Shown piece by piece: positions 1 to 62,320 of a stretch of 62,320 nt of DNA. Source of the stretch: a virus. The position numbers were made by a program, and so were the translations under genes. The notes beneath the pieces were generated by a model. The model did not search any database. It saw only the letters and a program-made list of their open reading frames with translations, and was not told where the DNA came from. The DNA is taken from IMG/VR virus record IMGVR_UViG_3300020419_000850, positions 1-62,320 of that record; one strand, written 5' to 3'. The first letter of the stretch is position 1. Each line of letters opens with the position of its first letter.

Positions 1-1054
1 AAGAGCCTCTATGAAGCACACTCATAGTTGTATTAGATGTTTTACTGCCTTCTATTGTTTCTTTCTTACTGCCCCATATATCACTAGTGTAATCGCCTTT
101 TACTTTTAGATTGTAATTACCACCAACATTCATATTTACATCTCCATCAACGGTGACCAGATTGATATTGCCTTTATCTACTTGTATGTTAATGTTTGCA
201 TTTGGGCCAATCTGTATGTCATAGTGATTGTTGGCCTGACCTGTTTTGTTAATGAATATCTTATGGCGACCATCTACTGTAATGTCACTATCGCCTGTAA
301 TGGCGTAACGTGAGTGACCGTTTGTAATTTCATATTTGTTAGAAACATTTGATATATTAATATTACCCACGGCGTCTATTTCATAACCTGTGCCTGTTCT
401 ATGAAATTGGGCAATTCTTTCGGCGCCTTCTGTATCATCAAATTCTGTTGTATGTCCACTCTCACTTTCAAAGACGTGATTGAAAGGATAAACAGCGGCC
501 CAGGCCGGCGCAGGTTGATTCCAAATATCTCCATCACTTGCTGTTATCTCACCACCTTTTGCATTTGTAGTCGCATTGAAGTCGGCCGTTGCAATACCTG
601 TCTTAACACTATCTTGTCTAGCGACCAGGCCTAACTGCGTGAAACCACTATAGGCAAGTCTATTTACATCTGATTCATTTTTTGTAATAGGATATTTTGC
701 GTTAGGGTCAGAAAATCCTAAAGTGCCGTCTGGCTTTTCTGCTGGCATACCTGGGAGTGAACCTATTACGCAAGGCTCTTGACAGTTTGCGCCATCTCTA
801 AAATATCCAAAGACCCAACTGCCTTCTACAAGAAAACTCGGCGACTGACCTAGTCCACTTATCGCAGGACTTGTAACAGGCATTATAACTTGCGCCCAAG
901 GTAAGTCTGTAGTAGGCAAAACTTCTTTGTCGTGTGTGTGTATGCCTACGCAACGCACTCGCACTCGGCCTACTGCAAATGGATCCATTCTATCTTCAAC
1001 AACGCCAGTAAACCAGATAAAGTTATTAAACCCTAAAAAATTATTGTCAGTCAT
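1..1054 (-). CDS. 5: Baseplate hub/spike protein gp5 (3' part cut by window edge)
   Basis: The reading frame starts at the ATG at 1054 and runs open off the left end, so only the N-terminal ~351 residues are visible. The first ~110 residues read as the gp5/VgrG OB-fold (FTGVVEDRMDPFAVGRVRVR, then GSWVFGYFRDG...CVIGSLPGMP). The later part is rich in short repeats such as GDINVNxxG and NITV, as in the triple-stranded beta-helix of the membrane-piercing spike. No lysozyme domain is visible in this part, unlike T4 gp5. It is the last of the gp48-gp53-gp27-gp5 baseplate series. The family call is strong; the C-terminal end is unknown. Confidence 0.85.
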   Translation of the reverse strand, partial: MTDNNFLGFNNFIWFTGVVEDRMDPFAVGRVRVRCVGIHTHDKEVLPTTDLPWAQVIMPVTSPAISGLGQSPSFLVEGSWVFGYFRDGANCQEPCVIGSLPGMPAEKPDGTLGFSDPNAKYPITKNESDVNRLAYSGFTQLGLVARQDSVKTGIATADFNATTNAKGGEITASDGDIWNQPAPAWAAVYPFNHVFESESGHTTEFDDTEGAERIAQFHRTGTGYEIDAVGNINISNVSNKYEITNGHSRYAITGDSDITVDGRHKIFINKTGQANNHYDIQIGPNANINIQVDKGNINLVTVDGDVNMNVGGNYNLKVKGDYTSDIWGSKKETIEGSKTSNTTMSVLHRGS

Positions 1055-1388
1055 TTAATTTTTTCCCATATTGTTTTTCTTTTAAAGAACACGACTTACG
1101 CATTTTAATACTATTTAGAATACCTTTACGCAGGTTCGTGTGAGGACTACGTGTAATAATATCTTTACGCAGCCTCGTTTGCGTACCCTTTGCGACCACT
1201 TGCGTAAGAGGTAAAATACCTAATATGCCTTGTAGAACAACATTAAATTGCTCGTGAATACTGTAAGGTTGACTACCATAGTATAACTGGCGACCTAGCT
1301 GTGGTGTGTGTAGTTCATCTACGTTATACACTATTCCGCTCACGGTGTCAATAGGCAATTCTGATAGTTGTTCTCTAATTGTTCTCAT
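1047..1388 (-). CDS. Uncharacterised 113-aa protein in the baseplate operon
   Basis: An ORF between the gp27-like gene and gp5, overlapping the gp5 start by 8 nt, which suggests translational coupling. I do not recognise a family. The C-terminal half is very basic and carries an internal near-repeat (LRKDII / LRKGIL, then MRKSC). No strong Shine-Dalgarno precedes the ATG. It is accepted because it fills the gap in the operon with the right spacing; a role in baseplate assembly is only positional inference. Confidence 0.5.
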   Translation of the reverse strand: MRTIREQLSELPIDTVSGIVYNVDELHTPQLGRQLYYGSQPYSIHEQFNVVLQGILGILPLTQVVAKGTQTRLRKDIITRSPHTNLRKGILNSIKMRKSCSLKEKQYGKKLND

Positions 1389-1399
1389 TGTTTCTGTGT

Positions 1400-1510
1400 T
1401 TAACCTGTCTTAATCTCTACTACGGCCAGTTGTAATGGTTGCCATACACGTCTAGCGTTAGCAAACCCAAAAATTTTGCGATTCTCAAAGATTCTTTCAG
1501 TAGTTCTCAT
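1400..1510 (-). CDS. Small 36-aa protein with a strong ribosome binding site
   Basis: A short frame starting at the ATG at 1510 (MRTTERIF...) and ending TAA at 1400. A clear Shine-Dalgarno-like AAGGGGATATT lies directly upstream of the ATG, better than that of the next gene. The start MRT and the IRE/TER pattern resemble the start of the downstream 113-aa protein. No function is assigned; the RBS is the main support. Confidence 0.4.
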   Translation of the reverse strand: MRTTERIFENRKIFGFANARRVWQPLQLAVVEIKTG

Positions 1511-1524
1511 AATATCCCCTTTTA

Positions 1525-3054
1525 CTACGTTCTAAATGCCTTATGTTGTCCTGTTGTTAGACCTTGAGCATTTGTACCCATTCTTGTTATTATTTCTTTA
1601 TCAGTTTCGTAAATATTGTAAGTTTTTCTGCGTGGTGCTGAGTGTGTCCAAGAGTTATACTCGGCAACATAACTTTTTGCTACATTATCTTTACAACATT
1701 TTAATATCATAGAGTATGTGTCTTTTGACCTATCTACAATATGTTTCATTTCATATATTAAATATCTGCCTGCCCAAAATGGACTAGAAACTATTTCTTT
1801 TTTGTGTCCTGTTGGTTGCATTATTGGCATATCAAAGGTAATAATATCACCTGCTTGTAAGGCACTATTACCAGGTACATTAAGTTCTAATTGACCAACA
1901 GATAATAACTGTCTTTGTGATATTGCCTTTTGTGTAGTATGTTTATCACTAATAGTTGGTGCCGTATCGTGTATATTACTTGTATGTGATTTAACCATTA
2001 ATTTTTGGTCGTATGCCTGTGATAATGTTTTAAATGTGTCATCAAATTTTGCTTTAGGTAATGGTGTTTTGTCATTAGATTTATTACCCCATTTATGCTC
2101 AGTATGAAAATGATTGCCAAAATCTTTTGCATAATCATATTCTGTTGTATTGATTGTCTTATAAAACATATCGTGTTCAATTAATTTACTTGCATAACCA
2201 CCTTCTGCCAAATTATTTAATGTATCAGATGGTCTATTTAAATCCCAACTATATACACCGTGCATATCTGCCACTATATCTTTAGAACCAAATACTGGAT
2301 GTCTAACACTTCCCATTTGATAGTAATATGCAAATTTAGCAGGTCTTGCTACACTACCTGCAACTGCTAATAATGATTCAATACTTCTAAAATTATATCC
2401 GTCTTTTGTTTCATAGAATAGATATCCTGCATTTTCATATAATCCTGATACTGCCTTTTTTGCTAACATATCAATTGCCTGAAATGGTCTTACATTTGGC
2501 ATAACCATTTTAGTATTATATTTTGTAGGTTCAACATATAAATTCTTTTTACTGTTAAGATAATTTCTATTCTTAAATATATCTTCAACACCTAATTCAA
2601 CAGGTCCATCATATGCTTTACTGACTTTTCTTATAAGATTAAAATAAGATTCTCTTGAACAAAAATAAATGTCATATACTTGACCACCAGCGGCAACTGC
2701 TTTACTGTCAGGTGCAACTTGGTCAATTTTGTATATGTGAAATGGGTGACCTTCGTTAGCAACAGCACATATGCCATCAAGACCAGGTGTATGAAATTTT
2801 AGATTTAATCTTTCTAAACCAACAATAGGTAATACCGTTCTTACATCTTGCGTATCATACACTTGTATTCTACCCAAAACTGATTTATTAAAAATACCTT
2901 CGTTAATTTCTATTTGTGTAATGATAGGTAATATATTTACCCTATAAGGTTGCTGTTGACCAGGCACACCACCTGTCATTCTGTAGGATAATATTTCGGC
3001 AACGTCTAAATTGTAGTCGCCTGCTTTTGTGAGTCTTTCTTTATTTTGTGCCAT
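1525..3054 (-). CDS. 27: Baseplate hub protein, gp27-like
   Basis: A 509-aa protein, longer than T4 gp27 (391 aa), with the typical N-terminal pattern of an early IxxIxINEGIF...GRIQVYDTQD segment of hub beta-barrel domains. It lies between gp53 and gp5, the place expected for the hub that binds the gp5 spike. The start at 3054 is 1 nt from the gp53 stop. In T4, gp27 forms the trimeric hub joining spike, tube and wedges. The gp27 label rests on position and pattern; homology to another hub protein is possible. Confidence 0.7.
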   Translation of the reverse strand: MAQNKERLTKAGDYNLDVAEILSYRMTGGVPGQQQPYRVNILPIITQIEINEGIFNKSVLGRIQVYDTQDVRTVLPIVGLERLNLKFHTPGLDGICAVANEGHPFHIYKIDQVAPDSKAVAAGGQVYDIYFCSRESYFNLIRKVSKAYDGPVELGVEDIFKNRNYLNSKKNLYVEPTKYNTKMVMPNVRPFQAIDMLAKKAVSGLYENAGYLFYETKDGYNFRSIESLLAVAGSVARPAKFAYYYQMGSVRHPVFGSKDIVADMHGVYSWDLNRPSDTLNNLAEGGYASKLIEHDMFYKTINTTEYDYAKDFGNHFHTEHKWGNKSNDKTPLPKAKFDDTFKTLSQAYDQKLMVKSHTSNIHDTAPTISDKHTTQKAISQRQLLSVGQLELNVPGNSALQAGDIITFDMPIMQPTGHKKEIVSSPFWAGRYLIYEMKHIVDRSKDTYSMILKCCKDNVAKSYVAEYNSWTHSAPRRKTYNIYETDKEIITRMGTNAQGLTTGQHKAFRT

Positions 3055-3055
3055 A

Positions 3056-3595
3056 TCATTGTTTAATCAATGTTTTAAATTCTTGTAAAAACAAATCAAG
3101 ATATTGTGGACTAACTATTTTAATTTGTCTTTTCTTGTCTAATAATCTTCTTTCATATTCATAATTGGTAACAGGACCTGCGCCTGAATCTGTTGAATTG
3201 CATTCTATCATATGAGAATAATCATCAGGTCCATCACCTATTTGAGGTCCACTTGATTGTACCTTTTCATAATGATGTACTGCGTCAACATTAACGTATT
3301 TGTCTTTTAAAAAACTTTCAAATTGCATATTTGACAACGGCCAATCATAATAAACATTTTCAATATTGTTTATCATACACACAACCCAAAAATAATTTGT
3401 ATCACCGTATACTTTATATGCTACGTGTTCTGGTTTCTCTCCATCTTCAACATCATAAACATCTAATATTGTTATGTTATTTTTTATTTTATCTCTTGTT
3501 TTAATTCTACGAAATATATCAGGCACTAGTTTATAATAACCATTTGCCTTAATATCGTATAACATTAATGGAAACTGTTCAAAATATCTTGACAT
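3056..3595 (-). CDS. 53: Baseplate wedge subunit gp53
   Basis: A 179-aa protein (T4 gp53 is 196 aa) with the gp53 N-terminal pattern: SRYFEQFP at the start, then DIFRRIKTRD and YKVYGDTNYFWVVCMINNI around residues 25-95. In T4 it clamps adjacent wedges around the hub. Its ATG overlaps the stop of gp48 (TAATG-type junction) and its stop abuts the gp27-like start, so it is co-translated with both. High confidence. Confidence 0.85.
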   Translation of the reverse strand: MSRYFEQFPLMLYDIKANGYYKLVPDIFRRIKTRDKIKNNITILDVYDVEDGEKPEHVAYKVYGDTNYFWVVCMINNIENVYYDWPLSNMQFESFLKDKYVNVDAVHHYEKVQSSGPQIGDGPDDYSHMIECNSTDSGAGPVTNYEYERRLLDKKRQIKIVSPQYLDLFLQEFKTLIKQ

Positions 3596-4833
3596 TAGAA
3601 TCCTTGTCCAATTTTATCTTTAGTCATATATTCTAATTCTTTAAATGCCAAATCAACTTGATATGTAACTGGTGAAAAATCTTCAAAAGTTTTAAAATTA
3701 TTTGATTCAGATGGTGTATAACTTATATCACATTTTGTTAAAGCACATCTTGATATTTTATTTAAACTTTCATTAACACCACTTCTATGCAAATAATGTA
3801 TTTCAAATTCTGAAGGATATTCAAACATACGACCTGCGTGCCAAGCTTTAGTATTTCTTTCAGGATGCATATGCCATTTAAACATTAAAATTATATCTTG
3901 TATTGTTTTTACTTCATCTGGATTTCTAGGCCAAAATCTAAATGAATAATCAAAACTTCTAAATTGTGGACCTTCATAAAACATTTCAGCGTGATTGTTA
4001 ATTGCTAATCCTACACCTTTACCTAATAGTTTTGCCCAATCACCCATACCTGCACCTGATGTTAAGTTTGATAGAAATTCTTTTCCTTTTTGTAATGTTA
4101 TACCTGTACCGTGTCTTAATGTTTCAGTCACTAGTTCCATACCTTCTTTATCACTTGTTTTAATAGCATTAAAAGCATTTGCTACATCTCCTGAAACTCC
4201 CATATCTTCTGGTCCCCATTCTGCACCATAACTTACTTTAATATTTGGTGGCATATATAATGCAATTGCACCTGATACAATATCTTTACTATTATATTCA
4301 GTACCCGCTAATGTAGTATTTGTTTTAACCATTCTAGGTAATTCAATGCCTCTTTTTTTATATTGTTCTCTTATCTCATCACTAGCAACTTCATTTATAT
4401 TAGATTCTTCTAAATCTCCTTCTTCAACAAATTTAGTTGGTTTTGGCATTCCCATACTTTCTGCTAATTTAAAATCTGGATGGTCTGCTGGATTATCACC
4501 AACGTTTGATGTAATTGGGAAAAATAGTATCCAATTACCGTGTTCATTACCAGTTAAATCTGTTGGATATTGTAAATGTTTAAAACCTAAAGGGTCTCTA
4601 TGCTTTAAACTTCTTCTATCTTGATTAATCTCAAATGGTGATTTCTTTAATAATTTATTGACTGGATCGGTATTTACTGAATTTATAGCTGTTGAACCAA
4701 AATTACTAATAAGAGCTGAGGGACTTATGTTTCCTACATACTTATTAACCACAAATCTTTTAGCATTGCTTACTGCATTTTTTAAGTAAGTGCCTAGTCT
4801 TATGCTTCTTTTATGTCCTGATACGTGTCCCAT
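3595..4833 (-). CDS. 48: Baseplate tail-tube cap gp48
   Basis: A 412-aa protein, longer than T4 gp48 (364 aa). The key stretch, YEGPQFRSFDYSFRFWPRNP followed by EVKTIQDIILMFKWHMHPE (about residues 285-330), is the gp48 tube-like core. In T4, gp48 caps the hub and starts tube growth with gp54. It heads a baseplate operon behind a TATAAATA late promoter (4860-4867), with AAGGAT as ribosome binding site. Confidence 0.85.
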   Translation of the reverse strand: MGHVSGHKRSIRLGTYLKNAVSNAKRFVVNKYVGNISPSALISNFGSTAINSVNTDPVNKLLKKSPFEINQDRRSLKHRDPLGFKHLQYPTDLTGNEHGNWILFFPITSNVGDNPADHPDFKLAESMGMPKPTKFVEEGDLEESNINEVASDEIREQYKKRGIELPRMVKTNTTLAGTEYNSKDIVSGAIALYMPPNIKVSYGAEWGPEDMGVSGDVANAFNAIKTSDKEGMELVTETLRHGTGITLQKGKEFLSNLTSGAGMGDWAKLLGKGVGLAINNHAEMFYEGPQFRSFDYSFRFWPRNPDEVKTIQDIILMFKWHMHPERNTKAWHAGRMFEYPSEFEIHYLHRSGVNESLNKISRCALTKCDISYTPSESNNFKTFEDFSPVTYQVDLAFKELEYMTKDKIGQGF

Positions 4834-4845
4834 TTTGATCCTTGT

Positions 4846-4853
4846 TATAAATA
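4846..4853 (+). promoter_or_regulatory. T4-type late promoter (TATAAATA) for gp4
   Basis: An exact match to the T4 late-promoter consensus TATAAATA on the plus strand. The predicted start near 4859 is about 25 nt before the gp4 ATG. It is part of a back-to-back pair with the gp48 promoter in a 51-nt spacer. Confidence 0.75.
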
Positions 4854-4859
4854 CTATTA

Positions 4860-4867
4860 TATTTATA
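4860..4867 (-). promoter_or_regulatory. T4-type late promoter (TATAAATA) for the gp48-gp53-gp27-gp5 operon
   Basis: An exact TATAAATA on the minus strand, 27 nt before the gp48 ATG, leaving about 21 nt of leader with AAGGAT. It is divergent from the gp4 promoter. Confidence 0.75.
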
Positions 4868-4884
4868 TGATTTATAGGTAGTTT

Positions 4885-5316
4885 ATGAAGAAGAGTTACA
4901 AAGGAATATACAGACCAACATACCCTAGAAAATATGTAGGCAACCCAAATATGATAGTGTATAGGTCACTATTAGAGCGTAGGTTTATGCGTTATTGCGA
5001 CCTAAATCCTGACATATTAGTTTGGGCAAGTGAAGAATTGCCTATCAGATACTATAATCCATTAGATAAGAAATTCCATAGATACTTTCCAGACTTTGTT
5101 ATCAAGACAACTAAAAATAAAAAGTATATGATTGAAATTAAACCATCAAGACAATGTGTCAAACCTAAAAAACCTAAATTAAAAACTAAATCTTATATGC
5201 GTGAGTCATTTAACTATATCAAAAATAAAGCAAAATGGTCAGCGGCAAAAGCTTATTGTGTAAATAATAGTATGGAATTTAAATTGATTACTGAAAAAGA
5301 ATTAGGATTTAAATAG
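4885..5316 (+). CDS. 4: Head completion protein gp4
   Basis: A 143-aa protein matching T4 gp4 (150 aa) in length and layout: YRSLLERRFMRYCDLNPDILVWASEELPI, then RYFPDFVI and MIEIKP, which is the D...ExK core of a TnsA/PD-(D/E)XK-like fold. T4 gp4 completes filled heads before tail joining. It is one of only two plus-strand genes here, has its own late promoter, and its 3' end overlaps that of the convergent iscA-like gene by 8 nt. Confidence 0.88.
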   Translation: MKKSYKGIYRPTYPRKYVGNPNMIVYRSLLERRFMRYCDLNPDILVWASEELPIRYYNPLDKKFHRYFPDFVIKTTKNKKYMIEIKPSRQCVKPKKPKLKTKSYMRESFNYIKNKAKWSAAKAYCVNNSMEFKLITEKELGFK

Positions 5317-5617
5317 AAAATGATGTGCCACACCCACAACTAGATTTAGCTTTTGGGTTGTTGAATACAAAGTTTGCACCAAATATATCGTTCTTATAAT
5401 CTAATTGCATACCTAGTAAATACAATTCAAAACTTTTATCTACTAACAATGTATCATCAACAACTAAATCATCATCTTTTGCTGTGTCTTCAAATGACCA
5501 GTCATAACCAAAACCAGCACAACCACCACCCTTTACAGATAGTCTAACATAGTTCTTACTATGTTTTTCTTTTAATTCTGCTAATCTATTTTTTGCGTTT
5601 TCTAATATTGTTATCAT
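5309..5617 (-). CDS. iscA: IscA/ErpA-type Fe-S cluster carrier
   Basis: A 102-aa A-type carrier of typical length (~105-110 aa). The three conserved cysteines are visible: one in VKGGGCAGFGY near residue 33 and two in the C-terminal SSCGCG. These proteins deliver Fe-S clusters to client enzymes in the cytoplasm. Its position among structural genes suggests late expression. A-type carriers recur in marine T4-like phages as host-derived metabolic genes. Confidence 0.88.
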   Translation of the reverse strand: MITILENAKNRLAELKEKHSKNYVRLSVKGGGCAGFGYDWSFEDTAKDDDLVVDDTLLVDKSFELYLLGMQLDYKNDIFGANFVFNNPKAKSSCGCGTSFSI

Positions 5618-7507
5618 TTAATTAATCCTAAAATCTGTATTGTCAATTTTTACACCTTTGTTATGAATGCCAACTGCAATAGTATCAGCTTTTACATTGC
5701 TTACCTTTTGTGACCAATGCATTTGGTCTTTAAATTTTGATTCACTTTTTTCTTGAATTAACTTATTGATATCTTTTAAATTAACTTTTTTATCTTTTAA
5801 TCCTTCTTCCAACAATTGTGACCCTAACTCTGGTGAAATTATTTGATATAATTTGTCTATTGTCATTTTATCTTCATCTGAAAAGATTCTGTTATGTCGT
5901 AATTGTCGTATTTCTGATTCAATTCCTGATAATGCTTTTACAGCTACTTTATGTTTTGCTTTTTCTTCTTTTCCATATTCGTCAGGAGAATCTTCTTTTA
6001 ATGCATCCAATCTCGCTATTTCTGCTTCGTGAGCTGATTTAATATTTTCTAAATCAGCCATTTTAAGTTTATGCTCTCGGTCTCTTTCCAAAGGATCAAT
6101 ACTCATACCTTTATAGTCTTCTTTAAGAGCTATTTTTCTTATATGTTTAGGGGCGTCTTTTCCTTTTTCTTGATATATTTCTGCCGCTAATACCTCAACT
6201 TGGTCAAACATTGATTTAGCTTGAAGTGTCATTGCGTCTGCGTCTTCTTGCGATACTTTACCTGACGCAGCTGTTCTCAATAAATTTGTAGCAATTTCTC
6301 TTATATAATCTAATTTGTGTTCATCATACATTGCCTCTTCTTTAAATTCTGCTGAGGCCATTGACATAAGTAATTTATCACCTGTTGCCAAAGTATCGTC
6401 TACTTCTTTTTTAGAAACTTTTCCTTCTTTAGATTCAGCTTTGTCTGCCATTGCTTCTGTAGCACCTTCAACTTCTTGTAGCATAGTAGTATCTCCACCA
6501 AACCATTTATATAATGCAGGACTTAATCTTTGTAAAAATTTAGATTTTTCTTCTACTAATCTTCTATTAAATTCATCTTGCGTGAGTTTATGTATATCTT
6601 CTAAATGGTCTAACATTAATTGTTGAGTTTGACCAACTTTACTAGTTAAATATCCCATACCAGCCGCTAATGCAATTGCTAATGAAGCGGCAATAACAAC
6701 AGGCCAACCCACTATTAAACCACCAATAGTTAATGCACCACCAGCAGCAGTACCAAGTAATCCAAACATTTTAGCAGTTAACAATAATGCTGGACCTGTT
6801 AATGCAACTTTACCCCAATCAAAACCATTATATTCAGCGGCAACTTTATCACCTGTTATAAAATCTGTAAGAGACCATAATGCCATAGCAACCATAGCAG
6901 GTATTATTGCCATAATAGCAGTTCTAAATTTTAATAATCCAAATAAAACAGCAGCAGTTGGTAATCCTAATTTAATTTGTTCTTTAACAGCAGGGTCATC
7001 TACATCAAAATGTTCAATTAAAGCGTCACCTGCCAAATCAGCCAACATTAAAAACAAACCTGCTTTGAATATCTTACCTGCAAAGGATTTTAATCCTGCC
7101 ATAGTAAATAAAGCTGTACCTGCACCTAGTAATTGGTCTTTTAATCTTGAACCAAAACCTTCTCCTGCGTCATCAACTGCACCTTTAAGACCAGTAAGTG
7201 TGCCTGCGCCACCACCTGCACCACCTCTTTCAAGGGCAAGTTCTTTTTCATTTTCCCTTGCTCTACGTTCAGCGTCTTTTTGTAAATCTAATTGTGATTT
7301 TAATATTTCCCAAACAGCGTGTACTTTTTGAACAGTTGCCTCTTGAAAAGTTTTAATCTGGTCTAATACACCTATAGATGTTTCACTAACTTCTTTAGTA
7401 GTGTCTTCTGCCATTGCTCTAGTACCAAGCAATGTTGCACCAACTTTATTCTGTATATTATTAGCGACCAACTCTACGTTGTCGGCAACTACCATAGATT
7501 CTGCCAT
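5618..7507 (-). CDS. Large hydrophobic tail protein, candidate tape measure (gp29 position)
   Basis: A 629-aa protein, near T4 gp29 in size (590 aa). It has a helical N-terminus, a Gly-rich hinge near residue 95, a hydrophobic centre (about residues 130-300, including a Gly/Ala-rich stretch) and a long charged helical C-terminus rich in Lys/Glu. Hydrophobic helices inside long coiled segments are common in tape-measure proteins that reach the host membrane. No specific motif was recognised, so the call rests on size, composition and location; another inner virion protein is possible. Confidence 0.45.
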   Translation of the reverse strand: MAESMVVADNVELVANNIQNKVGATLLGTRAMAEDTTKEVSETSIGVLDQIKTFQEATVQKVHAVWEILKSQLDLQKDAERRARENEKELALERGGAGGGAGTLTGLKGAVDDAGEGFGSRLKDQLLGAGTALFTMAGLKSFAGKIFKAGLFLMLADLAGDALIEHFDVDDPAVKEQIKLGLPTAAVLFGLLKFRTAIMAIIPAMVAMALWSLTDFITGDKVAAEYNGFDWGKVALTGPALLLTAKMFGLLGTAAGGALTIGGLIVGWPVVIAASLAIALAAGMGYLTSKVGQTQQLMLDHLEDIHKLTQDEFNRRLVEEKSKFLQRLSPALYKWFGGDTTMLQEVEGATEAMADKAESKEGKVSKKEVDDTLATGDKLLMSMASAEFKEEAMYDEHKLDYIREIATNLLRTAASGKVSQEDADAMTLQAKSMFDQVEVLAAEIYQEKGKDAPKHIRKIALKEDYKGMSIDPLERDREHKLKMADLENIKSAHEAEIARLDALKEDSPDEYGKEEKAKHKVAVKALSGIESEIRQLRHNRIFSDEDKMTIDKLYQIISPELGSQLLEEGLKDKKVNLKDINKLIQEKSESKFKDQMHWSQKVSNVKADTIAVGIHNKGVKIDNTDFRIN

Positions 7508-7510
7508 TGA

Positions 7511-7993
7511 TTACTCTTCTTTTTTATGTTTGCCTAGTATCTCTACTATTTCCCAACTGCCGTCTTCGTAATGATGTACTTGAGCGTCAACTAAATCACA
7601 CATAAATGCTAATGAGTCACCGTGTATTTGATACGTGATACCATTAATCTCTACGCTATCTGTACCTTCTGCTCTATTTCTCCACTTTTTCTCAACTTCT
7701 CTTTTTGTTTTTAAGCAATCGGACATATTATCTGCACCTTTATGGTCTATTAATTGACCATCTGAAAATACACATACTGCAAATACTACTTCTGGATCGT
7801 GTGCGTGTTCACCTGCTTCTAGTGGACATTGTTGGTGTCCATCATCTCCGCAACCTGTACAATCTGCTTTTGCTTGATTATGTAAGAAAACTCCAAATAT
7901 TATTGCAATAGCAAATATAGCACCTAAAATCTTTAATAACCATTTAGTATCGCCGTTCTTAAAACCTATTTTGTCTATTAATGTTTTAAACAT
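7511..7993 (-). CDS. Membrane-anchored periplasmic protein, DCL-motif family
   Basis: A 160-aa protein with one N-terminal membrane segment (about residues 22-41) followed by a Cys-rich exposed part: CTGCGDDGHQQCP, then SDCLKTKREVEKKW and FMCDL. The DCLKxKRxxEK motif recurs in the 99-aa protein at 9087-9386, so the two are probably paralogs flanking the AapJ-like gene. The cysteines suggest an oxidising, periplasmic location. Function unknown. Confidence 0.6.
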   Translation of the reverse strand: MFKTLIDKIGFKNGDTKWLLKILGAIFAIAIIFGVFLHNQAKADCTGCGDDGHQQCPLEAGEHAHDPEVVFAVCVFSDGQLIDHKGADNMSDCLKTKREVEKKWRNRAEGTDSVEINGITYQIHGDSLAFMCDLVDAQVHHYEDGSWEIVEILGKHKKEE

Positions 7994-8001
7994 ATTTCTC
8001 C

Positions 8002-9078
8002 CTATCTAATAGGTGGTACGTACATTACGCCACCGTTCTTCCAAAGATTATTTAATCCTCGTTCTAATGCAAGTGGAGTATTAGGTCCTACATTTCTCTC
8101 AAATGATTCCCCATAGTTTCCTACTTGTTTGATAATGTTATAACCAAATTTCATACCTAACCCTAACATAGGACCGATATAACCTTCAACACCTAATATT
8201 CTTTTAACTTCTTTTGATTTAGCAGTTAACATTTCATCAACATTTTTACTAGTGATACCTGCTTCTTCAGCATTAACCATAATAAAATGTGTCCATCTAA
8301 TTACATCTTCCCACTCTTGGTCGCCTTGTCTTACAAGTGGACCTAAAGGTTCTTTAGATATAATTTCTGGTAATACCATCCATTTACTTGGATCTTCTGC
8401 ACCAGACCTAGCACTTGCTAAACCAGAGGCGTCTGTTGTGAATACATCACACTCACCACCAAATAGTTTTGCTTTTGCTTCTTTATTACCTTCAACATAT
8501 ATTGGTCTATATGCCATATTGTTTTCTGCAAAATAATCATTTAGATTTAATTCACTTGTAGTTTCTTTTGTAATACATACAAACGCACCATCTAAACCTT
8601 TAGCACTTTTAATTCCTAATTCTGTTGGTATTAAAAACCCTTGTCCATCATAATAGTTAACTCCTGCAAATTCAAACATCAAGTTAACATCACGACTAAT
8701 TGTCCACGTTGTGTTTCTTGCAAGTACATCAATATTACCTGACGCTAATGTTGGAAATCTTTGAGCAGCATTTAATCCTACAAATTCTACTTTACTTGAG
8801 TCACCAAATACAGCAGCGGATACTGCCTTACAGAAATCAACATCTAAACCACTCCAAGTTCCACTCTCGTCTTGAGCAGAAAATCCTGGTAAGTTAGCAT
8901 TAACTCCACATATAACATATCCTCTCTCTTTCACTTGTTGAAGTAAACCTATTTCTTTTTCTACTACAACTTTTGAACCTTTATTACTATTACTAGTAAA
9001 AGCAACTGCTAAGAATACAGCTACTAACATCAAAACACCAATGATATTTTGAATACTCGTATGATTTATTTTTTTCAT
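8002..9078 (-). CDS. aapJ: Amino-acid ABC transporter periplasmic binding protein, AapJ/YhdW type
   Basis: A 358-aa protein reading through its whole length like general L-amino-acid binding proteins: RGYVICGVNANLPGFS, then WSGLDVDFCKAVSAAVFGD, RNTTWTISRD, NYYDGQGF, CDVFTTDASGL, VLPEIISKEPLGPLVRQGD and the C-terminal VGNYGESFERN...PLALERGLNNLW. The N-terminus has a hydrophobic anchor or signal (about residues 12-28). It should capture amino acids in the host periplasm and feed host permease subunits, none of which is encoded here. It lies among structural genes between the gp26 and candidate tape-measure genes. A strong host-derived gene call. Confidence 0.92.
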   Translation of the reverse strand: MKKINHTSIQNIIGVLMLVAVFLAVAFTSNSNKGSKVVVEKEIGLLQQVKERGYVICGVNANLPGFSAQDESGTWSGLDVDFCKAVSAAVFGDSSKVEFVGLNAAQRFPTLASGNIDVLARNTTWTISRDVNLMFEFAGVNYYDGQGFLIPTELGIKSAKGLDGAFVCITKETTSELNLNDYFAENNMAYRPIYVEGNKEAKAKLFGGECDVFTTDASGLASARSGAEDPSKWMVLPEIISKEPLGPLVRQGDQEWEDVIRWTHFIMVNAEEAGITSKNVDEMLTAKSKEVKRILGVEGYIGPMLGLGMKFGYNIIKQVGNYGESFERNVGPNTPLALERGLNNLWKNGGVMYVPPIR

Positions 9079-9086
9079 AATTTATC

Positions 9087-9386
9087 CTATTTCGTTAATA
9101 CTTTAGTTTTCTTTTCTTTTTTCTTTTCAGATAATGATTTAGCAGTACCACCTAGTTTCAAACTACCTGATTGGTCAGGCATTTTGTTTTTGATACTAAT
9201 TATATTGCCATCTGCGTCAACTTCTGCTAAAGAAGGACCACAAATAACTCTACGACCATCTTTTAACTTTTCTATTGCTCTCTTCTCTTTCAAGCAATCC
9301 ATTAATCCATCGTACTTAACGAATTCGCTTGAAGTATCGGTCACAATAAACATAGTTATAATGGTAATTAATGTTGTTGCATCCAT
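9087..9386 (-). CDS. Small membrane/secreted protein, DCL-motif family
   Basis: A 99-aa protein with an N-terminal hydrophobic segment and a lysine-rich tail. DCLKEKRAIEKLKDGRRVICG matches the motif of the 160-aa protein downstream of aapJ, so this is probably a shorter paralog. It is 8 nt upstream of aapJ and likely co-transcribed with it. Function unknown. Confidence 0.6.
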   Translation of the reverse strand: MDATTLITIITMFIVTDTSSEFVKYDGLMDCLKEKRAIEKLKDGRRVICGPSLAEVDADGNIISIKNKMPDQSGSLKLGGTAKSLSEKKKEKKTKVLTK

Positions 9387-9388
9387 AT

Positions 9389-9841
9389 TTACTCTCCCGA
9401 GTGTCCGTTTTTGACACTTCTTATTTTATCTTTTAATTTTTCAACATCAGCTAGAACCTTTTCCATATCTTTCTGCAATCTCTCAATATTAACGGCATTG
9501 TTCATCATATTTTGTAAATCTTTTTGTATGGACTCTACTTGTCCACTTAAAAATTCAATCAACATAAATTGCTCTGAATCAGCAGGCGGTGAACCTAAAT
9601 CACCTCTCGGCCATTTAATTCTAAATTCATTGTTCTTTTCTATATCAGTTACTAACGCTTCTTCTGCTTGTGTTAAATCTTTTTCTAATAGTGTTGTATT
9701 GGTCTCCAATTTGTTCAATCGCTCAATCACACCAAAATATGCCCACACGCCGACAGCAACGGCACCGATTATAGCGATTAAGTTCTTCATAGGCATACTT
9801 ACCGCTGTTTGGTCTGATACTCTAATTTCGTTTTTTGCCAT
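9389..9841 (-). CDS. Membrane-anchored coiled-coil protein
   Basis: A 150-aa protein with one transmembrane segment (about residues 20-40), then two heptad-rich stretches (ERLNKLETNTTLLEKDL; VNIERLQKDMEKVLADVEKL) separated by a short Trp/Pro-containing linker. Proteins of this plan occur in T4-like marine phages without a known role. It sits in a row of membrane proteins between gp26 and aapJ. Confidence 0.65.
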   Translation of the reverse strand: MAKNEIRVSDQTAVSMPMKNLIAIIGAVAVGVWAYFGVIERLNKLETNTTLLEKDLTQAEEALVTDIEKNNEFRIKWPRGDLGSPPADSEQFMLIEFLSGQVESIQKDLQNMMNNAVNIERLQKDMEKVLADVEKLKDKIRSVKNGHSGE

Positions 9842-9849
9842 AAATATCC

Positions 9850-10170
9850 TTATTTATTTTTAGGTAACTTCGCACCTGGTTTACCAACATACAACCCAAA
9901 GAAAGCGGCACCAGCACCAACTATAGTTGATATGTACATTGCTTGTGAATTGGTTGGATCAGGTAATGTCATAAACCAAGTTACTGATTTATAGAAAGCA
10001 TAGATGTATGCTAACATTACTAATCTAGGTATAACTCTAAACTTGTCTAATAAACCTGCTGTCTTATTATACCAAGTAGCAGCGTCTTCGCCTTCATCAG
10101 GTACCAGGTCGCTTTTGTTTAGTTCATACTCTTCTGTTGTCTTTTTTACTTTTATTAAATCGTCTGCCAT
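9850..10170 (-). CDS. Two-segment membrane protein, holin-like in layout
   Basis: A 106-aa protein with a charged N-terminus and two hydrophobic segments (about residues 49-68 and 78-97) joined by a short loop containing LPDPTNSQ, ending in a basic tail (GKPGAKLPKNK). Size and topology fit class II holins or small tail-associated membrane proteins. No lysis gene is adjacent, so a holin role is only a possibility. Confidence 0.6.
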   Translation of the reverse strand: MADDLIKVKKTTEEYELNKSDLVPDEGEDAATWYNKTAGLLDKFRVIPRLVMLAYIYAFYKSVTWFMTLPDPTNSQAMYISTIVGAGAAFFGLYVGKPGAKLPKNK

Positions 10171-10178
10171 AACTTCCT

Positions 10179-10373
10179 TTATTTTTGTCCTGCATTCTTT
10201 AACCTAATCCTATCATTTTCTTCTTTGATATGATTGGATAACAAATTAACATATATTTCCCTCTCCCAAGGCACCATATTCTCCAATTCAGTCAATGAAT
10301 ATTTATGATGTTGCATTAATGCAAAATTCACCTGATAATAATTCTCTAACGATTCGTGAGAGAGGGCAATACG
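10179..10373 (-). CDS. gp26 -1 frameshift extension (WEREIYV domain)
   Basis: An open frame in the -1 phase of gp26, entered at the slippery site at 10373-10379. It adds about 64 residues to the 238 upstream (about 302 in total), including SHESLENYYQVNFALMQHHK and ENMVPWEREIYVNLL. The phase is open across the gp26 stop with no start until the ATG at 10316, which lacks a good ribosome binding site. The conserved-looking sequence upstream of that ATG argues that the domain is made as a gp26 fusion. It could also be expressed alone from 10316 (45 aa). Confidence 0.65.
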   Translation of the reverse strand, partial: RIALSHESLENYYQVNFALMQHHKYSLTELENMVPWEREIYVNLLSNHIKEENDRIRLKNAGQK

Positions 10374-11086
10374 AAAAAATCCTGTAATCCAGATAACGTA
10401 AGCGTTGTCTTAACTTTCGTTTTAGGATTCTCTAATTCTACGTCTTGCTTAAGTTTAGGCATACTATCAAAGAAATCATTGATTTTCTTGTATGCTTTAC
10501 TGTCTAAACTCTCTAAAAATTTATGCAATTCTGCTTTAGTATAATCACCAACAGCGTGTATTTTGTCGCCTTCATACACTTGATATACTGAATTGGCTAG
10601 CAATTCAAACATCTGCTTGGTTTTCATATTCTTTTTACCAACATTTTCAGGATCAACGGAATTAATGGTAGGATAACTCATAATCAACCCTATCTTTTTA
10701 TCCTCATCAACCACAATATTATTAGTATGGTCTTCATCTACGTGGACTTCCACTTTAGATAAATCAATTTCTACTTCTGCATAAGTTTTCTTATCATCAG
10801 GACATAACAATTTAAGTTTTGTTATTTCACCAACTGATTTTGACCTTATCTGTAAAAATATATACTCTACATCAAATATAGGTAGTGTATTGATATCTAC
10901 AGAACCAAAAGTACAAGCGTGTACTATTTGTTTTAAAGCCGTAACCATTTCTTTATTGTTATCTGACTCTAATGCTTGTAGCAATATCTTTTCCTCTTTT
11001 ACAAGGAAAGGTCTGAATTTCACTTTAACATCTTTAGATGGTAATGTCAATTCATATGTCGCTGTTTCTAATATAGGCAATGCCAT
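10346..11086 (-). CDS. 26: Baseplate hub subunit gp26
   Basis: A 246-aa protein (T4 gp26 is 208 aa) with the family N-terminus MALPILETATYELTLPS and KFRPFLVKEEKILL, characteristic of T4-like baseplate/tail-chaperone proteins. It takes part in hub assembly in T4. AAGGAG lies before the ATG. In-frame termination occurs just after a U UUU UUC heptamer at codons 237-238, where ribosomes may slip into the -1 frame to make a longer form. Confidence 0.8.
   Translation of the reverse strand: MALPILETATYELTLPSKDVKVKFRPFLVKEEKILLQALESDNNKEMVTALKQIVHACTFGSVDINTLPIFDVEYIFLQIRSKSVGEITKLKLLCPDDKKTYAEVEIDLSKVEVHVDEDHTNNIVVDEDKKIGLIMSYPTINSVDPENVGKKNMKTKQMFELLANSVYQVYEGDKIHAVGDYTKAELHKFLESLDSKAYKKINDFFDSMPKLKQDVELENPKTKVKTTLTLSGLQDFFVLPSLTNR
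10373..10379 (-). promoter_or_regulatory. Candidate -1 ribosomal frameshift site (T TTT TTC)
   Basis: On the minus strand, gp26 codons GAT TTT TTC contain the canonical X XXY YYZ heptamer T_TTT_TTC in the correct phase. Slipping back by one gives TTT TTT CGT ATT..., which leads directly into the WEREIYV extension. Downstream there is a weak CTCT/AGAG stem and a TTGCAT/ATGCAA hairpin about 37 nt away. Stimulatory structure was not modelled. Confidence 0.6.
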
Positions 11087-11109
11087 AATTTACTCCTTTT
11101 TATATTATA

Positions 11110-12051
11110 TTACTTATTTATCACAAATGGTGGATATACCCTGCCTCCTGTACTCTTACCAATTGGAATATCTCTTCTAATTTTCTCAATAACTTGTTTA
11201 CTTGCTCTTTTAATCTCTGGTGGCATTTTACCTAATATGCCTCCAAATATACCATAGTTCTTAGCAGGTTTAATGTTAGGCATATCTGGTACTCCTTGTC
11301 CAAATTTAACATTATTTAATGCGTCTAATGTTATATTCTCCCAAGTTCTAAATGCAAAACTTATAGGTATGTCCATAGGCATTGGATCATCTGTTAGTGA
11401 TTGATACTGTATCTCTCCAATTGTTTCTGGATATACTTCGTGCAATCTTACACCATAAGTCAATCTATAGTTATCACTATAGCCTGTATCTTGGTCTGTT
11501 TCTCTATATTGTCCTAACTGATAAATTTCCATAGACCCTATGTAATTATCGTAGTATTGTAAATTGTGTGTATCAAGACTATGCATTTTACCTTGCCAAG
11601 TTTCAAAAAATGCTCTTTGTCTTAAAAACTTATCTCCCATAAACATACATTCAATTTTTGATCCATAACCATATGCATATGGCATTTTTCTACCTGGACC
11701 ATAAGTTACAAAATTTTCTGTTAATACATCCCTATGAGGTAATGCAACAGACGTACACATCAACTCAACATTTTTTATCATATCGTTTGATTGTAATGTA
11801 TCTACTTTATCAAAGTCAGTAGAATAAACTTGTTTAGGTGGATATAATCTAATTAAAAATCTATTTGCTCTAGCAATACCTTCGCCTCTATTAATTTCAG
11901 ACACAAATCTACCAATAGATGTTTGTGGATTGGTTCCAGGTTGTCTTCTTAATCTTTTATCGCCTTCAACATTATCTAATGTTCTATCTCTCGGTAGGCC
12001 AACTCTTATGTCCATATTACCGATACGTTTACCTGCTCTAAATATTGCCAT
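11110..12051 (-). CDS. 54: Tail-tube initiator gp54
   Basis: A 313-aa protein, close to T4 gp54 (320 aa). It contains a tube-like core: IARANRFLIRLYPP, then CTSVALPHRD, GRKMPYAYGYGSKIECMFMGD, FFETWQ and later DIPISFAFRTWENI. These features are shared with the gp19 tail-tube fold. In T4, gp54 tops the baseplate with gp48 and primes tube polymerisation. AGGAAATAGAT provides the ribosome binding site. Confidence 0.78.
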   Translation of the reverse strand: MAIFRAGKRIGNMDIRVGLPRDRTLDNVEGDKRLRRQPGTNPQTSIGRFVSEINRGEGIARANRFLIRLYPPKQVYSTDFDKVDTLQSNDMIKNVELMCTSVALPHRDVLTENFVTYGPGRKMPYAYGYGSKIECMFMGDKFLRQRAFFETWQGKMHSLDTHNLQYYDNYIGSMEIYQLGQYRETDQDTGYSDNYRLTYGVRLHEVYPETIGEIQYQSLTDDPMPMDIPISFAFRTWENITLDALNNVKFGQGVPDMPNIKPAKNYGIFGGILGKMPPEIKRASKQVIEKIRRDIPIGKSTGGRVYPPFVINK

Positions 12052-12053
12052 AT

Positions 12054-12191
12054 CTATTTCCTGTTTTTGTTTCTACCCATATAATGCTCGGATGGTTCGT
12101 AGTTCCATTTATGTCCGTGATGACCCCTAACGTCAGCGTACCACATTCTTAACTTTACTATCATAACTCTCCATAATGTTCTCTTTGCCAT
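12054..12191 (-). CDS. Small basic 45-aa protein
   Basis: A compact frame from the ATG at 12191 to TAG at 12054, filling the gap between the flanking genes. The sequence has a distinctive HHGHKWNYEPSEHYMGRNK segment, and the dense Trp/His/Tyr content is unlike random AT-rich translation. No family name is assigned; it may be a small structural or assembly component. Confidence 0.5.
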   Translation of the reverse strand: MAKRTLWRVMIVKLRMWYADVRGHHGHKWNYEPSEHYMGRNKNRK

Positions 12192-12197
12192 TTCTTA

Positions 12198-12752
12198 TCA
12201 AATTGCTCTCCTACTATCAGCAAAAACTTGACTAGCTGTTGCCTTTTTAAATTGTTGTACTGGTAGATATACTGCCATCGCCATTTCATCTGCGTCTACT
12301 CTTAAAAAGTTTGACCTTATGTGTCGCCACAAATATTTCTTAATTGTTGGTTTAATCAAAGGTATATTTTTAAGTGTAGAATACGTTGCCATTATTTTTG
12401 TTGTACTATCAAACTGCGTATTACTAGCATATCTTTGTATTTCTTGTAATAATCTAAATCTCATTATGTATGGTAAATAATGAAAATTTAATCCAACAAA
12501 ACCGCCTCTAAATGTATCTACTGGTAAAACTAATGGAAATGTATCATAATATGGTAATTTCTTTTTAGTTTTAGGGTCGTAAAAATACATATTCAAACGT
12601 CCAGCACTAGGTCTACTATTCAGTTTACCTTGTCGCATAAGACCAGTAGCAGTTGCTTTATTTGCTATACTTTGTACTGCATTCCTGTACCAGGATGCTG
12701 ACTTTAGTACACCTGCTTGCCTGTCTTTTAGTGGTTCAAATATATTTGCCAT
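12198..12752 (-). CDS. Conserved T4-like phage protein of unknown role (late)
   Basis: A 184-aa protein from the ATG at 12752 (MANIFEPLKD). A GTG 27 nt upstream is less likely because it lies inside the gp32 terminator hairpin. The KKLPYYDTFPLVLPVDTFRGGFVGLNFHYLPY region (roughly residues 60-95) recalls a protein found in marine T4-like phages near structural genes; I cannot assign it. The TATAAATA late promoter ends 5 nt before the ATG, so its mRNA should be leaderless. Confidence 0.7.
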   Translation of the reverse strand: MANIFEPLKDRQAGVLKSASWYRNAVQSIANKATATGLMRQGKLNSRPSAGRLNMYFYDPKTKKKLPYYDTFPLVLPVDTFRGGFVGLNFHYLPYIMRFRLLQEIQRYASNTQFDSTTKIMATYSTLKNIPLIKPTIKKYLWRHIRSNFLRVDADEMAMAVYLPVQQFKKATASQVFADSRRAI

Positions 12753-12757
12753 ACTAC

Positions 12758-12765
12758 TATTTATA
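12758..12765 (-). promoter_or_regulatory. T4-type late promoter placed for a leaderless transcript
   Basis: An exact TATAAATA lies between the gp32 terminator and the ATG at 12752. In T4, transcription starts about 6 nt after this box, which here is the A of the ATG. No Shine-Dalgarno is present. Confidence 0.65.
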
Positions 12766-12767
12766 AT

Positions 12768-12797
12768 GAAAAAGGGCACCTATTACTAGGTGCCCTT
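12768..12797 (-). terminator. Rho-independent terminator of gp32
   Basis: A perfect 11-bp stem (AAGGGCACCTA / TAGGTGCCCTT at 12772-12782 and 12787-12797) with a 4-nt loop, followed on the minus strand by CTTTTTC. It lies 33 nt after the gp32 stop. Confidence 0.88.
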
Positions 12798-12829
12798 GAA
12801 GTTTTAACGTTTATTTGAGAGAGAAAGGT

Positions 12830-13720
12830 TTACTCTTCGTCTGCCAATTTGCTAAAATAAGACAATGTATCGTCTTCCTCACTAGCAGGTTTAGAGTTCA
12901 CAACGTTAGTACTTTTCACCTGACCATTGGTCTGTTGTGGGAGGTCAACTGTTTCAACAGTTTCGGTGCTTTGTGTACCCATAATTACCCTATTCAGTTT
13001 CTCTTTGAGTTCGTCATAGGTTTTAAAATTACTAGGGTCTACAAAAGGTTTTAAAGGATACTGTTTCGCCCATATCTCTTTTATAGCAGTATCTTCACTT
13101 GCTACTGGCGTAACACCTTCAAATTCAGATTTGTCGTAGTTCCAATAACCATCAACTTTTCTAATTTTTAGTTTAAAGTTTGCACCTTTCCAAAAATCAA
13201 ATGGGTTGATTGCCTTTTCATCCGCAAATTGAGGTTGCATTGCTTCTGATATCTTATCAAATATCTTTTTACCAAATTTGTATAAGAAAACTTTGCCTTC
13301 ATTTTCAGGATGTTTTGGATCACTTACAATATAAATGTTAGAATAATATGATAATTTTCTTTTTCTCTTACGAGCAATATCCTTATCACTATCTACACCT
13401 GTATTCCATAATCTAGTATTATCTTCACTAACTGGATCTTTAGAATTTAAAGTTGTTAATGAATTTTCAATGTACCAACCGCCTTTGTCTTGAAATGCGT
13501 GTGACCATACTCTTTGCCAAGGCATTTCTTCGCCATTAGAAGCAGGTAAAAATCTAATAACAGCATAACCGTTACCAGTTTTATCTAACTCTGGTTTCCA
13601 AAGTCTATCGTCTTGATACTTGTTTTTGTTTGCTTGATCCTCGGGACCGAGGTTCTTTTCAAGTGCCTTTGTAATATTATCAAAGTTACTTGATGATGAT
13701 TTTAATGTTTCAAAATCCAT
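12830..13720 (-). CDS. 32: Single-stranded DNA-binding protein gp32
   Basis: A 296-aa protein (T4 gp32 is 301 aa). The core includes GYAVIRFLPA, the WSHAFQDKGGWYIENSLTTL block, KRKRKLSYYSNIYIVSDPKHPENEGKVFLYKFGKKIFDKI, and an acidic C-terminal tail (EEDDTLSYFSKLADEE) that recruits replication partners in T4. It coats ssDNA in replication and recombination. There is no cysteine in the protein, so the structural zinc site of T4 gp32 is absent. It has its own promoter region and a strong terminator. Confidence 0.9.
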   Translation of the reverse strand: MDFETLKSSSSNFDNITKALEKNLGPEDQANKNKYQDDRLWKPELDKTGNGYAVIRFLPASNGEEMPWQRVWSHAFQDKGGWYIENSLTTLNSKDPVSEDNTRLWNTGVDSDKDIARKRKRKLSYYSNIYIVSDPKHPENEGKVFLYKFGKKIFDKISEAMQPQFADEKAINPFDFWKGANFKLKIRKVDGYWNYDKSEFEGVTPVASEDTAIKEIWAKQYPLKPFVDPSNFKTYDELKEKLNRVIMGTQSTETVETVDLPQQTNGQVKSTNVVNSKPASEEDDTLSYFSKLADEE

Positions 13721-13786
13721 ATGTATTATCTCCTTGTATTAACATATTCGTTGTATTTGTGTACCCTATATTATCGGGTTCATTAT

Positions 13787-13794
13787 TATTTATA
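13787..13794 (-). promoter_or_regulatory. T4-type late promoter upstream of gp32
   Basis: An exact TATAAATA about 66 nt before the gp32 ATG, giving a roughly 60-nt leader that ends in AAGGAG. The leader holds an imperfect CCC...GGG dyad (13764-13778), a possible site for gp32 autoregulation as in T4. Confidence 0.6.
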
Positions 13795-13817
13795 CACTCA
13801 TTATGTTCATAATAACA

Positions 13818-14723
13818 TTATTTGAGCATATTGTCAAGTGTGGTATAATCTATGTACTTAATATTTGATAGATTTTTCCACTCTTCAATCTTTCCATTTA
13901 CCTTATCTCTACCATCATTATATCTATTGACTTTATAGAAACGTATGTCTGGATACCATTCCGCTAACATCTTCCATTGATTAATCCAGTTAATAGCTGG
14001 TGTTGGACTGTTATCTTTGGCTGTATAATGCTTGGTACTCTTGTATATATTGTTAATCTTATCATTATGGCTATATAAATCGTGTCCTATTATATACACT
14101 TCACAAGGTTTCTCTCTTTTAACTGCAACTAAACCAGAAGAAGGACCACAAGCCCAACCGTGGTCTCTAGGGTCGCTTATATCGTCTATTGAGTGTGAGT
14201 AATCTGGTTCTTTTATCCAACTGACTTTAACTGTTGAATTAAGGACATTTTGTTTAGTAACTGCACCATCTTTTTTTAATATACTCACTACACCTTTTAA
14301 ATTAGCACCGTGTAAAACATATTCTTTACTATCGCCACGTTCATTACTGACTATGCCACCAAGTTTCTTTGCTAGTTCTAAATCTTCTTTAGGTACTCCA
14401 CTTTCCATAACTGCGTTATATGATTGAGCAGGCACTTTAGTCCAATTTCTAAAATAACAAGGTATCTTTTGTGCCATACCAGCGTGGTACATTTCGTGGA
14501 CTATGCCGTGGTCTACACCAGTTAACACATCACATAAGTTCGGATAATCTCTATAAATGGCATTGCAACCATATATCTTACCAAATTGTTTATACTTATT
14601 TAAATCTATACCAATTCTACTTTCACCATTACCAATACAGAATACTCTAGCAGACTTCTTTTCTGTTTCTAGTTCTTTTATCATTTTATAATAATCGTCA
14701 GCGTCTTTATCTGTCATTATCAT
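13818..14723 (-). CDS. DUF115-like / glycosyltransferase-fold protein
   Basis: A 301-aa protein with an N-terminal Rossmann-like stretch (SARVFCIGNGESRIGID), then KIYGCNAIYRDYPNLCDVLTGVD and a later CGPSSGLVAVKRE plus VYIIGHDLYS. This pattern resembles 6-hydroxymethylpterin/DUF115 and sialic-acid-transfer-like proteins found in several phages. Substrate unknown. It sits next to two 2OG oxygenases, so it may act in a modification pathway. Confidence 0.5.
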   Translation of the reverse strand: MIMTDKDADDYYKMIKELETEKKSARVFCIGNGESRIGIDLNKYKQFGKIYGCNAIYRDYPNLCDVLTGVDHGIVHEMYHAGMAQKIPCYFRNWTKVPAQSYNAVMESGVPKEDLELAKKLGGIVSNERGDSKEYVLHGANLKGVVSILKKDGAVTKQNVLNSTVKVSWIKEPDYSHSIDDISDPRDHGWACGPSSGLVAVKREKPCEVYIIGHDLYSHNDKINNIYKSTKHYTAKDNSPTPAINWINQWKMLAEWYPDIRFYKVNRYNDGRDKVNGKIEEWKNLSNIKYIDYTTLDNMLK

Positions 14724-14724
14724 A

Positions 14725-15252
14725 TTAAAAATAGTTAAAGTTTATATTAACTCTCCGTGGTTGGTCTGTTGTGTTTGTACTACAATGTTCAAAAGTTGGA
14801 TCAAAAAAGATTGCTCTATTAGCAATACTATCAATTTTAGTACCGTCTTCAAGTTTTGTATATCCATCGCAAGTGTTTAAACAGAATAGACACGTCTTAT
14901 ATGGTAGTTTACTAGGTGGAAAATCTTGGTGCATACTATGTTCAATAAATTTATTTTGATTTGGATATGAATTTATTTTTACTCTTACTAAAGTTCTCAA
15001 CTTAAAATCATCATCACGTTGAAATAATTTATTCAAAATTGGATCCATTAATTCAAAAGATGTATTAAATGTTGGTCTATCATTATCATATAACATATGC
15101 ATATTAAAAAATTGATTACCTATTTGACCTCTTTCGGATTCTTTTACTATTGTATCATAATAAAACCAAGGAAAGTATCTACCCATTACCTTTGATTGTA
15201 TGTCTTCAAAATCTTTCTTATCTAAAAAATTGTCTATTACTATATGTTCCAT
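14725..15252 (-). CDS. 2OG-Fe(II) oxygenase, tandem copy A
   Basis: A 175-aa protein with the iron-ligand layout of 2-oxoglutarate dioxygenases: HSMHQDF (H-x-D) near residue 109 and FEHCSTNTTDQPRRVNINFNYF at the C-terminus (distal His and the 2OG-binding Arg). It is paralogous along its whole length to the neighbouring gene, with which it shares FELMDPIL and HMLYDNDRPTF. Substrate unknown. Confidence 0.75.
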   Translation of the reverse strand: MEHIVIDNFLDKKDFEDIQSKVMGRYFPWFYYDTIVKESERGQIGNQFFNMHMLYDNDRPTFNTSFELMDPILNKLFQRDDDFKLRTLVRVKINSYPNQNKFIEHSMHQDFPPSKLPYKTCLFCLNTCDGYTKLEDGTKIDSIANRAIFFDPTFEHCSTNTTDQPRRVNINFNYF

Positions 15253-15806
15253 TAAAAATAGTTAAAGTTTATATTAACTCTCCTTGTATCATTTGTTGTA
15301 TTTGTACTGCAATGAGGAATACTTGGATCAAATAATATTGCTCTATTTTCTTTACTATCAATTTTAACTGAATCTTTTCCATTATCTATCTTGGTATATC
15401 CATCGCAAGTGTTTATAGCAAATAAACACGCCTTACGGTTTAAACCACCCTTACTCGGCCAATCTGTATGCTTAGTATGTTCTCTAAATGTACCTTGATT
15501 AGGATAGTTATTAATTTTTACTCTTATTAAAGTATTCATACGAAATCTAGGGTCATCAAGTTTCATTAACTCACCCAAAACTGGATCCATTAGTTCAAAA
15601 GAATTCTGAAATGTTGGTCTGTCATTATCATATAACATATGCATTGAATAAAATGTTAAATCTTTTTTATGTTCGTTCTCTCTTACAATTTCATCATAAT
15701 GAAACCAAGGAAAGTAATTACCCATTATTGTTTTCTTTATCTTATCAAACACCTTTGGTTGTAAGAAGTTATCTATGACTTCATATGTTCTACTTAACTC
15801 TTCCAT
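15252..15806 (-). CDS. 2OG-Fe(II) oxygenase, tandem copy B
   Basis: A 184-aa paralog of the preceding protein with the same ligand pattern: HTKHTDW for H-x-D and IPHCSTNTTNDTRRVNINFNYF at the end. The ATG overlaps the downstream copy by one base. The copies diverge mainly in the middle, so this looks like an old tandem duplication with possibly different substrates. Confidence 0.75.
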   Translation of the reverse strand: MEELSRTYEVIDNFLQPKVFDKIKKTIMGNYFPWFHYDEIVRENEHKKDLTFYSMHMLYDNDRPTFQNSFELMDPVLGELMKLDDPRFRMNTLIRVKINNYPNQGTFREHTKHTDWPSKGGLNRKACLFAINTCDGYTKIDNGKDSVKIDSKENRAILFDPSIPHCSTNTTNDTRRVNINFNYF

Positions 15807-15885
15807 TTAATATTACCTCCATTGCTTCTAATATTTCTTGTATAGTCCACGTGCCGTTTATTTTCTTTTTAAGATTTGAGTTCAC
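15790..15885 (-). CDS. Possible 31-aa protein with GTG start
   Basis: A short frame from the GTG at 15885 to TAG at 15790, bridging gp59 and the oxygenase gene with overlaps at both ends. A good AAGGAG lies 10 nt before the GTG. The sequence (KKKINGTWTIQEILEAMEVI) looks like a stable helix. Support is only the RBS and the gap filling. Confidence 0.35.
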   Translation of the reverse strand: MNSNLKKKINGTWTIQEILEAMEVILNGRVK

Positions 15886-16492
15886 TAGTTATAATCTCCT
15901 TCATTATTAATTTTGCTTTAGTTCTATTAAATGATATAAATGGTTTCATTTTTTTGAGTTTTCTGGACATATCAGGCCACACAACTTTTTCCGTAATTTG
16001 TTTATCCCAGTTTTTAATAAAATTAAGAACCGAGTCAATGATGATGGCGGTTGGGAAGTTAACTCTCCTTTGAATAAGTAAGCGTAGCATTCTAGGATGT
16101 TGCCCATTAACCACGCTGAAACCATCATCAAAAGAAATACCCCTCCTGCTAAAGTCATAAACAATACTATTAATACTGTTTCGTAAACTGTAGTCAAAAG
16201 ACTCAAAATATTTTCTGTAATTGAGGTAGGTTTTGTGTCCATCGTCATTTAATAAGTTACCAATCCATTTCTTACTATCGTCAACAAAATTACTTACAAA
16301 GAATTCAAGCACTTCACTTGGACTATATCTTGTAGATAACTTGTAGAAGAAGTATCTATCTTTCCGTTTAGTAAATGAATCCAATGTTGCATTTACCTTT
16401 CCACTATATTTATAATAGTCGTAGGTGTCTGTTGTAAAATGTAACTTAACACCTAGATATATTTTATATACATCAAAGCCACCATATGCCAT
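15869..16492 (-). CDS. 59: Helicase loader gp59
   Basis: A 207-aa protein (T4 gp59 is 217 aa) that follows the T4 sequence pattern: FDVYKIYLGVKLHF near the start, then KRKDRYFFYKLSTRYSPSEVLEFFVSNFV, KKWIGNL and FPTAIIIDSVLNFI. gp59 loads the replicative helicase onto gp32-coated forks. The start at 16492 (MAYGG) is chosen because it aligns with T4 and lies 2 nt after the upstream stop. Confidence 0.85.
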   Translation of the reverse strand: MAYGGFDVYKIYLGVKLHFTTDTYDYYKYSGKVNATLDSFTKRKDRYFFYKLSTRYSPSEVLEFFVSNFVDDSKKWIGNLLNDDGHKTYLNYRKYFESFDYSLRNSINSIVYDFSRRGISFDDGFSVVNGQHPRMLRLLIQRRVNFPTAIIIDSVLNFIKNWDKQITEKVVWPDMSRKLKKMKPFISFNRTKAKLIMKEIITSELKS

Positions 16493-16493
16493 A

Positions 16494-17030
16494 TTAATAC
16501 CAACTAGGCGTATCTCTTTTAGTCCATACTGCAAGGTGTGATTTGTATTTCTTATAATAATCTCTATACGCTTTTAGACTATCACTATTCCTAACATCAT
16601 CTGGCATAGCAGTTGTAGGTTGTGTAAATTGTTTTACGAAATCTATATTTTGTGGAGTGTGTTTTAGTATATCATTTAATTTCTGATACGTTAAATGTAT
16701 TTTGCCATACCTGTGTGTATACTCGGTACATAATGCATTGAATAAAGCATACAAGTATTCGTAATTAGCTTTTGAAGCTCTTGCCCATATAGCACTAGGA
16801 TGTTGTAGCCAGCCAGCGCCATATAATATATTATCTAAATTCGGATTAGGGTGTTTATGAATTGTTTTTTTTCTACCTTTGTCTGTAGTAATAACCATTC
16901 TCTGGCCATCTAGTACTCTATGAGCAGTACATAGTAATTGAGCATACTCTAATATCATTTTAACACAATGTTTATCATTGTGATATTGAGCAGCTTTGGT
17001 TACATCTTCGTCTAGGTAAAATATATTCAT
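16494..17030 (-). CDS. Conserved phage protein (MNIFYLD family)
   Basis: A 178-aa protein from the ATG at 17030, preceded by GAGAGATAT; the longer frame would need TTG. It starts NIFYLDEDVTKAAQYHNDKHCVKMILEYAQLL, a motif I recall from many phage hypotheticals, with further conserved-looking HPSAIWARAS and PDDVRNSDSLKAYRDYY. The His/Asp/Lys pattern suggests an enzyme. Resemblance to pyrimidine-dimer glycosylases was considered but is too weak to use. Confidence 0.65.
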   Translation of the reverse strand: MNIFYLDEDVTKAAQYHNDKHCVKMILEYAQLLCTAHRVLDGQRMVITTDKGRKKTIHKHPNPNLDNILYGAGWLQHPSAIWARASKANYEYLYALFNALCTEYTHRYGKIHLTYQKLNDILKHTPQNIDFVKQFTQPTTAMPDDVRNSDSLKAYRDYYKKYKSHLAVWTKRDTPSWY

Positions 17031-17057
17031 ATATCTCTCATTATATACCAAAAATTG

Positions 17058-17675
17058 CTATTTGTCAAGCAAATACTTGTAGCAAATAGGGAAGTGGTCT
17101 TTTATGTGTTTTGATAGTGGATAGGTAACCATTCTTGTTTCTTCTTGAGCATTACTCTTATTTCTTTGATTACATACTCTACTAAAGGCATATACACTAC
17201 CTGACCATATCCATTCTGTCATCATACATTGAGGTAATACCATACGTGCCATTTCAGGTGCAATACCTTCCTCTAACATATAATTATAAGTTCCTTTACA
17301 CGTATCTATTAACTCCATAATATCAAATTCAATCTCTTCTTTACTTGAACCTTGTTTAATATTTTCAGGTGGTCTCTTTCTCCACATAAAAGGTATATAG
17401 AATTCTGGTTTATCATCTACATATCTTCTACTCACTTCGTTCCAACTTAAACCTACTTGATGTTTAACTAATTGTCTTGCAACAAAGATAGGTGCTTTAA
17501 TTCTAAATGATAGAAAGGCGTGAGCAAATGGTGACCAATGTCCCCATTTCGCCAAATACTTAATTAACTTGTCATCTTTTTCATCAAGTACATCTTTTCT
17601 TTTTGCAAATGATACTCTAGCAGCATTTACTACTGATAGGTCACTACCTAATTTATCTATAAGTTCTATATCCAT
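17058..17675 (-). CDS. thyX: Flavin-dependent thymidylate synthase ThyX
   Basis: A 205-aa protein matching ThyX: NAARVSFAKRK, HWSPFAHAFLSFRIKAPIFVARQLVKHQ, then SWNEVSRRY (residues 77-85) and ARMVLPQCM. It converts dUMP to dTMP with FADH2 and methylene-THF. The usual RHRxxSxNxxSxRY motif is altered: HQV stands where RHR is expected, while S, N, S, R and Y are kept, as seen in some phage ThyX. It supports DNA synthesis with NrdA/B. Confidence 0.9.
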   Translation of the reverse strand: MDIELIDKLGSDLSVVNAARVSFAKRKDVLDEKDDKLIKYLAKWGHWSPFAHAFLSFRIKAPIFVARQLVKHQVGLSWNEVSRRYVDDKPEFYIPFMWRKRPPENIKQGSSKEEIEFDIMELIDTCKGTYNYMLEEGIAPEMARMVLPQCMMTEWIWSGSVYAFSRVCNQRNKSNAQEETRMVTYPLSKHIKDHFPICYKYLLDK

Positions 17676-17929
17676 TATATCTTTCTCCCCATAGTTTCAA
17701 AATCTGATTTATCTACAACTTGATAATTACCTTTGTTATATGCTAGACCAATTGTCTTGCCTTCAGGTAATGTAACTTTAGGTAAAGTTCTTTTTACACA
17801 CGCACCTGGTATTGTATCACTTGTAGGTATAGAAATTCTTTTAAGACCATTTATATCTAAAGACAAATCAGGTAATTTAAAACCTAATAGTGATTCTTTA
17901 AATGCTTGATAGTTTTTATACTTCTTCAT
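17675..17929 (-). CDS. Uncharacterised 84-aa protein
   Basis: A small protein between thyX and gp33, with one-base overlaps on both sides. Contains a Pro/Ile-rich middle (SIPTSDTIPGACVKRTLPKVTLPEGKTIG) and ends in GRKI. No domain is recognised. The tight coupling supports it as a real gene. Confidence 0.6.
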   Translation of the reverse strand: MKKYKNYQAFKESLLGFKLPDLSLDINGLKRISIPTSDTIPGACVKRTLPKVTLPEGKTIGLAYNKGNYQVVDKSDFETMGRKI

Positions 17930-18144
17930 TATGGCAACATTCCAGGTTTACCACCTTTTAACAGGTTTAGTTGTGCTGATTGATGTTGTATTTTTTCTTT
18001 GAGTTGTTTTGTAATTAGACGTGCTGTAGTTTCAATTTCAATATTATTTTCATCACAATATTTAACAATAGCATCCACATAAGATAGTTCTTTATGCTTC
18101 TTTACTATATCCTCTATAATTAGTGAAAATTCTTTTGAGTTCAT
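17929..18144 (-). CDS. 33: Late-transcription coactivator gp33
   Basis: A 71-aa protein resembling the short gp33 of marine T4-like phages: EFSLIIEDIVKKHKELSYVDAIVKYCDENNIEIETTARLITKQLKEKI followed by AQLNLLKG. gp33 bridges RNA polymerase and the sliding clamp to activate TATAAATA promoters, which are present in this window. The sigma70-type box ends 7 nt before the ATG and there is no Shine-Dalgarno, so its transcript is probably leaderless. Confidence 0.75.
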   Translation of the reverse strand: MNSKEFSLIIEDIVKKHKELSYVDAIVKYCDENNIEIETTARLITKQLKEKIQHQSAQLNLLKGGKPGMLP

Positions 18145-18150
18145 TGTATT

Positions 18151-18179
18151 ACTATAACATATTTTCTAGTAAATGTAAA
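18151..18179 (-). promoter_or_regulatory. Sigma70-type promoter for gp33
   Basis: -35 TTTACA at 18174-18179, 17-nt spacer, -10 TATAGT at 18151-18156. Predicted start falls on or next to the gp33 ATG. It directly follows the 3' end of the tmRNA coding piece. Confidence 0.65.
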
Positions 18180-18430
18180 GTGTGTAGTTTCTGTTGCCAC
18201 GTACTACACAACGCCGTTTGCCTAGTAACTAGGCAGCAAGAGCTAAACTTTCGTTTGCTTTTATAGTTTTGATAGTACGCTATCAGCGATTTAACTCCAA
18301 ATAGTTTTAGTAGTAGTCGAATCTAACTCACCCCCTTAAAGCACACTATTATATGTGTTTTGAATTGGTGGAGGTGGTGGGAATCGCACCCACGTCCTCA
18401 CTAGTTATTATCTATTCTTCAACGTCAAAT
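18180..18430 (-). ncRNA. ssrA: Circularly permuted (two-piece) tmRNA gene
   Basis: Read on minus, the acceptor piece comes first (about 18430 to 18366): T arm GTGGG-TGCGATT-CCCAC (18377-18393), acceptor strand CACCUCC, discriminator A and encoded CCA ending at 18366. About 30 nt later the coding piece starts at 18335 with GGGGGUG, which pairs with CACCUCC as a 7-bp acceptor stem containing the G3-U70 pair recognised by alanyl-tRNA synthetase. GATTCGAC of the D-loop side follows. The tag reading frame (18229-18258), a stop-codon hairpin GCCTAG/CTAGGC (18220-18234) and a pseudoknot-like TGTGTAGT/ACTACACA helix (18181-18210) complete it. The ends of both pieces are approximate. Gene order is that of alphaproteobacterial tmRNA. 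Confidence 0.9.
18229..18258 (-). other. tmRNA proteolysis tag reading frame (ANESLALAA, stop)
   Basis: GCA resume codon followed by codons for A-N-E-S-L-A-L-A-A and TAG. The LAA end is the usual ClpXP degron of SsrA tags. The stop codon sits inside the GCCTAG hairpin, as in many tmRNAs. Confidence 0.88.
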
Positions 18431-18433
18431 TCA

Positions 18434-18841
18434 TTATAAATCTTTCCCTAATCTTGGTGGTTCAGTCCATTGTAAATCAAATGACTTATACATCATACAA
18501 GATTCTGTACCTGCCATATTAGTTACTACTGCTATTGATTGAGAAAAGTCTTCTGATATCCAGTAGGTAACGTAATATACAATTTGGTTTTCAGGTTTTG
18601 CATTCTCTCTTCCAACTGACATATTAGCCATTAGAAATTTATGATGTTTTAAATACTCTTCAACATATTCCTGTTTACCACAAATAACTGGCATTGACAT
18701 CCAATATAATTTTGCCATTTGGTCTTGTTCAGGCTGTAATGGTTCTATAGTATTAGGTGTTTCTGGTGTTTGCTCAGCTATAGCAACAGTACTCATTAAG
18801 AGTAATGCTCCAAAAATTAGTGATATTATTGTCTTGTACAT
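18434..18841 (-). CDS. Secreted protein of unknown function
   Basis: A 135-aa protein with a cleavable signal peptide (hydrophobic residues 5-20, likely cut after AIA-EQ near residue 22), then a Pro/Glu/Thr linker and a globular part with two Cys (PVICGKQEYVEEYL; GTESCMMY). Probably periplasmic. Its 3' end is next to the tmRNA acceptor piece. A TATAAATA occurs 79 nt upstream, inside the nuclease gene, and may or may not be used. Confidence 0.65.
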   Translation of the reverse strand: MYKTIISLIFGALLLMSTVAIAEQTPETPNTIEPLQPEQDQMAKLYWMSMPVICGKQEYVEEYLKHHKFLMANMSVGRENAKPENQIVYYVTYWISEDFSQSIAVVTNMAGTESCMMYKSFDLQWTEPPRLGKDL

Positions 18842-18876
18842 AGTGACCTCTCGTGGATAAAATTTAGGCCACTTTG

Positions 18877-19575
18877 TTAATGATTTTGCTTGATTTTATC
18901 TTTGTTTAGTTCTTCATAGTATTTATAAAAATACTTTATAGATTCTTCAAGTTTTGGTTCAAATTCTTTTCTATTTTTGACAAAAGAACGCATAGTGCCA
19001 TCTTCACCTGCCATTAATATAACTAATTGTTCAATGCGTTTACCGAATATCTCCTCATACATCATTGCATAAGCACAAGTTTGTATATAATAGTTTTCTA
19101 TCCAACTTTCTTGTCGTTCTTTGTTTGCTGTTTTGAAATCTATTACTGATAACTTGCCATTGTATTCTGCGACACAATCTACTTGACCTGCAATAGTCAA
19201 TTTATGACTATACATAATCTCTTCTAGTAAATGTATATTATTAATTTGGTCTATGTAAGGTAGCATTAATCTAAACATACCCAAAGGTAGTACGTCCCTA
19301 ATACTAGGAGTTTCACCTCTTAAATATTGTTCAACAAGTGTATGAGTTGCTTTACCTCTTCGTGCCGCTCTACCCATTTCCCAATTGGCTGCTTCTTCAC
19401 CAACTGCTTTTCTCCACTTATCTAATCCTTCTTTTTTCTGTACACCTAAAACTGTTGTGATAGATGGATAGTTTTTACCATCAACGTCATAAAAACGAAA
19501 ACCGTTTATACGTCTACCTTTTGTTTTTGGAAGTTTATTTTTATCTAAATCAACCCAAGAAAATTTACTTGCCAT
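18877..19575 (-). CDS. PD-(D/E)XK exonuclease
   Basis: A 232-aa Cas4/RecB-type nuclease: YPSITTVLG near residue 37, RRGKATHTLVEQYL (H in motif I), then IAGQVDCVAEYNGKLSVIDFKTANK, in which D...DxK forms the metal site, and YYIQTCAYAMMYEE (motif with Q/Y). A likely role in recombination or host DNA processing. Such nucleases are common in T4-like marine phages. The start overlaps the 53-aa gene by 11 nt. Confidence 0.85.
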   Translation of the reverse strand: MASKFSWVDLDKNKLPKTKGRRINGFRFYDVDGKNYPSITTVLGVQKKEGLDKWRKAVGEEAANWEMGRAARRGKATHTLVEQYLRGETPSIRDVLPLGMFRLMLPYIDQINNIHLLEEIMYSHKLTIAGQVDCVAEYNGKLSVIDFKTANKERQESWIENYYIQTCAYAMMYEEIFGKRIEQLVILMAGEDGTMRSFVKNRKEFEPKLEESIKYFYKYYEELNKDKIKQNH

Positions 19576-19726
19576 TTTGTTTCCTCAATTTCTTTCTCAA
19601 ATCACTTATTCGGTGTTTGATACCGTCTATTGTTGTGTACATCCATCCACAATCGTGTGGTTCAATTTGAGTTCTAAACCACTTGATTGTATCTTTTAAT
19701 ACTGTAATCTGCTTTTGTATATTCAT
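19565..19726 (-). CDS. Small 53-aa helical protein, leaderless
   Basis: From the ATG at 19726 to TAA at 19565: starts NIQKQITVLKDTIKWFRTQIEPHD, then TTIDGIKHRISDLRKKL. The heptad-like helix pair looks like a real small protein. No Shine-Dalgarno exists; a near-perfect sigma70 promoter puts the transcription start on the ATG. It is the first gene of the nuclease operon. Function unknown. Confidence 0.65.
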   Translation of the reverse strand: MNIQKQITVLKDTIKWFRTQIEPHDCGWMYTTIDGIKHRISDLRKKLRKQNGK

Positions 19727-19732
19727 AATCTT

Positions 19733-19761
19733 ATAATAACATTATATTAGCACTTTGTCAA
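19733..19761 (-). promoter_or_regulatory. Sigma70-type promoter for the nuclease operon
   Basis: -35 TTGACA at 19756-19761, 17-nt spacer, -10 TATTAT at 19733-19738. The -10 ends 7 nt before the ATG at 19726, which predicts a leaderless mRNA. Confidence 0.75.
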
Positions 19762-19845
19762 TGCTTAAATAGACCTGTGTAGCATATAATGGTCGGTAAG
19801 TTTCTTACGTTCCTTTATTTGCTCATTATTAAGAGTATTTACCTC

Positions 19846-20316
19846 TCAGCTAGGGTCATATGGCTCATATATCGTCTTTCCATCAGAATTTCTATAAGCT
19901 CTTAATATCTGCTTTCTATTATCTTCTGAATTCTTATATGAGCAATGGATCCAACCGCTATTAGGTTCATCCACATTGTGGTACTCTAATATCAATTGGT
20001 CAAAATCTAAATTGTCAATGATGTATTTTGCTAGTTCAGCATTTGGTAACCCAAATATTTCAAAATCAGCGGCTTGGCCTTTGGCGTGCTGTGATTTTAA
20101 GCTTGAACCTATCTTAACACATAATTCTGGTGAACGGTAACCACTTGATACTGATACTACCTTACCGTAATGAGTTCTAATTGGTTGTAGTATGTTCTCA
20201 CATAATTTCTTTAAATTATCTTGATGGTCTTCACTAGGATTATTACTAATACCATTCCGTTCAGCGGTCTGGCTTTTAGTCATTTCTTTCAACGAAAAGT
20301 TTTCGGTTAATTTCAT
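19846..20316 (-). CDS. M15 family peptidoglycan peptidase (endolysin)
   Basis: A 156-aa peptidase_M15 protein with zinc ligands and catalytic residues visible: SQHAKGQAADFE (His77, Asp84), LILEYH (Glu111 as base) and GWIHCSY (His124). The SSGYRSPELC segment is also typical. It cleaves peptide crosslinks of the cell wall at lysis. AGAGGATAATAA precedes the ATG. No signal peptide, so it would need a holin. Confidence 0.88.
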   Translation of the reverse strand: MKLTENFSLKEMTKSQTAERNGISNNPSEDHQDNLKKLCENILQPIRTHYGKVVSVSSGYRSPELCVKIGSSLKSQHAKGQAADFEIFGLPNAELAKYIIDNLDFDQLILEYHNVDEPNSGWIHCSYKNSEDNRKQILRAYRNSDGKTIYEPYDPS

Positions 20317-20319
20317 TTA

Positions 20320-20709
20320 TTATCCTCTTGTTAGTTTTAATAGTTTCTCTATTTGCGCCTTAATAATTGGACCTCTATTAGGCCAATGTATATAAGGTTC
20401 ATCACTTTTTTGTAAATTATATAAGAACGGTAACACAATCTTTTCAATATCTTTAAACCTTGCTTTAGTTTCTTCATCACTAATTTCTTTTGTTATCGTT
20501 TCTTTATCGTTCACTATTTGCATAATTTCGTTCATCATACTTTTGATAGTAGAAACATCTGACTTAACTTTAGATAGTTCAATGTTTGTTCCTTCTACTA
20601 CTTTAGGATCAATGCTCGGTGTGTCTGATGGTTTAGATGATACTGGAGTGAAACCCCAATCGTTATCTAAATCAAACCCACGCATAAAGTCTGGTATATC
20701 TTTACTCAT
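20320..20709 (-). CDS. Conserved 129-aa phage protein
   Basis: Starts DIPDFMRGFDLDNDWGFTPV, has a helical middle (VKSDVSTIKSMMNEIMQIV) and ends HWPNRGPIIKAQIEKLLKLTRG, a tail I associate with a conserved marine T4-like family of unknown function. It is coupled to both neighbours. Cytoplasmic; no catalytic motif. Confidence 0.65.
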   Translation of the reverse strand: MSKDIPDFMRGFDLDNDWGFTPVSSKPSDTPSIDPKVVEGTNIELSKVKSDVSTIKSMMNEIMQIVNDKETITKEISDEETKARFKDIEKIVLPFLYNLQKSDEPYIHWPNRGPIIKAQIEKLLKLTRG

Positions 20710-21029
20710 TAATCTGGTACTCCTTGTCGTCTAGCTTTTATTCTTGCTCTAGCTCTTGCTTGGTCCGTTTTAATTTCTTTTGTTCCTCTACGTCTATGAT
20801 GTTTAGCAAAAGAGCTATTTGGGTGTGCTTCTGCTATTTTTTGTTTAACATCTTTCCAACCGCCGTCTTCTCTATAAGAAATCCCTTGGACGCCAGCAAC
20901 TATATTTATGGGTACAGGTACTTGTCTAATATGTTTATTCTTCTTTAGATAATCTTCCATTTCTGAAATCATCATCATATCGGTCCACTTCTTACCTGTC
21001 TTCTTATTTTCAAACGTATATCTAGGCAT
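20709..21029 (-). CDS. Small basic protein with FmdB-like N-terminus
   Basis: A 106-aa protein from the ATG at 21029 (MPRYTFENKKTG); the longer frame needs TTG. The N-terminus resembles FmdB-type small zinc-ribbon proteins but lacks their Cys pairs. The C-terminus is very Arg/Lys-rich (ARARARIKARRQG), consistent with nucleic-acid binding. ATG overlaps the upstream stop in ATGCCTAG. Confidence 0.55.
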   Translation of the reverse strand: MPRYTFENKKTGKKWTDMMMISEMEDYLKKNKHIRQVPVPINIVAGVQGISYREDGGWKDVKQKIAEAHPNSSFAKHHRRRGTKEIKTDQARARARIKARRQGVPD

Positions 21030-21165
21030 TAAGATATCTCTTCTTGTACCACTTATAAAAACCTTTGTCTTCAAATAACTCCACTATTTCAGGAGCAGAT
21101 ACTTGTTCCATTAGAATACAATCAGCTATATCTTGATATTCTGATTTTTTAATTTTTAACTTCAT
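21022..21165 (-). CDS. Small 47-aa protein
   Basis: From the ATG at 21165 (KLKIKKSEYQDIADCILMEQ) to TAG at 21022, ending FYKWYKKRYLNA. It overlaps the next gene by 8 nt and the previous by 17 nt, a typical coupled chain. The aromatic/basic C-terminus is distinctive. Function unknown. Confidence 0.55.
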   Translation of the reverse strand: MKLKIKKSEYQDIADCILMEQVSAPEIVELFEDKGFYKWYKKRYLNA

Positions 21166-21316
21166 ATTTCTTTTTCAATTTGTTATATTCATCTTCATTT
21201 TTTGGTGCAAAGTATTTCTTTAACATAGGAGCAATTACACCTTTGCTTCTACCTCCAGCACTTCTATCAATTCGTCTAGGAGTTCTATTAGTTGTCATAT
21301 TCTTTTTACTTGTCAT
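21149..21316 (-). CDS. Small basic 55-aa protein
   Basis: From the ATG at 21316 (or 21298) to TAA at 21149. Very basic: NRTPRRIDRSAGGRSKG and KNEDEYNKLKKKYEVKN. Overlaps both neighbours by 11-17 nt in the same pattern as the rest of the operon. Probably nucleic-acid binding or disordered; unknown. Confidence 0.5.
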   Translation of the reverse strand: MTSKKNMTTNRTPRRIDRSAGGRSKGVIAPMLKKYFAPKNEDEYNKLKKKYEVKN

Positions 21317-21878
21317 CTTTTTTCTGTAATCTAAAAAAGTAAGATATTGTTTTTCTTTCTTTAAAAGTATAATCTAAACAAGGTGCGTGTTGATTAGCAC
21401 CACTATATAAAACCAATCTATTTGGAATAGCACTTATATATATGTCTGGTGTTTTCTCCATTTGAGTATGAAAAAATGCCGTACCACCATCATATGCTTG
21501 GTCAAAATACATAACTGCTGCTATTAAAGGTTCTTTATCTTCTATAGAAGTATCTCTATGTATGAAACCATATTTACCAAAGTTTTGTGGAGATTGTTTT
21601 ATCTCACTCAATACAATTTTTCTAGCAAGTGTCTTGAAATCAGTAATTTTATTTTGTAAAATACTTTCTATCTTGTTTATAGTAAAATCGTTCTCTTTAT
21701 CATATGGACTTTCATAACAAGGAAACGCCTGTAATCTATTTCCATAATGATTTTTAAATGGTTGATGTGATTCACGCCATTGTAAATTATCTAAATCTTT
21801 TTTAATTTCCCAATATTTGTCTGCTGGGAAAAAACCTGGAAGAGTTACTATTCCACCATTTAAAACATAATTTAACAT
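21306..21878 (-). CDS. 2OG-Fe(II) oxygenase
   Basis: A 190-aa oxygenase with GFIHRDTS (H-x-D) near residue 105, a YDGGTAFFHT strand and AIPNRLVLYSGANQHAP (second His), followed by KERKTISYFF. This layout fits the small prolyl-hydroxylase-like group often seen in marine phages. Substrate unknown. It differs from the tandem pair at 14.7-15.8 kb. Confidence 0.75.
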   Translation of the reverse strand: MLNYVLNGGIVTLPGFFPADKYWEIKKDLDNLQWRESHQPFKNHYGNRLQAFPCYESPYDKENDFTINKIESILQNKITDFKTLARKIVLSEIKQSPQNFGKYGFIHRDTSIEDKEPLIAAVMYFDQAYDGGTAFFHTQMEKTPDIYISAIPNRLVLYSGANQHAPCLDYTFKERKTISYFFRLQKKDDK

Positions 21879-21883
21879 ATATT

Positions 21884-22078
21884 TTAAATGTCCTTTAGAG
21901 TTTCAATAATTTCTTTATTATCTGCAATGACTTTTAATTCTTTAACAACTGTTTCAACTGAATCCATATGCGTTGCAACACCAACAGGATTATTTAAAAA
22001 TACCTGTATGTTTGCTTTTGACTTTGCAATATTACCTTCAGCGTGTTGTTTAACTGCGTCTATTATTAATTGTTTCAT
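21884..22078 (-). CDS. Conserved 64-aa helical protein
   Basis: Starts KQLIIDAVKQHAEGNIAKSK and contains FLNNPVGVATHMDSVETVVKEL, a pattern I associate with a small conserved protein of marine T4-like phages. All-helical prediction, no catalytic motif. Overlaps the upstream gene by one base. Confidence 0.6.
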   Translation of the reverse strand: MKQLIIDAVKQHAEGNIAKSKANIQVFLNNPVGVATHMDSVETVVKELKVIADNKEIIETLKDI

Positions 22079-22242
22079 TAATGATATGTTACCTTTTCTG
22101 GTTGATATTTAGCCCTTAACTTCTGCCATACTCCGTGCCAAAAGTTCTTTGACCATTCTGTTTGTGACCTATCTAATGCTTTTTCTGCTTTTTTAATTAA
22201 AACATCAGCACATCTAGGGCAAGCGTATAAGTGTGTATTCAT
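22078..22242 (-). CDS. Small protein with CxxC motif
   Basis: A 54-aa protein taken from the ATG at 22242 (MNTHLYACPRCADVLIKKAEKAL); in-frame ATGs at 22251 and 22278 are alternatives. The single CPRC knuckle and the later WSKNFWHGVWQKLRAKY are its notable features. The chosen start avoids overlap with the upstream stop at 22256. Function unknown. Confidence 0.5.
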   Translation of the reverse strand: MNTHLYACPRCADVLIKKAEKALDRSQTEWSKNFWHGVWQKLRAKYQPEKVTYH

Positions 22243-22255
22243 AAGTATCATAATA

Positions 22256-22651
22256 TCATTTTTTATCATCTTTGTCAATGGTAGTATTTGTAGGGGCGTG
22301 TATTTCTACGTTCTTACAAATATACTCAACTCCTTCTTTAATAGCTCTAGTTACTTTACAATCATAACCTGTTATCTTTGATAACGCCCAATCGTTAGTT
22401 GTAGGTAAATCGGCAGCTGATAATGCCAAGTCTGTACCTGTTTTAACAAGTGAAGTTACCTTATATTGTGAATAAGAACCAGTACTAGTTGCTAACCAAG
22501 CAGGTGCTGTACCACAACCTGTTAATAACATAATAACTGCACCAATCATAATACCTTTAATAAAAGATATCCAATATACTCCATAAGTAGAACAACCAGT
22601 TTTTTTCTTAAACCACTCTATTCTTTCTTTATGCCAGTCTATTATTTTCAT
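22256..22651 (-). CDS. Membrane-anchored protein with lipobox-like segment
   Basis: A 131-aa protein with a basic N-terminus, a hydrophobic segment (about residues 27-44) ending MLLTGCGTAP, and an exposed C-terminal part with two Cys. The LTGC resembles a lipoprotein box, but the long N-terminal extension is unusual. It lies next to the 351-aa membrane protein and the glucosaminidase, so a lysis or envelope role is possible. Confidence 0.55.
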   Translation of the reverse strand: MKIIDWHKERIEWFKKKTGCSTYGVYWISFIKGIMIGAVIMLLTGCGTAPAWLATSTGSYSQYKVTSLVKTGTDLALSAADLPTTNDWALSKITGYDCKVTRAIKEGVEYICKNVEIHAPTNTTIDKDDKK

Positions 22652-23703
22652 TTCTTAACTCCTGGCTCTAAATAGTTTTTTGGTTTTTCATTCCATTCCA
22701 TTATCTGGTCTAGTTTGATTCGTATTTCATCTGGATCCAAACCTAGTTTCATTAACTCTTCTGTACCCATACTCTTAAAAAACTCTTCATAATCTCTATT
22801 CTTTAAATCTCTCTTACCTAGTTTTGCAAAAAATGTTTTGTAAAACTTTTGCTTATCTCGGAGACCTTGCGATATAGTTTTCGCTCTAGTCGCTTCCCTT
22901 TGCCAATTGACTTCTTTTTCTTTTTTCTTACTTTTCGCTTCATTTGCTAATTTTCTTTCTCTTAATGATATATTAGCGGCAATCAATAATAATACTGCTA
23001 ATGGATCAAATACAAATATTAATACAATGATAATCCATCTAACTGCTTTATCAAAATGTTCTTTTGCTTCATCACCATATATTAATTCTGCAACATATTT
23101 AAGTGGACCTACATCTGCTTCTATCTTTAATTGTTCTAGTTCTATATTACCTTTATCTAATGTCAATTTTGCAATCTTATCCATTGCAACTCTTATTTCA
23201 TTATTTAAAAAATCTCTTTCTTCTTTTTGTTTCTTACGTTCTTTTAGTCCTCTACTAACATATTCCTTATCTATATATACCTCTAATGCTTTATCTAATA
23301 AGTTTAATGTATTTTCTGCTCTATCTATAACAACGTTTTCTTGTATAATCTGTCTATCTATTAATTGTATCTGTACATTATTATCACTCGTAGGTCTTAC
23401 TTGGTCTAGGTGTGCCTTTGATAGAAAACCAAAGATACCCATACTAGTTACAAATACTAATACAATAACAGACGTTGTTAAATATCCTTTTATTGATTGT
23501 GGTAGATTTGGATTCTTCCAGTTATGATATAACCAACTGGCGGCAACTAACTTACCAACTTCTAATGAAGTACCCATAGCAATAATTGCTATCTTCGCAC
23601 CAGCAAAAAGAGTTGCTAGTCCTATAATACTATATGCAGCTGCTATACCTGATATAGATATGGCACTTAACAGTACTACTAAAATGAAAAACAAATTTCT
23701 CAT
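22648..23703 (-). CDS. Multi-pass membrane protein with central coiled coil
   Basis: A 351-aa protein with hydrophobic segments at about residues 3-25, 30-48, 73-95 and 220-245, a long charged helix between (IDRQIIQENVVIDRAENTL) and a basic cytoplasmic tail (AKSKKKEKEVNWQRE). I recall similar unknowns from T4-like phages. It is sandwiched between a lipoprotein-like gene and a cell-wall hydrolase. Confidence 0.6.
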   Translation of the reverse strand: MRNLFFILVVLLSAISISGIAAAYSIIGLATLFAGAKIAIIAMGTSLEVGKLVAASWLYHNWKNPNLPQSIKGYLTTSVIVLVFVTSMGIFGFLSKAHLDQVRPTSDNNVQIQLIDRQIIQENVVIDRAENTLNLLDKALEVYIDKEYVSRGLKERKKQKEERDFLNNEIRVAMDKIAKLTLDKGNIELEQLKIEADVGPLKYVAELIYGDEAKEHFDKAVRWIIIVLIFVFDPLAVLLLIAANISLRERKLANEAKSKKKEKEVNWQREATRAKTISQGLRDKQKFYKTFFAKLGKRDLKNRDYEEFFKSMGTEELMKLGLDPDEIRIKLDQIMEWNEKPKNYLEPGVKK

Positions 23704-24395
23704 TATTCCTCTTTAATATCGTTTAATACTTTTTCTACTTTACCCATTATATTAATAACTCTTTGGTCATAATCTTCTGTAGTAGAAAACTTATCTAAAG
23801 TTTTTACTAATGCTTTTGCGTCTAGTAATTCACCGTCTTGTAATAATTTTGCTCTTAACTCTCTAAATTCTTTATATGCTGGGTGTTCATTTAATAATCT
23901 TATGTATTCTTTTACACTATTACATTTTGTTTCAAATACTCTAACACCCCAACCTGGCCACTTATCAACACCTTGTGGTAATAAATGTTTTTTAGTACTT
24001 TTAAATACTCTAATACCAAATAAGTTATTTGCTTCTACAGCAAATCTACTCTTACCCCAAGCACTCTCTAAAGCGGCTTGTGCTGTCACCATTTGAATAG
24101 GTACTCTTTTACTTGGTGGTGTATGATAATTTAAAAAATCAACACACTTGTTAAGTTCTATTATAAATTCTTTTGAGTTTGTATATTCAAAACTAGGTTC
24201 ATTTAATCCTAATTTTTCTGCCCATTCAGCGTGTTCTATTCTAACTTCTTCTGTTGCTTGTTTAACTGCAATAGGATTAGGTGTAAATGTTCCTATACCA
24301 TATGTTATAGTTGATATTGCAACAACTAATAATGTTGCTTTAAACCACCAATATGCTTTTTTGAAAAAATTAGATGTACTTGGTTTCACTTTCAT
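23703..24395 (-). CDS. Bax-like N-acetylglucosaminidase
   Basis: A 230-aa protein with an N-terminal membrane anchor (about residues 13-33) and a glucosaminidase-type domain: IQMVTAQAALESAWGKSRFAVEANNLFGIR (catalytic Glu in ALES), then GVRVFETKCNSVKEYIRLLNEH. It cuts the glycan backbone from the periplasmic side. Together with the M15 endolysin it gives the phage two wall-cleaving activities, one anchored outside and one cytoplasmic. Confidence 0.82.
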   Translation of the reverse strand: MKVKPSTSNFFKKAYWWFKATLLVVAISTITYGIGTFTPNPIAVKQATEEVRIEHAEWAEKLGLNEPSFEYTNSKEFIIELNKCVDFLNYHTPPSKRVPIQMVTAQAALESAWGKSRFAVEANNLFGIRVFKSTKKHLLPQGVDKWPGWGVRVFETKCNSVKEYIRLLNEHPAYKEFRELRAKLLQDGELLDAKALVKTLDKFSTTEDYDQRVINIMGKVEKVLNDIKEE

Positions 24396-24676
24396 TAAAA
24401 CCTCGCTACTTTGTATTCATAACCACCGATTGATGGTTCATTTTTCTTTTGAAGAAAACTTATTTTGTTTTGAAATTTAGCCATACTTTTAAATATCTTT
24501 TCTGCTTGTAATTCAGTAAAGTTATCATATATGTCTTTTGACCAATCTCCAGTATAATAAGTCATAGAGAATTCGCCGTTTGTATTATCTATAAACTGTT
24601 GAATTTTATCTGGAACTTTTAAGATTATTCTCTTTAAATAGTGGTCTAGTTCTTTTGTCTTTCTCACCTCACCCAT
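24395..24676 (-). CDS. Uncharacterised 93-aa protein
   Basis: Starts GEVRKTKELDHYLKRIILKV and ends SIGGYEYKVARF. One-base overlap with the glucosaminidase gene. No known domain is recognised and no membrane segment is present. Probably a small early regulator, but that is only from context. Confidence 0.55.
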   Translation of the reverse strand: MGEVRKTKELDHYLKRIILKVPDKIQQFIDNTNGEFSMTYYTGDWSKDIYDNFTELQAEKIFKSMAKFQNKISFLQKKNEPSIGGYEYKVARF

Positions 24677-24693
24677 AATATATCCTTTTTTTA

Positions 24694-25071
24694 TTATATA
24701 TCTAATCCTATAGCATTCAGTTTAGGTCTAAAGCTATAAAACATATCATTATGATTTCCTGTATCCCCTAAATTACTCATTTGAAACAGGTGTATCATTT
24801 CGTGTCCTAATGTGTCCACAAATTCTTTTTTATTCTTATAACTAGGTATCATTTCTAATACGTAGTTTCTAGTTCCTTTTCTTTCTTGGTCATTAATAAC
24901 AACTTGACCCCACACTCTAGGATATTCTCTATCCTTTATTTGTTTAATTTTAATATCATTAAACGGAGATAGTTTACCATCAAATACGTGTTTATTAATA
25001 AGTTTAAAATACTTTTTAATATCTTTAAATGTAGTTTTATACTTACGAGTTTTCACTTCGGCCAATTCCAT
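24694..25071 (-). CDS. SprT-like metalloprotease
   Basis: A 125-aa protein from the ATG at 25071, just after the upstream stop; a longer start at 25131 adds a basic 20-aa leader and overlaps the upstream gene. SprT layout: YFKLINKHVFDGKLSPF, RVWGQVV, then LGHEMIHLFQ (HExxH) and GNHNDMF (third ligand). Related Spartan-like enzymes degrade DNA-protein crosslinks. No zinc-ribbon tail. Confidence 0.8.
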   Translation of the reverse strand: MELAEVKTRKYKTTFKDIKKYFKLINKHVFDGKLSPFNDIKIKQIKDREYPRVWGQVVINDQERKGTRNYVLEMIPSYKNKKEFVDTLGHEMIHLFQMSNLGDTGNHNDMFYSFRPKLNAIGLDI

Positions 25072-25073
25072 CT

Positions 25074-25268
25074 TTAGTCTTTTTTTGACTTTCTGCCTTT
25101 TACTGGTTTTGGTTCTAACTCTTTTAGCCATTGCTTTTTCCTTTTTCTATCTCCTATTTCTAAAAAAATAAACATTACTAAACTTGATAAAATTATAATC
25201 AATAGTTCTTTAGGAACATATTGATATATCCAGTTCAAAGTATTAACTATGTTTTCAATTACACTCAT
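25074..25268 (-). CDS. Small single-pass membrane protein
   Basis: A 64-aa protein with one membrane segment (about residues 20-37, LLIIILSSLVMFIFL) and a very basic tail. It precedes the SprT-like gene by 2 nt if the short SprT start is used. Function unknown; layout recalls small phage membrane effectors. Confidence 0.5.
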   Translation of the reverse strand: MSVIENIVNTLNWIYQYVPKELLIIILSSLVMFIFLEIGDRKRKKQWLKELEPKPVKGRKSKKD

Positions 25269-25584
25269 AGTTACTACCTTTTAAAAGAGCACATTTAAAC
25301 TCTTTATCATTTTGTTGTCTGATTTCACTAGCAAGACCATCTAGTATATTTGGTAGGTGTTCTTGTAATACGCCACTAAATTCATTTATCATAACGTATA
25401 CTAACCTGTGTAGTTCTTGCTCCATTAAAGCAGTATGGTCTACACCGTTTCCACTCACGTTTTCTTTAATAACGTGTGCTATAACTGCTTTGTTATAATC
25501 ATTTGCATTAGCAACATTGGATAGACTTGTTAGTCCAAACCATAATGCTAAATTCAATAATATAATAAACATCACTTTCTTCAT
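25255..25584 (-). CDS. Secreted protein of unknown function
   Basis: A 109-aa protein with a signal peptide (hydrophobic residues 4-20, probable cut after ANA-ND) and a helical mature part ending with two Cys (FKCALLKGSNYECN), consistent with a periplasmic disulfide. It is the first gene after a strong sigma70 promoter; AGGAGAG gives the RBS. Confidence 0.6.
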   Translation of the reverse strand: MKKVMFIILLNLALWFGLTSLSNVANANDYNKAVIAHVIKENVSGNGVDHTALMEQELHRLVYVMINEFSGVLQEHLPNILDGLASEIRQQNDKEFKCALLKGSNYECN

Positions 25585-25626
25585 AATATATATTTCTCTC
25601 CTAATATTTATTGTTTATATGTGTTT

Positions 25627-25655
25627 ATTATACACAAATCCACAAGGAAAGTCAA
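25627..25655 (-). promoter_or_regulatory. Sigma70-type early promoter
   Basis: -35 TTGACT at 25650-25655, 17-nt spacer, perfect -10 TATAAT at 25627-25632. Drives the 109-aa secreted protein and the genes after it, with a leader of about 36 nt carrying AGGAGAG. Confidence 0.8.
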
Positions 25656-25663
25656 GCACAAAT

Positions 25664-25684
25664 AACCCTTGTTTTATAAGGGTT
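25664..25684 (-). terminator. Terminator-like hairpin between operons
   Basis: AACCCTT / AAGGGTT arms (25664-25670, 25678-25684) with a 7-nt loop, flanked by an A-run and TTATTT on minus. It follows the stop of the 174-aa gene and precedes the early promoter. The plus-strand T-run is stronger, so it may act in both directions. Confidence 0.55.
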
Positions 25685-25699
25685 TTTTAACAAAGTGTT

Positions 25700-26224
25700 C
25701 TATTTTTGTTCTAATTTTTGATACAATTCGTTCCATCCGAAAGATTCTTTTACTACAGAATCACTTAACCCTTTATATGCTCTATGTAAAGTTTTATCTT
25801 TTACATTAAGCAAGAGTCTTGCTTCATCACTATGTAATCCTTCTAACATTTGGATAAACAAAGTTTCTTTTTGAGTTTTTGTAGTATTAGTATCTGCGCC
25901 TTTAATAAAATGCCACAAACGTTTTGCTTCAGTTTTAAGGATAGTATGCTCAGTACCTTTCGGTGCTGGATTTTCCATAAAAGGTGGTGTACCTTCTGGT
26001 AATTCCCACTCAATGCTAGGATCAAACGATCCTTTTAAAAGCATTCTTAAAGATGGATGGTCGTATCTTTTTAAGACCTCTATCTTTTTAGCTTTATCTT
26101 TTGCGTTATTTACTTTAGTTAAGACTTCTGAAAATAACAAGTCACCTGAACCAGCCGTAGCTGCCATTGCTTGCATAGAAGACTTACTCATTAATGATGG
26201 ATGTTGTTTTGGTTCTTCTGCCAT
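25700..26224 (-). CDS. Conserved T4-like phage protein (DUF6433-like)
   Basis: A 174-aa protein from the ATG at 26224, chosen for its GGAG; an upstream in-frame ATG at 26236 is less likely. It contains LFSEVLTKVNNAKDKAKKIEVLKRYDHPSLRMLLKGSFDPSIEW, characteristic of a protein found widely in marine T4-like phages with no known function. A TATAAATA box lies 36 nt upstream. Confidence 0.7.
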   Translation of the reverse strand: MAEEPKQHPSLMSKSSMQAMAATAGSGDLLFSEVLTKVNNAKDKAKKIEVLKRYDHPSLRMLLKGSFDPSIEWELPEGTPPFMENPAPKGTEHTILKTEAKRLWHFIKGADTNTTKTQKETLFIQMLEGLHSDEARLLLNVKDKTLHRAYKGLSDSVVKESFGWNELYQKLEQK

Positions 26225-26258
26225 TTTATACTCCAATTTTTAATATTAATCATTATAT

Positions 26259-27143
26259 CTATTTATATAACTTATCTACCTGTTCCGCTGTTAATCTTCT
26301 CCCTATACTCCAAAATAGCGTCTTTTCTTTTGTAGTATCTATATTCTCTCTCATCCATTTATGTGCTTTACCTTCGTATATATCGTCAATAAAGCCATTA
26401 CCCACATCTTCCCATACTGGTTTTGCGTATGGTAAAGTTGTTTTGTACATTTCATAATCTTGATACTTCTTAAATCCTGATTCAAGATTACTAAATTGAT
26501 TTAAATACTCATTAATCTTTTTACTACGGTCAACAAAGGTGACCCCTATAATTCTTTTTACCTTTTTCTTAAACTTCTCTATACCTTTTACTATACCTGC
26601 AAACTGTATACCACTACCTACTGCAATTACTATATTGTCTAACTTATCAGGTATGTTTTTAACTTGATTAGCAACACTATCAAATATTGATTCTGGATTC
26701 GTAGCAGCACTATTACCAAACTTGATTAACATATAACCATTTTTAGATATTAATTTTCTTTTAATATTGGCGTCTATCGCTGAAGTCATACCGTGACCTG
26801 CAACGTTTTCAATATCAGCACCATAGTGTCTTGATAATCTTATCATATGGTGATTATCTATTGTTTTAGGTGTTGTACCACCTACACCTATAATACATTT
26901 AAAACCAAAGTCTTGAGCAACGGCAGCTATAATTGGTGCTTGTGGACTATGTACAGATGAACCTGTTATTACACCACCATTGTGATTTTTTACAATATCA
27001 TCTTTTACTTCTTCAAACAAACAAATTGCCTGTCTTGTCTTACCACCATTAACATTATCTCTACCATAGGGAGCATAATAATCATCCCTTTTATAATATA
27101 TTTTATTGTGAATTTCTACTGGAGTTAAATCAGTTGTTTTCAT
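26259..27143 (-). CDS. PLP-dependent enzyme, D-cysteine desulfhydrase/ACC deaminase-like
   Basis: A 294-aa fold-type II PLP enzyme. The PLP lysine lies in NVNGGKTRQA (Lys35); GSSVHSPQAPIIAAVAQDFGFKCIIGVGG follows, and IVIAVGSGIQFAGIVKG is the phosphate-binding region. The closest families by eye are ACC deaminase and D-cysteine desulfhydrase (normally 325-340 aa), so it is slightly short. Possible roles are sulfur or D-amino-acid scavenging. The exact substrate cannot be read from the sequence. Confidence 0.72.
   Translation of the reverse strand: MKTTDLTPVEIHNKIYYKRDDYYAPYGRDNVNGGKTRQAICLFEEVKDDIVKNHNGGVITGSSVHSPQAPIIAAVAQDFGFKCIIGVGGTTPKTIDNHHMIRLSRHYGADIENVAGHGMTSAIDANIKRKLISKNGYMLIKFGNSAATNPESIFDSVANQVKNIPDKLDNIVIAVGSGIQFAGIVKGIEKFKKKVKRIIGVTFVDRSKKINEYLNQFSNLESGFKKYQDYEMYKTTLPYAKPVWEDVGNGFIDDIYEGKAHKWMRENIDTTKEKTLFWSIGRRLTAEQVDKLYK
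26260..26267 (-). promoter_or_regulatory. T4-type late promoter before the 174-aa conserved gene
   Basis: An exact TATAAATA at the 3' end of the PLP enzyme gene. The predicted start near 26254 gives a 30-nt leader with GGAG before the ATG at 26224. Confidence 0.5.
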
Positions 27144-27144
27144 A

Positions 27145-27480
27145 TTATAATGGTATCATACAAGTGGAACAAGTTGTTAATTCTTTTAATATACCTATTA
27201 ATAATACTGTTGATAATACAGCATTTAAAAATATTAATGCTCTATCGTGCCATAAAAATCCTACTACTAACCAACCAGTTGTTCCCATAAAACTAAAATA
27301 CAAATCAAACATATGATTAAAGTCAGCTGCTCTAAAGCAAACTGCAATCATTAACATTAAACTTGCTACCCATTTTATATACCAAGATAAGTCACCTTTA
27401 GGTGTAATCTTTTTAAATACTCTTGTTGAATTTAATGCTTTTATTTTATCGTTTAATTTTATAAATTTTTCTTCTTTCAT
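27145..27480 (-). CDS. Three-segment membrane protein
   Basis: A 111-aa protein with a basic N-terminus and hydrophobic stretches at about residues 34-48, 58-76 and 80-100, ending in a short CSTC segment. I recall comparable small membrane proteins from marine T4-like phages. It is controlled by a promoter embedded in a long inverted repeat and has AAAGGA as RBS. Confidence 0.6.
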   Translation of the reverse strand: MKEEKFIKLNDKIKALNSTRVFKKITPKGDLSWYIKWVASLMLMIAVCFRAADFNHMFDLYFSFMGTTGWLVVGFLWHDRALIFLNAVLSTVLLIGILKELTTCSTCMIPL

Positions 27481-27495
27481 AATTCCTTTTATTAA

Positions 27496-27534
27496 GACAC
27501 AGGCGAATTTTATACATATATGGTCGCCTGTGTC
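27496..27534. repeat. 11-bp perfect inverted repeat over a promoter (candidate operator)
   Basis: Arms GACACAGGCGA (27496-27506) and TCGCCTGTGTC (27524-27534), separated by 17 nt. The left arm in transcript order overlaps the -35 (TTGACA) and the right arm lies just after the -10, so a dimeric regulator could cover the promoter. It could also act as a terminator of the upstream gene, but no U-run follows. Confidence 0.65.
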
Positions 27535-27536
27535 AA
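27509..27536 (-). promoter_or_regulatory. Sigma70-type promoter inside an inverted repeat
   Basis: -35 TTGACA at 27531-27536, 16-nt spacer, -10 TATAAA at 27509-27514. Start near 27502; the ATG at 27480 has AAAGGA. Confidence 0.6.
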
Positions 27537-27564
27537 TCGTATTGGTTACGATTCAATTAACGCA

Positions 27565-27858
27565 TTAGTATGCGTAGTCAGTACCGTATAGTTTAGTTAT
27601 CCCAGCAGCTATAATAGCTTTTGTAGGAGTACCCAATCTATAAGATGTACCTGAAGATGATTTATTAATATAAATCATATGACCTTTTGAACGTAGTTTG
27701 TCAACCATCGCTCTTGGTGATATAAGGTCGTATCTGTTTCTTAAAACTTTCCAAGAAACTGGTTCACCTTTCTCAAATAAGTTTATTACTTTTTGAGTTT
27801 TAGACAGTCTTTTTCTGCCTTTAGTTGCTGTTGCAACTTTACTTTTTGAAAAAAACAT
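27565..27858 (-). CDS. Winged-helix-like small protein
   Basis: A 97-aa protein from the ATG at 27858, with AAAGGAGGAAGAAAC upstream. The sequence SKTQKVINLFEKGEPVSWKVLRNRYDLISPRAMVDKLRSKGHMIYINK has the layout of a winged helix (recognition helix around SPRAMVDKLR, wing around MIYINKSSSGTSY). I recall it in T4-like marine phages. DNA binding is inferred from fold pattern only. Confidence 0.6.
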   Translation of the reverse strand: MFFSKSKVATATKGRKRLSKTQKVINLFEKGEPVSWKVLRNRYDLISPRAMVDKLRSKGHMIYINKSSSGTSYRLGTPTKAIIAAGITKLYGTDYAY

Positions 27859-27904
27859 AATGTTTCTTCCTCCTTTATTTTTGCTTTTTAAAGTCTGCAT
27901 AGGA

Positions 27905-28054
27905 CTATTCCTCCACGGAATTCTTCAATTTCTCACACTTACTACTATCCCCTAAACAATCAAAAAATTTCTCCATTGAATTGAGTGTAGGTTTTTCTTT
28001 TGCACAACCTACAAAAGTAAGCATTACTAATATCATTAAACTATTTTTTATCAT
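27905..28054 (-). CDS. Small lipoprotein (49 aa)
   Basis: From the ATG at 28054 (or 28057) to TAG at 27905. A short signal sequence ends in the lipobox TFVGC near residue 17, followed by a 32-aa mature part with two more Cys (FDCLGDSSKCEKL). Size and lipobox resemble Rz1-type spanin subunits, but no clear Rz partner or Pro-rich sequence is seen. Confidence 0.55.
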   Translation of the reverse strand: MIKNSLMILVMLTFVGCAKEKPTLNSMEKFFDCLGDSSKCEKLKNSVEE

Positions 28055-28550
28055 CATCTCCATTTAAATCCATATCAGATTCAAACATATCTGATCCATC
28101 TTGTAAATCGTTTAACTCTTCTTTAAATTCTTTATTAAAAACATTTGGTCTTTTTGGTTTCTTCATAAAATCATTATAGTCTATTCTAGCGGCACTTGCC
28201 TTACCACCTCTATTAAATTTGATTGATACCATTTTATTTGCCATTAATTGAGCTGCGTGTGCCATATTAAAATCTCTATAGATTAAACCTCTTATACAAT
28301 CAATAACTAACGCAAGGTCTTTTGTAAATGTTTCTTTATTAGTTCTTAATCCCATATCACTAAATTTTCTTAATAATTCAAATCCAATTTCATCTACACT
28401 ACCTTCAACAAATTCTCTAGTTTGTTGTTCTTTTAATCGTTTTGTAAATGGAGATTCCTGTGGATGAGTTATCTTCTTTTTAATTCTGTTTTCAGGAAAT
28501 ATAATTATCTTTCCTTTTTTATCTTTATCATTAGTCACGTGTAATCTCAC
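28041..28550 (-). CDS. Conserved 169-aa cytoplasmic protein
   Basis: Contains a basic N-terminus, then EIGFELLRKFSDMGLRTNKETFTKDLALVIDCIRGLIYRDFNMAHAAQLMANKMV and an acidic tail (DMFESDMDLNGDDDKK). Recalled from marine T4-like phages as a hypothetical protein. It overlaps the glutaredoxin gene by 20 nt. Confidence 0.6.
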   Translation of the reverse strand: MRLHVTNDKDKKGKIIIFPENRIKKKITHPQESPFTKRLKEQQTREFVEGSVDEIGFELLRKFSDMGLRTNKETFTKDLALVIDCIRGLIYRDFNMAHAAQLMANKMVSIKFNRGGKASAARIDYNDFMKKPKRPNVFNKEFKEELNDLQDGSDMFESDMDLNGDDDKK

Positions 28551-28821
28551 CTTTAAAATTTACTAAACCTTTATTGTTAAAATATTCTATTAGTTGATTA
28601 TATCCGCCGACTAGTTCACCTTCTATTTTAATTTGAGGCATTGCTCTTACTTTTTTACCAATGTCTTCAATTAACTTTGTAGGATCATTATTAAAATCTG
28701 TTTCTAAACTTTTTTCCGTATAAGTTAGACCAAGGCCTTTTAGCAAGGCCTTTGCCTTTACACAGTATACACAATTTTGTTTCGTATATACTGTGATATC
28801 TTTAATTACTAACTTGTCCAT
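28531..28821 (-). CDS. nrdC: Glutaredoxin (NrdC-like)
   Basis: A 96-aa thioredoxin-fold protein: ITVYTKQNCVYCVKAKALL with redox Cys17 and Cys20 (CVYC), cis-Pro in AMPQIKI and GGYNQLIEYF at the GSH-binding end. It reduces the phage class I ribonucleotide reductase encoded at 49.5-53.6 kb. Confidence 0.88.
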   Translation of the reverse strand: MDKLVIKDITVYTKQNCVYCVKAKALLKGLGLTYTEKSLETDFNNDPTKLIEDIGKKVRAMPQIKIEGELVGGYNQLIEYFNNKGLVNFKGEITRD

Positions 28822-29425
28822 CTGAAACCTCTTCTTTTTTCATAAGTTTCTCAAATGACTTATTAGCGTGATACTTTAAGTTATAAGCGTCTGTAGCTTC
28901 AGCAATTGTATAGTTGAACATTTTATTATATTCACCTAATGGCAATCTTAAGCCTATCCAAGCTCTATAATAACCATTTTTTGTAAGGGTTACATCTTGC
29001 TCAAATATTTCATATCCTCTAACTGGTGTATCTTTAATAATATTGACCAATACAGATTCTACTTCACTAACAACGTTCTTACTGTTATGTTTACCAATTT
29101 CAGTAATAAATTGTTTCGACTCTTTATTCATCTCCCCTTTGATAATGTCTGCTAATTCAGCTTTCGCTATCATTTTAGCTTTCTCAATTGCGAGATTCAA
29201 GTCTGGTGAAACGCTAGTACCAACTCCAAATATACATTGCTTTTCTTTACCTTTACCAAATCTTGCTACATCACAAGCTTTAGTTTCAGAAAAATCAGCC
29301 ATATACCATTTTGGAACAGTATTAACTACTTTACCTTTTTCACTTTTGATTTTATAATTTCCTGCACAATTAGTCAATAACAGACCAAAGACAGCAACTG
29401 ATAAAATCTTAATGTATTTGTTCAT
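28802..29425 (-). CDS. LPP20-like lipoprotein
   Basis: A 207-aa protein with lipobox LLTNC (Cys20). The mature part contains VPKWYMADF, GVGTSVSPDLNLAIEKAKMIAKAELADII and GYYRAWIGLRLPLGEYN, the pattern of LPP20-type outer-membrane lipoproteins. It probably goes to the host envelope early in infection; a sigma70 promoter lies just upstream with AAAGGAG. Confidence 0.72.
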   Translation of the reverse strand: MNKYIKILSVAVFGLLLTNCAGNYKIKSEKGKVVNTVPKWYMADFSETKACDVARFGKGKEKQCIFGVGTSVSPDLNLAIEKAKMIAKAELADIIKGEMNKESKQFITEIGKHNSKNVVSEVESVLVNIIKDTPVRGYEIFEQDVTLTKNGYYRAWIGLRLPLGEYNKMFNYTIAEATDAYNLKYHANKSFEKLMKKEEVSDGQVSN

Positions 29426-29568
29426 TAGTTTTTCACACTCCTTTGTACATTATATAACAGTTCTTGTAATAAGTCAACGCTGGATTGAGCATAGCCCAAA
29501 AACTGTTCAGCAGTAACTCCATATACAATAACCAATAGGAGAGTAAGTATGATTATATTTTTAATCAT
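29425..29568 (-). CDS. Small secreted or membrane protein (47 aa)
   Basis: From the ATG at 29568 to TAA at 29425, overlapping neighbours by one base on each side. N-terminal hydrophobic segment (about residues 4-18) and a possible cut after VTA-EQ. The promoter of the LPP20-like gene is embedded in its 3' half, so coding and promoter functions overlap. Confidence 0.5.
   Translation of the reverse strand: MIKNIIILTLLLVIVYGVTAEQFLGYAQSSVDLLQELLYNVQRSVKN
29449..29477 (-). promoter_or_regulatory. Sigma70-type promoter for the LPP20-like lipoprotein
   Basis: -35 TTGACT at 29472-29477, 17-nt spacer, -10 TATAAT at 29449-29454; 24 nt to the ATG at 29425 with AAAGGAG between. Confidence 0.75.
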
Positions 29569-30068
29569 TATTTTACCTTCCATTCTCCGTACTCATTTAA
29601 ACACACTTTTCCGTACGATTTAAAAGCGTGACTTTTACGACTATAATATCTGCAATACTCTGGAGTATAGACATCACGGTAGTAAAACTGGGCAAAAAGT
29701 TCCCAATAAGAAGGTGTATCTACACCACTTCTTCCATCGGAACAATATAATTTCTCTTCTTTAGAAATGTTTCCATTTGCTTCTTGTTTAATAATAACTT
29801 TAACATAACAAAATTGTTCAGTATCATTTTTAGTTACTGGTTTTACATTATCATATAATATTTTTTCAGAACCATCTACAACTTTAGTACTACGTTGAAT
29901 AGTTCCATCTGGATTATGCCACTCTATCTCCATTACTTCAGCCTTTTTATCAAAAGCTTTCTTATTTAAATCACAATCTACACAACCCCAAGCCATTTCC
30001 ATACATAACAATACTGTTATCATAATTAACGTTGCATACATATAAATTTTATAATTTTTGGGATCCAT
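29568..30068 (-). CDS. Cys-rich secreted or membrane-anchored protein
   Basis: A 166-aa protein with a hydrophobic N-terminal segment (about residues 10-26), CVDCDLNKKAF just after it, and further Cys pairs (FCYVKV; YCSDGRSG; YCRYYSRK; VCLNEYGEW). Six or more cysteines suggest disulfides in the periplasm. Family unknown. Confidence 0.6.
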   Translation of the reverse strand: MDPKNYKIYMYATLIMITVLLCMEMAWGCVDCDLNKKAFDKKAEVMEIEWHNPDGTIQRSTKVVDGSEKILYDNVKPVTKNDTEQFCYVKVIIKQEANGNISKEEKLYCSDGRSGVDTPSYWELFAQFYYRDVYTPEYCRYYSRKSHAFKSYGKVCLNEYGEWKVK

Positions 30069-30069
30069 A

Positions 30070-30558
30070 TTAATTCACTCCTTCAGGTTTTTCAATCCAT
30101 CTTCCGTCTGGCAACTGACAAGCAGTTCCAAATACAACTTTTCTATTAACATTACCAACACCAATTAAAGGCCATTGACTTGTTATATCTACTGTATGGT
30201 CATAATCTTTACATTTAAGAGGTCCAACCATATAAGACCTTGTTATGTGTATAATTCCATTATTACCTGTTTGTTTATTATACCAATTAGTATAACTTGA
30301 ACCGTATCCACTTGTATTTAAATGGTCTACGAATACAGCGTTATGTACATCTTTATCACTATTGTATAAAATTTCTGCACCTGCAAAAGCAGCCCCTACA
30401 GCACACGTAGCAATTAAGTAAGGATTATCTGATATGTATTCTAAACATACAGTTGTTCCTGTACCTGCACCTAACACGGCACCTGTATGAGACCTGTTAG
30501 CACAATTAGTTAGTGTTAAACTAACTAGTAAAATCCATATTATTCTTGCGTATTTCAT
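30070..30558 (-). CDS. Lipoprotein with glycine-rich segment
   Basis: A 162-aa protein from the ATG at 30558 with lipobox TLTNC (Cys19), then HTGAVLGAGTGTTVCLEY and ATCAVGAAFAGAEILY, which look like membrane-inserting Gly/Ala stretches. Ends in ACQLPDGRWIEKPEG. An envelope role is likely; the function is unknown. A start at 30582 is possible. Confidence 0.6.
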   Translation of the reverse strand: MKYARIIWILLVSLTLTNCANRSHTGAVLGAGTGTTVCLEYISDNPYLIATCAVGAAFAGAEILYNSDKDVHNAVFVDHLNTSGYGSSYTNWYNKQTGNNGIIHITRSYMVGPLKCKDYDHTVDITSQWPLIGVGNVNRKVVFGTACQLPDGRWIEKPEGVN

Positions 30559-30727
30559 CACATATTTTCTGACTATTAACACTCTTTACAATGTAATAAT
30601 CTTCATTATTATCAATTACATAATTATTAAAACCTTTTTCCTGCCAAAGTGTTTGTGCTCTAGCAGAAACAGGTCTGAATAAATGTGTGCCATCATTAGC
30701 ACTAGTACAAACAAAATCACCAATCAT
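30521..30727 (-). CDS. Small 68-aa protein
   Basis: Starts MIGDFVCTSANDGTHLFRPVSARAQTLW and ends EIRKNNMDFTS. It overlaps the lipoprotein start by 38 nt and the upstream gene by one base. No signal peptide. The sequence RPVSARAQTLWQEKGF looks globular. Unknown. Confidence 0.5.
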   Translation of the reverse strand: MIGDFVCTSANDGTHLFRPVSARAQTLWQEKGFNNYVIDNNEDYYIVKSVNSQKICDEIRKNNMDFTS

Positions 30728-30957
30728 TATTCACTATCCGTTTTAAATAAATGTTTCCAAGGCCACTTCGTTTTTGCTTCTGACCAAGTTTTCTTTTGAT
30801 ACTCTTTTGTTTTATCAACTTCACCACTAATAAAATTAACAAGTTTAGCTGGCGTTTCAGCAAGTGCTGTACCAAATTCTTGTGGTGTTATCTTCTTATC
30901 TTCTGCTATAGCATTTGTAGTAAATAATACTGTAGCAATCATTAATAGTTTTTTCAT
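30727..30957 (-). CDS. Small secreted protein (76 aa)
   Basis: Signal peptide MKKLLMIATVLFTTNAIA followed by a charged helical mature part (FISGEVDKTKEYQKKTWSEAKTKWPWKHLF). Predicted periplasmic. Belongs to the run of secreted proteins at 28-31 kb. Confidence 0.6.
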   Translation of the reverse strand: MKKLLMIATVLFTTNAIAEDKKITPQEFGTALAETPAKLVNFISGEVDKTKEYQKKTWSEAKTKWPWKHLFKTDSE

Positions 30958-30978
30958 AATTAAATCACTCCTCTCATA

Positions 30979-31224
30979 TTAATGTGTAGTTACTTTCTTA
31001 AACGGTTCAATTCTATCTTTTGATTGATAAACCGTTTCCATTATTCCGTCATAATCTGCACTAGGCATTACTGACTTCATAATTTTTAATGTTTGACCCA
31101 ATATTGTCATATGTACCATAATGGGATCAGAAACTTTTTCAGTTTCTAATCTCACCCATTCGTGAAAGTCATCACAAACGGTTTGTTGTGGGTCAAAAAT
31201 TTCTTTAAATTTAGGTTTTGACAT
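30979..31224 (-). CDS. Conserved 81-aa phage protein
   Basis: Taken from the ATG at 31224, right after the upstream stop. Sequence: KPKFKEIFDPQQTVCDDFHEWVRLETEKV, then MVHMTILGQTLKIMKSVM. I associate it with a conserved short protein of marine T4-like phages. Cytoplasmic; function unknown. Confidence 0.6.
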   Translation of the reverse strand: MSKPKFKEIFDPQQTVCDDFHEWVRLETEKVSDPIMVHMTILGQTLKIMKSVMPSADYDGIMETVYQSKDRIEPFKKVTTH

Positions 31225-31225
31225 A

Positions 31226-31600
31226 TTATCTTTTGTAGTTTCTGTTCTTTCTTCTACTTCTATAATACGAATCTTCTCCTCCGTCATCTGATTCTGATTC
31301 AGAAGTTTCAAAAGCCATTTGTTCTGCATAAGTTCTACCGAACACACTTTTATAGAAATGGTCTCTTGGACTAGGTGAAGAGTAGGCAAGTATTAAACTG
31401 TCCCACTTAATATCTACATCATACAATCCTGGGTCTTTCTCATTTAGTTCTTTATGGTCTTTACAAAACTGTAACCTGTTTGTATGGATATCGTTCTCTT
31501 TTTCGTCTGGTGTTTTCTTGTCTGATAGTTCAATGTCTTTTTGTTTTGCTACATCAAACTCTTTATAGATGTTCTCTTTATTGTATATTGGTGTACTCAT
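31226..31600 (-). CDS. Acidic 124-aa protein
   Basis: From the ATG at 31600 with AAAGGAAC upstream; an ATG at 31657 lies inside the promoter. Polar sequence with an acidic Ser-rich stretch (ETSESESDDGGEDSYY) and a basic end (RSRRKNRNYKR). First gene of its operon. Unknown. Confidence 0.6.
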   Translation of the reverse strand: MSTPIYNKENIYKEFDVAKQKDIELSDKKTPDEKENDIHTNRLQFCKDHKELNEKDPGLYDVDIKWDSLILAYSSPSPRDHFYKSVFGRTYAEQMAFETSESESDDGGEDSYYRSRRKNRNYKR

Positions 31601-31628
31601 AATGTATGTTCCTTTCTCAATTGTATTA

Positions 31629-31657
31629 ATACTAACATAAAACTCTGGAAATGTCAA
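31629..31657 (-). promoter_or_regulatory. Sigma70-type promoter
   Basis: -35 TTGACA at 31652-31657, 17-nt spacer, -10 TAGTAT at 31629-31634; 29 nt to the ATG at 31600. A TTATTTTGAC-containing A/T element just upstream resembles those before two other early promoters. Confidence 0.7.
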
Positions 31658-31761
31658 TAGTCAAAATAACCCCTATTTTACTCGTTTTTTGACGTTTCCG
31701 ACCCTCTAGCAAGGGCGCTGGTGAGCTTTTCCAACTGCTTTGATAGTCTGCTATAGCGGGA

Positions 31762-32136
31762 TTATTCATCATTTTGTAGATTTAATGCAACATCAATATC
31801 TGATTCTGTCTTCTCATTATCAATTAATTGATTTAGCATATCAATCGCTGTTTCTTTATTATTATTCTCAACGTTCTCTTTAATAGAGATTAATACATCT
31901 GCTGTATTATCAAATCCGTTGATTGTTTGATTTTCTGTTAATAATGTCATATACTTTTTTCCTCCTATTCTTTGTGTTAAGTCTTTTTTTAATATATGTT
32001 GTTTTACTTTCTCTCTTCTTTCTGAATCACTTAAATACTCAACTGGTTTCCACTCTTTACCGTAAATAGATACATCTAAATTATATACGTCATAATAGAA
32101 ATTCATATTGTTGTATATTATTTTATTACTTACCAT
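31762..32136 (-). CDS. Uncharacterised 124-aa protein
   Basis: From the ATG at 32136, overlapping the upstream stop (ATGGTAA). Contains NLDVSIYGKEWKPVEYLSDSERREKVKQHILKKDLTQRIGGKKY followed by a helical acidic tail (NVENNNKETAIDMLNQLI). Possibly regulatory. Unknown family. Confidence 0.55.
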   Translation of the reverse strand: MVSNKIIYNNMNFYYDVYNLDVSIYGKEWKPVEYLSDSERREKVKQHILKKDLTQRIGGKKYMTLLTENQTINGFDNTADVLISIKENVENNNKETAIDMLNQLIDNEKTESDIDVALNLQNDE

Positions 32137-32396
32137 TGAAATACATTTGCCATTAATATTAATATTAACATACCTGGAATAACTATACTCAAAGGCCAGA
32201 ATTCTAAAAATTCTCTCCAAGCAGGTGGTTGTTTCATTTGTTTTTTTATATCTCTTTTAATTTCCATAACTAAATTGTGTAAAGGTTCTCCTTTTTGAAA
32301 ATTAGGAAAATCTAAATCACTCAACATTTTTACTTGATTATATGCTGATTGTACAGTTTTCTTTTTTAGTTCTACGTATATTGTTTTATTTGCCAT
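32130..32396 (-). CDS. Tail-anchored small membrane protein (88 aa)
   Basis: From the ATG at 32396; charged helical N-terminal part (KKKTVQSAYNQVKMLSDL) and a C-terminal membrane segment (PLSIVIPGMLILILMANVF). Topology is that of a tail-anchored protein facing the cytoplasm. Function unknown. Confidence 0.55.
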   Translation of the reverse strand: MANKTIYVELKKKTVQSAYNQVKMLSDLDFPNFQKGEPLHNLVMEIKRDIKKQMKQPPAWREFLEFWPLSIVIPGMLILILMANVFQW

Positions 32397-32652
32397 TGTT
32401 TTCTTCACTATTAATTAACAATACAATATAGTGTATTGCTTTATATAAATCTAATTTATTTTTACCTTCTTTTTTACCGTATCTACAAAGGTATTTAATT
32501 GCATTTGATAAACTGAAATCTTTATCTATCTTTAAATGTCTTAATAAATCTTGTACTTGGAATCCTTCTTTAGTAGTAGAATAGTGTTTTGAATATGTAC
32601 CTTTTACATAGTCTAAAACTTCTTTTAATATTTTATCTTCGTTGTATTTCAT
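32386..32652 (-). CDS. DUF3310 protein (T7 gp1.7-like)
   Basis: An 88-aa protein with the DUF3310 pattern: SKHYSTTKEGFQVQDLLRHLKIDKDFSLSNAIKYLCRYGKKEGKNKLDLYKAIHYI. T7 gp1.7, in the same family, has nucleotide kinase activity, though most members are untested. The core (H..., IKYLxRYGKK, DLxKAxHYI) is intact. Confidence 0.75.
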   Translation of the reverse strand: MKYNEDKILKEVLDYVKGTYSKHYSTTKEGFQVQDLLRHLKIDKDFSLSNAIKYLCRYGKKEGKNKLDLYKAIHYIVLLINSEENNGK

Positions 32653-32828
32653 TATTCAGTATCATCCTTTCCATTTATTCTATTTAAATCTCTTAATGAT
32701 TTTTGTACTTCTGTTAATTTTACTTCTACTTTATTTGATTTACTTCCAATATAGAAAGCAATACCAAATCCAATTACAGTTAAAAGCATTCCAATAATTC
32801 CTAAAAATATTAAATGTGTACTATCCAT
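32652..32828 (-). CDS. Single-pass membrane protein with coiled tail (58 aa)
   Basis: From the ATG at 32828 to TAA at 32652. Hydrophobic residues 6-27 (LIFLGIIGMLLTVIGFGIAF) followed by a heptad-like tail (KVEVKLTEVQKSLRDLN). Overlaps both neighbours by one base. Function unknown. Confidence 0.6.
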   Translation of the reverse strand: MDSTHLIFLGIIGMLLTVIGFGIAFYIGSKSNKVEVKLTEVQKSLRDLNRINGKDDTE

Positions 32829-33295
32829 TATTGATTCTCTTTCACGATTTTTAATGCACCGTCTTTTAAAACATATTTGTTATTTGGATTTAATGCTTCG
32901 TGTAAATCATCAAGTGGTTTACTCATACACTCTCCTGTTTCTGGATCAATTGTATCATCTTCTAAAGCATATGTGTCTAACTCAACATCACCGTTTTCTT
33001 TGGCGTTTTCTAAACCGTCATAGTCATCATAAACAACTTTTGCAATATACTTGGTTGTATCTGAATCTGTATAATTGGCGTCTGTCATATAAGTTTCAAC
33101 ACCGTTTTTTTCTTCTGTTAACTCTCTATTGATTTTTGAGTGGTCTATTCCGCAATCTGAAAGCAATTTATCTGCTTCATCTTTATCTTTTGCTAATACA
33201 TCTTGCTCAATGCATAATGTATAGTATGTTTTTTTTCTATATAGGTTTTTACCGATATCGTCTTTATTTACATATACGTCTGTTAAATCACTCAT
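32828..33295 (-). CDS. Acidic 155-aa protein
   Basis: Very acidic, with DNYTDSDTTKYIAKVVYDDYDGLENAKENGDVELDTYALEDDTID-like composition and no membrane segment. Such acidic early proteins can act as DNA mimics or inhibitors of host enzymes, but nothing specific is recognised here. Confidence 0.55.
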   Translation of the reverse strand: MSDLTDVYVNKDDIGKNLYRKKTYYTLCIEQDVLAKDKDEADKLLSDCGIDHSKINRELTEEKNGVETYMTDANYTDSDTTKYIAKVVYDDYDGLENAKENGDVELDTYALEDDTIDPETGECMSKPLDDLHEALNPNNKYVLKDGALKIVKENQ

Positions 33296-33480
33296 TATAT
33301 ATTCTCCGCTATTACTTCGTCAACATTAAACTCATCAATTCCTGTTAAGTTAACATTTGCAACTTGCATTATTTTATTTCTAGCAATATCAATACTCATT
33401 ATATTACTTTTAACATCTGACAATATTTTGTCAACTGCTTTTTCGGCTTCGTCTGTAGCCCATTGTTTTACTTTACTCAT
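33295..33480 (-). CDS. Small 61-aa protein
   Basis: Amphipathic helix at the start (KVKQWATDEAEKAVDKILSDV) and an acidic end (GIDEFNVDEVIAENI). Overlaps its neighbours by one base each. Unknown. Confidence 0.5.
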   Translation of the reverse strand: MSKVKQWATDEAEKAVDKILSDVKSNIMSIDIARNKIMQVANVNLTGIDEFNVDEVIAENI

Positions 33481-33941
33481 TAGTGTAGTCCTTTCATTTG
33501 TTCTATTTTTTTCTTTATTGGGTTTAATTTATATGTTAATTCTTTATTAAAGTCTTTTCTAAATGATTGTCTTGTATCATAAGATTGACCGTAATCATTA
33601 AACATATCTTTATTATCTTTGGCAGTATCGCCAAATACTTGTTCATAATTTTTATAGTATTCGTCTTGGTCAATTAATTCAACTCTAGTTGAATTTGCAA
33701 AATTAGTAGCATTTTCTTTATAATTCCAATCACAATGTTTAATGATTTTCATTTTCATTTTTGTTGTATTAAACTTATCTTTGAATTTATAAGGAACGTT
33801 TCTATAGATTGTTTCGTATGCGTAGAAAAAATCACCTTCGTGTTCGGGATCCATATACTCTCTTAAATAACATACGTTAAAAGTATAGTCTACTTTATTT
33901 AATTTAACTTTTTTTGATTTGTTCATAGTGTTTTTTTTCAT
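33480..33941 (-). CDS. Uncharacterised 153-aa protein with near-leaderless start
   Basis: Starts KKNTMNKSKKVKLNKVDYTFNVCYLREYMDP; rich in Tyr, Asn and Lys. An alternative start at 33926 exists. No Shine-Dalgarno precedes either ATG and the predicted transcription start lies about 5 nt upstream. First gene of the early operon that runs to 31762. Unknown function. Confidence 0.55.
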   Translation of the reverse strand: MKKNTMNKSKKVKLNKVDYTFNVCYLREYMDPEHEGDFFYAYETIYRNVPYKFKDKFNTTKMKMKIIKHCDWNYKENATNFANSTRVELIDQDEYYKNYEQVFGDTAKDNKDMFNDYGQSYDTRQSFRKDFNKELTYKLNPIKKKIEQMKGLH

Positions 33942-33957
33942 AGTATACGTATACTAT
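33940..33957. promoter_or_regulatory. 18-bp perfect palindrome over -10 and start codon (candidate operator)
   Basis: ATAGTATACGTATACTAT is self-complementary, covers the -10 of the promoter and touches the ATG of the first gene. This is where a dimeric repressor or activator would sit. Confidence 0.65.
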
Positions 33958-33981
33958 ACAGGTTTTTTACTCAAAAGTCAA
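33953..33981 (-). promoter_or_regulatory. Sigma70-type early promoter with overlapping palindrome
   Basis: -35 TTGACT at 33976-33981, 17-nt spacer, -10 TATAGT at 33953-33958. The -10 ends 12 nt before the ATG at 33941. Confidence 0.75.
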
Positions 33982-34035
33982 GTAAATAAAACACTATTTT
34001 ATGCGGTTTTTAGAGATATTTGTTCTAGTTTTGTT

Positions 34036-34713
34036 CTAATTCCACTCTTTTTTAACCCATTCCTGTGTAGATTCGTGAGGAAAAGGTCTACCGTGAAATA
34101 CTGCGACCTTAGCTTTATCTTTCTTTTCAAACGTCCATTTACTCTTATCAAATCTAGGGTCTTGTCTGCTGAACCATTTGTAGGAATATGACCATTCGTC
34201 TGGCATAACTTTTAGGTATTGACTACCTTTTACTAATTTTGACATTGCGTTTTGGTCACCTTGCAATTTCATCAATTCTGTCTTTTGTTGTAGAAATGGT
34301 TTCCATACTAAATCTGTTGCAACTTCATTATTGAATTTCATTATACTTGAATTATACTCTTTTGTCAATATGTTAAAATCGTTTATTACACCAAATGTCA
34401 TATCATCACCAAATGTCGCTAAATCATTAATGTTATCTAAAAGCACTACATCTAAATCCATATATAAACAAGGACCTTTTAAGTCTGACTCTTCTCTAAA
34501 CAGTTGCATTTTATTCCACCAACCTTCATAGTGTGAATCTTTAAACTTTCTAAACTCTATATCGCCTGTTAATATCTTTTGAGGTTTTACGTGGTCTGAA
34601 AAACATATAAACTTATGTGGTATAGTTAAATGTCGTTGTACCATATTGTATAGCACTTGTACATAATCTAGTGAATACTTTGTTCCATAATATACACATA
34701 CAAAATTTATCAT
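34036..34713 (-). CDS. Glycosyltransferase (GT-A, GT8-like)
   Basis: A 225-aa protein starting INFVCVYYGTKY, with metal-binding DxD in GPCLYMDLDVVLLD (about residues 80-95), QGDQNAMSKLV and a late VAVFHGRPFPHE. The layout is that of small GT-A enzymes using nucleotide sugars. Last gene of the long sugar operon. Acceptor unknown. Confidence 0.75.
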   Translation of the reverse strand: MINFVCVYYGTKYSLDYVQVLYNMVQRHLTIPHKFICFSDHVKPQKILTGDIEFRKFKDSHYEGWWNKMQLFREESDLKGPCLYMDLDVVLLDNINDLATFGDDMTFGVINDFNILTKEYNSSIMKFNNEVATDLVWKPFLQQKTELMKLQGDQNAMSKLVKGSQYLKVMPDEWSYSYKWFSRQDPRFDKSKWTFEKKDKAKVAVFHGRPFPHESTQEWVKKEWN

Positions 34714-35228
34714 ACACTATTCCAAGAAATCATTATCCTATTTCCTGACCCTTTAAAAGGATAAACTCCGTGTATTAAATGTGAAGGCCAAACAAAATAA
34801 TCTCCATCTTTTGGACTCCAACTAAACACTTTATTATCTGATACCCAATTTATATTACCTTGTGGTTGTTTCACTTCAGGTATTTTTAGATAAAGACCAC
34901 CAGATACACCACCAACTTCCTGATGATTATGTAGCATATGGAAATCTCCTTCTCTCATTAAAACTGCCCATACTTCTTTTATACTTCTATTTTTTGATTC
35001 ATATTCATATGTTATATCATTAATTAAATCAACTACTTTTGCATTATAAGGAACCCTTTTCATTTTTCCATTTTGAATAGTTGCTTTTTGTACCTCTTCT
35101 ATAAAATCTCCTGGTGTAACACCACCTTCTTCTTCTAACAATGCACAAATATAATCTGTTATAGGAACGTCTTTTCTATTACCTTGCAACATAGAAATGC
35201 CTTCTTCTCCAAATGGTTTAATTATCAT
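34710..35228 (-). CDS. 2OG-Fe(II) oxygenase (TIGR02466-like)
   Basis: A 172-aa protein with HMLHNHQEVGGVSGGLYLKIPE (iron His and strand), GDYFVWPSHLIHGVYPFKGSGNRIMISWN (distal His, Arg). This matches the double-stranded beta-helix oxygenases annotated TIGR02466. Often found beside nucleotide-sugar genes in marine viruses. Substrate unknown. Confidence 0.72.
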   Translation of the reverse strand: MIIKPFGEEGISMLQGNRKDVPITDYICALLEEEGGVTPGDFIEEVQKATIQNGKMKRVPYNAKVVDLINDITYEYESKNRSIKEVWAVLMREGDFHMLHNHQEVGGVSGGLYLKIPEVKQPQGNINWVSDNKVFSWSPKDGDYFVWPSHLIHGVYPFKGSGNRIMISWNSV

Positions 35229-36046
35229 ACATTTTGTTCCTGTAATATTCTATAAGCAGTTCCATCTTCAATTTCAGGTATTGTAAATTGATTTTCTGCA
35301 ATCATTTTTAACCACTCATTTACAGTCTTTCTTCCTGCTCTCATAGGTTTCTTTATATACTTTATATCCTTTGATGATATAAATGAGCATATATTTCTTT
35401 GATGGCATATAACAGGTACTTGATTTAATATTGCGTCAACACCAGCTAAACTCATATTGGTTACCAAACAATGAGCATTTTTTAAATCATCTTTTATATC
35501 AGTATCCCACCACTCATTACCAGGTCTAGGTTTGTTTCTAAACTTAATAGGTAAATCTGTATGTTTCTTAATCTCTTCTGTAACTTGTTTAATCCAATCG
35601 TCTTGACTTATTCCATTAATATGGTAAGTTACTGTTTGAGAAGAAGGTGCTACTAGTATATGAGTTGTTTCTCCAGTATTCCACCCTTTAAAATCTACAT
35701 CTATCCCAAGATGCTCTAGTTTCTGTAATCGTGTTCCAGGCCCTACTTTACCTCTTATCGTATGTAAATTACCTTTACATATTCTAAAATATGTCTTATC
35801 GTAATCGTGTATAATTGGTTCTGGATATCTTGTAATTGGTTGTGTTAAATAACCAACATCTACATACCACCACTCTTCATTTTTCTCTATGCACTCTCTT
35901 ATACCTTTTATATTTTTACCTGCAAGTCCCCAAAAGAAATGAGTAGGTCTGCCTTCACTTGACCATCCTTTTTCTATAGCAGGAAACAATTGTTTACTTA
36001 AACATTTATCCCAAGGTATATTATGAGTTACTATCATATGCTTCAA
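35225..36046 (-). CDS. Capsule-glycosyltransferase-like protein, paralog A
   Basis: A 273-aa protein with THILVAPSSQTVTYHIN, then CLVTNMSLAGVDAILNQVPVICHQRNICSFIS and an end pattern W...ENQFTIPEIEDGTAYRIL. The middle and C-terminal motifs recur in the 254-aa protein at 37.5-38.3 kb. The fold looks like GT-B/capsular polysaccharide export proteins, which transfer or recognise sugars. Confidence 0.55.
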   Translation of the reverse strand: MKHMIVTHNIPWDKCLSKQLFPAIEKGWSSEGRPTHFFWGLAGKNIKGIRECIEKNEEWWYVDVGYLTQPITRYPEPIIHDYDKTYFRICKGNLHTIRGKVGPGTRLQKLEHLGIDVDFKGWNTGETTHILVAPSSQTVTYHINGISQDDWIKQVTEEIKKHTDLPIKFRNKPRPGNEWWDTDIKDDLKNAHCLVTNMSLAGVDAILNQVPVICHQRNICSFISSKDIKYIKKPMRAGRKTVNEWLKMIAENQFTIPEIEDGTAYRILQEQNV

Positions 36047-37082
36047 ATACTGTATTCAATGGTTGTACACATCTAACAAAACTTGCACATTTAGGAATAT
36101 CTTTTAATCGTCTTGCACCAATATATGTACAACTTGAACGAACACCTCCTAATAAATCTTCTATCGTTTCTTTAACAGGTCCTCTATCTGGTAATATAAC
36201 TGCTCGTCCTTCATTACCTCTATAACCGTCTTTTCTTTTTCCGTGTACTTCTCTTGCTCTATCAGAAGACATACCATAAAATTCTCTTCTACCATTTTTA
36301 CTTTCTACTTCACTTTCATTGTGTCCTGCTAACATACCACCTAACATAACAAAGTGAGCACCACCACCAAATGCTTTCGCAATATCTCCTGGCATATTAC
36401 AACCACCATCTGCAATAATATGACCACCAACACCATTAGCGGCGTCAGCACATTCTACTACTGCACTAAATTGAGGTACACCTACACCTGCCATAGTTCT
36501 TGTCGTACATACACTACCTGGTCCAATACCTACTTTAACTACGTCTGCACCTTGTATAATTAGTTCTTCTGTCATTTCAGCAGTTACTACATTACCTGCA
36601 ATAATAGTTTTATCTGGATACTCTTCTCTAACTGCACCAACAAAATCTGAAAAATTTGTATGATATCCATTTGCAACATCTATCGTAATAAATTTAACAT
36701 CTGGATAACTCTTCAATACTTTTTGCATTGTAGAATAATCTTCAGCGTCATCATCCCATAACTTACCTGTGCCTGTACATACTGATAGATATTTTAATTT
36801 AATACCTTCCCCAACTGCTTTTTTCCATTGTTCTAGTGTTGTTGTCTTCGTAATCGTGGTCATCATCTTATACTCTTGTATAACTTTTGCCATACTAAAT
36901 GTTCCAACACCATCCATATTAGACGCTATTATTGGACAACACTCATATGTTTCACCAGAATTTCTAAATGTAAATGACCTAGTCATTTCTACATCACGTC
37001 TTGATGATAATGTTGACCTTTTAGGTTTTAATAATACGTCTTTGTAATCTAATTTTATTTCGTTATCTAATCTCATATTCAA
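36021..37082 (-). CDS. guaC: GMP reductase
   Basis: A 353-aa protein of GuaC length without CBS domains. Catalytic loop GIGPGSVCTTRTMAGVGVPQFSAV (Cys192), IIADGGCNMPGDIAKAFGGGAHFVMLGG and YGMSSDRARE are clear. GMP reductase converts GMP to IMP with NADPH. IMP dehydrogenase is the alternative, but the TTRxxxGVGxPQ form favours GuaC. It can steer host nucleotide pools during replication. Confidence 0.85.
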   Translation of the reverse strand: MNMRLDNEIKLDYKDVLLKPKRSTLSSRRDVEMTRSFTFRNSGETYECCPIIASNMDGVGTFSMAKVIQEYKMMTTITKTTTLEQWKKAVGEGIKLKYLSVCTGTGKLWDDDAEDYSTMQKVLKSYPDVKFITIDVANGYHTNFSDFVGAVREEYPDKTIIAGNVVTAEMTEELIIQGADVVKVGIGPGSVCTTRTMAGVGVPQFSAVVECADAANGVGGHIIADGGCNMPGDIAKAFGGGAHFVMLGGMLAGHNESEVESKNGRREFYGMSSDRAREVHGKRKDGYRGNEGRAVILPDRGPVKETIEDLLGGVRSSCTYIGARRLKDIPKCASFVRCVQPLNTVFEAYDSNS

Positions 37083-37548
37083 AGTTTTGTGTGTAATCGT
37101 TTATGTTAATTTGTTTTGCACCATTTCTTATATGAAAGTGTGTCGCCATAGGTGTTAATGGGGACAACGTTATTACTCTTTCAATTTTGTTTTCTTTTGC
37201 CATCTTTAATACTTTCTGCATAATTTCTTTACCTGCACCTCTTTTTCTTGACCATACAGTATAAGCAATAGCAATTTTCTTTTCGTTTTTAATATCTGCT
37301 AACTCACTCATAATATCTAGTTCTTTTATACTTGTAGGTACATCATTGGTATAAGCTATACAAATAATACCTTCAATTTCATTATCAAATTTTAAACCAT
37401 ATATCTTACGACCTTTAGTTATTCGCCAACCTAATGTTAATTCAGGTCTAACTGGGTCTTCCGATACGTCTATATCATCTAGTTCAACAAGTTCAGTACC
37501 CTTTACCCATTTATAAAAGTCTGATAATTTACTTTTAAATATTTTCAT
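37063..37548 (-). CDS. GNAT-type acetyltransferase
   Basis: A 161-aa protein from the ATG at 37548 with a strong GGAGGAAAG. Core: IAIAYTVWSRKRGAGKEIMQKVLKMAKENKIERVITLSPLTPMATHFHIRNGAK, with the RxxGxG/A acetyl-CoA loop and the terminal aromatic/NGA segment. Overlaps guaC by 20 nt. Substrate unknown; sugar N-acetylation would fit the context. Confidence 0.72.
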   Translation of the reverse strand: MKIFKSKLSDFYKWVKGTELVELDDIDVSEDPVRPELTLGWRITKGRKIYGLKFDNEIEGIICIAYTNDVPTSIKELDIMSELADIKNEKKIAIAYTVWSRKRGAGKEIMQKVLKMAKENKIERVITLSPLTPMATHFHIRNGAKQININDYTQNFEYEIR

Positions 37549-38299
37549 TGACTTTCCTCCACGCTGTTCCATTCTTTATTTCTGTCATAGTAAATTGGTT
37601 TGCTAGTAAACTATATATCCAGTTTAATCTACCAGGTTTTATAGGTTGTTCTATTTTAGTAAAATCTGTTAACCCTATAGGTACACCCATATTCATTTTA
37701 TCACAAAATACAGGTACTCCATTCATAATAGCTTCAACTACAACTGCTGAATTGTGAGCTACTACAGCATATGCACCTTGTATATCTTCTTTTAATGGTC
37801 TCTTATCATTTTTCCATCTTACTTTAATACGTCTATCTGTATATTGTTTTAAAGTCTTTATAGTATCATCAACCCAACTACTTATATTATGATAGTCTAT
37901 TTGAAAATTAGAAGGTGCTATAATCAAAATATAATTGCCATCAGTTTTCCAAGGTTGTAATTTTATATACTGTTTATACTTTTTAATTCTTTCGTGGTCT
38001 TCATCTGTTAATGCTTGTATAGTTTGTATATGATAATGATTTTTTGTTAATCTATATATTCTCTCACCAGATACCTTTGATGGTTTATGTCTATTACCAT
38101 ATAAGTAAGCGTGGTCAAAATAATAAAACTCTTTACTTTGTTTCAGAAGTTCGCCTGTGCCTCTTAATATTCCAAAACAAGCAATAGGTTTATTAATATC
38201 AACATTGTCAACTGTATGTAATGTTCCCTTTGCACTTTCAACAAAAGGTTTTACAACTTCATCTGTCGCTGGTCTTGTCAGTAGTCCCTGGATCATCAT
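37535..38299 (-). CDS. Capsule-glycosyltransferase-like protein, paralog B
   Basis: A 254-aa paralog of the 273-aa protein: NYILIIAPSNFQIDYHNIS, AVVAHNSAVVVEAIMNGVPVFCD, and an end pattern W...LANQFTMTEIKNGTAWRKV. Both resemble GT-B enzymes of capsular polysaccharide systems. The FDHAYLYGNRHKP segment is distinctive. Acceptor unknown. Confidence 0.58.
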   Translation of the reverse strand: MMIQGLLTRPATDEVVKPFVESAKGTLHTVDNVDINKPIACFGILRGTGELLKQSKEFYYFDHAYLYGNRHKPSKVSGERIYRLTKNHYHIQTIQALTDEDHERIKKYKQYIKLQPWKTDGNYILIIAPSNFQIDYHNISSWVDDTIKTLKQYTDRRIKVRWKNDKRPLKEDIQGAYAVVAHNSAVVVEAIMNGVPVFCDKMNMGVPIGLTDFTKIEQPIKPGRLNWIYSLLANQFTMTEIKNGTAWRKVNENI

Positions 38300-38429
38300 C
38301 TATTTCTTTTGTTGCAAGTTTTGTTTCCCATTTATATATTATATTTTGTAATGATTGAAAATGTGGATTATTAGTATGTACTAAATCGTCCCTAACCTTT
38401 TTAATTTCTTCTAATAATTCTCTAATCAT
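38259..38429 (-). CDS. Small 56-aa helical protein
   Basis: From the ATG at 38429 to TGA at 38259: IRELLEEIKKVRDDLVHTNNPHF then IIYKWETKLATKEIDDDPG. Overlaps the paralog B start by 41 nt. Looks like a helical accessory subunit; unknown. Confidence 0.5.
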   Translation of the reverse strand: MIRELLEEIKKVRDDLVHTNNPHFQSLQNIIYKWETKLATKEIDDDPGTTDKTSDR

Positions 38430-39103
38430 TTAACCATATTCGTTTCAGTTGTTTCTCTTTTAAGAGTGTGCCACTCATTTGAATAATCACATTGTAGATA
38501 ATCTACAAACCAAGGTCCACCTTCTGTAAAATGAACATTCTTAACATCATCTTTACGAGGATATTCCCCAACTAACCAATTCCACTCTAATGGTAGTTCT
38601 CCAATTAAACTATCGTTCTCTAACCATTTAAATTGGTGTAATTGTAATCCTGTAGCAGTATTAACGTAATCTGGTGTTAATGCTGTACACTTATCACAAT
38701 TCATTAACATAAAACTTGACCAATTTTTCTTTTCATATTTTGTTTGTGTTTGACCTAAAAACTTCTTTGAGTTTCTTGGTATATAATCGTGTTTACATAC
38801 TTGGACAGCATATTTCTCATCACGTAATCTCCATAATTCAGCAACATCTGTCATCATTAACTGGTCACAATCCATAAACAATGCCCAACCCTTATAATTC
38901 ATAAGGTGTGGTACTATAAATCTACTAAAACTAAATTCAGTTGATTCTATATTACTTCTTTCTCTAATAAAGTTATCTTTTATATTAGGAAGATATATTG
39001 GTGTAATAGATACAGGTCTTGTACTATACTTTAATATACTATATGCAAGTACATTAAATGCTACCTTTTCTTTACTGTCATATCCAACAAAAATGTTAAT
39101 CAT
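38426..39103 (-). CDS. Glycosyltransferase (GT8-like)
   Basis: A 225-aa protein starting INIFVGYDSKEKVAFNVLAYSI, with DxD in GWALFMDCDQLMMTDV (about residues 70-86), WSSFMLMNCD and VHFTEGGPWF. This is the standard small GT8-like layout in phages. It overlaps the 56-aa gene by 4 nt. Confidence 0.78.
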   Translation of the reverse strand: MINIFVGYDSKEKVAFNVLAYSILKYSTRPVSITPIYLPNIKDNFIRERSNIESTEFSFSRFIVPHLMNYKGWALFMDCDQLMMTDVAELWRLRDEKYAVQVCKHDYIPRNSKKFLGQTQTKYEKKNWSSFMLMNCDKCTALTPDYVNTATGLQLHQFKWLENDSLIGELPLEWNWLVGEYPRKDDVKNVHFTEGGPWFVDYLQCDYSNEWHTLKRETTETNMVK

Positions 39104-39360
39104 TATAATTTTCTTACTATGTGTTTTCTCAACTCTTTTAAAAAAAACTCTAACTTATCTATCATACCAATCAAAGTAGGGTCTGTAATATACTTATTTT
39201 GTTCTTTTAATTTATCATATTCTTTAATACTTATTTGAACCATAGGACTGTAATCTCTAGCGCCTTCGTTCTCATAAGTTCTATCGTGTTCGCTAGATGT
39301 TTCTGTTGGTAAACCCATTTCACCGTCTAACGCTTTTTGTAACTCATCTTTATCCGTCAT
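39103..39360 (-). CDS. Uncharacterised 85-aa protein
   Basis: Polar protein with QISIKEYDKLKEQNKYI and GMIDKLEFFLKELRKHIVRKL. A C-terminal helix could be coiled coil. Lies between two glycosyltransferases with overlaps at both ends. Unknown. Confidence 0.5.
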   Translation of the reverse strand: MTDKDELQKALDGEMGLPTETSSEHDRTYENEGARDYSPMVQISIKEYDKLKEQNKYITDPTLIGMIDKLEFFLKELRKHIVRKL

Positions 39361-40115
39361 CTATGTTTTCTCCATTCTGGACTATTTGAGGAAAATTTTC
39401 TTTTTCCTTTTCTATGGTCTATATATGGATTAAGCCACTTATCTCTTGCCATTATATGACCGTTTTCACCGTCCCCTAGTGGTCTTTCACTATAATTGGG
39501 ATCGTCTTTAAACATTTGCCTAGTTGCGTCCAATGTATGGCAATCTGTCCAAAAATTCTTTCCTAATTTGTTTATTGAATATACTTTATCTGTTACATAC
39601 CAATTTTTATATTCTTCAAAAAACCTATTGCATATGCTATAATTACCATTTGGACTAGTATTAAATGCAAGTAAACCTGTTTCTGTATATTGTTTTGGTC
39701 TATCATAAAATGATAAAAAATTCAAATTTGGTATACATTGCTGATACCATTCGCCAGGTATTGTATCCATAAACTTACAATCACTATCTACATAAATTAT
39801 TTTCTCACCCCTAGCTCTGGCTGCTGATTGAGCAAATACTTTATAACTAAATCTTATTGCTTCTTCATAAAAAGTATTTGCTTTTCTATGTTTATTTCTT
39901 TCAATAAAATCTTTTAAATCTGGTTCGTAATCAAATATATTATAATAGTGTACTCTATCTACTTTAGGGTAAAAATTAGGGTTATCTTCAACAAAAACAT
40001 ACATCATTGCTAACTGCTTTGTTGCCACAAACGTATCAATTAATTGATGAGCATAGTCATCATAAAGTTTTCTATTAAATGTTGTAGTAAAAACATATTC
40101 AGCCATTATATACAC
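39357..40115 (-). CDS. Glycosyltransferase (GT-A)
   Basis: A 252-aa protein with AEYVFTTTFNRKLYDDYAHQLIDTF near the start, DxD in EKIIYVDSDCKFMD, then FLSFYDRP and TGLLAFN, and FWTDCHTLDATR. ATG at 40106 (Met4) is another possible start. Overlaps gmd by 10 nt. Acceptor unknown. Confidence 0.72.
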   Translation of the reverse strand: MYIMAEYVFTTTFNRKLYDDYAHQLIDTFVATKQLAMMYVFVEDNPNFYPKVDRVHYYNIFDYEPDLKDFIERNKHRKANTFYEEAIRFSYKVFAQSAARARGEKIIYVDSDCKFMDTIPGEWYQQCIPNLNFLSFYDRPKQYTETGLLAFNTSPNGNYSICNRFFEEYKNWYVTDKVYSINKLGKNFWTDCHTLDATRQMFKDDPNYSERPLGDGENGHIMARDKWLNPYIDHRKGKRKFSSNSPEWRKHR

Positions 40116-41146
40116 CTCTCTGGACTATCCCATAAATTCATTTCTTTATCTGCACCTATTCTATCACAATCAGCGTCTACCATTTCTTTCATTAAACTCT
40201 CCACGTTATGTTTATGTTCCCAACCTAATACTCTTTTTGCCTTACTAGCATCCCCTTGTAATACATCAACCTCGGCAGGTCTTAAATGTTTCTTATCAGT
40301 TGTTATAATTAATCTATTATCTTTTGTAAAACACTCATCATCTTTCCAATAGTGTTCTATCTCTTTATAATCTAATGCCATATCTGCAAATTGTTTTACT
40401 GTATGAATTTTACCAGTTGCTAATACATAGTCATCTGGTTTATCGTGTTGTAGCATTTGCCACATACCTCTAACAAAATCTTCGGCGTGTCCCCAATCTC
40501 TTTTTGCTGTTAAGTTTCCTAAAACAATAGGTGTACTATCTTTCAACCATTTTGCTAAACCTTTTGATATCTTTCTAGTTACAAAATCCTCACCTCTATG
40601 AGCACTTTCGTGATTAAATAAAAGACCACAACAAGCAAACATATTATATGCTTCTCTATAGTTAATTGTTATGTGATGAGCATATAGTTTTGCAACACCA
40701 TATGGCGACCTTGGCCAAAACTTTGTTGTTTCTGATTGTGGAGTTTCAAATACTTTTCCATACATTTCACTTGTACTTGCTTGATAAAATTTTATTTTAG
40801 GATTTACTTGTCTAATACTTTCTAGTATTCTTAAAGGACCCATTGCGTCTATTAGAGTAGCAAGTTCTGGTTGTTTAAATGATAACCATACAAATGATTG
40901 TGCCGCTAAATTATACACTTCGTCTGGTTTAGTTTCTTCTATTGCTCTTCTTATGTTTGCTTGGTCTATTACATCAAGTTCAACAAACTCTATTTGGTCT
41001 GTAATACCCATTTCATCTAATCGCCAATGTTTTGGTGATGTACTTCGTCTTTGTCCACCAAATACTTTATATCCTTTTTCTAATAATAACTTAGCAAGAT
41101 AGGCGCCGTCTTGTCCAGTTATACCTGTTATTAATGCTCTTTTCAT
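40106..41146 (-). CDS. gmd: GDP-mannose 4,6-dehydratase
   Basis: A 346-aa SDR enzyme of Gmd length: ALITGITGQDGAYLAKLLLEKGYKV (NADP-binding GxxGxxG), NLAAQSFVWLSFKQP, STSEMYGKV, SPYGVAKLYAH (YxxxK) and RDWGHAEDFV. It makes GDP-4-keto-6-deoxymannose, the substrate of the ColD-like enzyme encoded directly upstream in the operon. Confidence 0.9.
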   Translation of the reverse strand: MKRALITGITGQDGAYLAKLLLEKGYKVFGGQRRSTSPKHWRLDEMGITDQIEFVELDVIDQANIRRAIEETKPDEVYNLAAQSFVWLSFKQPELATLIDAMGPLRILESIRQVNPKIKFYQASTSEMYGKVFETPQSETTKFWPRSPYGVAKLYAHHITINYREAYNMFACCGLLFNHESAHRGEDFVTRKISKGLAKWLKDSTPIVLGNLTAKRDWGHAEDFVRGMWQMLQHDKPDDYVLATGKIHTVKQFADMALDYKEIEHYWKDDECFTKDNRLIITTDKKHLRPAEVDVLQGDASKAKRVLGWEHKHNVESLMKEMVDADCDRIGADKEMNLWDSPERCI

Positions 41147-42303
41147 TTTACTTCCTTTATTATACTGTATACCATATCAATGTTTAATGTTAAATCTCCT
41201 ATATCATTTCCTATAAACAAACCATTCTTATGAATATAATCTGCATTAGGACAACTATTACTATAATATTCAAGATAATCTATTACAGGATTTTTCATAA
41301 AGTTTCCTGCAACAATAGGTCTACACTCTACTCCATTTTCTGTAAGTTTCTTAACAACTTCATCACGTTTACCTTCTAAATTGTTTTGTAATACTAGTGA
41401 GAATCCAAACCAACTAGATGTTCCTATTTCTTTCTGTAATAAAATATCTTTATTATTTTTAAATCTTTCTTGAAAATATTTAGCATTTTTAATTCTTTGT
41501 GTTCTCATTGCAAATTCTTTTTTAAGTTGCACACTACCTATCGCACCACTCATTTCTAATGGTCTAACACTATATCCTGGAGTTACAAACGTAAAACTAT
41601 CTTTAAATTTATCTCCAGTCTTCTTATAAATCTTATTATCGTCTGGTAAATCTCGGCACCAACCGTGTGCTCTTAATGACCTTAAATAATCTGCGTCATC
41701 TTTATCTCTACAAGCAATCATACCACCTTCCATTGTTTGTAAGTGATGTGAAAAGAAGAAAGAAAAACTACCTAAATCAGCAAACGTTCCACAATATTCA
41801 AAGTTATATGTCTGAGCACCTAAACTCTCACAATTATCCTCTATTAACATAAGTCCATTATCTCTAGCAATATGCATTAATGAATAATGGTCACAGGAGT
41901 TACCTAAAAGATTAACTGCAAATATAGCACACGTATCCTCATTAATTGCTTCTCTAACTTTATTAGGGTCTATATTTAAAGTTTCTCTATCTACATCTAC
42001 AAAATTTAATTTGAAACCGTATTGTTGTAATGGAAAATATGTTGTTGACCAAGATACAGCAGGCACAATTATATTACCACCTTTTTTATATTTTAATTTT
42101 AACAATGCTATCATTAATAGATTAGCAGTTGAACCACTATTAACCATAACTGCGTCTTTACATCTAAAATAGTCGGCAAACTCTTGCTCAAACTTCTTGA
42201 CGTGAGGACCCATTGTATATCGTCCACTTTTTATAACTTCTTGTATTGCGTCTAGTTCTTTTTGATCCCAAGTATCACAAGCTAATGGATATTTCATAAT
42301 CAC
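41143..42303 (-). CDS. GDP-4-keto-6-deoxymannose 3-dehydratase, ColD-like
   Basis: A 386-aa DegT/AHBA-family protein. The PLP-lysine position is replaced by His: SFSFFFSHHLQTMEGG (His187), the mark of ColD (His188 in E. coli), which removes the 3-OH instead of transaminating. SGRYTMGPHVKKFE and VECRPIVAGNFMKNPV also match. With Gmd it should make a 3,6-dideoxy keto-sugar on the way to colitose. A ColC-like last enzyme is not seen in the window. Confidence 0.82.
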   Translation of the reverse strand: MIMKYPLACDTWDQKELDAIQEVIKSGRYTMGPHVKKFEQEFADYFRCKDAVMVNSGSTANLLMIALLKLKYKKGGNIIVPAVSWSTTYFPLQQYGFKLNFVDVDRETLNIDPNKVREAINEDTCAIFAVNLLGNSCDHYSLMHIARDNGLMLIEDNCESLGAQTYNFEYCGTFADLGSFSFFFSHHLQTMEGGMIACRDKDDADYLRSLRAHGWCRDLPDDNKIYKKTGDKFKDSFTFVTPGYSVRPLEMSGAIGSVQLKKEFAMRTQRIKNAKYFQERFKNNKDILLQKEIGTSSWFGFSLVLQNNLEGKRDEVVKKLTENGVECRPIVAGNFMKNPVIDYLEYYSNSCPNADYIHKNGLFIGNDIGDLTLNIDMVYSIIKEVK

Positions 42304-42312
42304 TCCTTATCT

Positions 42313-43287
42313 CTATTTATGTAGTCTATCATATACTCTTTTCCACTTTAATCCTATCGCTTTTGGTGTATAATGTTCATTTATATATGTTTGAGCATTT
42401 GTAATTTTTGATATTACTTCTTCAGGATTTTCAAGCATTAATTTATATGTTGTATAAAAATCACCTATGTATAAGTATTTTTTTAAATCTTCATAACTCT
42501 TTATACCTGGATTGGTTAATACTATTCTACCTTGTTGCAATGCGTCAATGGGTCTATTATTTCCTTTACTTCTTGATTCTCTATCAGAAGTAACTGGTAA
42601 TAAAACAAAATCGGATTCATTAACTAACTGCTCTTGTTTATCAAAGTTCCAATTTATTAAACTGGTATATTCTTTAACACCTTCTTTCTGTAATGCTATT
42701 CTATCTTCTGGTGTTAACCAAAATTGTCCATATCTATTTAAATATTTGTAAGCTTTAGGTGGATCTTCTGATTTATTTGTCATAATATCAACTCTAGTTT
42801 TTCTTACAGAATTTAAAGTTGATTTAACTCTTAACCAATCTATTTTTCTATAATTACCTTCTGCACCATAATAAAATGCTTTCATAGTTTCTTTTACTTC
42901 AAACTTTGGTACACCTCTTTTTCTTTCAGTAGGGTCAGGTATAATAACAGAACCTTTACCAACTTCATCTAATATAATTGTTCTTAAATGGTGACAAGTT
43001 GTAGTAACTGCTGTTGCTTTTGGTATTGTATGATACCAATGTTTAAACATTGCAAACTTATCATCTGCAACATCAACAATATATTTAATATCGTGTTTTA
43101 AACAATATTCAGCATCCTCTCTTGTATGTCTTTTACCTAATACTGCAACATCATTTTGTTGTAAAGTTTTAATATCATCTGTAACTCTACTATCAAATAT
43201 ATTCTCCGATACTATATTTGCTCTTGTTCTATAAGAATAAGGCACTTTATGTTCTTCACTTCTTTTAGGTGTTACAAAGACTAACAT
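42313..43287 (-). CDS. Glycosyltransferase (GT-B, GT4-like)
   Basis: A 324-aa protein with a DxxFxxFKHWYHTIPKATAVTTTCHHLRTII segment, MKAFYYGAEGNYRKIDWL, and the donor-side stretch ESDFVLLPVTSDRESRSKGNNRPIDALQQGRIVLTNPG. Layout of GT4-like enzymes. 9 nt upstream of the colD-like gene. Confidence 0.68.
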   Translation of the reverse strand: MLVFVTPKRSEEHKVPYSYRTRANIVSENIFDSRVTDDIKTLQQNDVAVLGKRHTREDAEYCLKHDIKYIVDVADDKFAMFKHWYHTIPKATAVTTTCHHLRTIILDEVGKGSVIIPDPTERKRGVPKFEVKETMKAFYYGAEGNYRKIDWLRVKSTLNSVRKTRVDIMTNKSEDPPKAYKYLNRYGQFWLTPEDRIALQKEGVKEYTSLINWNFDKQEQLVNESDFVLLPVTSDRESRSKGNNRPIDALQQGRIVLTNPGIKSYEDLKKYLYIGDFYTTYKLMLENPEEVISKITNAQTYINEHYTPKAIGLKWKRVYDRLHK

Positions 43288-43946
43288 ATTTTTAATATAC
43301 TCTCTATCATTGCTTTAAAACTAGTTTCTCTTTCTTTAGAAGTCATATCTTCTGGTTTTTCAAAATGGTCTGCAACTGTACATACTGATAATGCTTTCTT
43401 GTTAAATTTATTTGCTAAATTATATAATATATGTGTTTCCATTTCAACTGCTATTGCAATATTTTCATCTTTCCACCAATCTTTATTTGGATTATAAAAC
43501 CAATCACTAGACTTGATATATCCTTGCATAGTATTTTCAGGTGCAACTTTCATATAAGCATTTAACAAATCACTTGATCCTTCAACAACAGATACATTTA
43601 TCATTGCATTGTCTGTAATTGCTCTTGTAGCTACAACTATATCGCCTACATTTAAATTTTTATGAATACCACCACAACTACCCACTCTTATAATAGTTTT
43701 TACATTGTACGTATTATAAAGTTCGTGTATGTAAATTGCGTTTGAAGGCATACCCATACCACCTCCTTGTACTGATATAGATTTACCTTTATATGTTCCT
43801 GTAAAGCCTAACATATTTCTCACACTATTAACTTGTCTTACATTATCTAAATATGTTTCTGCAATCCATTTTGCTCTTAACGGATCACCAGGTAATAATA
43901 CTGTATCAGCATAATCACCAATTTTAGCTTCTAAATGTGGTGTCAT
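43281..43946 (-). CDS. deoD: Purine nucleoside phosphorylase DeoD-type
   Basis: A 221-aa protein (DeoD about 235 aa): starts TPHLEAKIGDYADTVLLPGDPLRAKWIAETYL, then GGGMGMPSNAIYIHELY, IIRVGSCGGI, and AVEMETHILYNLA. DHF near the end replaces the usual DHL region but D is kept. It releases purine bases for reuse and pairs with GMP reductase in the same operon. Confidence 0.88.
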   Translation of the reverse strand: MTPHLEAKIGDYADTVLLPGDPLRAKWIAETYLDNVRQVNSVRNMLGFTGTYKGKSISVQGGGMGMPSNAIYIHELYNTYNVKTIIRVGSCGGIHKNLNVGDIVVATRAITDNAMINVSVVEGSSDLLNAYMKVAPENTMQGYIKSSDWFYNPNKDWWKDENIAIAVEMETHILYNLANKFNKKALSVCTVADHFEKPEDMTSKERETSFKAMIESILKIC

Positions 43947-44496
43947 ATAATTCTTTCCAATTCTTCACTCGTTGTCCTTTATATTCTCTATTATAAGGAT
44001 GATCCATCATAAATGTATTTAAACCAACTTCATCACCTTGCATTGCATAATCAACTCTATCCTCAATCCAAACATAATTTGTTCCTTTATATCTTTTTTC
44101 TAAAATTTCTTTTTTAGGTTGTTTAAAATCTCCTGAACAATATATTTCATCAAATACATCACCAAATAAATGTCTTAAATTTGCTTTTCTTAACTTATGA
44201 GCATACTTGTCAGGTCCAATCATAGTAATAACATCAAATCTATAACCTTCTCTTGCCAATCTAGTTACATACTCAACACTATCTTTATATGCTGGTACAA
44301 ATCCTAACACTCCTGTTTGATTAAATAAATTAACTTGTTCTAATGCTTCTTTTTCGGGTATGTTATATCGTTTTGATTGACTAAAGTAATGATCCGTTTC
44401 AGGCATTCTAGTATATCCTTGTTCACTCATCCAAATGTCAAAAGCAAAACACCAGTCTAAAAGGACACCATCACAGTCAGTTATTATCTTTTTCAT
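43924..44496 (-). CDS. HAD-like phosphatase
   Basis: A 190-aa protein with IITDCDGVLLDW (motif I, DxDG), RFDVITMIGPD (motif II), KKEILEKRY and NYVWIEDRVDYAMQG (motif IV). Cap region short. Could be a 5'-nucleotidase or a sugar phosphatase; its neighbours fit either. Confidence 0.75.
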   Translation of the reverse strand: MKKIITDCDGVLLDWCFAFDIWMSEQGYTRMPETDHYFSQSKRYNIPEKEALEQVNLFNQTGVLGFVPAYKDSVEYVTRLAREGYRFDVITMIGPDKYAHKLRKANLRHLFGDVFDEIYCSGDFKQPKKEILEKRYKGTNYVWIEDRVDYAMQGDEVGLNTFMMDHPYNREYKGQRVKNWKELYDTTFRS

Positions 44497-45220
44497 AATT
44501 TATTAATAATCTCCTTATTTCACTCCAAGTTCCTAAATCAACATAGTCTTTTACTTTAATTGCTTTACTACCATAGATAGGTGTTGATTTTATATCTTTA
44601 CCATTTACTTTCATTTTTAACGTAGATTTTTCCATAAAACTCATACAAGTATCAAATACTCGTCTTCTAAATCCAAATGCACACCAAAACGCATTATATA
44701 TACCTAATTTATTATTTTCAGGTTTATCGCAATAATCTAAAACTAAATTTTCAGCATTTATATTTAATGCACCTTTAGTTTTTAATACTGAATCATCTAA
44801 TTCTTCTTTATATAAAAATGTAAATCCTGTTTCTTGTAATGCTGACATAATTAAAGTATATAAATCTTGATTTGGTTGTAATGTCATTAATGTATCAGGC
44901 AATAAAACTATATTATGTTCTCCAAATAAAGGTCTAGCACTTTTAATTGCACCTGTATATTCTTGATGAAAAGGATTTTGATATATAAATGATATGTTAA
45001 ATTTACTTTTATATTTTGCTAAATAAGTTAATAGTTCTGGTTTGTCTTCATTAATAATAACTATAAATTCAACATCATTTCTTCCATAATCTCTAAAAAA
45101 ATTAAAACAATTATCAATCAAAGCATTATCATTATCTAATCGTAATATTTCTTTTGGATATGGTAGATTTAATCTAGTTCCTTTTCCAGCCGCTGGTAAT
45201 ATAACAGTTAATTTGCTCAT
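44477..45220 (-). CDS. Sugar-1-phosphate nucleotidylyltransferase-like
   Basis: A 247-aa protein starting TVILPAAGKGTRLNLPYPKEIL, the G-x-G-T-R-L signature, with LLPDTLMTLQPNQ and ALNINAENLVLDYCDKPENNKLGIYNAFW. Member of the RmlA/UgpC fold; substrate not clear. It may supply NDP-sugar for the glycosyltransferases. Confidence 0.8.
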   Translation of the reverse strand: MSKLTVILPAAGKGTRLNLPYPKEILRLDNDNALIDNCFNFFRDYGRNDVEFIVIINEDKPELLTYLAKYKSKFNISFIYQNPFHQEYTGAIKSARPLFGEHNIVLLPDTLMTLQPNQDLYTLIMSALQETGFTFLYKEELDDSVLKTKGALNINAENLVLDYCDKPENNKLGIYNAFWCAFGFRRRVFDTCMSFMEKSTLKMKVNGKDIKSTPIYGSKAIKVKDYVDLGTWSEIRRLLINYEKDNN

Positions 45221-45501
45221 TTCACACTATAAAAAGTATATTTTAAAGTTAACTCTTCCCCTTTTTTTATATCTCTTATACTATAGAGATAATACTTGTT
45301 ATCTTTTTTTATTTTTATTGTATTTGGTTCATCACTATGATTAACGAAACCTCCTAATGGAGTTCTTATTAATTCAGGACCTACAATCAACCAACCTAAT
45401 CCTATCTTTGTATTGTCATCAATATCTTCTTTTGCAAATAATCCTTCTCCGTGAATTTTGCTCATTTTAATTTGCACTTCTCTTGGTAATGGTTGATACA
45501 T
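45217..45501 (-). CDS. SET-domain protein-lysine methyltransferase
   Basis: A 94-aa minimal SET domain: KIHGEGLFAKEDI near residue 15, GGFVNHSDEPNTIKIK (NHS at 54-56, SAM and pseudoknot residues), DIKKGEELTLKY (GEELT, 81-85). Only the SET core is left, with no pre- or post-SET Cys clusters. It might methylate a host or phage protein. Confidence 0.8.
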   Translation of the reverse strand: MYQPLPREVQIKMSKIHGEGLFAKEDIDDNTKIGLGWLIVGPELIRTPLGGFVNHSDEPNTIKIKKDNKYYLYSIRDIKKGEELTLKYTFYSVK

Positions 45502-46151
45502 TATTTTTTATACCTCGGATCATCTGCGTCCCCATAATGTAAATAAGACATCATAACATATTTTGGACCACTTAATGGTTTTAATCCTGCGTGTGGGTGA
45601 GTCCAAAAAGGTGGAAACACTAACAATCTTCCTGCTCTTGGTTTTACCCATATATTAGGTTTTGGAAACATTGTATGACCACCATCTTCAACATCATTAA
45701 GATATAATATAAAAACTAAAAATCTTTTTGCTGAATCACCCATAGAACGAACAACATCTACGTGGACTTTAAATTGGTCTTCGTTATTAGGCATATATTT
45801 TTTTATTCTTATATTTTCCATATCTATTACTGGTGGAAAATGAATATCCTTTATATTCAAATTTTTCATAAATCTTGTTTTATATTCTTCCATCATTGCA
45901 ACAAATTTCTTTTTAGGTTCTTTCCAAAAATCTGAATCACCATATTTGTCTATATCTATTTCAGTAAAGTTTTTACGACCAGTCTTAAATTCATCTACCT
46001 GTGTTTTATCATATTTGACTACCTGTTCAAATTTCTCAATAATCATTTCACAATCTTCAGGTGGCATTGCCCAATTATATATCATAAAATTATTTTGAGC
46101 AAAATTGTCTAATTCATCTGGTGAAAAATTAGCTAAATCTGGTAAAGTCAT
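45501..46151 (-). CDS. 2OG-Fe(II) oxygenase, prolyl-4-hydroxylase-like
   Basis: A 216-aa protein with FKVHVDVV (H-x-D) near residue 140, LYLNDVEDGGHTMFPK, GRLLVFPPFWTHPHAGLKPLSGPKYVMMSYLHY (distal His and the 2OG-binding Lys). This is the P4H layout. It overlaps the SET gene by one base. Substrate unknown. Confidence 0.8.
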   Translation of the reverse strand: MTLPDLANFSPDELDNFAQNNFMIYNWAMPPEDCEMIIEKFEQVVKYDKTQVDEFKTGRKNFTEIDIDKYGDSDFWKEPKKKFVAMMEEYKTRFMKNLNIKDIHFPPVIDMENIRIKKYMPNNEDQFKVHVDVVRSMGDSAKRFLVFILYLNDVEDGGHTMFPKPNIWVKPRAGRLLVFPPFWTHPHAGLKPLSGPKYVMMSYLHYGDADDPRYKK

Positions 46152-46591
46152 ATTTTATTAACCTCCTCTTGATATGCACGAGCATTTGTAGTTGGAAAAC
46201 TAGCAGGTGCTAAAAATGTTTGTCTAACTATTGCCGCTTGTTCATCTTTATTATTAACAAAGTATCCTTCTATATGGGTAAACCCATTTCTCTTTGCCCA
46301 ATACACTCTTTTATTACCTGTGTGTACTGATAAACCAGGTATACAATTTCCTTCTTCGTCTTTCTTCCATCTTCTTTTCAACCAATAATGTTCTAAATCT
46401 GTATAGATAATAGGAAACTTCATACCTGCACTTTCAATACTAGTTTTAAAAGCAGGATATCTTTTTATCATCCATTCATAATTAGCAGTTAACATTATAT
46501 CTTTAACAGGCACTATTGTAACTTTAGGTTTTATTCCTTTTAATGGTGCGTGTTGACAGATTACATATTGTCTTGCTTTTAATAATTTCAT
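46148..46591 (-). CDS. ParB-like domain protein
   Basis: A 147-aa protein with SAGMKFPIIYTDLEHYWLKRRW and GLSVHTGNKRVYWAKRNGFTHIEGYFV. The G-x-K/R-R-Y-W pattern with a following VxxDV-like strand recalls the ParB/sulfiredoxin fold. Such proteins in phages may be nucleases or modify nucleotides. Moderate confidence. Confidence 0.5.
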   Translation of the reverse strand: MKLLKARQYVICQHAPLKGIKPKVTIVPVKDIMLTANYEWMIKRYPAFKTSIESAGMKFPIIYTDLEHYWLKRRWKKDEEGNCIPGLSVHTGNKRVYWAKRNGFTHIEGYFVNNKDEQAAIVRQTFLAPASFPTTNARAYQEEVNKI

Positions 46592-46854
46592 TAATATAAC
46601 CTATTACGACCTATTTCTTTACCTGTTTCTTTATCAATACATCTATGACCAGCAAGTCTATATCTTTTACCATCTTCACCTAACCAATAATCACCACCAG
46701 CCCATAAACCTTTTTCGGGGTCTAAATCATCAATAAACTCTACACCGTTTTTTTCGTAAATAGCACTTGCGTTTAGTTGACAATTCTTAATAGATTCATC
46801 ATAAGGAAACTCAAGCATTCCTAAACCATAAATTAAAATTTCTATAACTTTCAT
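46591..46854 (-). CDS. Uncharacterised 87-aa protein
   Basis: Contains EKGLWAGGDYWLGEDGKRYRLAGHRCIDKETGKEIG, a beta-rich stretch with a single Cys. N-terminus mildly hydrophobic (EILIYGLGMLEF). Linked to neighbours by short overlaps. Unknown. Confidence 0.5.
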   Translation of the reverse strand: MKVIEILIYGLGMLEFPYDESIKNCQLNASAIYEKNGVEFIDDLDPEKGLWAGGDYWLGEDGKRYRLAGHRCIDKETGKEIGRNRLY

Positions 46855-47168
46855 ATATTTAATTCAAAAACATCAAACTCAATGCCTTCTAACTCTTTTG
46901 GTTTACCTTTAGGGTAGTCAGGCCAAATCTGGAATTCTTCTCCTGTTGTATCACTTTTGCAACCTGCAACTAACCAATCCCATTTAAACTCTCCATCTAC
47001 AACAAACTCGTTCATCACTTCGTATCTTCCATCTGGTTTTTGTAAAAGTAATTCTTTTTTACACTCTTCCATACTTTTATACCAACCTTCCATTTGAAAA
47101 GTTTGTTGTGTTTCTATTGGACTATGCCCAATTAGATATGCAAGTATTAATATTTTAAAGTCGCCCAT
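46851..47168 (-). CDS. Probable secreted 105-aa protein
   Basis: A short hydrophobic start (FKILILAYLIG), then SMEECKKELLLQ and VAGCKSD, with two Cys that could pair. It is directly downstream of the TonB-dependent receptor gene. A periplasmic or inner-membrane role is possible. Confidence 0.5.
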   Translation of the reverse strand: MGDFKILILAYLIGHSPIETQQTFQMEGWYKSMEECKKELLLQKPDGRYEVMNEFVVDGEFKWDWLVAGCKSDTTGEEFQIWPDYPKGKPKELEGIEFDVFELNI

Positions 47169-47170
47169 AA

Positions 47171-48790
47171 TTAAAAAGATTTACTAAACCCAAAAGTAAT
47201 TCTCCTTTCATTTTGATTAAATCCGTGAGGTGATTCATATTTTTCATTTAAAACGTTAGTCATACTTAACCCTATATCATAACCATAATAATTTTTTGTC
47301 AAATTTAAATCTAACAAGTGAGTTTCTGGCATAGATATTGTACTCCAATTACTATTATGTATATCTAAATGTTCACCTTTAAATTTATAATTTGTAGTTA
47401 AAGATAAAGTATTATTAAAATCATAATTATGCATAAATCCTAAATTCCATTCTGGTCTTCTTAAAGATACTATATCTTTTTTCTTACTATTTAGATGACT
47501 AGCAAAAACCTTAAAATCTTTACTACCATAACTCAATTCTAAACCGTCAGTATTTAAATCTCCTATATCATTTTTAAATATAGTTGTTGTAAAATTATTA
47601 TAATCTAAACTTATCTCCTGTGAATTACCATACTCTATATCTGTCCAAGTTGTTTTATCTTTATAACTTGTAGAGTGATTACCTCTTAAATTAATACCAT
47701 CATCTAAAGATTTAAAAAATCCTATCTTATAAGTATCGTGTTCTTCATCAAATCTATGATGATATGAAAATATATTATGAGATAAATTAAAGAAGTATCC
47801 TAGATTATGATGTTGACTTGCTAAGGATTCATTGTGTTTGTAATCAAAACCAAAACCATATTTTTCTTTTTGATGTGTTCCTCTTATAGTATAGTTTTCA
47901 CTTTCATAATGTGAATCATCATAATCTCTATCATATTCGTGTGTATGAAAAGTTAAACTGTTATTTAAATAATCAAAACCTGTTTGTAAAGCATAGAAAC
48001 TATTATCTGCCCATTTACCATCTTGTATAGAAACATTATGTCCATCTAAATCAGTAAATGTATTTCTTGTAAAGAAACTTGTTCGCCAATGTACAAGGTC
48101 ATACCACTTACTAACATTAACTGCAACTGATTTATTATCTGTTCCATCTTTTTCATTTGCACCTGATAAAGCGGAAACATTTTTTGATTTATGATGACCT
48201 GCTGAAACAGATATATCATAACCATCTATATTAGTATAATAATTACCACTTATTGTTTTATCATTATCTGCACCTGATACATTAATCTTTTTTGCATAGT
48301 CTACTGTTGTTATAAAGTTTATTGCACCTCCAACAGCGTCTGCTCCCCAATGAGCACCAGCAGACCCTTTATACACATTTATTTGCTGAACATTAAACAT
48401 AAAGTCTTGACCAACATCATACGCACCTGTAGGTGTAGAGTAATCATTTATTGGAATACCATTTAATAAAACTAGTGTATGGTTAGAATTAGTTCCTCTT
48501 AAAAAAACAGAACCTTGTTGTCCTGTTGAACCTGATTGAGAGATATCAACACTTTGTATATAATTAAGCACTTTAGGTAAATCTATTAATTTATATTTTT
48601 CTATTTGATGTTTAGTTATTTTAAATGTAGGTGATACTTTATCTCCTAATGAGTTTGAATTGTTTATGTTTGGATATATTGTAAGACAAGGTGGATCATC
48701 ATCCCAGTTACAAGAATCCGCATACGCTACATTTGTCATCATAAAAATAAATAATATTAATATTTTAAAGTTTCTCACCAATTTTTTCAT
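47171..48790 (-). CDS. TonB-dependent outer-membrane receptor, BtuB-like
   Basis: A 539-aa protein (BtuB 614 aa) with signal peptide ending in AYA-DS (about residue 24). The plug domain is clear: LPKVLNYIQSVDISQSGSTG, QQGSVFLRGTNSNHTLVLLNGIPI, INVYKGSAGAHWGADAVGGAINFIT. The rest has alternating beta-strand pattern with Tyr/Phe girdles and ends FSKSF, the C-terminal Phe used for outer-membrane insertion. No obvious TonB box was found. It would be a ligand receptor made by the phage. Strong family call. Confidence 0.92.
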   Translation of the reverse strand: MKKLVRNFKILILFIFMMTNVAYADSCNWDDDPPCLTIYPNINNSNSLGDKVSPTFKITKHQIEKYKLIDLPKVLNYIQSVDISQSGSTGQQGSVFLRGTNSNHTLVLLNGIPINDYSTPTGAYDVGQDFMFNVQQINVYKGSAGAHWGADAVGGAINFITTVDYAKKINVSGADNDKTISGNYYTNIDGYDISVSAGHHKSKNVSALSGANEKDGTDNKSVAVNVSKWYDLVHWRTSFFTRNTFTDLDGHNVSIQDGKWADNSFYALQTGFDYLNNSLTFHTHEYDRDYDDSHYESENYTIRGTHQKEKYGFGFDYKHNESLASQHHNLGYFFNLSHNIFSYHHRFDEEHDTYKIGFFKSLDDGINLRGNHSTSYKDKTTWTDIEYGNSQEISLDYNNFTTTIFKNDIGDLNTDGLELSYGSKDFKVFASHLNSKKKDIVSLRRPEWNLGFMHNYDFNNTLSLTTNYKFKGEHLDIHNSNWSTISMPETHLLDLNLTKNYYGYDIGLSMTNVLNEKYESPHGFNQNERRITFGFSKSF

Positions 48791-49334
48791 AATATGCTTT
48801 TGCTATATACCAACTATCAACTATATCTGATACTGGATTGTTTGCTTTTGTTGTGTCTAATAATTTCTTTAAATCTGTTTTTGTATCTTTACAAAATTGT
48901 TCATACATCATTTCTTTATCTGCATTACCTTTACCTGTAGCAAGTTTCTTAACAACACTTGGTACAATAACACTATATTTGTATTTTTGTTCTGCTAATC
49001 TATATTTAAGTATGCCACAATTTTCTGCTATTTGAAATAATGCTTGACCTTTAGAACCATAAGAATAGTTTTCTATTGCTATTGCTAATGTATCTATATT
49101 GTCTTTAGAGTGATTTAATCTTAATATTTTTAAAACCCAATCAGAAATTTGAGTAAATCTTTGGATAGGGTCTGTATAAGGTTGATGTTCATAACCAATT
49201 ATATTACCAAATTTGCCCATATGTTTTTTCTTATTAGTAAGAAAATAGAAATGACTATATTCAAACTTAAAATCATTTGTAACACATATGGCAGGACTTG
49301 TTAAACTATAATCAATCCCAACTAGTTTCTTCAT
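48765..49334 (-). CDS. RuvC-like resolvase/nuclease
   Basis: A 189-aa protein from the ATG at 49334 (KKLVGIDYSLTSPAICV), with motif I Asp near residue 7, AIAIENYSYGSKGQALFQIAENCGILKYRL (Glu), KLATGKGNADKEMM and PVSDIVDSWYIAKAYY (final Asp pair). RNase H-fold Holliday-junction resolvase pattern. Upstream in-frame ATGs overlap the zinc-ribbon gene. Likely a recombination or packaging function. Confidence 0.75.
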   Translation of the reverse strand: MKKLVGIDYSLTSPAICVTNDFKFEYSHFYFLTNKKKHMGKFGNIIGYEHQPYTDPIQRFTQISDWVLKILRLNHSKDNIDTLAIAIENYSYGSKGQALFQIAENCGILKYRLAEQKYKYSVIVPSVVKKLATGKGNADKEMMYEQFCKDTKTDLKKLLDTTKANNPVSDIVDSWYIAKAYYEKIGEKL

Positions 49335-49494
49335 TATCATCTCCAATTTCATCTTCATCTTCATCTATTTCATAACTACAAAACGGACAAGACATAGGTT
49401 TCATATCTGTTTCTTCTTCATCATATTTTATAGTGTAAGACACCTTACAATTGCCACAACTTAACCTAATGCTCTTTACTATTTCATCTTCCAT
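49312..49494 (-). CDS. Zinc-ribbon protein (60 aa)
   Basis: Two CxxC knuckles, LSCGNCKVSY and MSCPFCSYEI, about 22 residues apart, then a very acidic tail (DEDEDEIGDDNEETSWD). Fits a small zinc ribbon. Could contact DNA or RNA polymerase; function unknown. Confidence 0.7.
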   Translation of the reverse strand: MEDEIVKSIRLSCGNCKVSYTIKYDEEETDMKPMSCPFCSYEIDEDEDEIGDDNEETSWD

Positions 49495-49508
49495 AATAAT
49501 ATACTTTT

Positions 49509-50612
49509 TTATAATTTAAATTTCTTAAACTGATCCTTTTGTACATCTTGTTTAATACCACCTATCACATAACTTTCAATTTCTGTTTCCTGTGGTGCAT
49601 TTTGTAATGACCTACTATTTAACCAATGGTCAACCCAAGGTAATGGATTTACTTTTTGGTCATATTGTGGTTCTAATCCTATTGCTCTCATACGTCTATT
49701 TGCCATATACTCTACAAATTGATGTAATAATTTTTCTGAAAGTCCTATCATAGAACCTTTAGAGAACAAATAAGTCGCCCAACGTTTCTCTTGTCCTACT
49801 GCATTTTCATACATTGTATAAACTTCTTTTTCTGTATCTTTCATCACTTTATTCATAATTCTATCATTTTCATTATCACGATAGTTATTAAGTATTCTTT
49901 GTGAGATTGATAAATGTAAAGTTTCATCACGTGCTATTAATGATAATATTTTAGCAGAACCTTCTAACATTTTTAATTCTCCAAATGCAAACGAACACGC
50001 AAAAGAAACATAAAATCTTAATCCTTCTAATATATTAACAGTCATCAATGTTAAATATAATTTCTTTTTCAACTCATACATATCAACACTATCTGGTTTT
50101 AATTGCCATTTATAACCTAAATTTATCATATCATCATATCTTTGTGTTATACTAATTGCTCTTTTCTCAATCTTTTCATCTGAAATTATAGTATCAAAAA
50201 CTTCACTAGGATTTGAATATAAATTTTTAATGATATATGTATATGAGTGTGAGTGTATGTTTTCAAAAAAGTCCCACGCAAGAACACAACTCTCTAATTC
50301 AGGTATTGAAACAAAAGGTAAAAATGCTAAAGCAGGTCCTCGTCCTTGCACACTATCCATCATTGTTTGATATTTTAAATTAGATGTAAAGATAAACTTT
50401 TGTTGTTCATTTAACTCTTTATAGTCTGATATATCTTTCTGTAAAGATACTTCTTCTGGTCTCCAGAAGTAACCTAATTGTTGTTGAAAGAGTTTATTAA
50501 AGATAGGATATTTCATTTCATCATATCTTTGTACTTGTAAATCTTGACCAAAAAACATAGGTTGTTTAGTATAGTCTAATTTTTTTTCTGTATTAAATAC
50601 GCTTTTAGTCAT
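49509..50612 (-). CDS. nrdB: Ribonucleotide reductase class Ia beta subunit
   Basis: A 367-aa NrdB: TMMDSVQGRGP (Asp86), WDFFENIHSHSYTYIIKN (Glu117, His120 and radical Tyr124), LEGLRFYVSFACSF and ARDETLHLSISQ (Glu, His ligands). All diiron ligands visible. It generates the tyrosyl radical for NrdA in deoxynucleotide synthesis. Confidence 0.93.
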   Translation of the reverse strand: MTKSVFNTEKKLDYTKQPMFFGQDLQVQRYDEMKYPIFNKLFQQQLGYFWRPEEVSLQKDISDYKELNEQQKFIFTSNLKYQTMMDSVQGRGPALAFLPFVSIPELESCVLAWDFFENIHSHSYTYIIKNLYSNPSEVFDTIISDEKIEKRAISITQRYDDMINLGYKWQLKPDSVDMYELKKKLYLTLMTVNILEGLRFYVSFACSFAFGELKMLEGSAKILSLIARDETLHLSISQRILNNYRDNENDRIMNKVMKDTEKEVYTMYENAVGQEKRWATYLFSKGSMIGLSEKLLHQFVEYMANRRMRAIGLEPQYDQKVNPLPWVDHWLNSRSLQNAPQETEIESYVIGGIKQDVQKDQFKKFKL

Positions 50613-51276
50613 TTATTGGTTCTAACTCGTTTTGTAATCTTTCTGATTCTGTTAATTTATAATGGTGTTCATCACTATCACCTGCTGTCCATTTATCAAT
50701 ATTATCTACACTATATTCTCTAGTAGATACTTTATAATCAGGTCTTTTTGGTTTACTTGGTGTTAAAGACTTGTCATAAAATAAAACTCTATTGTTTGGT
50801 TGAGCGGCAAAATGACCATTATCTAATTTTATTATGTTAAATGATTTATGTTGAGAAGGAGTTTCACTATATCCTACGTTCAATTCTTTATTCGTTGCAC
50901 TACAACTATCTATACTAAACATATAGTTTCCTTCAAACATTTTTTTAGATGGCGACAAATATGTACATCTATTTCCACTTACTAATTGTTTCTCAATAAC
51001 TGATATATCATAATCAAAACAATCCCATAACTGTAATTCACTCAATTTTATATCCTCTTTCGTTTCTTTCCATACAAAAGCATTTATAGGCAACTTATCA
51101 TATAATGCTCCACTTTCATACAGATATGTTTCAAAATATAATGCTCTACCTTGAATACTTTTAACTGTACACCAGATACCTGGTTCAAACTCTCCGTGAC
51201 CTTTCTTCAAATCGTAAAGGTATTGTTTTTTAACTAGTACCTCTATATGAGGAACATTTGCACATAAAAACGCCAT
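50605..51276 (-). CDS. Conserved protein between nrdA and nrdB
   Basis: A 223-aa protein with HGEFEPGIWCTVKSIQGRALYFETYLYESGALYDKLPINAFVWK, MFSIDSCSATN and AAQPNNRVLFYDKSLT. I recall this protein between nrd genes of marine T4-like phages, function unknown. Its strict genomic position suggests a link to nucleotide metabolism. Confidence 0.65.
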   Translation of the reverse strand: MAFLCANVPHIEVLVKKQYLYDLKKGHGEFEPGIWCTVKSIQGRALYFETYLYESGALYDKLPINAFVWKETKEDIKLSELQLWDCFDYDISVIEKQLVSGNRCTYLSPSKKMFEGNYMFSIDSCSATNKELNVGYSETPSQHKSFNIIKLDNGHFAAQPNNRVLFYDKSLTPSKPKRPDYKVSTREYSVDNIDKWTAGDSDEHHYKLTESERLQNELEPIND

Positions 51277-51285
51277 TTGGCTCCT

Positions 51286-53601
51286 TTAAATTACACAGGT
51301 TTCACATTCTTCTTCGTCTTTTATCTCCGTTATAGTTTTGGATTCTGGTACATCATCTTTCCAACCGATAGGATGTACAGGTTCCTCTATATCTTTCTTA
51401 CTATCATATGTGTTTTGATAATAAGAAGTCTTCCAACCTAATTTATAAGTTGTTAGTAAATCTTCTGCCATTATTGATAAAGGTATTTCTCCTTCATCAT
51501 AATTTTCAGGATTATATGACCAATTACCACTAATTGATTGGTCAAAATATTTTTGCATTACTGCTACTATGTTTATATATCCTTCATTACTTTTCATATC
51601 CCATAATAACGTATAATTATTTTTTAATTTTTTGTAATCAGGTACAACTTGTTTTAAAGTACCTTTCTTACTCTTCTTAACTGAAATATAATCTCTAGGT
51701 GGTTCAATGCCGTTTGTGGCATTACAAACCACGCTAGAGCTTTCAGAAGGCATTTGAGCCGTGAGTGTGCTATGTCTTAACCCAAATTCCTTAATATCTT
51801 TCCTCAAGTCTTCCCATTTATATGAAAGTTTCCGAGATACAATCTCATCAACTTCTTTTTTGTAGGTGTCTATTGGTAAGATACCATCTGAATACTTTGT
51901 TTTGTCAAATGCTTCGCACTTGCCTTTTTCTTTTGCTAATTCATTACTAGATTTTAATAGATAATACTGGAATGCTTCTGATAACTTATCTACTTCTTTC
52001 CAAGCAGTTTTAGTTTCATAACCAAGTCCTAATGTTGCTAAGTAGTGAGCAAGACCTATATATCCAATTCCTAAACTTCTTCGTCTTTTTGTAGAAATTT
52101 CTGCCGCTTTAACTGGATATCTTTGATGGTCTATAACTTCGTCTAATGACCTTACTGCTAAATCGCATAAGGTTTCTAATTCATCTAAATCTTTTAAAAG
52201 TCCTACATTAACTGCTGATAAAATACATAATGCAATTTCTCCTTCACCATCTATATGACTTATTGGGTCTGTAGGTAAAGTAATCTCTTGACATAAGTTA
52301 GACATATAAACTCTATCTTTAAAACTAGAGTGTGTATTACAATGGTCTATATTCATAATGTAAATACGACCTGTTTCTGCTCTTTCTTTTAAAATTGCCA
52401 TAAACAATTGTTGTGCTGATATTTTAGTTTTCCATACACTAGTTTTTCTTTCTGCCGTTGTATATAGTTCGTCAAATTCTTTTGTTCCCCACGCTTCATA
52501 CAATTCTGGTACTTCGTGTGGTGAAAATAAAGTTATCTCTTCATCATTAATAAATCTTTCATAAAATAATTTTGATAACTGTATAGAGTAATCTAATTTT
52601 CTTACTCTATTATCTTCACTACCTTTATTATTTTTTAAAACAATTATATCTTCTATTTCTTTGTGCCAAATAGGGAAGTGAACAGTTGCCGACCCTCCTC
52701 GTACTCCGTTTTGAGTACAACACTTAACAGTTGCTTCAAATTTTTTAAGAAAAGGAATAACGCCAGTATGTTGTACTTCGCCACCTCTAATACGTGAGTT
52801 GATCCCTCTAATTCTTCCTGCATTGATACCAATTCCTGCTCTTTGGGCAACATACTTACCAATGGCCATATCACTAGAAAAGATACTAGACAAAGTATCA
52901 TCAACATCCACCAAGACACAACTCGCATACTGCCTAATAGGAGTTCGTACACCAGCCATAACAGGTGTTGGAATATTGATTTTAAAACGTGAAATAGCGT
53001 CATAATATTTTTTAACATAACTCATCCTTTTGTTCTTTGGGTATTTTGCAAATAATGTAGCAGATATCATCATATACATAAATTGTGGTGTTTCAAAAAT
53101 TTGTCCTGTACTTCTATCTTGCACTAGATATTTGTCAATGACTTGTCTTAAACCTGCATATGTAAAAGTATAATCTCTTTCGTGATTTAACCAATTTTCC
53201 ATTCTATCAAAATCTTTTTTATCATACCAATTTAAAACTTCTTTATCATAAACACCTAACTCAATGCATTTTTTTGCGTGGTCGTAAATATGTGGATGAT
53301 CCCACATTTTATGAAATAGTTGTTTTCTTAAACTATAGAGTAATAGTCTAGCGGCAACATATTGATAATTTGGATTTTCTAAAGTGATTAAATCGTTTGC
53401 TGATTTAATTAAGATTTGTTGAATTTCGTTTGTTGATATGCCATCATAAAATTGTAGACCACTATTCATTTCTACAGAAGAAGCAGAAACTTGCGTTATG
53501 TCTTCACACGCATATTCTACCATTTGATGTATCTTTTCAATGTTTAGAGATTCCTTACCTCTACCATTTCGCTTCACTACACTTATATTCTCATTCACCA
53601 T
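51286..53601 (-). CDS. nrdA: Ribonucleotide reductase class Ia alpha subunit
   Basis: A 771-aa NrdA with an N-terminal ATP-cone-like start (ISVVKRNGRGKESLNIEKIHQMV), ASCVLVDVDD (active-site Cys), GIGINAGRIRGINS, NLCQEITLP (thiyl Cys), and TAQMPSESSSVVCNATNGIEPP. The C-terminal CETCVI (Cys766, Cys769) is the redox pair reduced by glutaredoxin. It makes dNDPs. Confidence 0.95.
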   Translation of the reverse strand: MVNENISVVKRNGRGKESLNIEKIHQMVEYACEDITQVSASSVEMNSGLQFYDGISTNEIQQILIKSANDLITLENPNYQYVAARLLLYSLRKQLFHKMWDHPHIYDHAKKCIELGVYDKEVLNWYDKKDFDRMENWLNHERDYTFTYAGLRQVIDKYLVQDRSTGQIFETPQFMYMMISATLFAKYPKNKRMSYVKKYYDAISRFKINIPTPVMAGVRTPIRQYASCVLVDVDDTLSSIFSSDMAIGKYVAQRAGIGINAGRIRGINSRIRGGEVQHTGVIPFLKKFEATVKCCTQNGVRGGSATVHFPIWHKEIEDIIVLKNNKGSEDNRVRKLDYSIQLSKLFYERFINDEEITLFSPHEVPELYEAWGTKEFDELYTTAERKTSVWKTKISAQQLFMAILKERAETGRIYIMNIDHCNTHSSFKDRVYMSNLCQEITLPTDPISHIDGEGEIALCILSAVNVGLLKDLDELETLCDLAVRSLDEVIDHQRYPVKAAEISTKRRRSLGIGYIGLAHYLATLGLGYETKTAWKEVDKLSEAFQYYLLKSSNELAKEKGKCEAFDKTKYSDGILPIDTYKKEVDEIVSRKLSYKWEDLRKDIKEFGLRHSTLTAQMPSESSSVVCNATNGIEPPRDYISVKKSKKGTLKQVVPDYKKLKNNYTLLWDMKSNEGYINIVAVMQKYFDQSISGNWSYNPENYDEGEIPLSIMAEDLLTTYKLGWKTSYYQNTYDSKKDIEEPVHPIGWKDDVPESKTITEIKDEEECETCVI

Positions 53602-53617
53602 TTTTATTTACACACTC

Positions 53618-54613
53618 CTAACATTTCTTATAATAGTTTAATTTCGTTAATGCCTCTAATTTGCTAAATGTATTCTTACTTATAATATCTATTAACTCTT
53701 CTCTTTTCATACCACTCATAATCATTTCATTTACATCTTTAAGTTGCACATCATTTGGCCAAACAACTACGTTGTAATCCTTTTCAACTACTGCGTACAT
53801 CCTTTTTATGATTTCTTTATTACGAGGTTCGTTGTCAAATATATATGTAACTTGGTCACTTGACACTCTCAATGTTAAGTCAGCACCACCTGCCGCTAAA
53901 CAATTATCTAAAAACAAACTATCAAGTGGTCCTTCAACTATGTAAATATGTTTTTGATAATTTACACGTTCAAGTCCATATACTTTTTGTTTTGTTTCAT
54001 CAAGTTTAATAGTAACATATTTTGGTTGTTCTTTTCCAAAAGCTCTGCCTTGAAATGCAAACAACTTACCAGTTACATCAAAGAAAGGTATAATTAATCT
54101 AGGGTGTTCATATCTTTCTTTAAAAGTTCCTGGTTTCACTTTATTGGCAAAATTGTGAAATTTGTCAACAAAATAAATTATCTCATAATATTGTGGAGGT
54201 ATCAATCTTTTCTTTACGTACTCCTTTACAGGATGTCCGTCTTTTAACGTACTTACTTTAGTACAGGAATCTAATAAATTTGTTTCTTCAAATTTTGTAG
54301 GTTTAAAGTCAAATTTAGGTTGGGGCGTGGATGGTGCCGATCCCTTGTATCTCTCTAATAAGTATTCTCCGTATTTTTTAGGATCCAAGAATTTAATGAA
54401 ATTTGCTAAATTCTGACCCATACCACAATTGTGGCATTTAAAGAACATATCGTTTTTTACTCTATAAAGATATGCTCTTGCTTTAGTCTTACTTTTCTGT
54501 GAGTCTCCACAATGTGGACACCTAAAATTGAAAAGATAATCTGTCTTCTTTTTAAACTTATCCAATCCTGAAGAGATTGAATTAATATACTTTAAATCTA
54601 TATAACTTGACAT
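53618..54613 (-). CDS. 61: DNA primase gp61
   Basis: A 331-aa primase (T4 gp61 342 aa): zinc finger FRCPHCGDSQ...FFKCHNCGMG (Cys32, 35, 60, 63), then LIIPFFDVTGKLFAFQGRAFG and Toprim IYIVEGPLDSLFLDN (Glu, DxD-like) with VTYIFDNEPRNKE. It lays RNA primers for lagging-strand synthesis. It is the first gene of the long early operon; no Shine-Dalgarno and a very short leader. Confidence 0.9.
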   Translation of the reverse strand: MSSYIDLKYINSISSGLDKFKKKTDYLFNFRCPHCGDSQKSKTKARAYLYRVKNDMFFKCHNCGMGQNLANFIKFLDPKKYGEYLLERYKGSAPSTPQPKFDFKPTKFEETNLLDSCTKVSTLKDGHPVKEYVKKRLIPPQYYEIIYFVDKFHNFANKVKPGTFKERYEHPRLIIPFFDVTGKLFAFQGRAFGKEQPKYVTIKLDETKQKVYGLERVNYQKHIYIVEGPLDSLFLDNCLAAGGADLTLRVSSDQVTYIFDNEPRNKEIIKRMYAVVEKDYNVVVWPNDVQLKDVNEMIMSGMKREELIDIISKNTFSKLEALTKLNYYKKC

Positions 54614-54626
54614 AACACTATCTCAT

Positions 54627-54655
54627 AATATACATCATTTAACAAAAATAGTCAA
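54627..54655 (-). promoter_or_regulatory. Sigma70-type early promoter of the primase-nrd operon
   Basis: -35 TTGACT at 54650-54655, 17-nt spacer, -10 TATATT at 54627-54632, ending 14 nt before the primase ATG (leader about 7 nt). Confidence 0.75.
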
Positions 54656-54679
54656 GTCTGTACGAAAAAGGTCCATAAC

Positions 54680-54710
54680 AAAAAAATAGCCTGCGTATTT
54701 TCCAGGGCTA
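54680..54710 (-). terminator. Rho-independent terminator of the curli-like operon
   Basis: Stem TAGCC(C)TG / CAGGCTA (54703-54710, 54687-54693) with a 9-nt loop and one bulged C, followed on minus by seven U. It lies 19 nt after the last operon stop. Confidence 0.8.
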
Positions 54711-54728
54711 AAAGCTAACAGTTTTTCT

Positions 54729-55142
54729 CTAGTTCATTAGCTTCATTATTGCTTCAAAATTATTAGATACTATCCATCCTATTACTATAGCACCACCTAG
54801 TATAATCCATCTGTATTTTTCTAACATACCAACTCTTTGACCTATATCTACTCTTATTGCTTTAATCTCTAATAATAGTCTTTTTTCTACGTTGTATAAT
54901 TCACTAGATAAATCTGATTTTACTTTGTCTATTTCACCTGCTCTATCTTTAAGTTTCTCAAATATTATTTCATCAACTTGTTCTTGTCTAGCAATTTTTT
55001 CGGAGTGTACAGCCAACATAGACTTAATAGACGTTGAAACATCTGTTAATTTATCTATTGCTGTGTCTAAACGTGAATTGATATTATTGACCTGCTCTAT
55101 ATCTTTTTTTAGTTTTGCTATATCTACTTGTAAATCAGGCAT
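54729..55142 (-). CDS. Coiled-coil protein with C-terminal membrane anchor
   Basis: A 137-aa protein: long heptad-rich helix (DIAKLKKDIEQVNNINSRLDTAIDKL; IARQEQVDEIIFEKLKDRAGEI), then a membrane segment (WIILGGAIVIGWIV) near the end. I recall a similar tail-anchored coil in marine T4-like phages. Last gene of the curli-like operon. Confidence 0.65.
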   Translation of the reverse strand: MPDLQVDIAKLKKDIEQVNNINSRLDTAIDKLTDVSTSIKSMLAVHSEKIARQEQVDEIIFEKLKDRAGEIDKVKSDLSSELYNVEKRLLLEIKAIRVDIGQRVGMLEKYRWIILGGAIVIGWIVSNNFEAIMKLMN

Positions 55143-55234
55143 TAGAATTCTCTATCTATCCATCTGTAAATAGACCAGTCCATATAAATTAGTAATCCAA
55201 AGATTATGAATAAATTGATAGTTCCGTAGTCCAT
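55142..55234 (-). CDS. Tiny membrane protein (30 aa)
   Basis: From the ATG at 55234 to TAA at 55142, overlapping the next ATG by one base. Sequence DYGTINLFIIFGLLIYMDWSIY is one membrane segment. It lies exactly between the FecR-like and coiled-coil genes with perfect coupling. Confidence 0.55.
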   Translation of the reverse strand: MDYGTINLFIIFGLLIYMDWSIYRWIDREF

Positions 55235-55236
55235 AT

Positions 55237-57381
55237 TTAATCCGTTTGTATTATTGTAATATTATTTTGTGTAGTGGAATTCCCTACGTCAATGTGTTGA
55301 GCTTCTGAATCTTGTAAAATCTGTATATCTGCTTCTTTACTCGTTTCAGTCTTTATATAAGCTCTATGGTTGTCGTTATATCTATTTATGATTGTGTAAT
55401 CACCAGAAGTTGACGCTTGAGCATTAAAATCATTGTCTAACGTTGATACTCTTCCTGTTGAAGTTGCACTTGAAGTCGCACCTGTTACACCATCTGTTGT
55501 AGTTAAAGTTTGAGTTACATCTCCAGTAGAATAGTTTAATGTTTCACCACTAGCAGTTACTTGCGTTTCTGAACCACTATTGTCTACCCATTCAGTACCA
55601 CAACTAGACTTGGCATTGTCCCAATAGTATCCATAATTTAAACATTCTTCTTTATCATAACTTGCTAATAACAATTCTAATTCTGCGTCTATATCATAGT
55701 CATCTTCATAATTATATTCATCTTCCCAATTACTTTGGTCATCTTCATTGTTATAATCATAACCTGTGTACCACCAATCATATACTGCGTCCCAATATGT
55801 ACTCCAATCTGACCAACTCCAGTCAGTTACATACATATTTTTTAAGTCTTTCATCTTCCAAGGTCTAGGTTGATTTTCACACATTTTATAATTAGGATAA
55901 CTACCACACCAACCATATAATTTACCCCATATCTTTTTAGATTCTTTAGTCCAACTATCGTTAGTTACTTTTAAAGTCCAGTCATTTTTATACCAATCAT
56001 TTAAGTAATCAACATAGTCTTGGTTGCACCAATAGTCTTCGTATCCATTGTACTCACAATAGTTTTGTACAGTTAATGTTGGAGGACCACCTGCCGCTTT
56101 GTATTCTGCATTGTTATAGTAGTCATCATCTAAAGCAAAATCTTCCCAAGTATATCCTTCAACTGTACTAGCTTCTGTTTCTTCTTTAGTTTCTTCAACT
56201 ACGTTAACCTCTTCTTCTTCAACTGCCCAAGAAGTTAATCCATATGCTTCTAATAATTCATTATACTCGTCATAGTAAGCATCCCAATCAACTGCGTCCC
56301 AATCTACCTCATCCCAATTAATAGTATCCCAAGTACAATCTGAACAATCAATGGCGTCAAAGTATGCTTGATCCATTTCTGCATACATTTTCTTTGCGTC
56401 ATCCCAATCCATAGTTTGTTCACCGTCAGCATCCCAAACTGAAATCTGATTATCTTCATCTATATAACCCCAATCTTTTAAATCTTCTTCCCAGGAATCA
56501 TAATAAGATGTATCAACTTCTTCTATAACTTCAACTAAATTACTTTCTTCTACTGATTCCATTTCAATTATTGCGTCTGTTTCACCAACAGATAAGTCTG
56601 TAGCAACAATTGTATTATTATCTTCTACTATATTTGCTTCTTCAGCAATGATTGCCTCTTCCATCTCCTGTGCTTTAGTTTCTTCTTTAGACATTTCAGA
56701 TTTTTTTTCTACATCACCAAAAGTCTTTTGTGATTCATCTTTTATTTCTTCTTCAAATTTATCTAACTCAATAATATTTTGTTTATTAGTTTCTATTTTT
56801 GGAGGTGTTGGTGCTAAATCATTTGATATAACGGTTACTGAATTGAAAGCGTTAGTTATTGTTTGAGAACCTGCGTCATTAGATACAGTTACTTGTCCTA
56901 CTTCACCATTACTATCAGGTAGTAAAGTAATTGTTGCCCCACCCATTGAGTCAACTGTTCCTGAAAAAGCAGTACCTTGTACTGTAATTGTGGCATTACC
57001 AGCAGTTATATTAACTTCACCACCTAAAGTAGATACTTGTCCTGATTCGTATGTAAATGTACCAACATTAACTGATACGTTCATTGCAAGTTGAATTGGT
57101 ATAACAGAAGTATCAAAAGAATATTCATCAATAGTTAATTCTGTACCTGGTCCCATTGTAAATTTAGTATTATCAGCATACTTTAATATCATACCACCAT
57201 CTTCACCAGTTTGTAGAAAGTCAAACATTTGCAACTCATAACCCATTGTAGTATTTTGGATTTGACCACCTCTTTCATTCCAAGTTGTACCCATTTGTCC
57301 TATAACTGTTCCTACAGTTTGAGAAAATACACTAGTACAGAAGAGTACTAGAAACGATACTAAAAATAATAATTTTTTCAT
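55237..57381 (-). CDS. FecR-domain secreted protein with acidic aromatic repeats
   Basis: A 714-aa protein with a signal peptide (cut near FS-QT, residue 21) and a FecR-like beta domain at about residues 22-190 (MILKYADNTKFTMGPGTELTIDEYSF; NITAGNATITVQGTAFSGTV). Then a long Glu-rich linker and a central D/W/Y-rich region with near-repeats (INWDEVDWDAVDWDAYYDEY; DWSTYWDAVYDWWYTGYDY), ending in a Ser/Thr/Gly/Asn beta-rich tail. Probably a surface or periplasmic structural protein made with the curli-like genes. Confidence 0.75.
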   Translation of the reverse strand: MKKLLFLVSFLVLFCTSVFSQTVGTVIGQMGTTWNERGGQIQNTTMGYELQMFDFLQTGEDGGMILKYADNTKFTMGPGTELTIDEYSFDTSVIPIQLAMNVSVNVGTFTYESGQVSTLGGEVNITAGNATITVQGTAFSGTVDSMGGATITLLPDSNGEVGQVTVSNDAGSQTITNAFNSVTVISNDLAPTPPKIETNKQNIIELDKFEEEIKDESQKTFGDVEKKSEMSKEETKAQEMEEAIIAEEANIVEDNNTIVATDLSVGETDAIIEMESVEESNLVEVIEEVDTSYYDSWEEDLKDWGYIDEDNQISVWDADGEQTMDWDDAKKMYAEMDQAYFDAIDCSDCTWDTINWDEVDWDAVDWDAYYDEYNELLEAYGLTSWAVEEEEVNVVEETKEETEASTVEGYTWEDFALDDDYYNNAEYKAAGGPPTLTVQNYCEYNGYEDYWCNQDYVDYLNDWYKNDWTLKVTNDSWTKESKKIWGKLYGWCGSYPNYKMCENQPRPWKMKDLKNMYVTDWSWSDWSTYWDAVYDWWYTGYDYNNEDDQSNWEDEYNYEDDYDIDAELELLLASYDKEECLNYGYYWDNAKSSCGTEWVDNSGSETQVTASGETLNYSTGDVTQTLTTTDGVTGATSSATSTGRVSTLDNDFNAQASTSGDYTIINRYNDNHRAYIKTETSKEADIQILQDSEAQHIDVGNSTTQNNITIIQTD

Positions 57382-57512
57382 CTTTTAAATTTAACTTCTT
57401 TTTTCTTTCTTTTCCATTTTTCTGGCCAGTATAAGGATATTATAGTACATATTATACCACTTGCTAAACATATACCACCGAATATTAAAATGAAAGTTAA
57501 AAATGCTTTCAT
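57378..57512 (-). CDS. Small membrane protein with basic tail (44 aa)
   Basis: From the ATG at 57512 to TGA at 57378, overlapping the FecR-like ATG by 4 nt (ATGA). Membrane segment FLTFILIFGGICLASGIICTI then basic KWKRKKKEVKFKR, so Nout-Cin topology. Its place in the operon suggests a partner of the secretion or fibre proteins. Confidence 0.6.
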   Translation of the reverse strand: MKAFLTFILIFGGICLASGIICTIISLYWPEKWKRKKKEVKFKR

Positions 57513-58595
57513 TTAACACCCATTAGCTACTGTTGCTGTTACGTCTGCTGTTTGTGTGTTTCTATTAAATGAGTATGTACAATTATCTGAACCGTTTTGT
57601 GTAAAGTTTAATGTATAATCGTAAATTGAATCACCTGATATGGTAATGTTTGATGTATTACTACCACCTGTTTGTGCCATATTAACAGCTGCTTCAGAAG
57701 TATAAACATAAATTCTAGCAGTATTACTACCACCTTCTTGATGTATTCTTAAAACATTACTGTTGCCATTGATAACAGTTTTTAAATAGTTATTGTTACC
57801 TTTAATTGTAGCTAAATCATAGTCGCCACTATGAGAAGCGTGTAAGTCTATAATATTTGAATTACCTATAATGTCGTGTACTTGATAGTTACCTGTGCCG
57901 TATGAGGAACTATCTAATCTGTTTGAATTTCCTATTATGTATGCGTCAAGTGTTGCACCTTCACTTCCTGATTTATCTGCAAACTGTCCGTGTGAAGCAA
58001 CGTTAGGACCAATTGATACGTTAGAGTTTGTATTGAAACCTGCTGAGTCTGTATGAGTATAAAAATGTACTCGGTTTGAATCACCTGACATAAGAACATA
58101 GATGAAGTGACCATCACCTCTACTTTTTAACCAAAACTCATTTGAGTCTCCAACAATATCTAAATCAATATTAGTCTTATGAGTATTGTCATCATCATTA
58201 CCATCAACTCTCATTGTATTTGAATTGCCAGTTACATCAAAATCATACCAATGACCAGTTGAATCTGTATCACCTTCTAATCTTAATACGTTAGCGTCAC
58301 CTTTGATATATAAATCTACAGTCATATCTTCACCAAACAATTCAAGGTGTGAAGACATTGAGGTTACATTATTGTCACCTATTTGTCTGATAATAAGTGT
58401 TAAGTTCTCACCATCTATTACAAATGGTGCTGAAGTAGATATACCTACTTTATTACCAGTACCATCTTGTTTTATAAAGACTGATCCGTCGCTATCTTGG
58501 TTATTTTGTTGAATCCAGACCGAATTACCTGCGAAACTTTTAATCGTTGTCGCCAGAAGAATCACTATCGCTATCATTATCTTTTTCATCAGCAT
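57513..58595 (-). CDS. Curlin-repeat-like secreted fibre protein
   Basis: A 360-aa protein with signal peptide (about residues 1-22, KSFA-GN). The mature part holds many imperfect curlin-type repeats: VWIQQNNQDSDGSVFIKQDGTGN, LIIRQIGDNN, VTGNSNTMRV, IVGDSNEFWL, MSGDSNRVHF, IIGNSNRLDS, IIGNSNIIDL, INGNSNVLRIHQEGGSN. Such GN/QxG repeats form amyloid beta-solenoids in CsgA/CsgB. Overlaps csgG by 56 nt. The natural client for CsgG. Confidence 0.78.
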   Translation of the reverse strand: MLMKKIMIAIVILLATTIKSFAGNSVWIQQNNQDSDGSVFIKQDGTGNKVGISTSAPFVIDGENLTLIIRQIGDNNVTSMSSHLELFGEDMTVDLYIKGDANVLRLEGDTDSTGHWYDFDVTGNSNTMRVDGNDDDNTHKTNIDLDIVGDSNEFWLKSRGDGHFIYVLMSGDSNRVHFYTHTDSAGFNTNSNVSIGPNVASHGQFADKSGSEGATLDAYIIGNSNRLDSSSYGTGNYQVHDIIGNSNIIDLHASHSGDYDLATIKGNNNYLKTVINGNSNVLRIHQEGGSNTARIYVYTSEAAVNMAQTGGSNTSNITISGDSIYDYTLNFTQNGSDNCTYSFNRNTQTADVTATVANGC

Positions 58596-59709
58596 TCTCC
58601 TTTGTTTCTGTATCTTTGTCTACTTGGTTCCACTCTTCTTCTTCAGTTATTTTCTCTTGTATACCGTTCTTACGGTTTTCTTTTTCTACTTCTTTAGCTT
58701 CAATTGCTATTAAGTGTGCTAAATGTGCTTGATATTCGTCCCAAGTTTTAAATTTTGTACCGTGTTTTTTATTATAATTTTTTACTTCAAGTTTTTGTGC
58801 TTTCTTTAATTCTTTTCTAGCTTTCTTTTCTTTCTTAAAATCTTCATATGTTTTTTCTGGTTTTACTTCTCCCATATCAACTTTAATATCACTTGTACCA
58901 GTTTCATCTAGGTAGTCTTTAATTTCAGGCACTTCAACTATTGGTTCAAACTCCCATAGTCCTTTTTCTGCACCTTGATTAATTAAATCTACTACACCTT
59001 TTTCTATTGCTTTTCTTACTGCAAAAGTTACTGGTTCGTTTTTAGCATATCCTGCTTCAACTTCTAATAACATTGTATCAGTATCAAAGTACTTAAATAT
59101 ATCTCCACCTGTCATTGTTGAAACAATAGTCTTTTCAACAGTAGTTGTTATAACTACTTCACCAGTTTGTACATTAACTAGTCTTAATATAATAGTAACT
59201 ATATCTTGTCTAAATTGTTTGTTGCTTTGAATACCTAATATTCTAGCACCTAAACCACCTGATTTAATATCACTATCATATCCTACAATACCACCTGTTA
59301 TATATGCACCTGCAAATAATAATGGTGGTAATGGTTCTGCACCTTCTCCATTAATTGATTGTCTTGTAGAACGTATTAATTTTCTTTCTTGTAATAAACT
59401 TGGCAAACTTGCTCGTTCTACTACTCTAAACCATTTGCCTTCTCCTGCGTCTTGTAATGCTTTAATCAACAACTGATATGAACCTTGAGTTACTGCTGTA
59501 CTCATAGACGCAAAGTTTCCTCCAGGTTTCTTTTGACCTGTCATATCTAAAAAGTCATAGACAGCAATTATAACAGGATCGCCTTTCGGTGCTGATATAA
59601 CTGACAAATCTTTATAAGCAACTGTTTGAGTTCTTACATCAAACTTTGGCTTACCTGCACAACCCACTAACATTAAAGAAAGTAGGAATATTCCTATGTA
59701 TTTAAACAT
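58540..59709 (-). CDS. csgG: CsgG-like curli secretion pore
   Basis: A 389-aa protein (CsgG about 277 aa) with lipobox MLVGC (Cys17) and the CsgG core: IIAVYDFLDMTGQ, WFRVVERASLPSLLQERKLI, LLFAGAYITGGIVGYDSDI, RILGIQSNKQFRQDIVTIILRLVNVQTGEVV, and FAVRKAIEKGVVDLINQG. An extra ~110-aa acidic C-terminal tail (EDFKKEKKARKELKKAQ ... DNDSDSDSSGDND) is unusual. It forms an ungated outer-membrane pore that exports curli subunits. Confidence 0.9.
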   Translation of the reverse strand: MFKYIGIFLLSLMLVGCAGKPKFDVRTQTVAYKDLSVISAPKGDPVIIAVYDFLDMTGQKKPGGNFASMSTAVTQGSYQLLIKALQDAGEGKWFRVVERASLPSLLQERKLIRSTRQSINGEGAEPLPPLLFAGAYITGGIVGYDSDIKSGGLGARILGIQSNKQFRQDIVTIILRLVNVQTGEVVITTTVEKTIVSTMTGGDIFKYFDTDTMLLEVEAGYAKNEPVTFAVRKAIEKGVVDLINQGAEKGLWEFEPIVEVPEIKDYLDETGTSDIKVDMGEVKPEKTYEDFKKEKKARKELKKAQKLEVKNYNKKHGTKFKTWDEYQAHLAHLIAIEAKEVEKENRKNGIQEKITEEEEWNQVDKDTETKENADEKDNDSDSDSSGDND

Positions 59710-60167
59710 TATGAGTTATCCTCTTTAGGCATTGTAAATGTCGTTACAGTTCCGTCTGATTCTGTAACAGTTACAACTACATTACCTGTACCTGATGGTG
59801 TTGTCCACTCAACAACTTCACCACCAATAGGTGATGTAAATGTTCCAGAGTCTTGTTGTAGACCATCTGTACCAAAAACGTTGTCTGTAATTTGTTTAGC
59901 AAGTGCTGTATAAAATCTTGATTCAACATTTGCTTTGAATTTTGCTATTGCTGTATTTTTAGCGTCTGCTATTACTTTATCTGCCGCCGCTTTTTCGGCT
60001 GCTTTTATGGCGTCTTTCCTAGTCTTTTCAATGTTCTCTATCGTTAGATAGTGTGAAGACTTACCTTGACCTGAAAATGATGGACTATGAAATTTAAACC
60101 CCAATTCACTTGCGTAGGCACTAGGAACGAACAATAATACTGCTAAAATAAAACTAATTAATCTCAT
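59709..60167 (-). CDS. csgF: CsgF-like curli assembly factor
   Basis: A 152-aa protein with signal peptide ending AYA-SE (residue 19). The mature N-terminus ELGFKFHSPSFSGQGKSSHY matches the CsgF segment (xYxFxNPxFGGN) that plugs the CsgG pore. A helical middle and a C-terminal beta part (VVEWTTPSGTGNVVVTVTESDG) follow. First gene of the operon after a late promoter. Confidence 0.82.
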   Translation of the reverse strand: MRLISFILAVLLFVPSAYASELGFKFHSPSFSGQGKSSHYLTIENIEKTRKDAIKAAEKAAADKVIADAKNTAIAKFKANVESRFYTALAKQITDNVFGTDGLQQDSGTFTSPIGGEVVEWTTPSGTGNVVVTVTESDGTVTTFTMPKEDNS

Positions 60168-60191
60168 TTTTCTCTCTCTCGTTGATGTATA

Positions 60192-60199
60192 TATTTATA
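60192..60199 (-). promoter_or_regulatory. T4-type late promoter for the curli-like operon
   Basis: An exact TATAAATA on minus, 25 nt before the csgF ATG, with GAGAGAG as RBS. It makes the curli-like genes probable late genes under gp33 control. Confidence 0.72.
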
Positions 60200-60223
60200 A
60201 GATATCTGTACTAAATATAGTAT

Positions 60224-61852
60224 ATGATTAAAATATTGGCTAAATCGTGGACTGTATATCTAACTTTGATAATATTGCTAGGAATATACTTATCAAATCC
60301 AGTACTGCTACAGACAGCAAAGCTAAACACCTTTGATTTCTACCAATCATTTGGTAAGAATTATGAATCAAGGAGTTTAGTTCTAGTAGACATTTCAGAC
60401 AAAGCATTAAAAAAGAATGGACAATGGCCGTGGAAAAGAGATTTACTTGGTCGTACTATAATCAATGCATATAAAAATGGTGCCGCTCTAGTCGTTCTTC
60501 AAGTAGTCTTCCCACATAAAGATAGATTAGGTGGTGATGAAGTGTTTTTAAAAATGATTTCAAAATATCCAGTCATACTTACTGAAACGGATGAAGTAAA
60601 AAATCTACAAAGTATTTCACGTAAAGCACTTGCAATAGGTAATGTATCTGTACCAGTTGATATAGATGGTACTATAAGAAAATTACCACTTGATAAATCC
60701 ATACCTGATGTTATCTTAAAAGTTATCAATGCAAAAACATCAGCAGAAGATACTATCTGGATTGATTTCAGACATCATATTCCTAGAATAGATTTTACTG
60801 ATAAAGATTGGTCATCTGTAAAAGGTAAAATAGTTTTCATAGGTACAACGTTCAAAGGTTCAACGTTTGTAACTACTCCGAATGGTTTAAAGAACACACA
60901 CGAAATTATGGCAATCAGTACAGAAACTTTATTGTCAGGTAATTTTATTAGTAGACCTTATTGGTTACCACATAGTGAATTAGCATTTATAATATTAGGC
61001 GCTCTATTCTTTCTCATAGTTATACCTAGATGTAGTGTGATATGGTCTGCGATATGGTTTGGTGGATACTTATTTGATTTAACACTTGCAAGTTCTTATC
61101 TATGGACACAACACTTAATCATAACTGATTGGTTTAGTCCTCTTGTAATAGGTTCTATTATATGGGGTCAGTTAACATATCAAAACTATGCAAAAGAAAA
61201 TAAATTAAGACTACAAATTAAGAAACAATTTGAACACTACCTATCTCCTGATATGGTTAAGAAACTACAAAAGAATCCATCTCTATTAAAACTTGGTGGT
61301 GAAAGAAAAGAAATGACGTTTTTATTTTCTGATATACGTGGCTTTACTCCTATATCGGAATCTATGAAAGGTAATCCAGAAAAACTTACCCAATATGTTA
61401 ACAAATTTTTAACTGCAATGACGGGTATAATATTAAAAAATGGTGGTACTATTGATAAGTATATGGGCGATTGTATAATGGCATTTTGGAACGCACCACT
61501 TGATACACCTCAACACAAAAGACTAGCAGTATTATCTGCATACGAAATGAGAGAAACAGTTAGAAAAATGAATAAGAGTAAAGAGTTTGACCCACCTTTA
61601 AACATTGGTATAGGTATCAATACTGGCGAGTGTCTTGTAGGTAATATGGGGTCTGAACAACGTTTTGATTATTCTGTCATTGGTGACGCTGTTAATTTGG
61701 CAAGTAGATTAGAAGGTAAGAGTAAAGATTTCAATACTACAATAGTAATATCTCAAAATACTAAAAAAGATTTAGACTTTAAGTTTTATAAACTAGGTAT
61801 TTGTACCGTAAAAGGTAAAAAAGAAAAGATTAATTGCTATTCTATTAAATAA
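60224..61852 (+). CDS. CHASE2 - class III adenylate cyclase, membrane-bound
   Basis: A 542-aa protein. Residues 9-25 are a first membrane segment; about 30-245 are a CHASE2-like sensor (RSLVLVDISDKALKKNGQWPW; KGKIVFIGTTFKGS); three membrane segments follow (about 252-313). The cyclase domain starts near 360 with metal Asp370 (FLFSDIRGFTP), adenine-type Lys412 and metal Asp416 (TIDKYMGDCIMAFWNAP), then GINTGECLVGNMGS and DYSVIGDAVNLASRLE (Asn491, Arg495). All catalytic residues are intact, so it should make cAMP. Divergent from csgF. Confidence 0.92.
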   Translation: MIKILAKSWTVYLTLIILLGIYLSNPVLLQTAKLNTFDFYQSFGKNYESRSLVLVDISDKALKKNGQWPWKRDLLGRTIINAYKNGAALVVLQVVFPHKDRLGGDEVFLKMISKYPVILTETDEVKNLQSISRKALAIGNVSVPVDIDGTIRKLPLDKSIPDVILKVINAKTSAEDTIWIDFRHHIPRIDFTDKDWSSVKGKIVFIGTTFKGSTFVTTPNGLKNTHEIMAISTETLLSGNFISRPYWLPHSELAFIILGALFFLIVIPRCSVIWSAIWFGGYLFDLTLASSYLWTQHLIITDWFSPLVIGSIIWGQLTYQNYAKENKLRLQIKKQFEHYLSPDMVKKLQKNPSLLKLGGERKEMTFLFSDIRGFTPISESMKGNPEKLTQYVNKFLTAMTGIILKNGGTIDKYMGDCIMAFWNAPLDTPQHKRLAVLSAYEMRETVRKMNKSKEFDPPLNIGIGINTGECLVGNMGSEQRFDYSVIGDAVNLASRLEGKSKDFNTTIVISQNTKKDLDFKFYKLGICTVKGKKEKINCYSIK

Positions 61853-61934
61853 TTAGAAATATAAAATAACCACTTATACCTATAACAATTCCTAATACTG
61901 CGACAATACCCGCTAAGGTATATACTGTCTTCAT
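61845..61934 (-). CDS. Tiny membrane protein (29 aa)
   Basis: From the ATG at 61934 to TAA at 61845, overlapping the 3' end of the cyclase gene by 8 nt on the other strand. One membrane segment (TLAGIVAVLGIVIGISGYFI). TAGGAG lies upstream, though an ATG in another frame lies between. Low confidence. Confidence 0.4.
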   Translation of the reverse strand: MKTVYTLAGIVAVLGIVIGISGYFIFLII

Positions 61935-61951
61935 TATCCATTCTTCTCCTA

Positions 61952-62236
61952 TTAACTTTTTACTTTGCTACTTGCTCTCCATTGATAACAACTCCAGTAT
62001 CTTGCTTTCCATTTAGGTCCTGGATTATCACAATTGTGTCTTGCTCTAAATGAGGCTCTTCTGTCTTCACTATCTCTTTTAATTTCCATATTAGGATCGC
62101 CAAAGGTTACTTTAACTACATTACCTGAGCCGTTCTTAACATATACACCAAACTTTTTATTACTTCCTGCTGGAAGTCTGAAAGGTGAGTTTAGTTTCTT
62201 CTTTACTTCTGTTGATTTCTCTTCGTAGGTTTTCAT
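61952..62236 (-). CDS. Conserved phage protein with RARHNC motif
   Basis: A 94-aa protein containing FGVYVKNGSGNVVKVTFGDPNMEIKR and SFRARHNCDNPGPKWKARYWSC. I recall this family as widely conserved in phages without assigned function, often near capsid genes. The two Cys, His and many Arg suggest a metal- or nucleic-acid-binding fold. Confidence 0.68.
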   Translation of the reverse strand: MKTYEEKSTEVKKKLNSPFRLPAGSNKKFGVYVKNGSGNVVKVTFGDPNMEIKRDSEDRRASFRARHNCDNPGPKWKARYWSCYQWRASSKVKS

Positions 62237-62320
62237 TTCTCCTCTTTCTCATCACTTGGTTCATAATATTCTTTATATTGTTCAAGTAAATCATTTGTAT
62301 GTTTCAAGTGTGCTCTTATT
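62233..62320 (-). CDS. 3' end of a gene cut by the window edge
   Basis: An open frame enters from the right edge and stops at TGA 62233-62235, overlapping the next ATG (ATGA). The visible 28 residues end in DLLEQYKEYYEPSDEKEEK, a charged helix. Cannot be identified. Confidence 0.55.
   Translation of the reverse strand, partial: IRAHLKHTNDLLEQYKEYYEPSDEKEEK

Follow-up and report, generated by a model that had tools for sequence, protein, structure and literature searches.

A BtuB-like TonB-dependent transporter gene in a T4-like pelagimyophage and its likely connection to cobalamin uptake

Results

Phage identity and gene neighbourhood

The DNA analysed here (hereafter the window, meaning the whole stretch at its full length) is a virus record of 62,320 bases that carries tail, baseplate, ssDNA-binding and primase genes of a T4-like set, and covers less than half the length of the genome of Pelagibacter phage Mosig (141 kb). 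The ssDNA-binding protein has 85% identity to that of Mosig, whose host is HTCC1062, and 63% to that of HTVC008M; for NrdA the values are 84 and 78%. The window belongs to a T4-like pelagimyophage, a close relative of Mosig, and this kinship makes SAR11 its probable host.

An open reading frame on the minus strand (47171..48790, the place given in the original prediction) encodes a protein of 539 amino acids and is the subject of this study; a GTG at codon 5 is a possible alternative start, at which position a related viral contig (L001) has ATG. The genes around it lie on the same strand. Directly upstream is a RuvC-like resolvase (48765..49364; phrog_159, E = 7.5e-31; 59% identical to the annotated RuvC of Mosig), which overlaps the transporter frame by 26 nt, so that an intergenic leader is absent. 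It is preceded by an NrdB-like ribonucleotide reductase beta subunit (49509..50612; 76% identical to the annotated beta subunit of Mosig), an NrdA-type large subunit (51286..53601; Pfam PF02867, PF00317, and PF03477; 84% identical to the Mosig alpha subunit), and, further upstream, a DNA primase (53618..54613; phrog_451, an unnamed family, E = 7.1e-88; phrog_47, DNA primase, E = 4.3e-78). Downstream, a gene for 105 amino acids with no assigned function (46851..47168) begins 3 nt past the end of the transporter.

Mosig shares the run of primase, nrdA, nrdB, and ruvC, after which it has two annotated methyltransferase genes where the window has the receptor, and a tblastn search with the receptor in 19-kb stretches of Mosig and HTVC008M returned nothing at E ≤ 1e-3. 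Three other viral contigs (L001, L002, L033) encode the receptor at 93% identity among the same neighbours and in the window's gene order, the 105-amino-acid gene included. Since these contigs have the same neighbours, and since the ruvC gene overlaps the receptor gene, the window receptor is not a misassembled piece of host DNA, a possibility that had already been thought doubtful when the gene was first described.

Domain architecture and fold

The protein begins with a putative signal peptide read from the sequence (residues 1–24, MKKLVRNFKILILFIFMMTNVAYA; 48719..48790, minus strand), followed by a Plug domain (residues 56–156; 48323..48625, minus strand) recognized by Pfam PF07715 at E = 1.8e-18 (67.5 bits, the cut-off being 23.9) and by alignments, in which the plug stretch RGTNSNHTLVLLNGIPIND is also present in a SAR11 receptor (L036). 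The remainder forms a 22-strand barrel in the structure model (residues 168–538; 47177..48289, minus strand), and the chain ends in the predicted terminal phenylalanine (...KSF). A first model based on 14 similar sequences was poor (pLDDT 36.8) and was replaced by one from a 56-sequence alignment, which has a mean pLDDT of 88.2 and a pTM of 0.87, and places the plug inside the 22 barrel strands.

By sequence as well as by fold, BtuB is the nearest family. E. coli BtuB is the top PDB sequence match (E = 2e-19, residues 50–166), and the best NCBIfam family is TonB-B12 (E = 1.1e-23), with haem and siderophore receptor models giving weaker scores on the plug. The TonB-B12 score, 83.6 of the 599.7 bits set as the equivalog cut-off (TIGR01779), places the protein outside that formal family; the long viral form L154 and the SAR11 receptors L036 and L037, which the model matches near full length (E = 5e-44 to 1e-50), also miss the cut-off. 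The first 12 Foldseek matches of the window model are all BtuB entries (E = 1.6e-27). In VIA-align, E. coli BtuB scores Z 37.4–42.1 (at best with 476 aligned residues and an rmsd of 1.9), followed, as first row that is another protein, by the Bacteroides B12 receptor BtuB3 (Z 35.5), while the best siderophore receptor listed is FyuA (Z 35.4) and the haem receptors listed reach Z of about 33. The sole match among the predicted viral structures of BFVD at E ≤ 0.001 is a SusC protein of an uncultured marine phage with 12% identity. Taken together, the product of this gene is a real and complete TonB-dependent transporter (TBDT) that resembles BtuB by the tests run, as originally predicted.

A candidate TonB box and the energisation of the receptor

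Behind the putative signal peptide lies a conserved motif, C27-x-W29-x5-C35-L-T-I38 (48677..48712, minus strand). The pattern C.[WF].{2,9}[PS]C..I occurs in 18 of the 19 viral cluster representatives described below, the long form L154 included, and in 26 of 28 SAR11 representatives, and it contains a conserved PC[VLIT]xI at the place expected for a TonB box. This PC[VLIT]xI presumably does not match the classical TonB-box consensus, but it amends the initial reading that no clear TonB box was visible. The motif sits about where we take BtuB to have its TonB box; we therefore regard it as a candidate TonB box, in which the two Cys residues may form a disulphide, its role being suggested by conservation and position.

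The further suggestion that the transporter may not be energised is weakened by this motif. However, among 40 SAR11 genomes, of which 20 have the receptor, none gave a TonB_C match, whereas three of 14 control genomes did; TonB_2 was found in two of the 40, neither with the receptor, and in one of the 14 controls. The TonB of SAR11 may be divergent, or such receptors may work in another way.

Viral relatives and ancestry

A first scan of viral contigs gave 34 receptor loci, and a second, which includes contigs of the first, gave 74, at 42–93% identity to the window protein. The full-length viral receptors fall into 19 clusters at 90% identity, and the 21 loci that were laid out show several different gene neighbourhoods. 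The nearest cellular relatives found are in Pelagibacteraceae genomes (19 loci, 30–36% identical); a scan of genome contigs with the single protein had given six pattern matches and no relative, whereas the scan with an alignment succeeded. In a maximum-likelihood tree (quick search, SH-aLRT support only), the representatives of the 19 viral clusters group together in a single clade (98), whose sister group is the 28 SAR11 representatives (99). L154, which comes from a viral contig of 172 kb, branches at the base of the viral clade, and two SAR11 sequences (L180 and L181) fall outside both sister clades.

A collection of 50,697 phage records gave 38 matches to the receptor at E ≤ 10, none from a Pelagibacter phage; no record in the collection covers 80% of the window protein, and among the 30 matches listed coverage never exceeds 29%. 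Partial BtuB matches in Salmonella phage S.Kent 1-2-1, Acinetobacter phage MD-2021a, and two Salmonella genome records were not counted as phage relatives, because these records look like bacterial contigs under phage labels.

Shortened loops and selection

The viral proteins are 517–562 residues long in 18 of the 19 representatives, vs. mostly 614–649 in SAR11. Mapped on the model as sums of median differences, the viral extracellular segments are shorter by 50.5 residues and the periplasmic ones by 28. The extracellular loss, seen in all viral clusters but one, lies in loops L4–L8 (window residues about 291–411), which are shorter by 4, 11, 5, 15, and 17 residues, respectively, whereas L2, L3, L9, L10, and L11 change by 2 residues or less; in L154, almost every segment is about as long as in SAR11. 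Of the extracellular loops, L10 is the one most strongly conserved in the viral set (0.86 vs. 0.56 in SAR11), and identity to 18 SAR11 sequences is 47–55% in the plug vs. 27–36% in the barrel. With 11–17 residues lost in each of L5, L7, and L8, ligand binding could have changed.

Whole-gene dN/dS is 0.04–0.38 in seven of nine pairs, dS being not computable in the other two, and a plug ratio of 0.72 between the window and L001 rests on very few changes. These ratios suggest that the receptor is under mostly purifying selection.

Cobalamin riboswitches and radical SAM genes at viral loci

The AdoCbl-II riboswitch (RF01689), originally described as AdoCbl-variant, “Marine,” in the text excerpted from PMC2864571, was found over cut-off in 14 of 48 viral receptor records (that of the window plus those of 47 of the 74 contigs, for the most part long ones), representing 4 of the 19 clusters. 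In all 14, it ends 21–82 nt before the receptor start (counted for L154 from the codon at 8013, and read for L158 from the printed sequence). Nine viral and four SAR11 aptamers aligned together share 17 predicted pairs, nine with a compensatory change, and two predicted pairs are broken in 2–3 of the aligned sequences.

The receptor neighbours scanned at the outset, eight viral and two from SAR11, are all radical SAM proteins, and eight of the ten have a B12-binding domain at E < 1e-3, three of them over cut-off. With these ten as seeds, similar ORFs were found in 44 of the 74 receptor loci vs. none of 80 control loci, which are the surroundings of the ssDNA-binding gene in related phages, although eight of the seeds come from the same viral receptor loci, which favours these over the controls, and the search space was 939 kb for receptor loci vs. 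603 kb for controls. The two SAR11 seeds alone gave 21 of 74 vs. 0 of 80. Counted by cluster, 14 of the 19 viral clusters have a radical SAM ORF in a fetched locus.

The B12-binding model PF02310 (E ≤ 0.01) matched 18 of the 48 receptor records, nine over cut-off, vs. none of 34 control records (drawn from the 80), the sequence compared being 2.17 Mb vs. 480 kb; in L094, the match is far from the receptor. Among the 36 loci with a seed-like radical SAM ORF in the scanned records, 17 have a PF02310 match in their record and 19 do not. The commonest radical SAM neighbour, of 417–465 amino acids, gave PF02310 below cut-off in two of eight proteins scanned (E = 2.4e-4 and 7.6e-3) and no PF02310 match in the remaining six; two of the three riboswitch clusters besides that of L154 (L003, L010) have this weak-B12-binding type. 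PF02310 alone misses some such enzymes, for example giving none for L129. The radical SAM proteins of L140, L146, and L111 are nearest to methyltransferase families of NCBIfam, all below cut-off, and several of these families are named B12-binding or methylcobalamin-dependent. In L154, the riboswitch and the receptor are followed directly by a thyX-like gene and by a radical SAM gene that matches the B12-binding domain.

The SAR11 sister family

The receptor profile is present in 39 of 297 SAR11 genomes and absent from 258, some of the matches covering the C-terminal part only, which marks a second receptor type. DUF6580 occurs in 58 of the 297, including all 39 receptor genomes. The AdoCbl-II riboswitch is over cut-off in 48 genomes, comprising 44 of the 58 with DUF6580 and 4 of the 239 others, while the other cobalamin riboswitch family appears in 21 of the 297 (2 over cut-off). 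PF02310 was found in 126 genomes at E ≤ 1e-3, the tool's own limit (55 of 58 with DUF6580 vs. 71 of 239 without), and in 84 at E ≤ 1e-5 (54 of 58 vs. 30 of 239), a limit chosen after the search result had been seen. Fisher values for the SAR11 and viral associations overstate independence, because the genomes and the viral contigs are related among themselves.

DUF6580 lies within the fetched stretch of 16 of the 19 SAR11 loci. In 15 it is the gene immediately downstream of the receptor, and in L054 the distance is 4 kb; three loci are without it, two of which (L039 and L041) break off less than 0.5 kb from the receptor. Pfam assigns the domain in all four SAR11 loci scanned, and its profile matched no PDB sequence up to E = 10. 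When eight SAR11 loci were scanned against all of Rfam, the riboswitch was found directly upstream of the receptor in four (L037, L038, L040, L047), and no riboswitch reached threshold in L036, L043, L049, and L054. In L037 and L054, upstream radical SAM genes have a B12-binding domain over the Pfam cut-off. The SAR11 receptor family looks like a cobalamin system.

Other kinds of neighbour also occur. A GDP-mannose dehydratase family gene is next but one to the receptor in L036, and other sugar-like neighbours of SAR11 receptors were read by eye.

The window copy

No AdoCbl-II riboswitch lies upstream of the receptor in the window, where the sole riboswitch-search match near the gene up to E = 1 is a snoRNA family (E = 0.22). 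The 62 kb contain no PF02310 match and no ORF like the ten radical SAM seeds, and DUF6580 was found neither in the window nor in the viral receptor loci. The window encodes a ribonucleotide reductase of the NrdA/NrdB type, a type not known to use B12. As the window has neither the riboswitch nor a recognised B12 enzyme in its 62 kb, the function of its receptor has to be read from relatives.

Discussion

We consider it likely that the window gene encodes a phage-borne outer-membrane importer of cobalamin (B12 or a close corrinoid) that came from SAR11. Cobalamin binding and transport by the window protein itself are suggested by analogy with the riboswitch and gene context of its relatives. 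Fold, ancestry, and the riboswitch and gene associations are computed results, whereas the substrate, the energisation, the timing, and the benefit to the phage are what we infer. Several results count against a firm cobalamin reading: the window has neither the riboswitch nor a recognised B12 enzyme, its TonB-B12 score is far under the cut-off, the B12-binding domain is faint or missing in the commonest radical SAM neighbour, TonB was hardly recognised in the SAR11 genomes scanned, most SAR11 genomes of the set lack the receptor profile, no DUF6580 was found in the viral loci, and some viral neighbourhoods suggest other roles.

We propose that a SAR11 phage lineage acquired a BtuB-like transporter from its host, probably along with its cobalamin riboswitch. 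The viral transporter would have retained the plug, the TonB-box-like N-terminal region, the barrel, and loops L2, L3, and L9–L11, and would later have lost much of loops L4–L8. During infection, the protein would be exported and inserted into the outer membrane of the host, raising the supply of corrinoid for phage-encoded radical SAM enzymes, whose genes lie near the receptor in many relatives and in part encode a B12-binding domain, or for host enzymes. The subsequent step across the inner membrane would depend on the host, since no DUF6580 was found in viral loci.

In the riboswitch-bearing relatives, cobalamin binding to the AdoCbl-II switch would shut the gene off, so that the transporter would appear under B12 shortage in the infected cell and not otherwise, and the closeness of the start codon behind the aptamer makes control of translation plausible. 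In the window lineage, the receptor gene lies within the primase-nrd-ruvC run and would be made regardless of B12, since the overlap with ruvC and the aptamer search that found none imply that it would follow the operon; its early production, which the original prediction had assumed, would follow from gene order. More tentatively, and with doubt slightly outweighing belief, the SAR11 phages may carry a portable B12 module consisting of a riboswitch that reads the B12 status of the cell, an importer, and B12-dependent radical SAM enzymes, with the importer of the window being constitutive and the loss in L4–L8 perhaps hiding a working importer from rival phages.

Three roles had been offered for this gene at the outset, namely nutrient uptake during infection, replacement or masking of the phage receptor against superinfection, and a decoy. 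Uptake, likely of cobalamin, is favoured by the SAR11 sister family, the riboswitch, and the gene context. The shortening of L4–L8 gives some room to the other two: the protein could be a look-alike of a host receptor whose phage-binding loops have been cut back, so that later phages lose their dock or meet a decoy, with uptake secondary or lost. L5, L7, and L8 are indeed the most shortened loops, while fold and plug were retained; the shortening would suit a leaner importer and, equally, a receptor that other phages no longer recognise. TBDTs serve as phage receptors, and BtuB is also known as one; the VIA-align rows include FhuA in complex with the receptor-binding protein of phage T5 and with the superinfection-exclusion lipoprotein Llp, and the GDP-mannose dehydratase family gene in L036 and the other sugar-like genes would also fit this reading. 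However, a decoy needs no vitamin switch, so the viral cobalamin riboswitch counts against it, and superinfection control leaves the radical SAM neighbours and the strong conservation of plug and L10 unexplained as well. We regard it as unlikely.

That the receptor takes up an iron complex, haem or some other large nutrient, to serve phage enzymes of the Fe-S, Fe-dependent or radical SAM kind, seems somewhat less probable still. All radical SAM enzymes depend on Fe-S clusters, and genes that would fit lie near the receptor. L140 has sufB and a gene for a SufC-like ATPase, and L145 has nifU and uroD, which are Fe-S or tetrapyrrole genes; L131 has a rubrerythrin gene and L125 a gene for a TctA-family permease. 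Every one of these genes is, however, found in few of the viral loci laid out, whereas the riboswitch belongs to a family that Rfam classes as cobalamin. The haem and siderophore models that also match the window plug are outscored by TonB-B12, and by fold E. coli BtuB ranks above FyuA and the haem receptors listed. That the gene is a non-functional hitch-hiker, or host contamination of the assembly, is very improbable. The failure of any record in the phage collection to cover most of the protein would fit contamination, but 74 viral loci at 42–93% identity in several different phage neighbourhoods, the mostly purifying selection suggested by the dN/dS ratios, the overlap with ruvC, and the gene order shared with three other contigs all speak against it, and on these grounds misassembly and contamination were rejected.

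If the cobalamin-importer reading is true, viruses of the most abundant bacteria in the ocean control how an infected cell is supplied with a vitamin across its outer membrane, and a scarce ocean vitamin is tied to infection. A gene family that occurs in several phage neighbourhoods would thereby gain a likely function, together with an RNA switch that can be tested in the tube. The reading would also suggest a substrate for the DUF6580 family and raise the question of how SAR11 energises such receptors.

Comparison with known systems

Related elements have been described from phages, and in the open-licence literature searched we found no report of a phage B12 importer or a phage cobalamin riboswitch. 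According to the text excerpted from PMC9004378, phages Melnitz and Mosig carry a glutamine riboswitch, tied in Melnitz to a tmRNA gene, and a cobalamin riboswitch precedes btuB in the host of Melnitz; a relative of the phage studied here carries a riboswitch, but its type is glutamine, and that text mentions no phage cobalamin riboswitch. Radical SAM cassettes were described in a pelagimyophage survey, which, in the portion covering its Riboswitch Scanner search, reports no riboswitches (PMC7029224). The cobS and cobT genes are cited in pelagimyophages, and curli channels are speculated to import cofactors such as cobalamin, in the excerpt of PMC9599517.

Among phage receptors, the marine megaphage Mar_Mega_1 is similar to the window in having a TonB-dependent receptor as a proposed uptake gene, but that receptor is of the SusC type and is proposed, in the text excerpted, for carbohydrate uptake (PMC9723777). 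A TonB-dependent receptor is likewise annotated in the SAR11 phage Skadi; unlike the window gene, it lies between tail tube and capsid genes, and it was read as a pointer to the adsorption receptor (PMC10504331, in the part describing this gene).

The SAR11 receptors (Pelagibacteraceae, L036–L054) have the N-terminal motif, the plug core, and, in some copies, the riboswitch in common with the viral ones, but are linked to DUF6580, whereas the viral loci were found without it. With BtuB of E. coli (TIGR01779; PDB 1nqh, 2gsk), the window protein shares the 22-strand barrel and the N-terminal plug, at 16–21% identity in structural alignments, and its candidate TonB box lies at about the BtuB position; it differs in its N-terminal Cys pair and in being encoded by a phage. 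TBDTs of phages have thus been published before, and what this case would add is the tie to B12.

DUF6580 and Receptors in SAR11 Genomes

A profile search recovered DUF6580, a family without an assigned function, in 58 of the 297 SAR11 genomes scanned; across SAR11 its occurrence follows that of the BtuB-like receptor, a cobalamin riboswitch and B12-binding proteins. The protein is small and membrane-like, and is encoded, for example, at positions 9900-10412 of the SAR11 locus L036. We consider DUF6580 a candidate inner-membrane corrinoid transporter. A second type of SAR11 receptor, exemplified by genomes G029, G030 and G108, in which the profile match is confined to the C-terminus, also adjoins DUF6580, with an AdoCbl-II riboswitch nearby. 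As for energization, no TonB C-terminal domain was recognized in receptor-bearing SAR11 genomes (40 SAR11 genomes searched). At another SAR11 locus (L052:7992-14342), an ORF of 2117 residues begins with the receptor N-terminus, and represents either a fusion or an assembly error.

Among the phage-collection records matched by the window's receptor, several (H1-H5 and H28-H36), such as Acinetobacter phage MD-2021a and Salmonella phage S.Kent 1-2-1, gave btuB- or cirA-like matches; these records look like bacterial contigs carrying phage labels.

Other Features of the Window

The phage encodes a permuted tmRNA of the alphaproteobacterial type (window 18179-18480, minus strand) with the tag ANESLALAA; two-piece tmRNAs are already known from related phages (PMC9004378). 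A further phage gene (45217-45501, minus strand) encodes a SET-domain protein of 94 residues.

Genes Adjacent to Viral Receptors

Directly 5' of the viral receptor gene in L140 lie sufB and genes for a SufC-like ABC ATPase and Thy1 (4184-8011). Genes for a NifU-like scaffold and uroporphyrinogen decarboxylase are located 3' of the receptor in L145 (6843-10056). Behind the viral receptor of L125 come a TctA-family permease and a 258-aa protein (9569-11643); the latter matched no family, and its N-terminus is signal-like. The arrangement after the receptor in L122 and L127 resembles that in L125, the locus on which the permease family scan was done. Receptor, permease and 258-aa protein in L125 are arranged as they would be in an uptake system.
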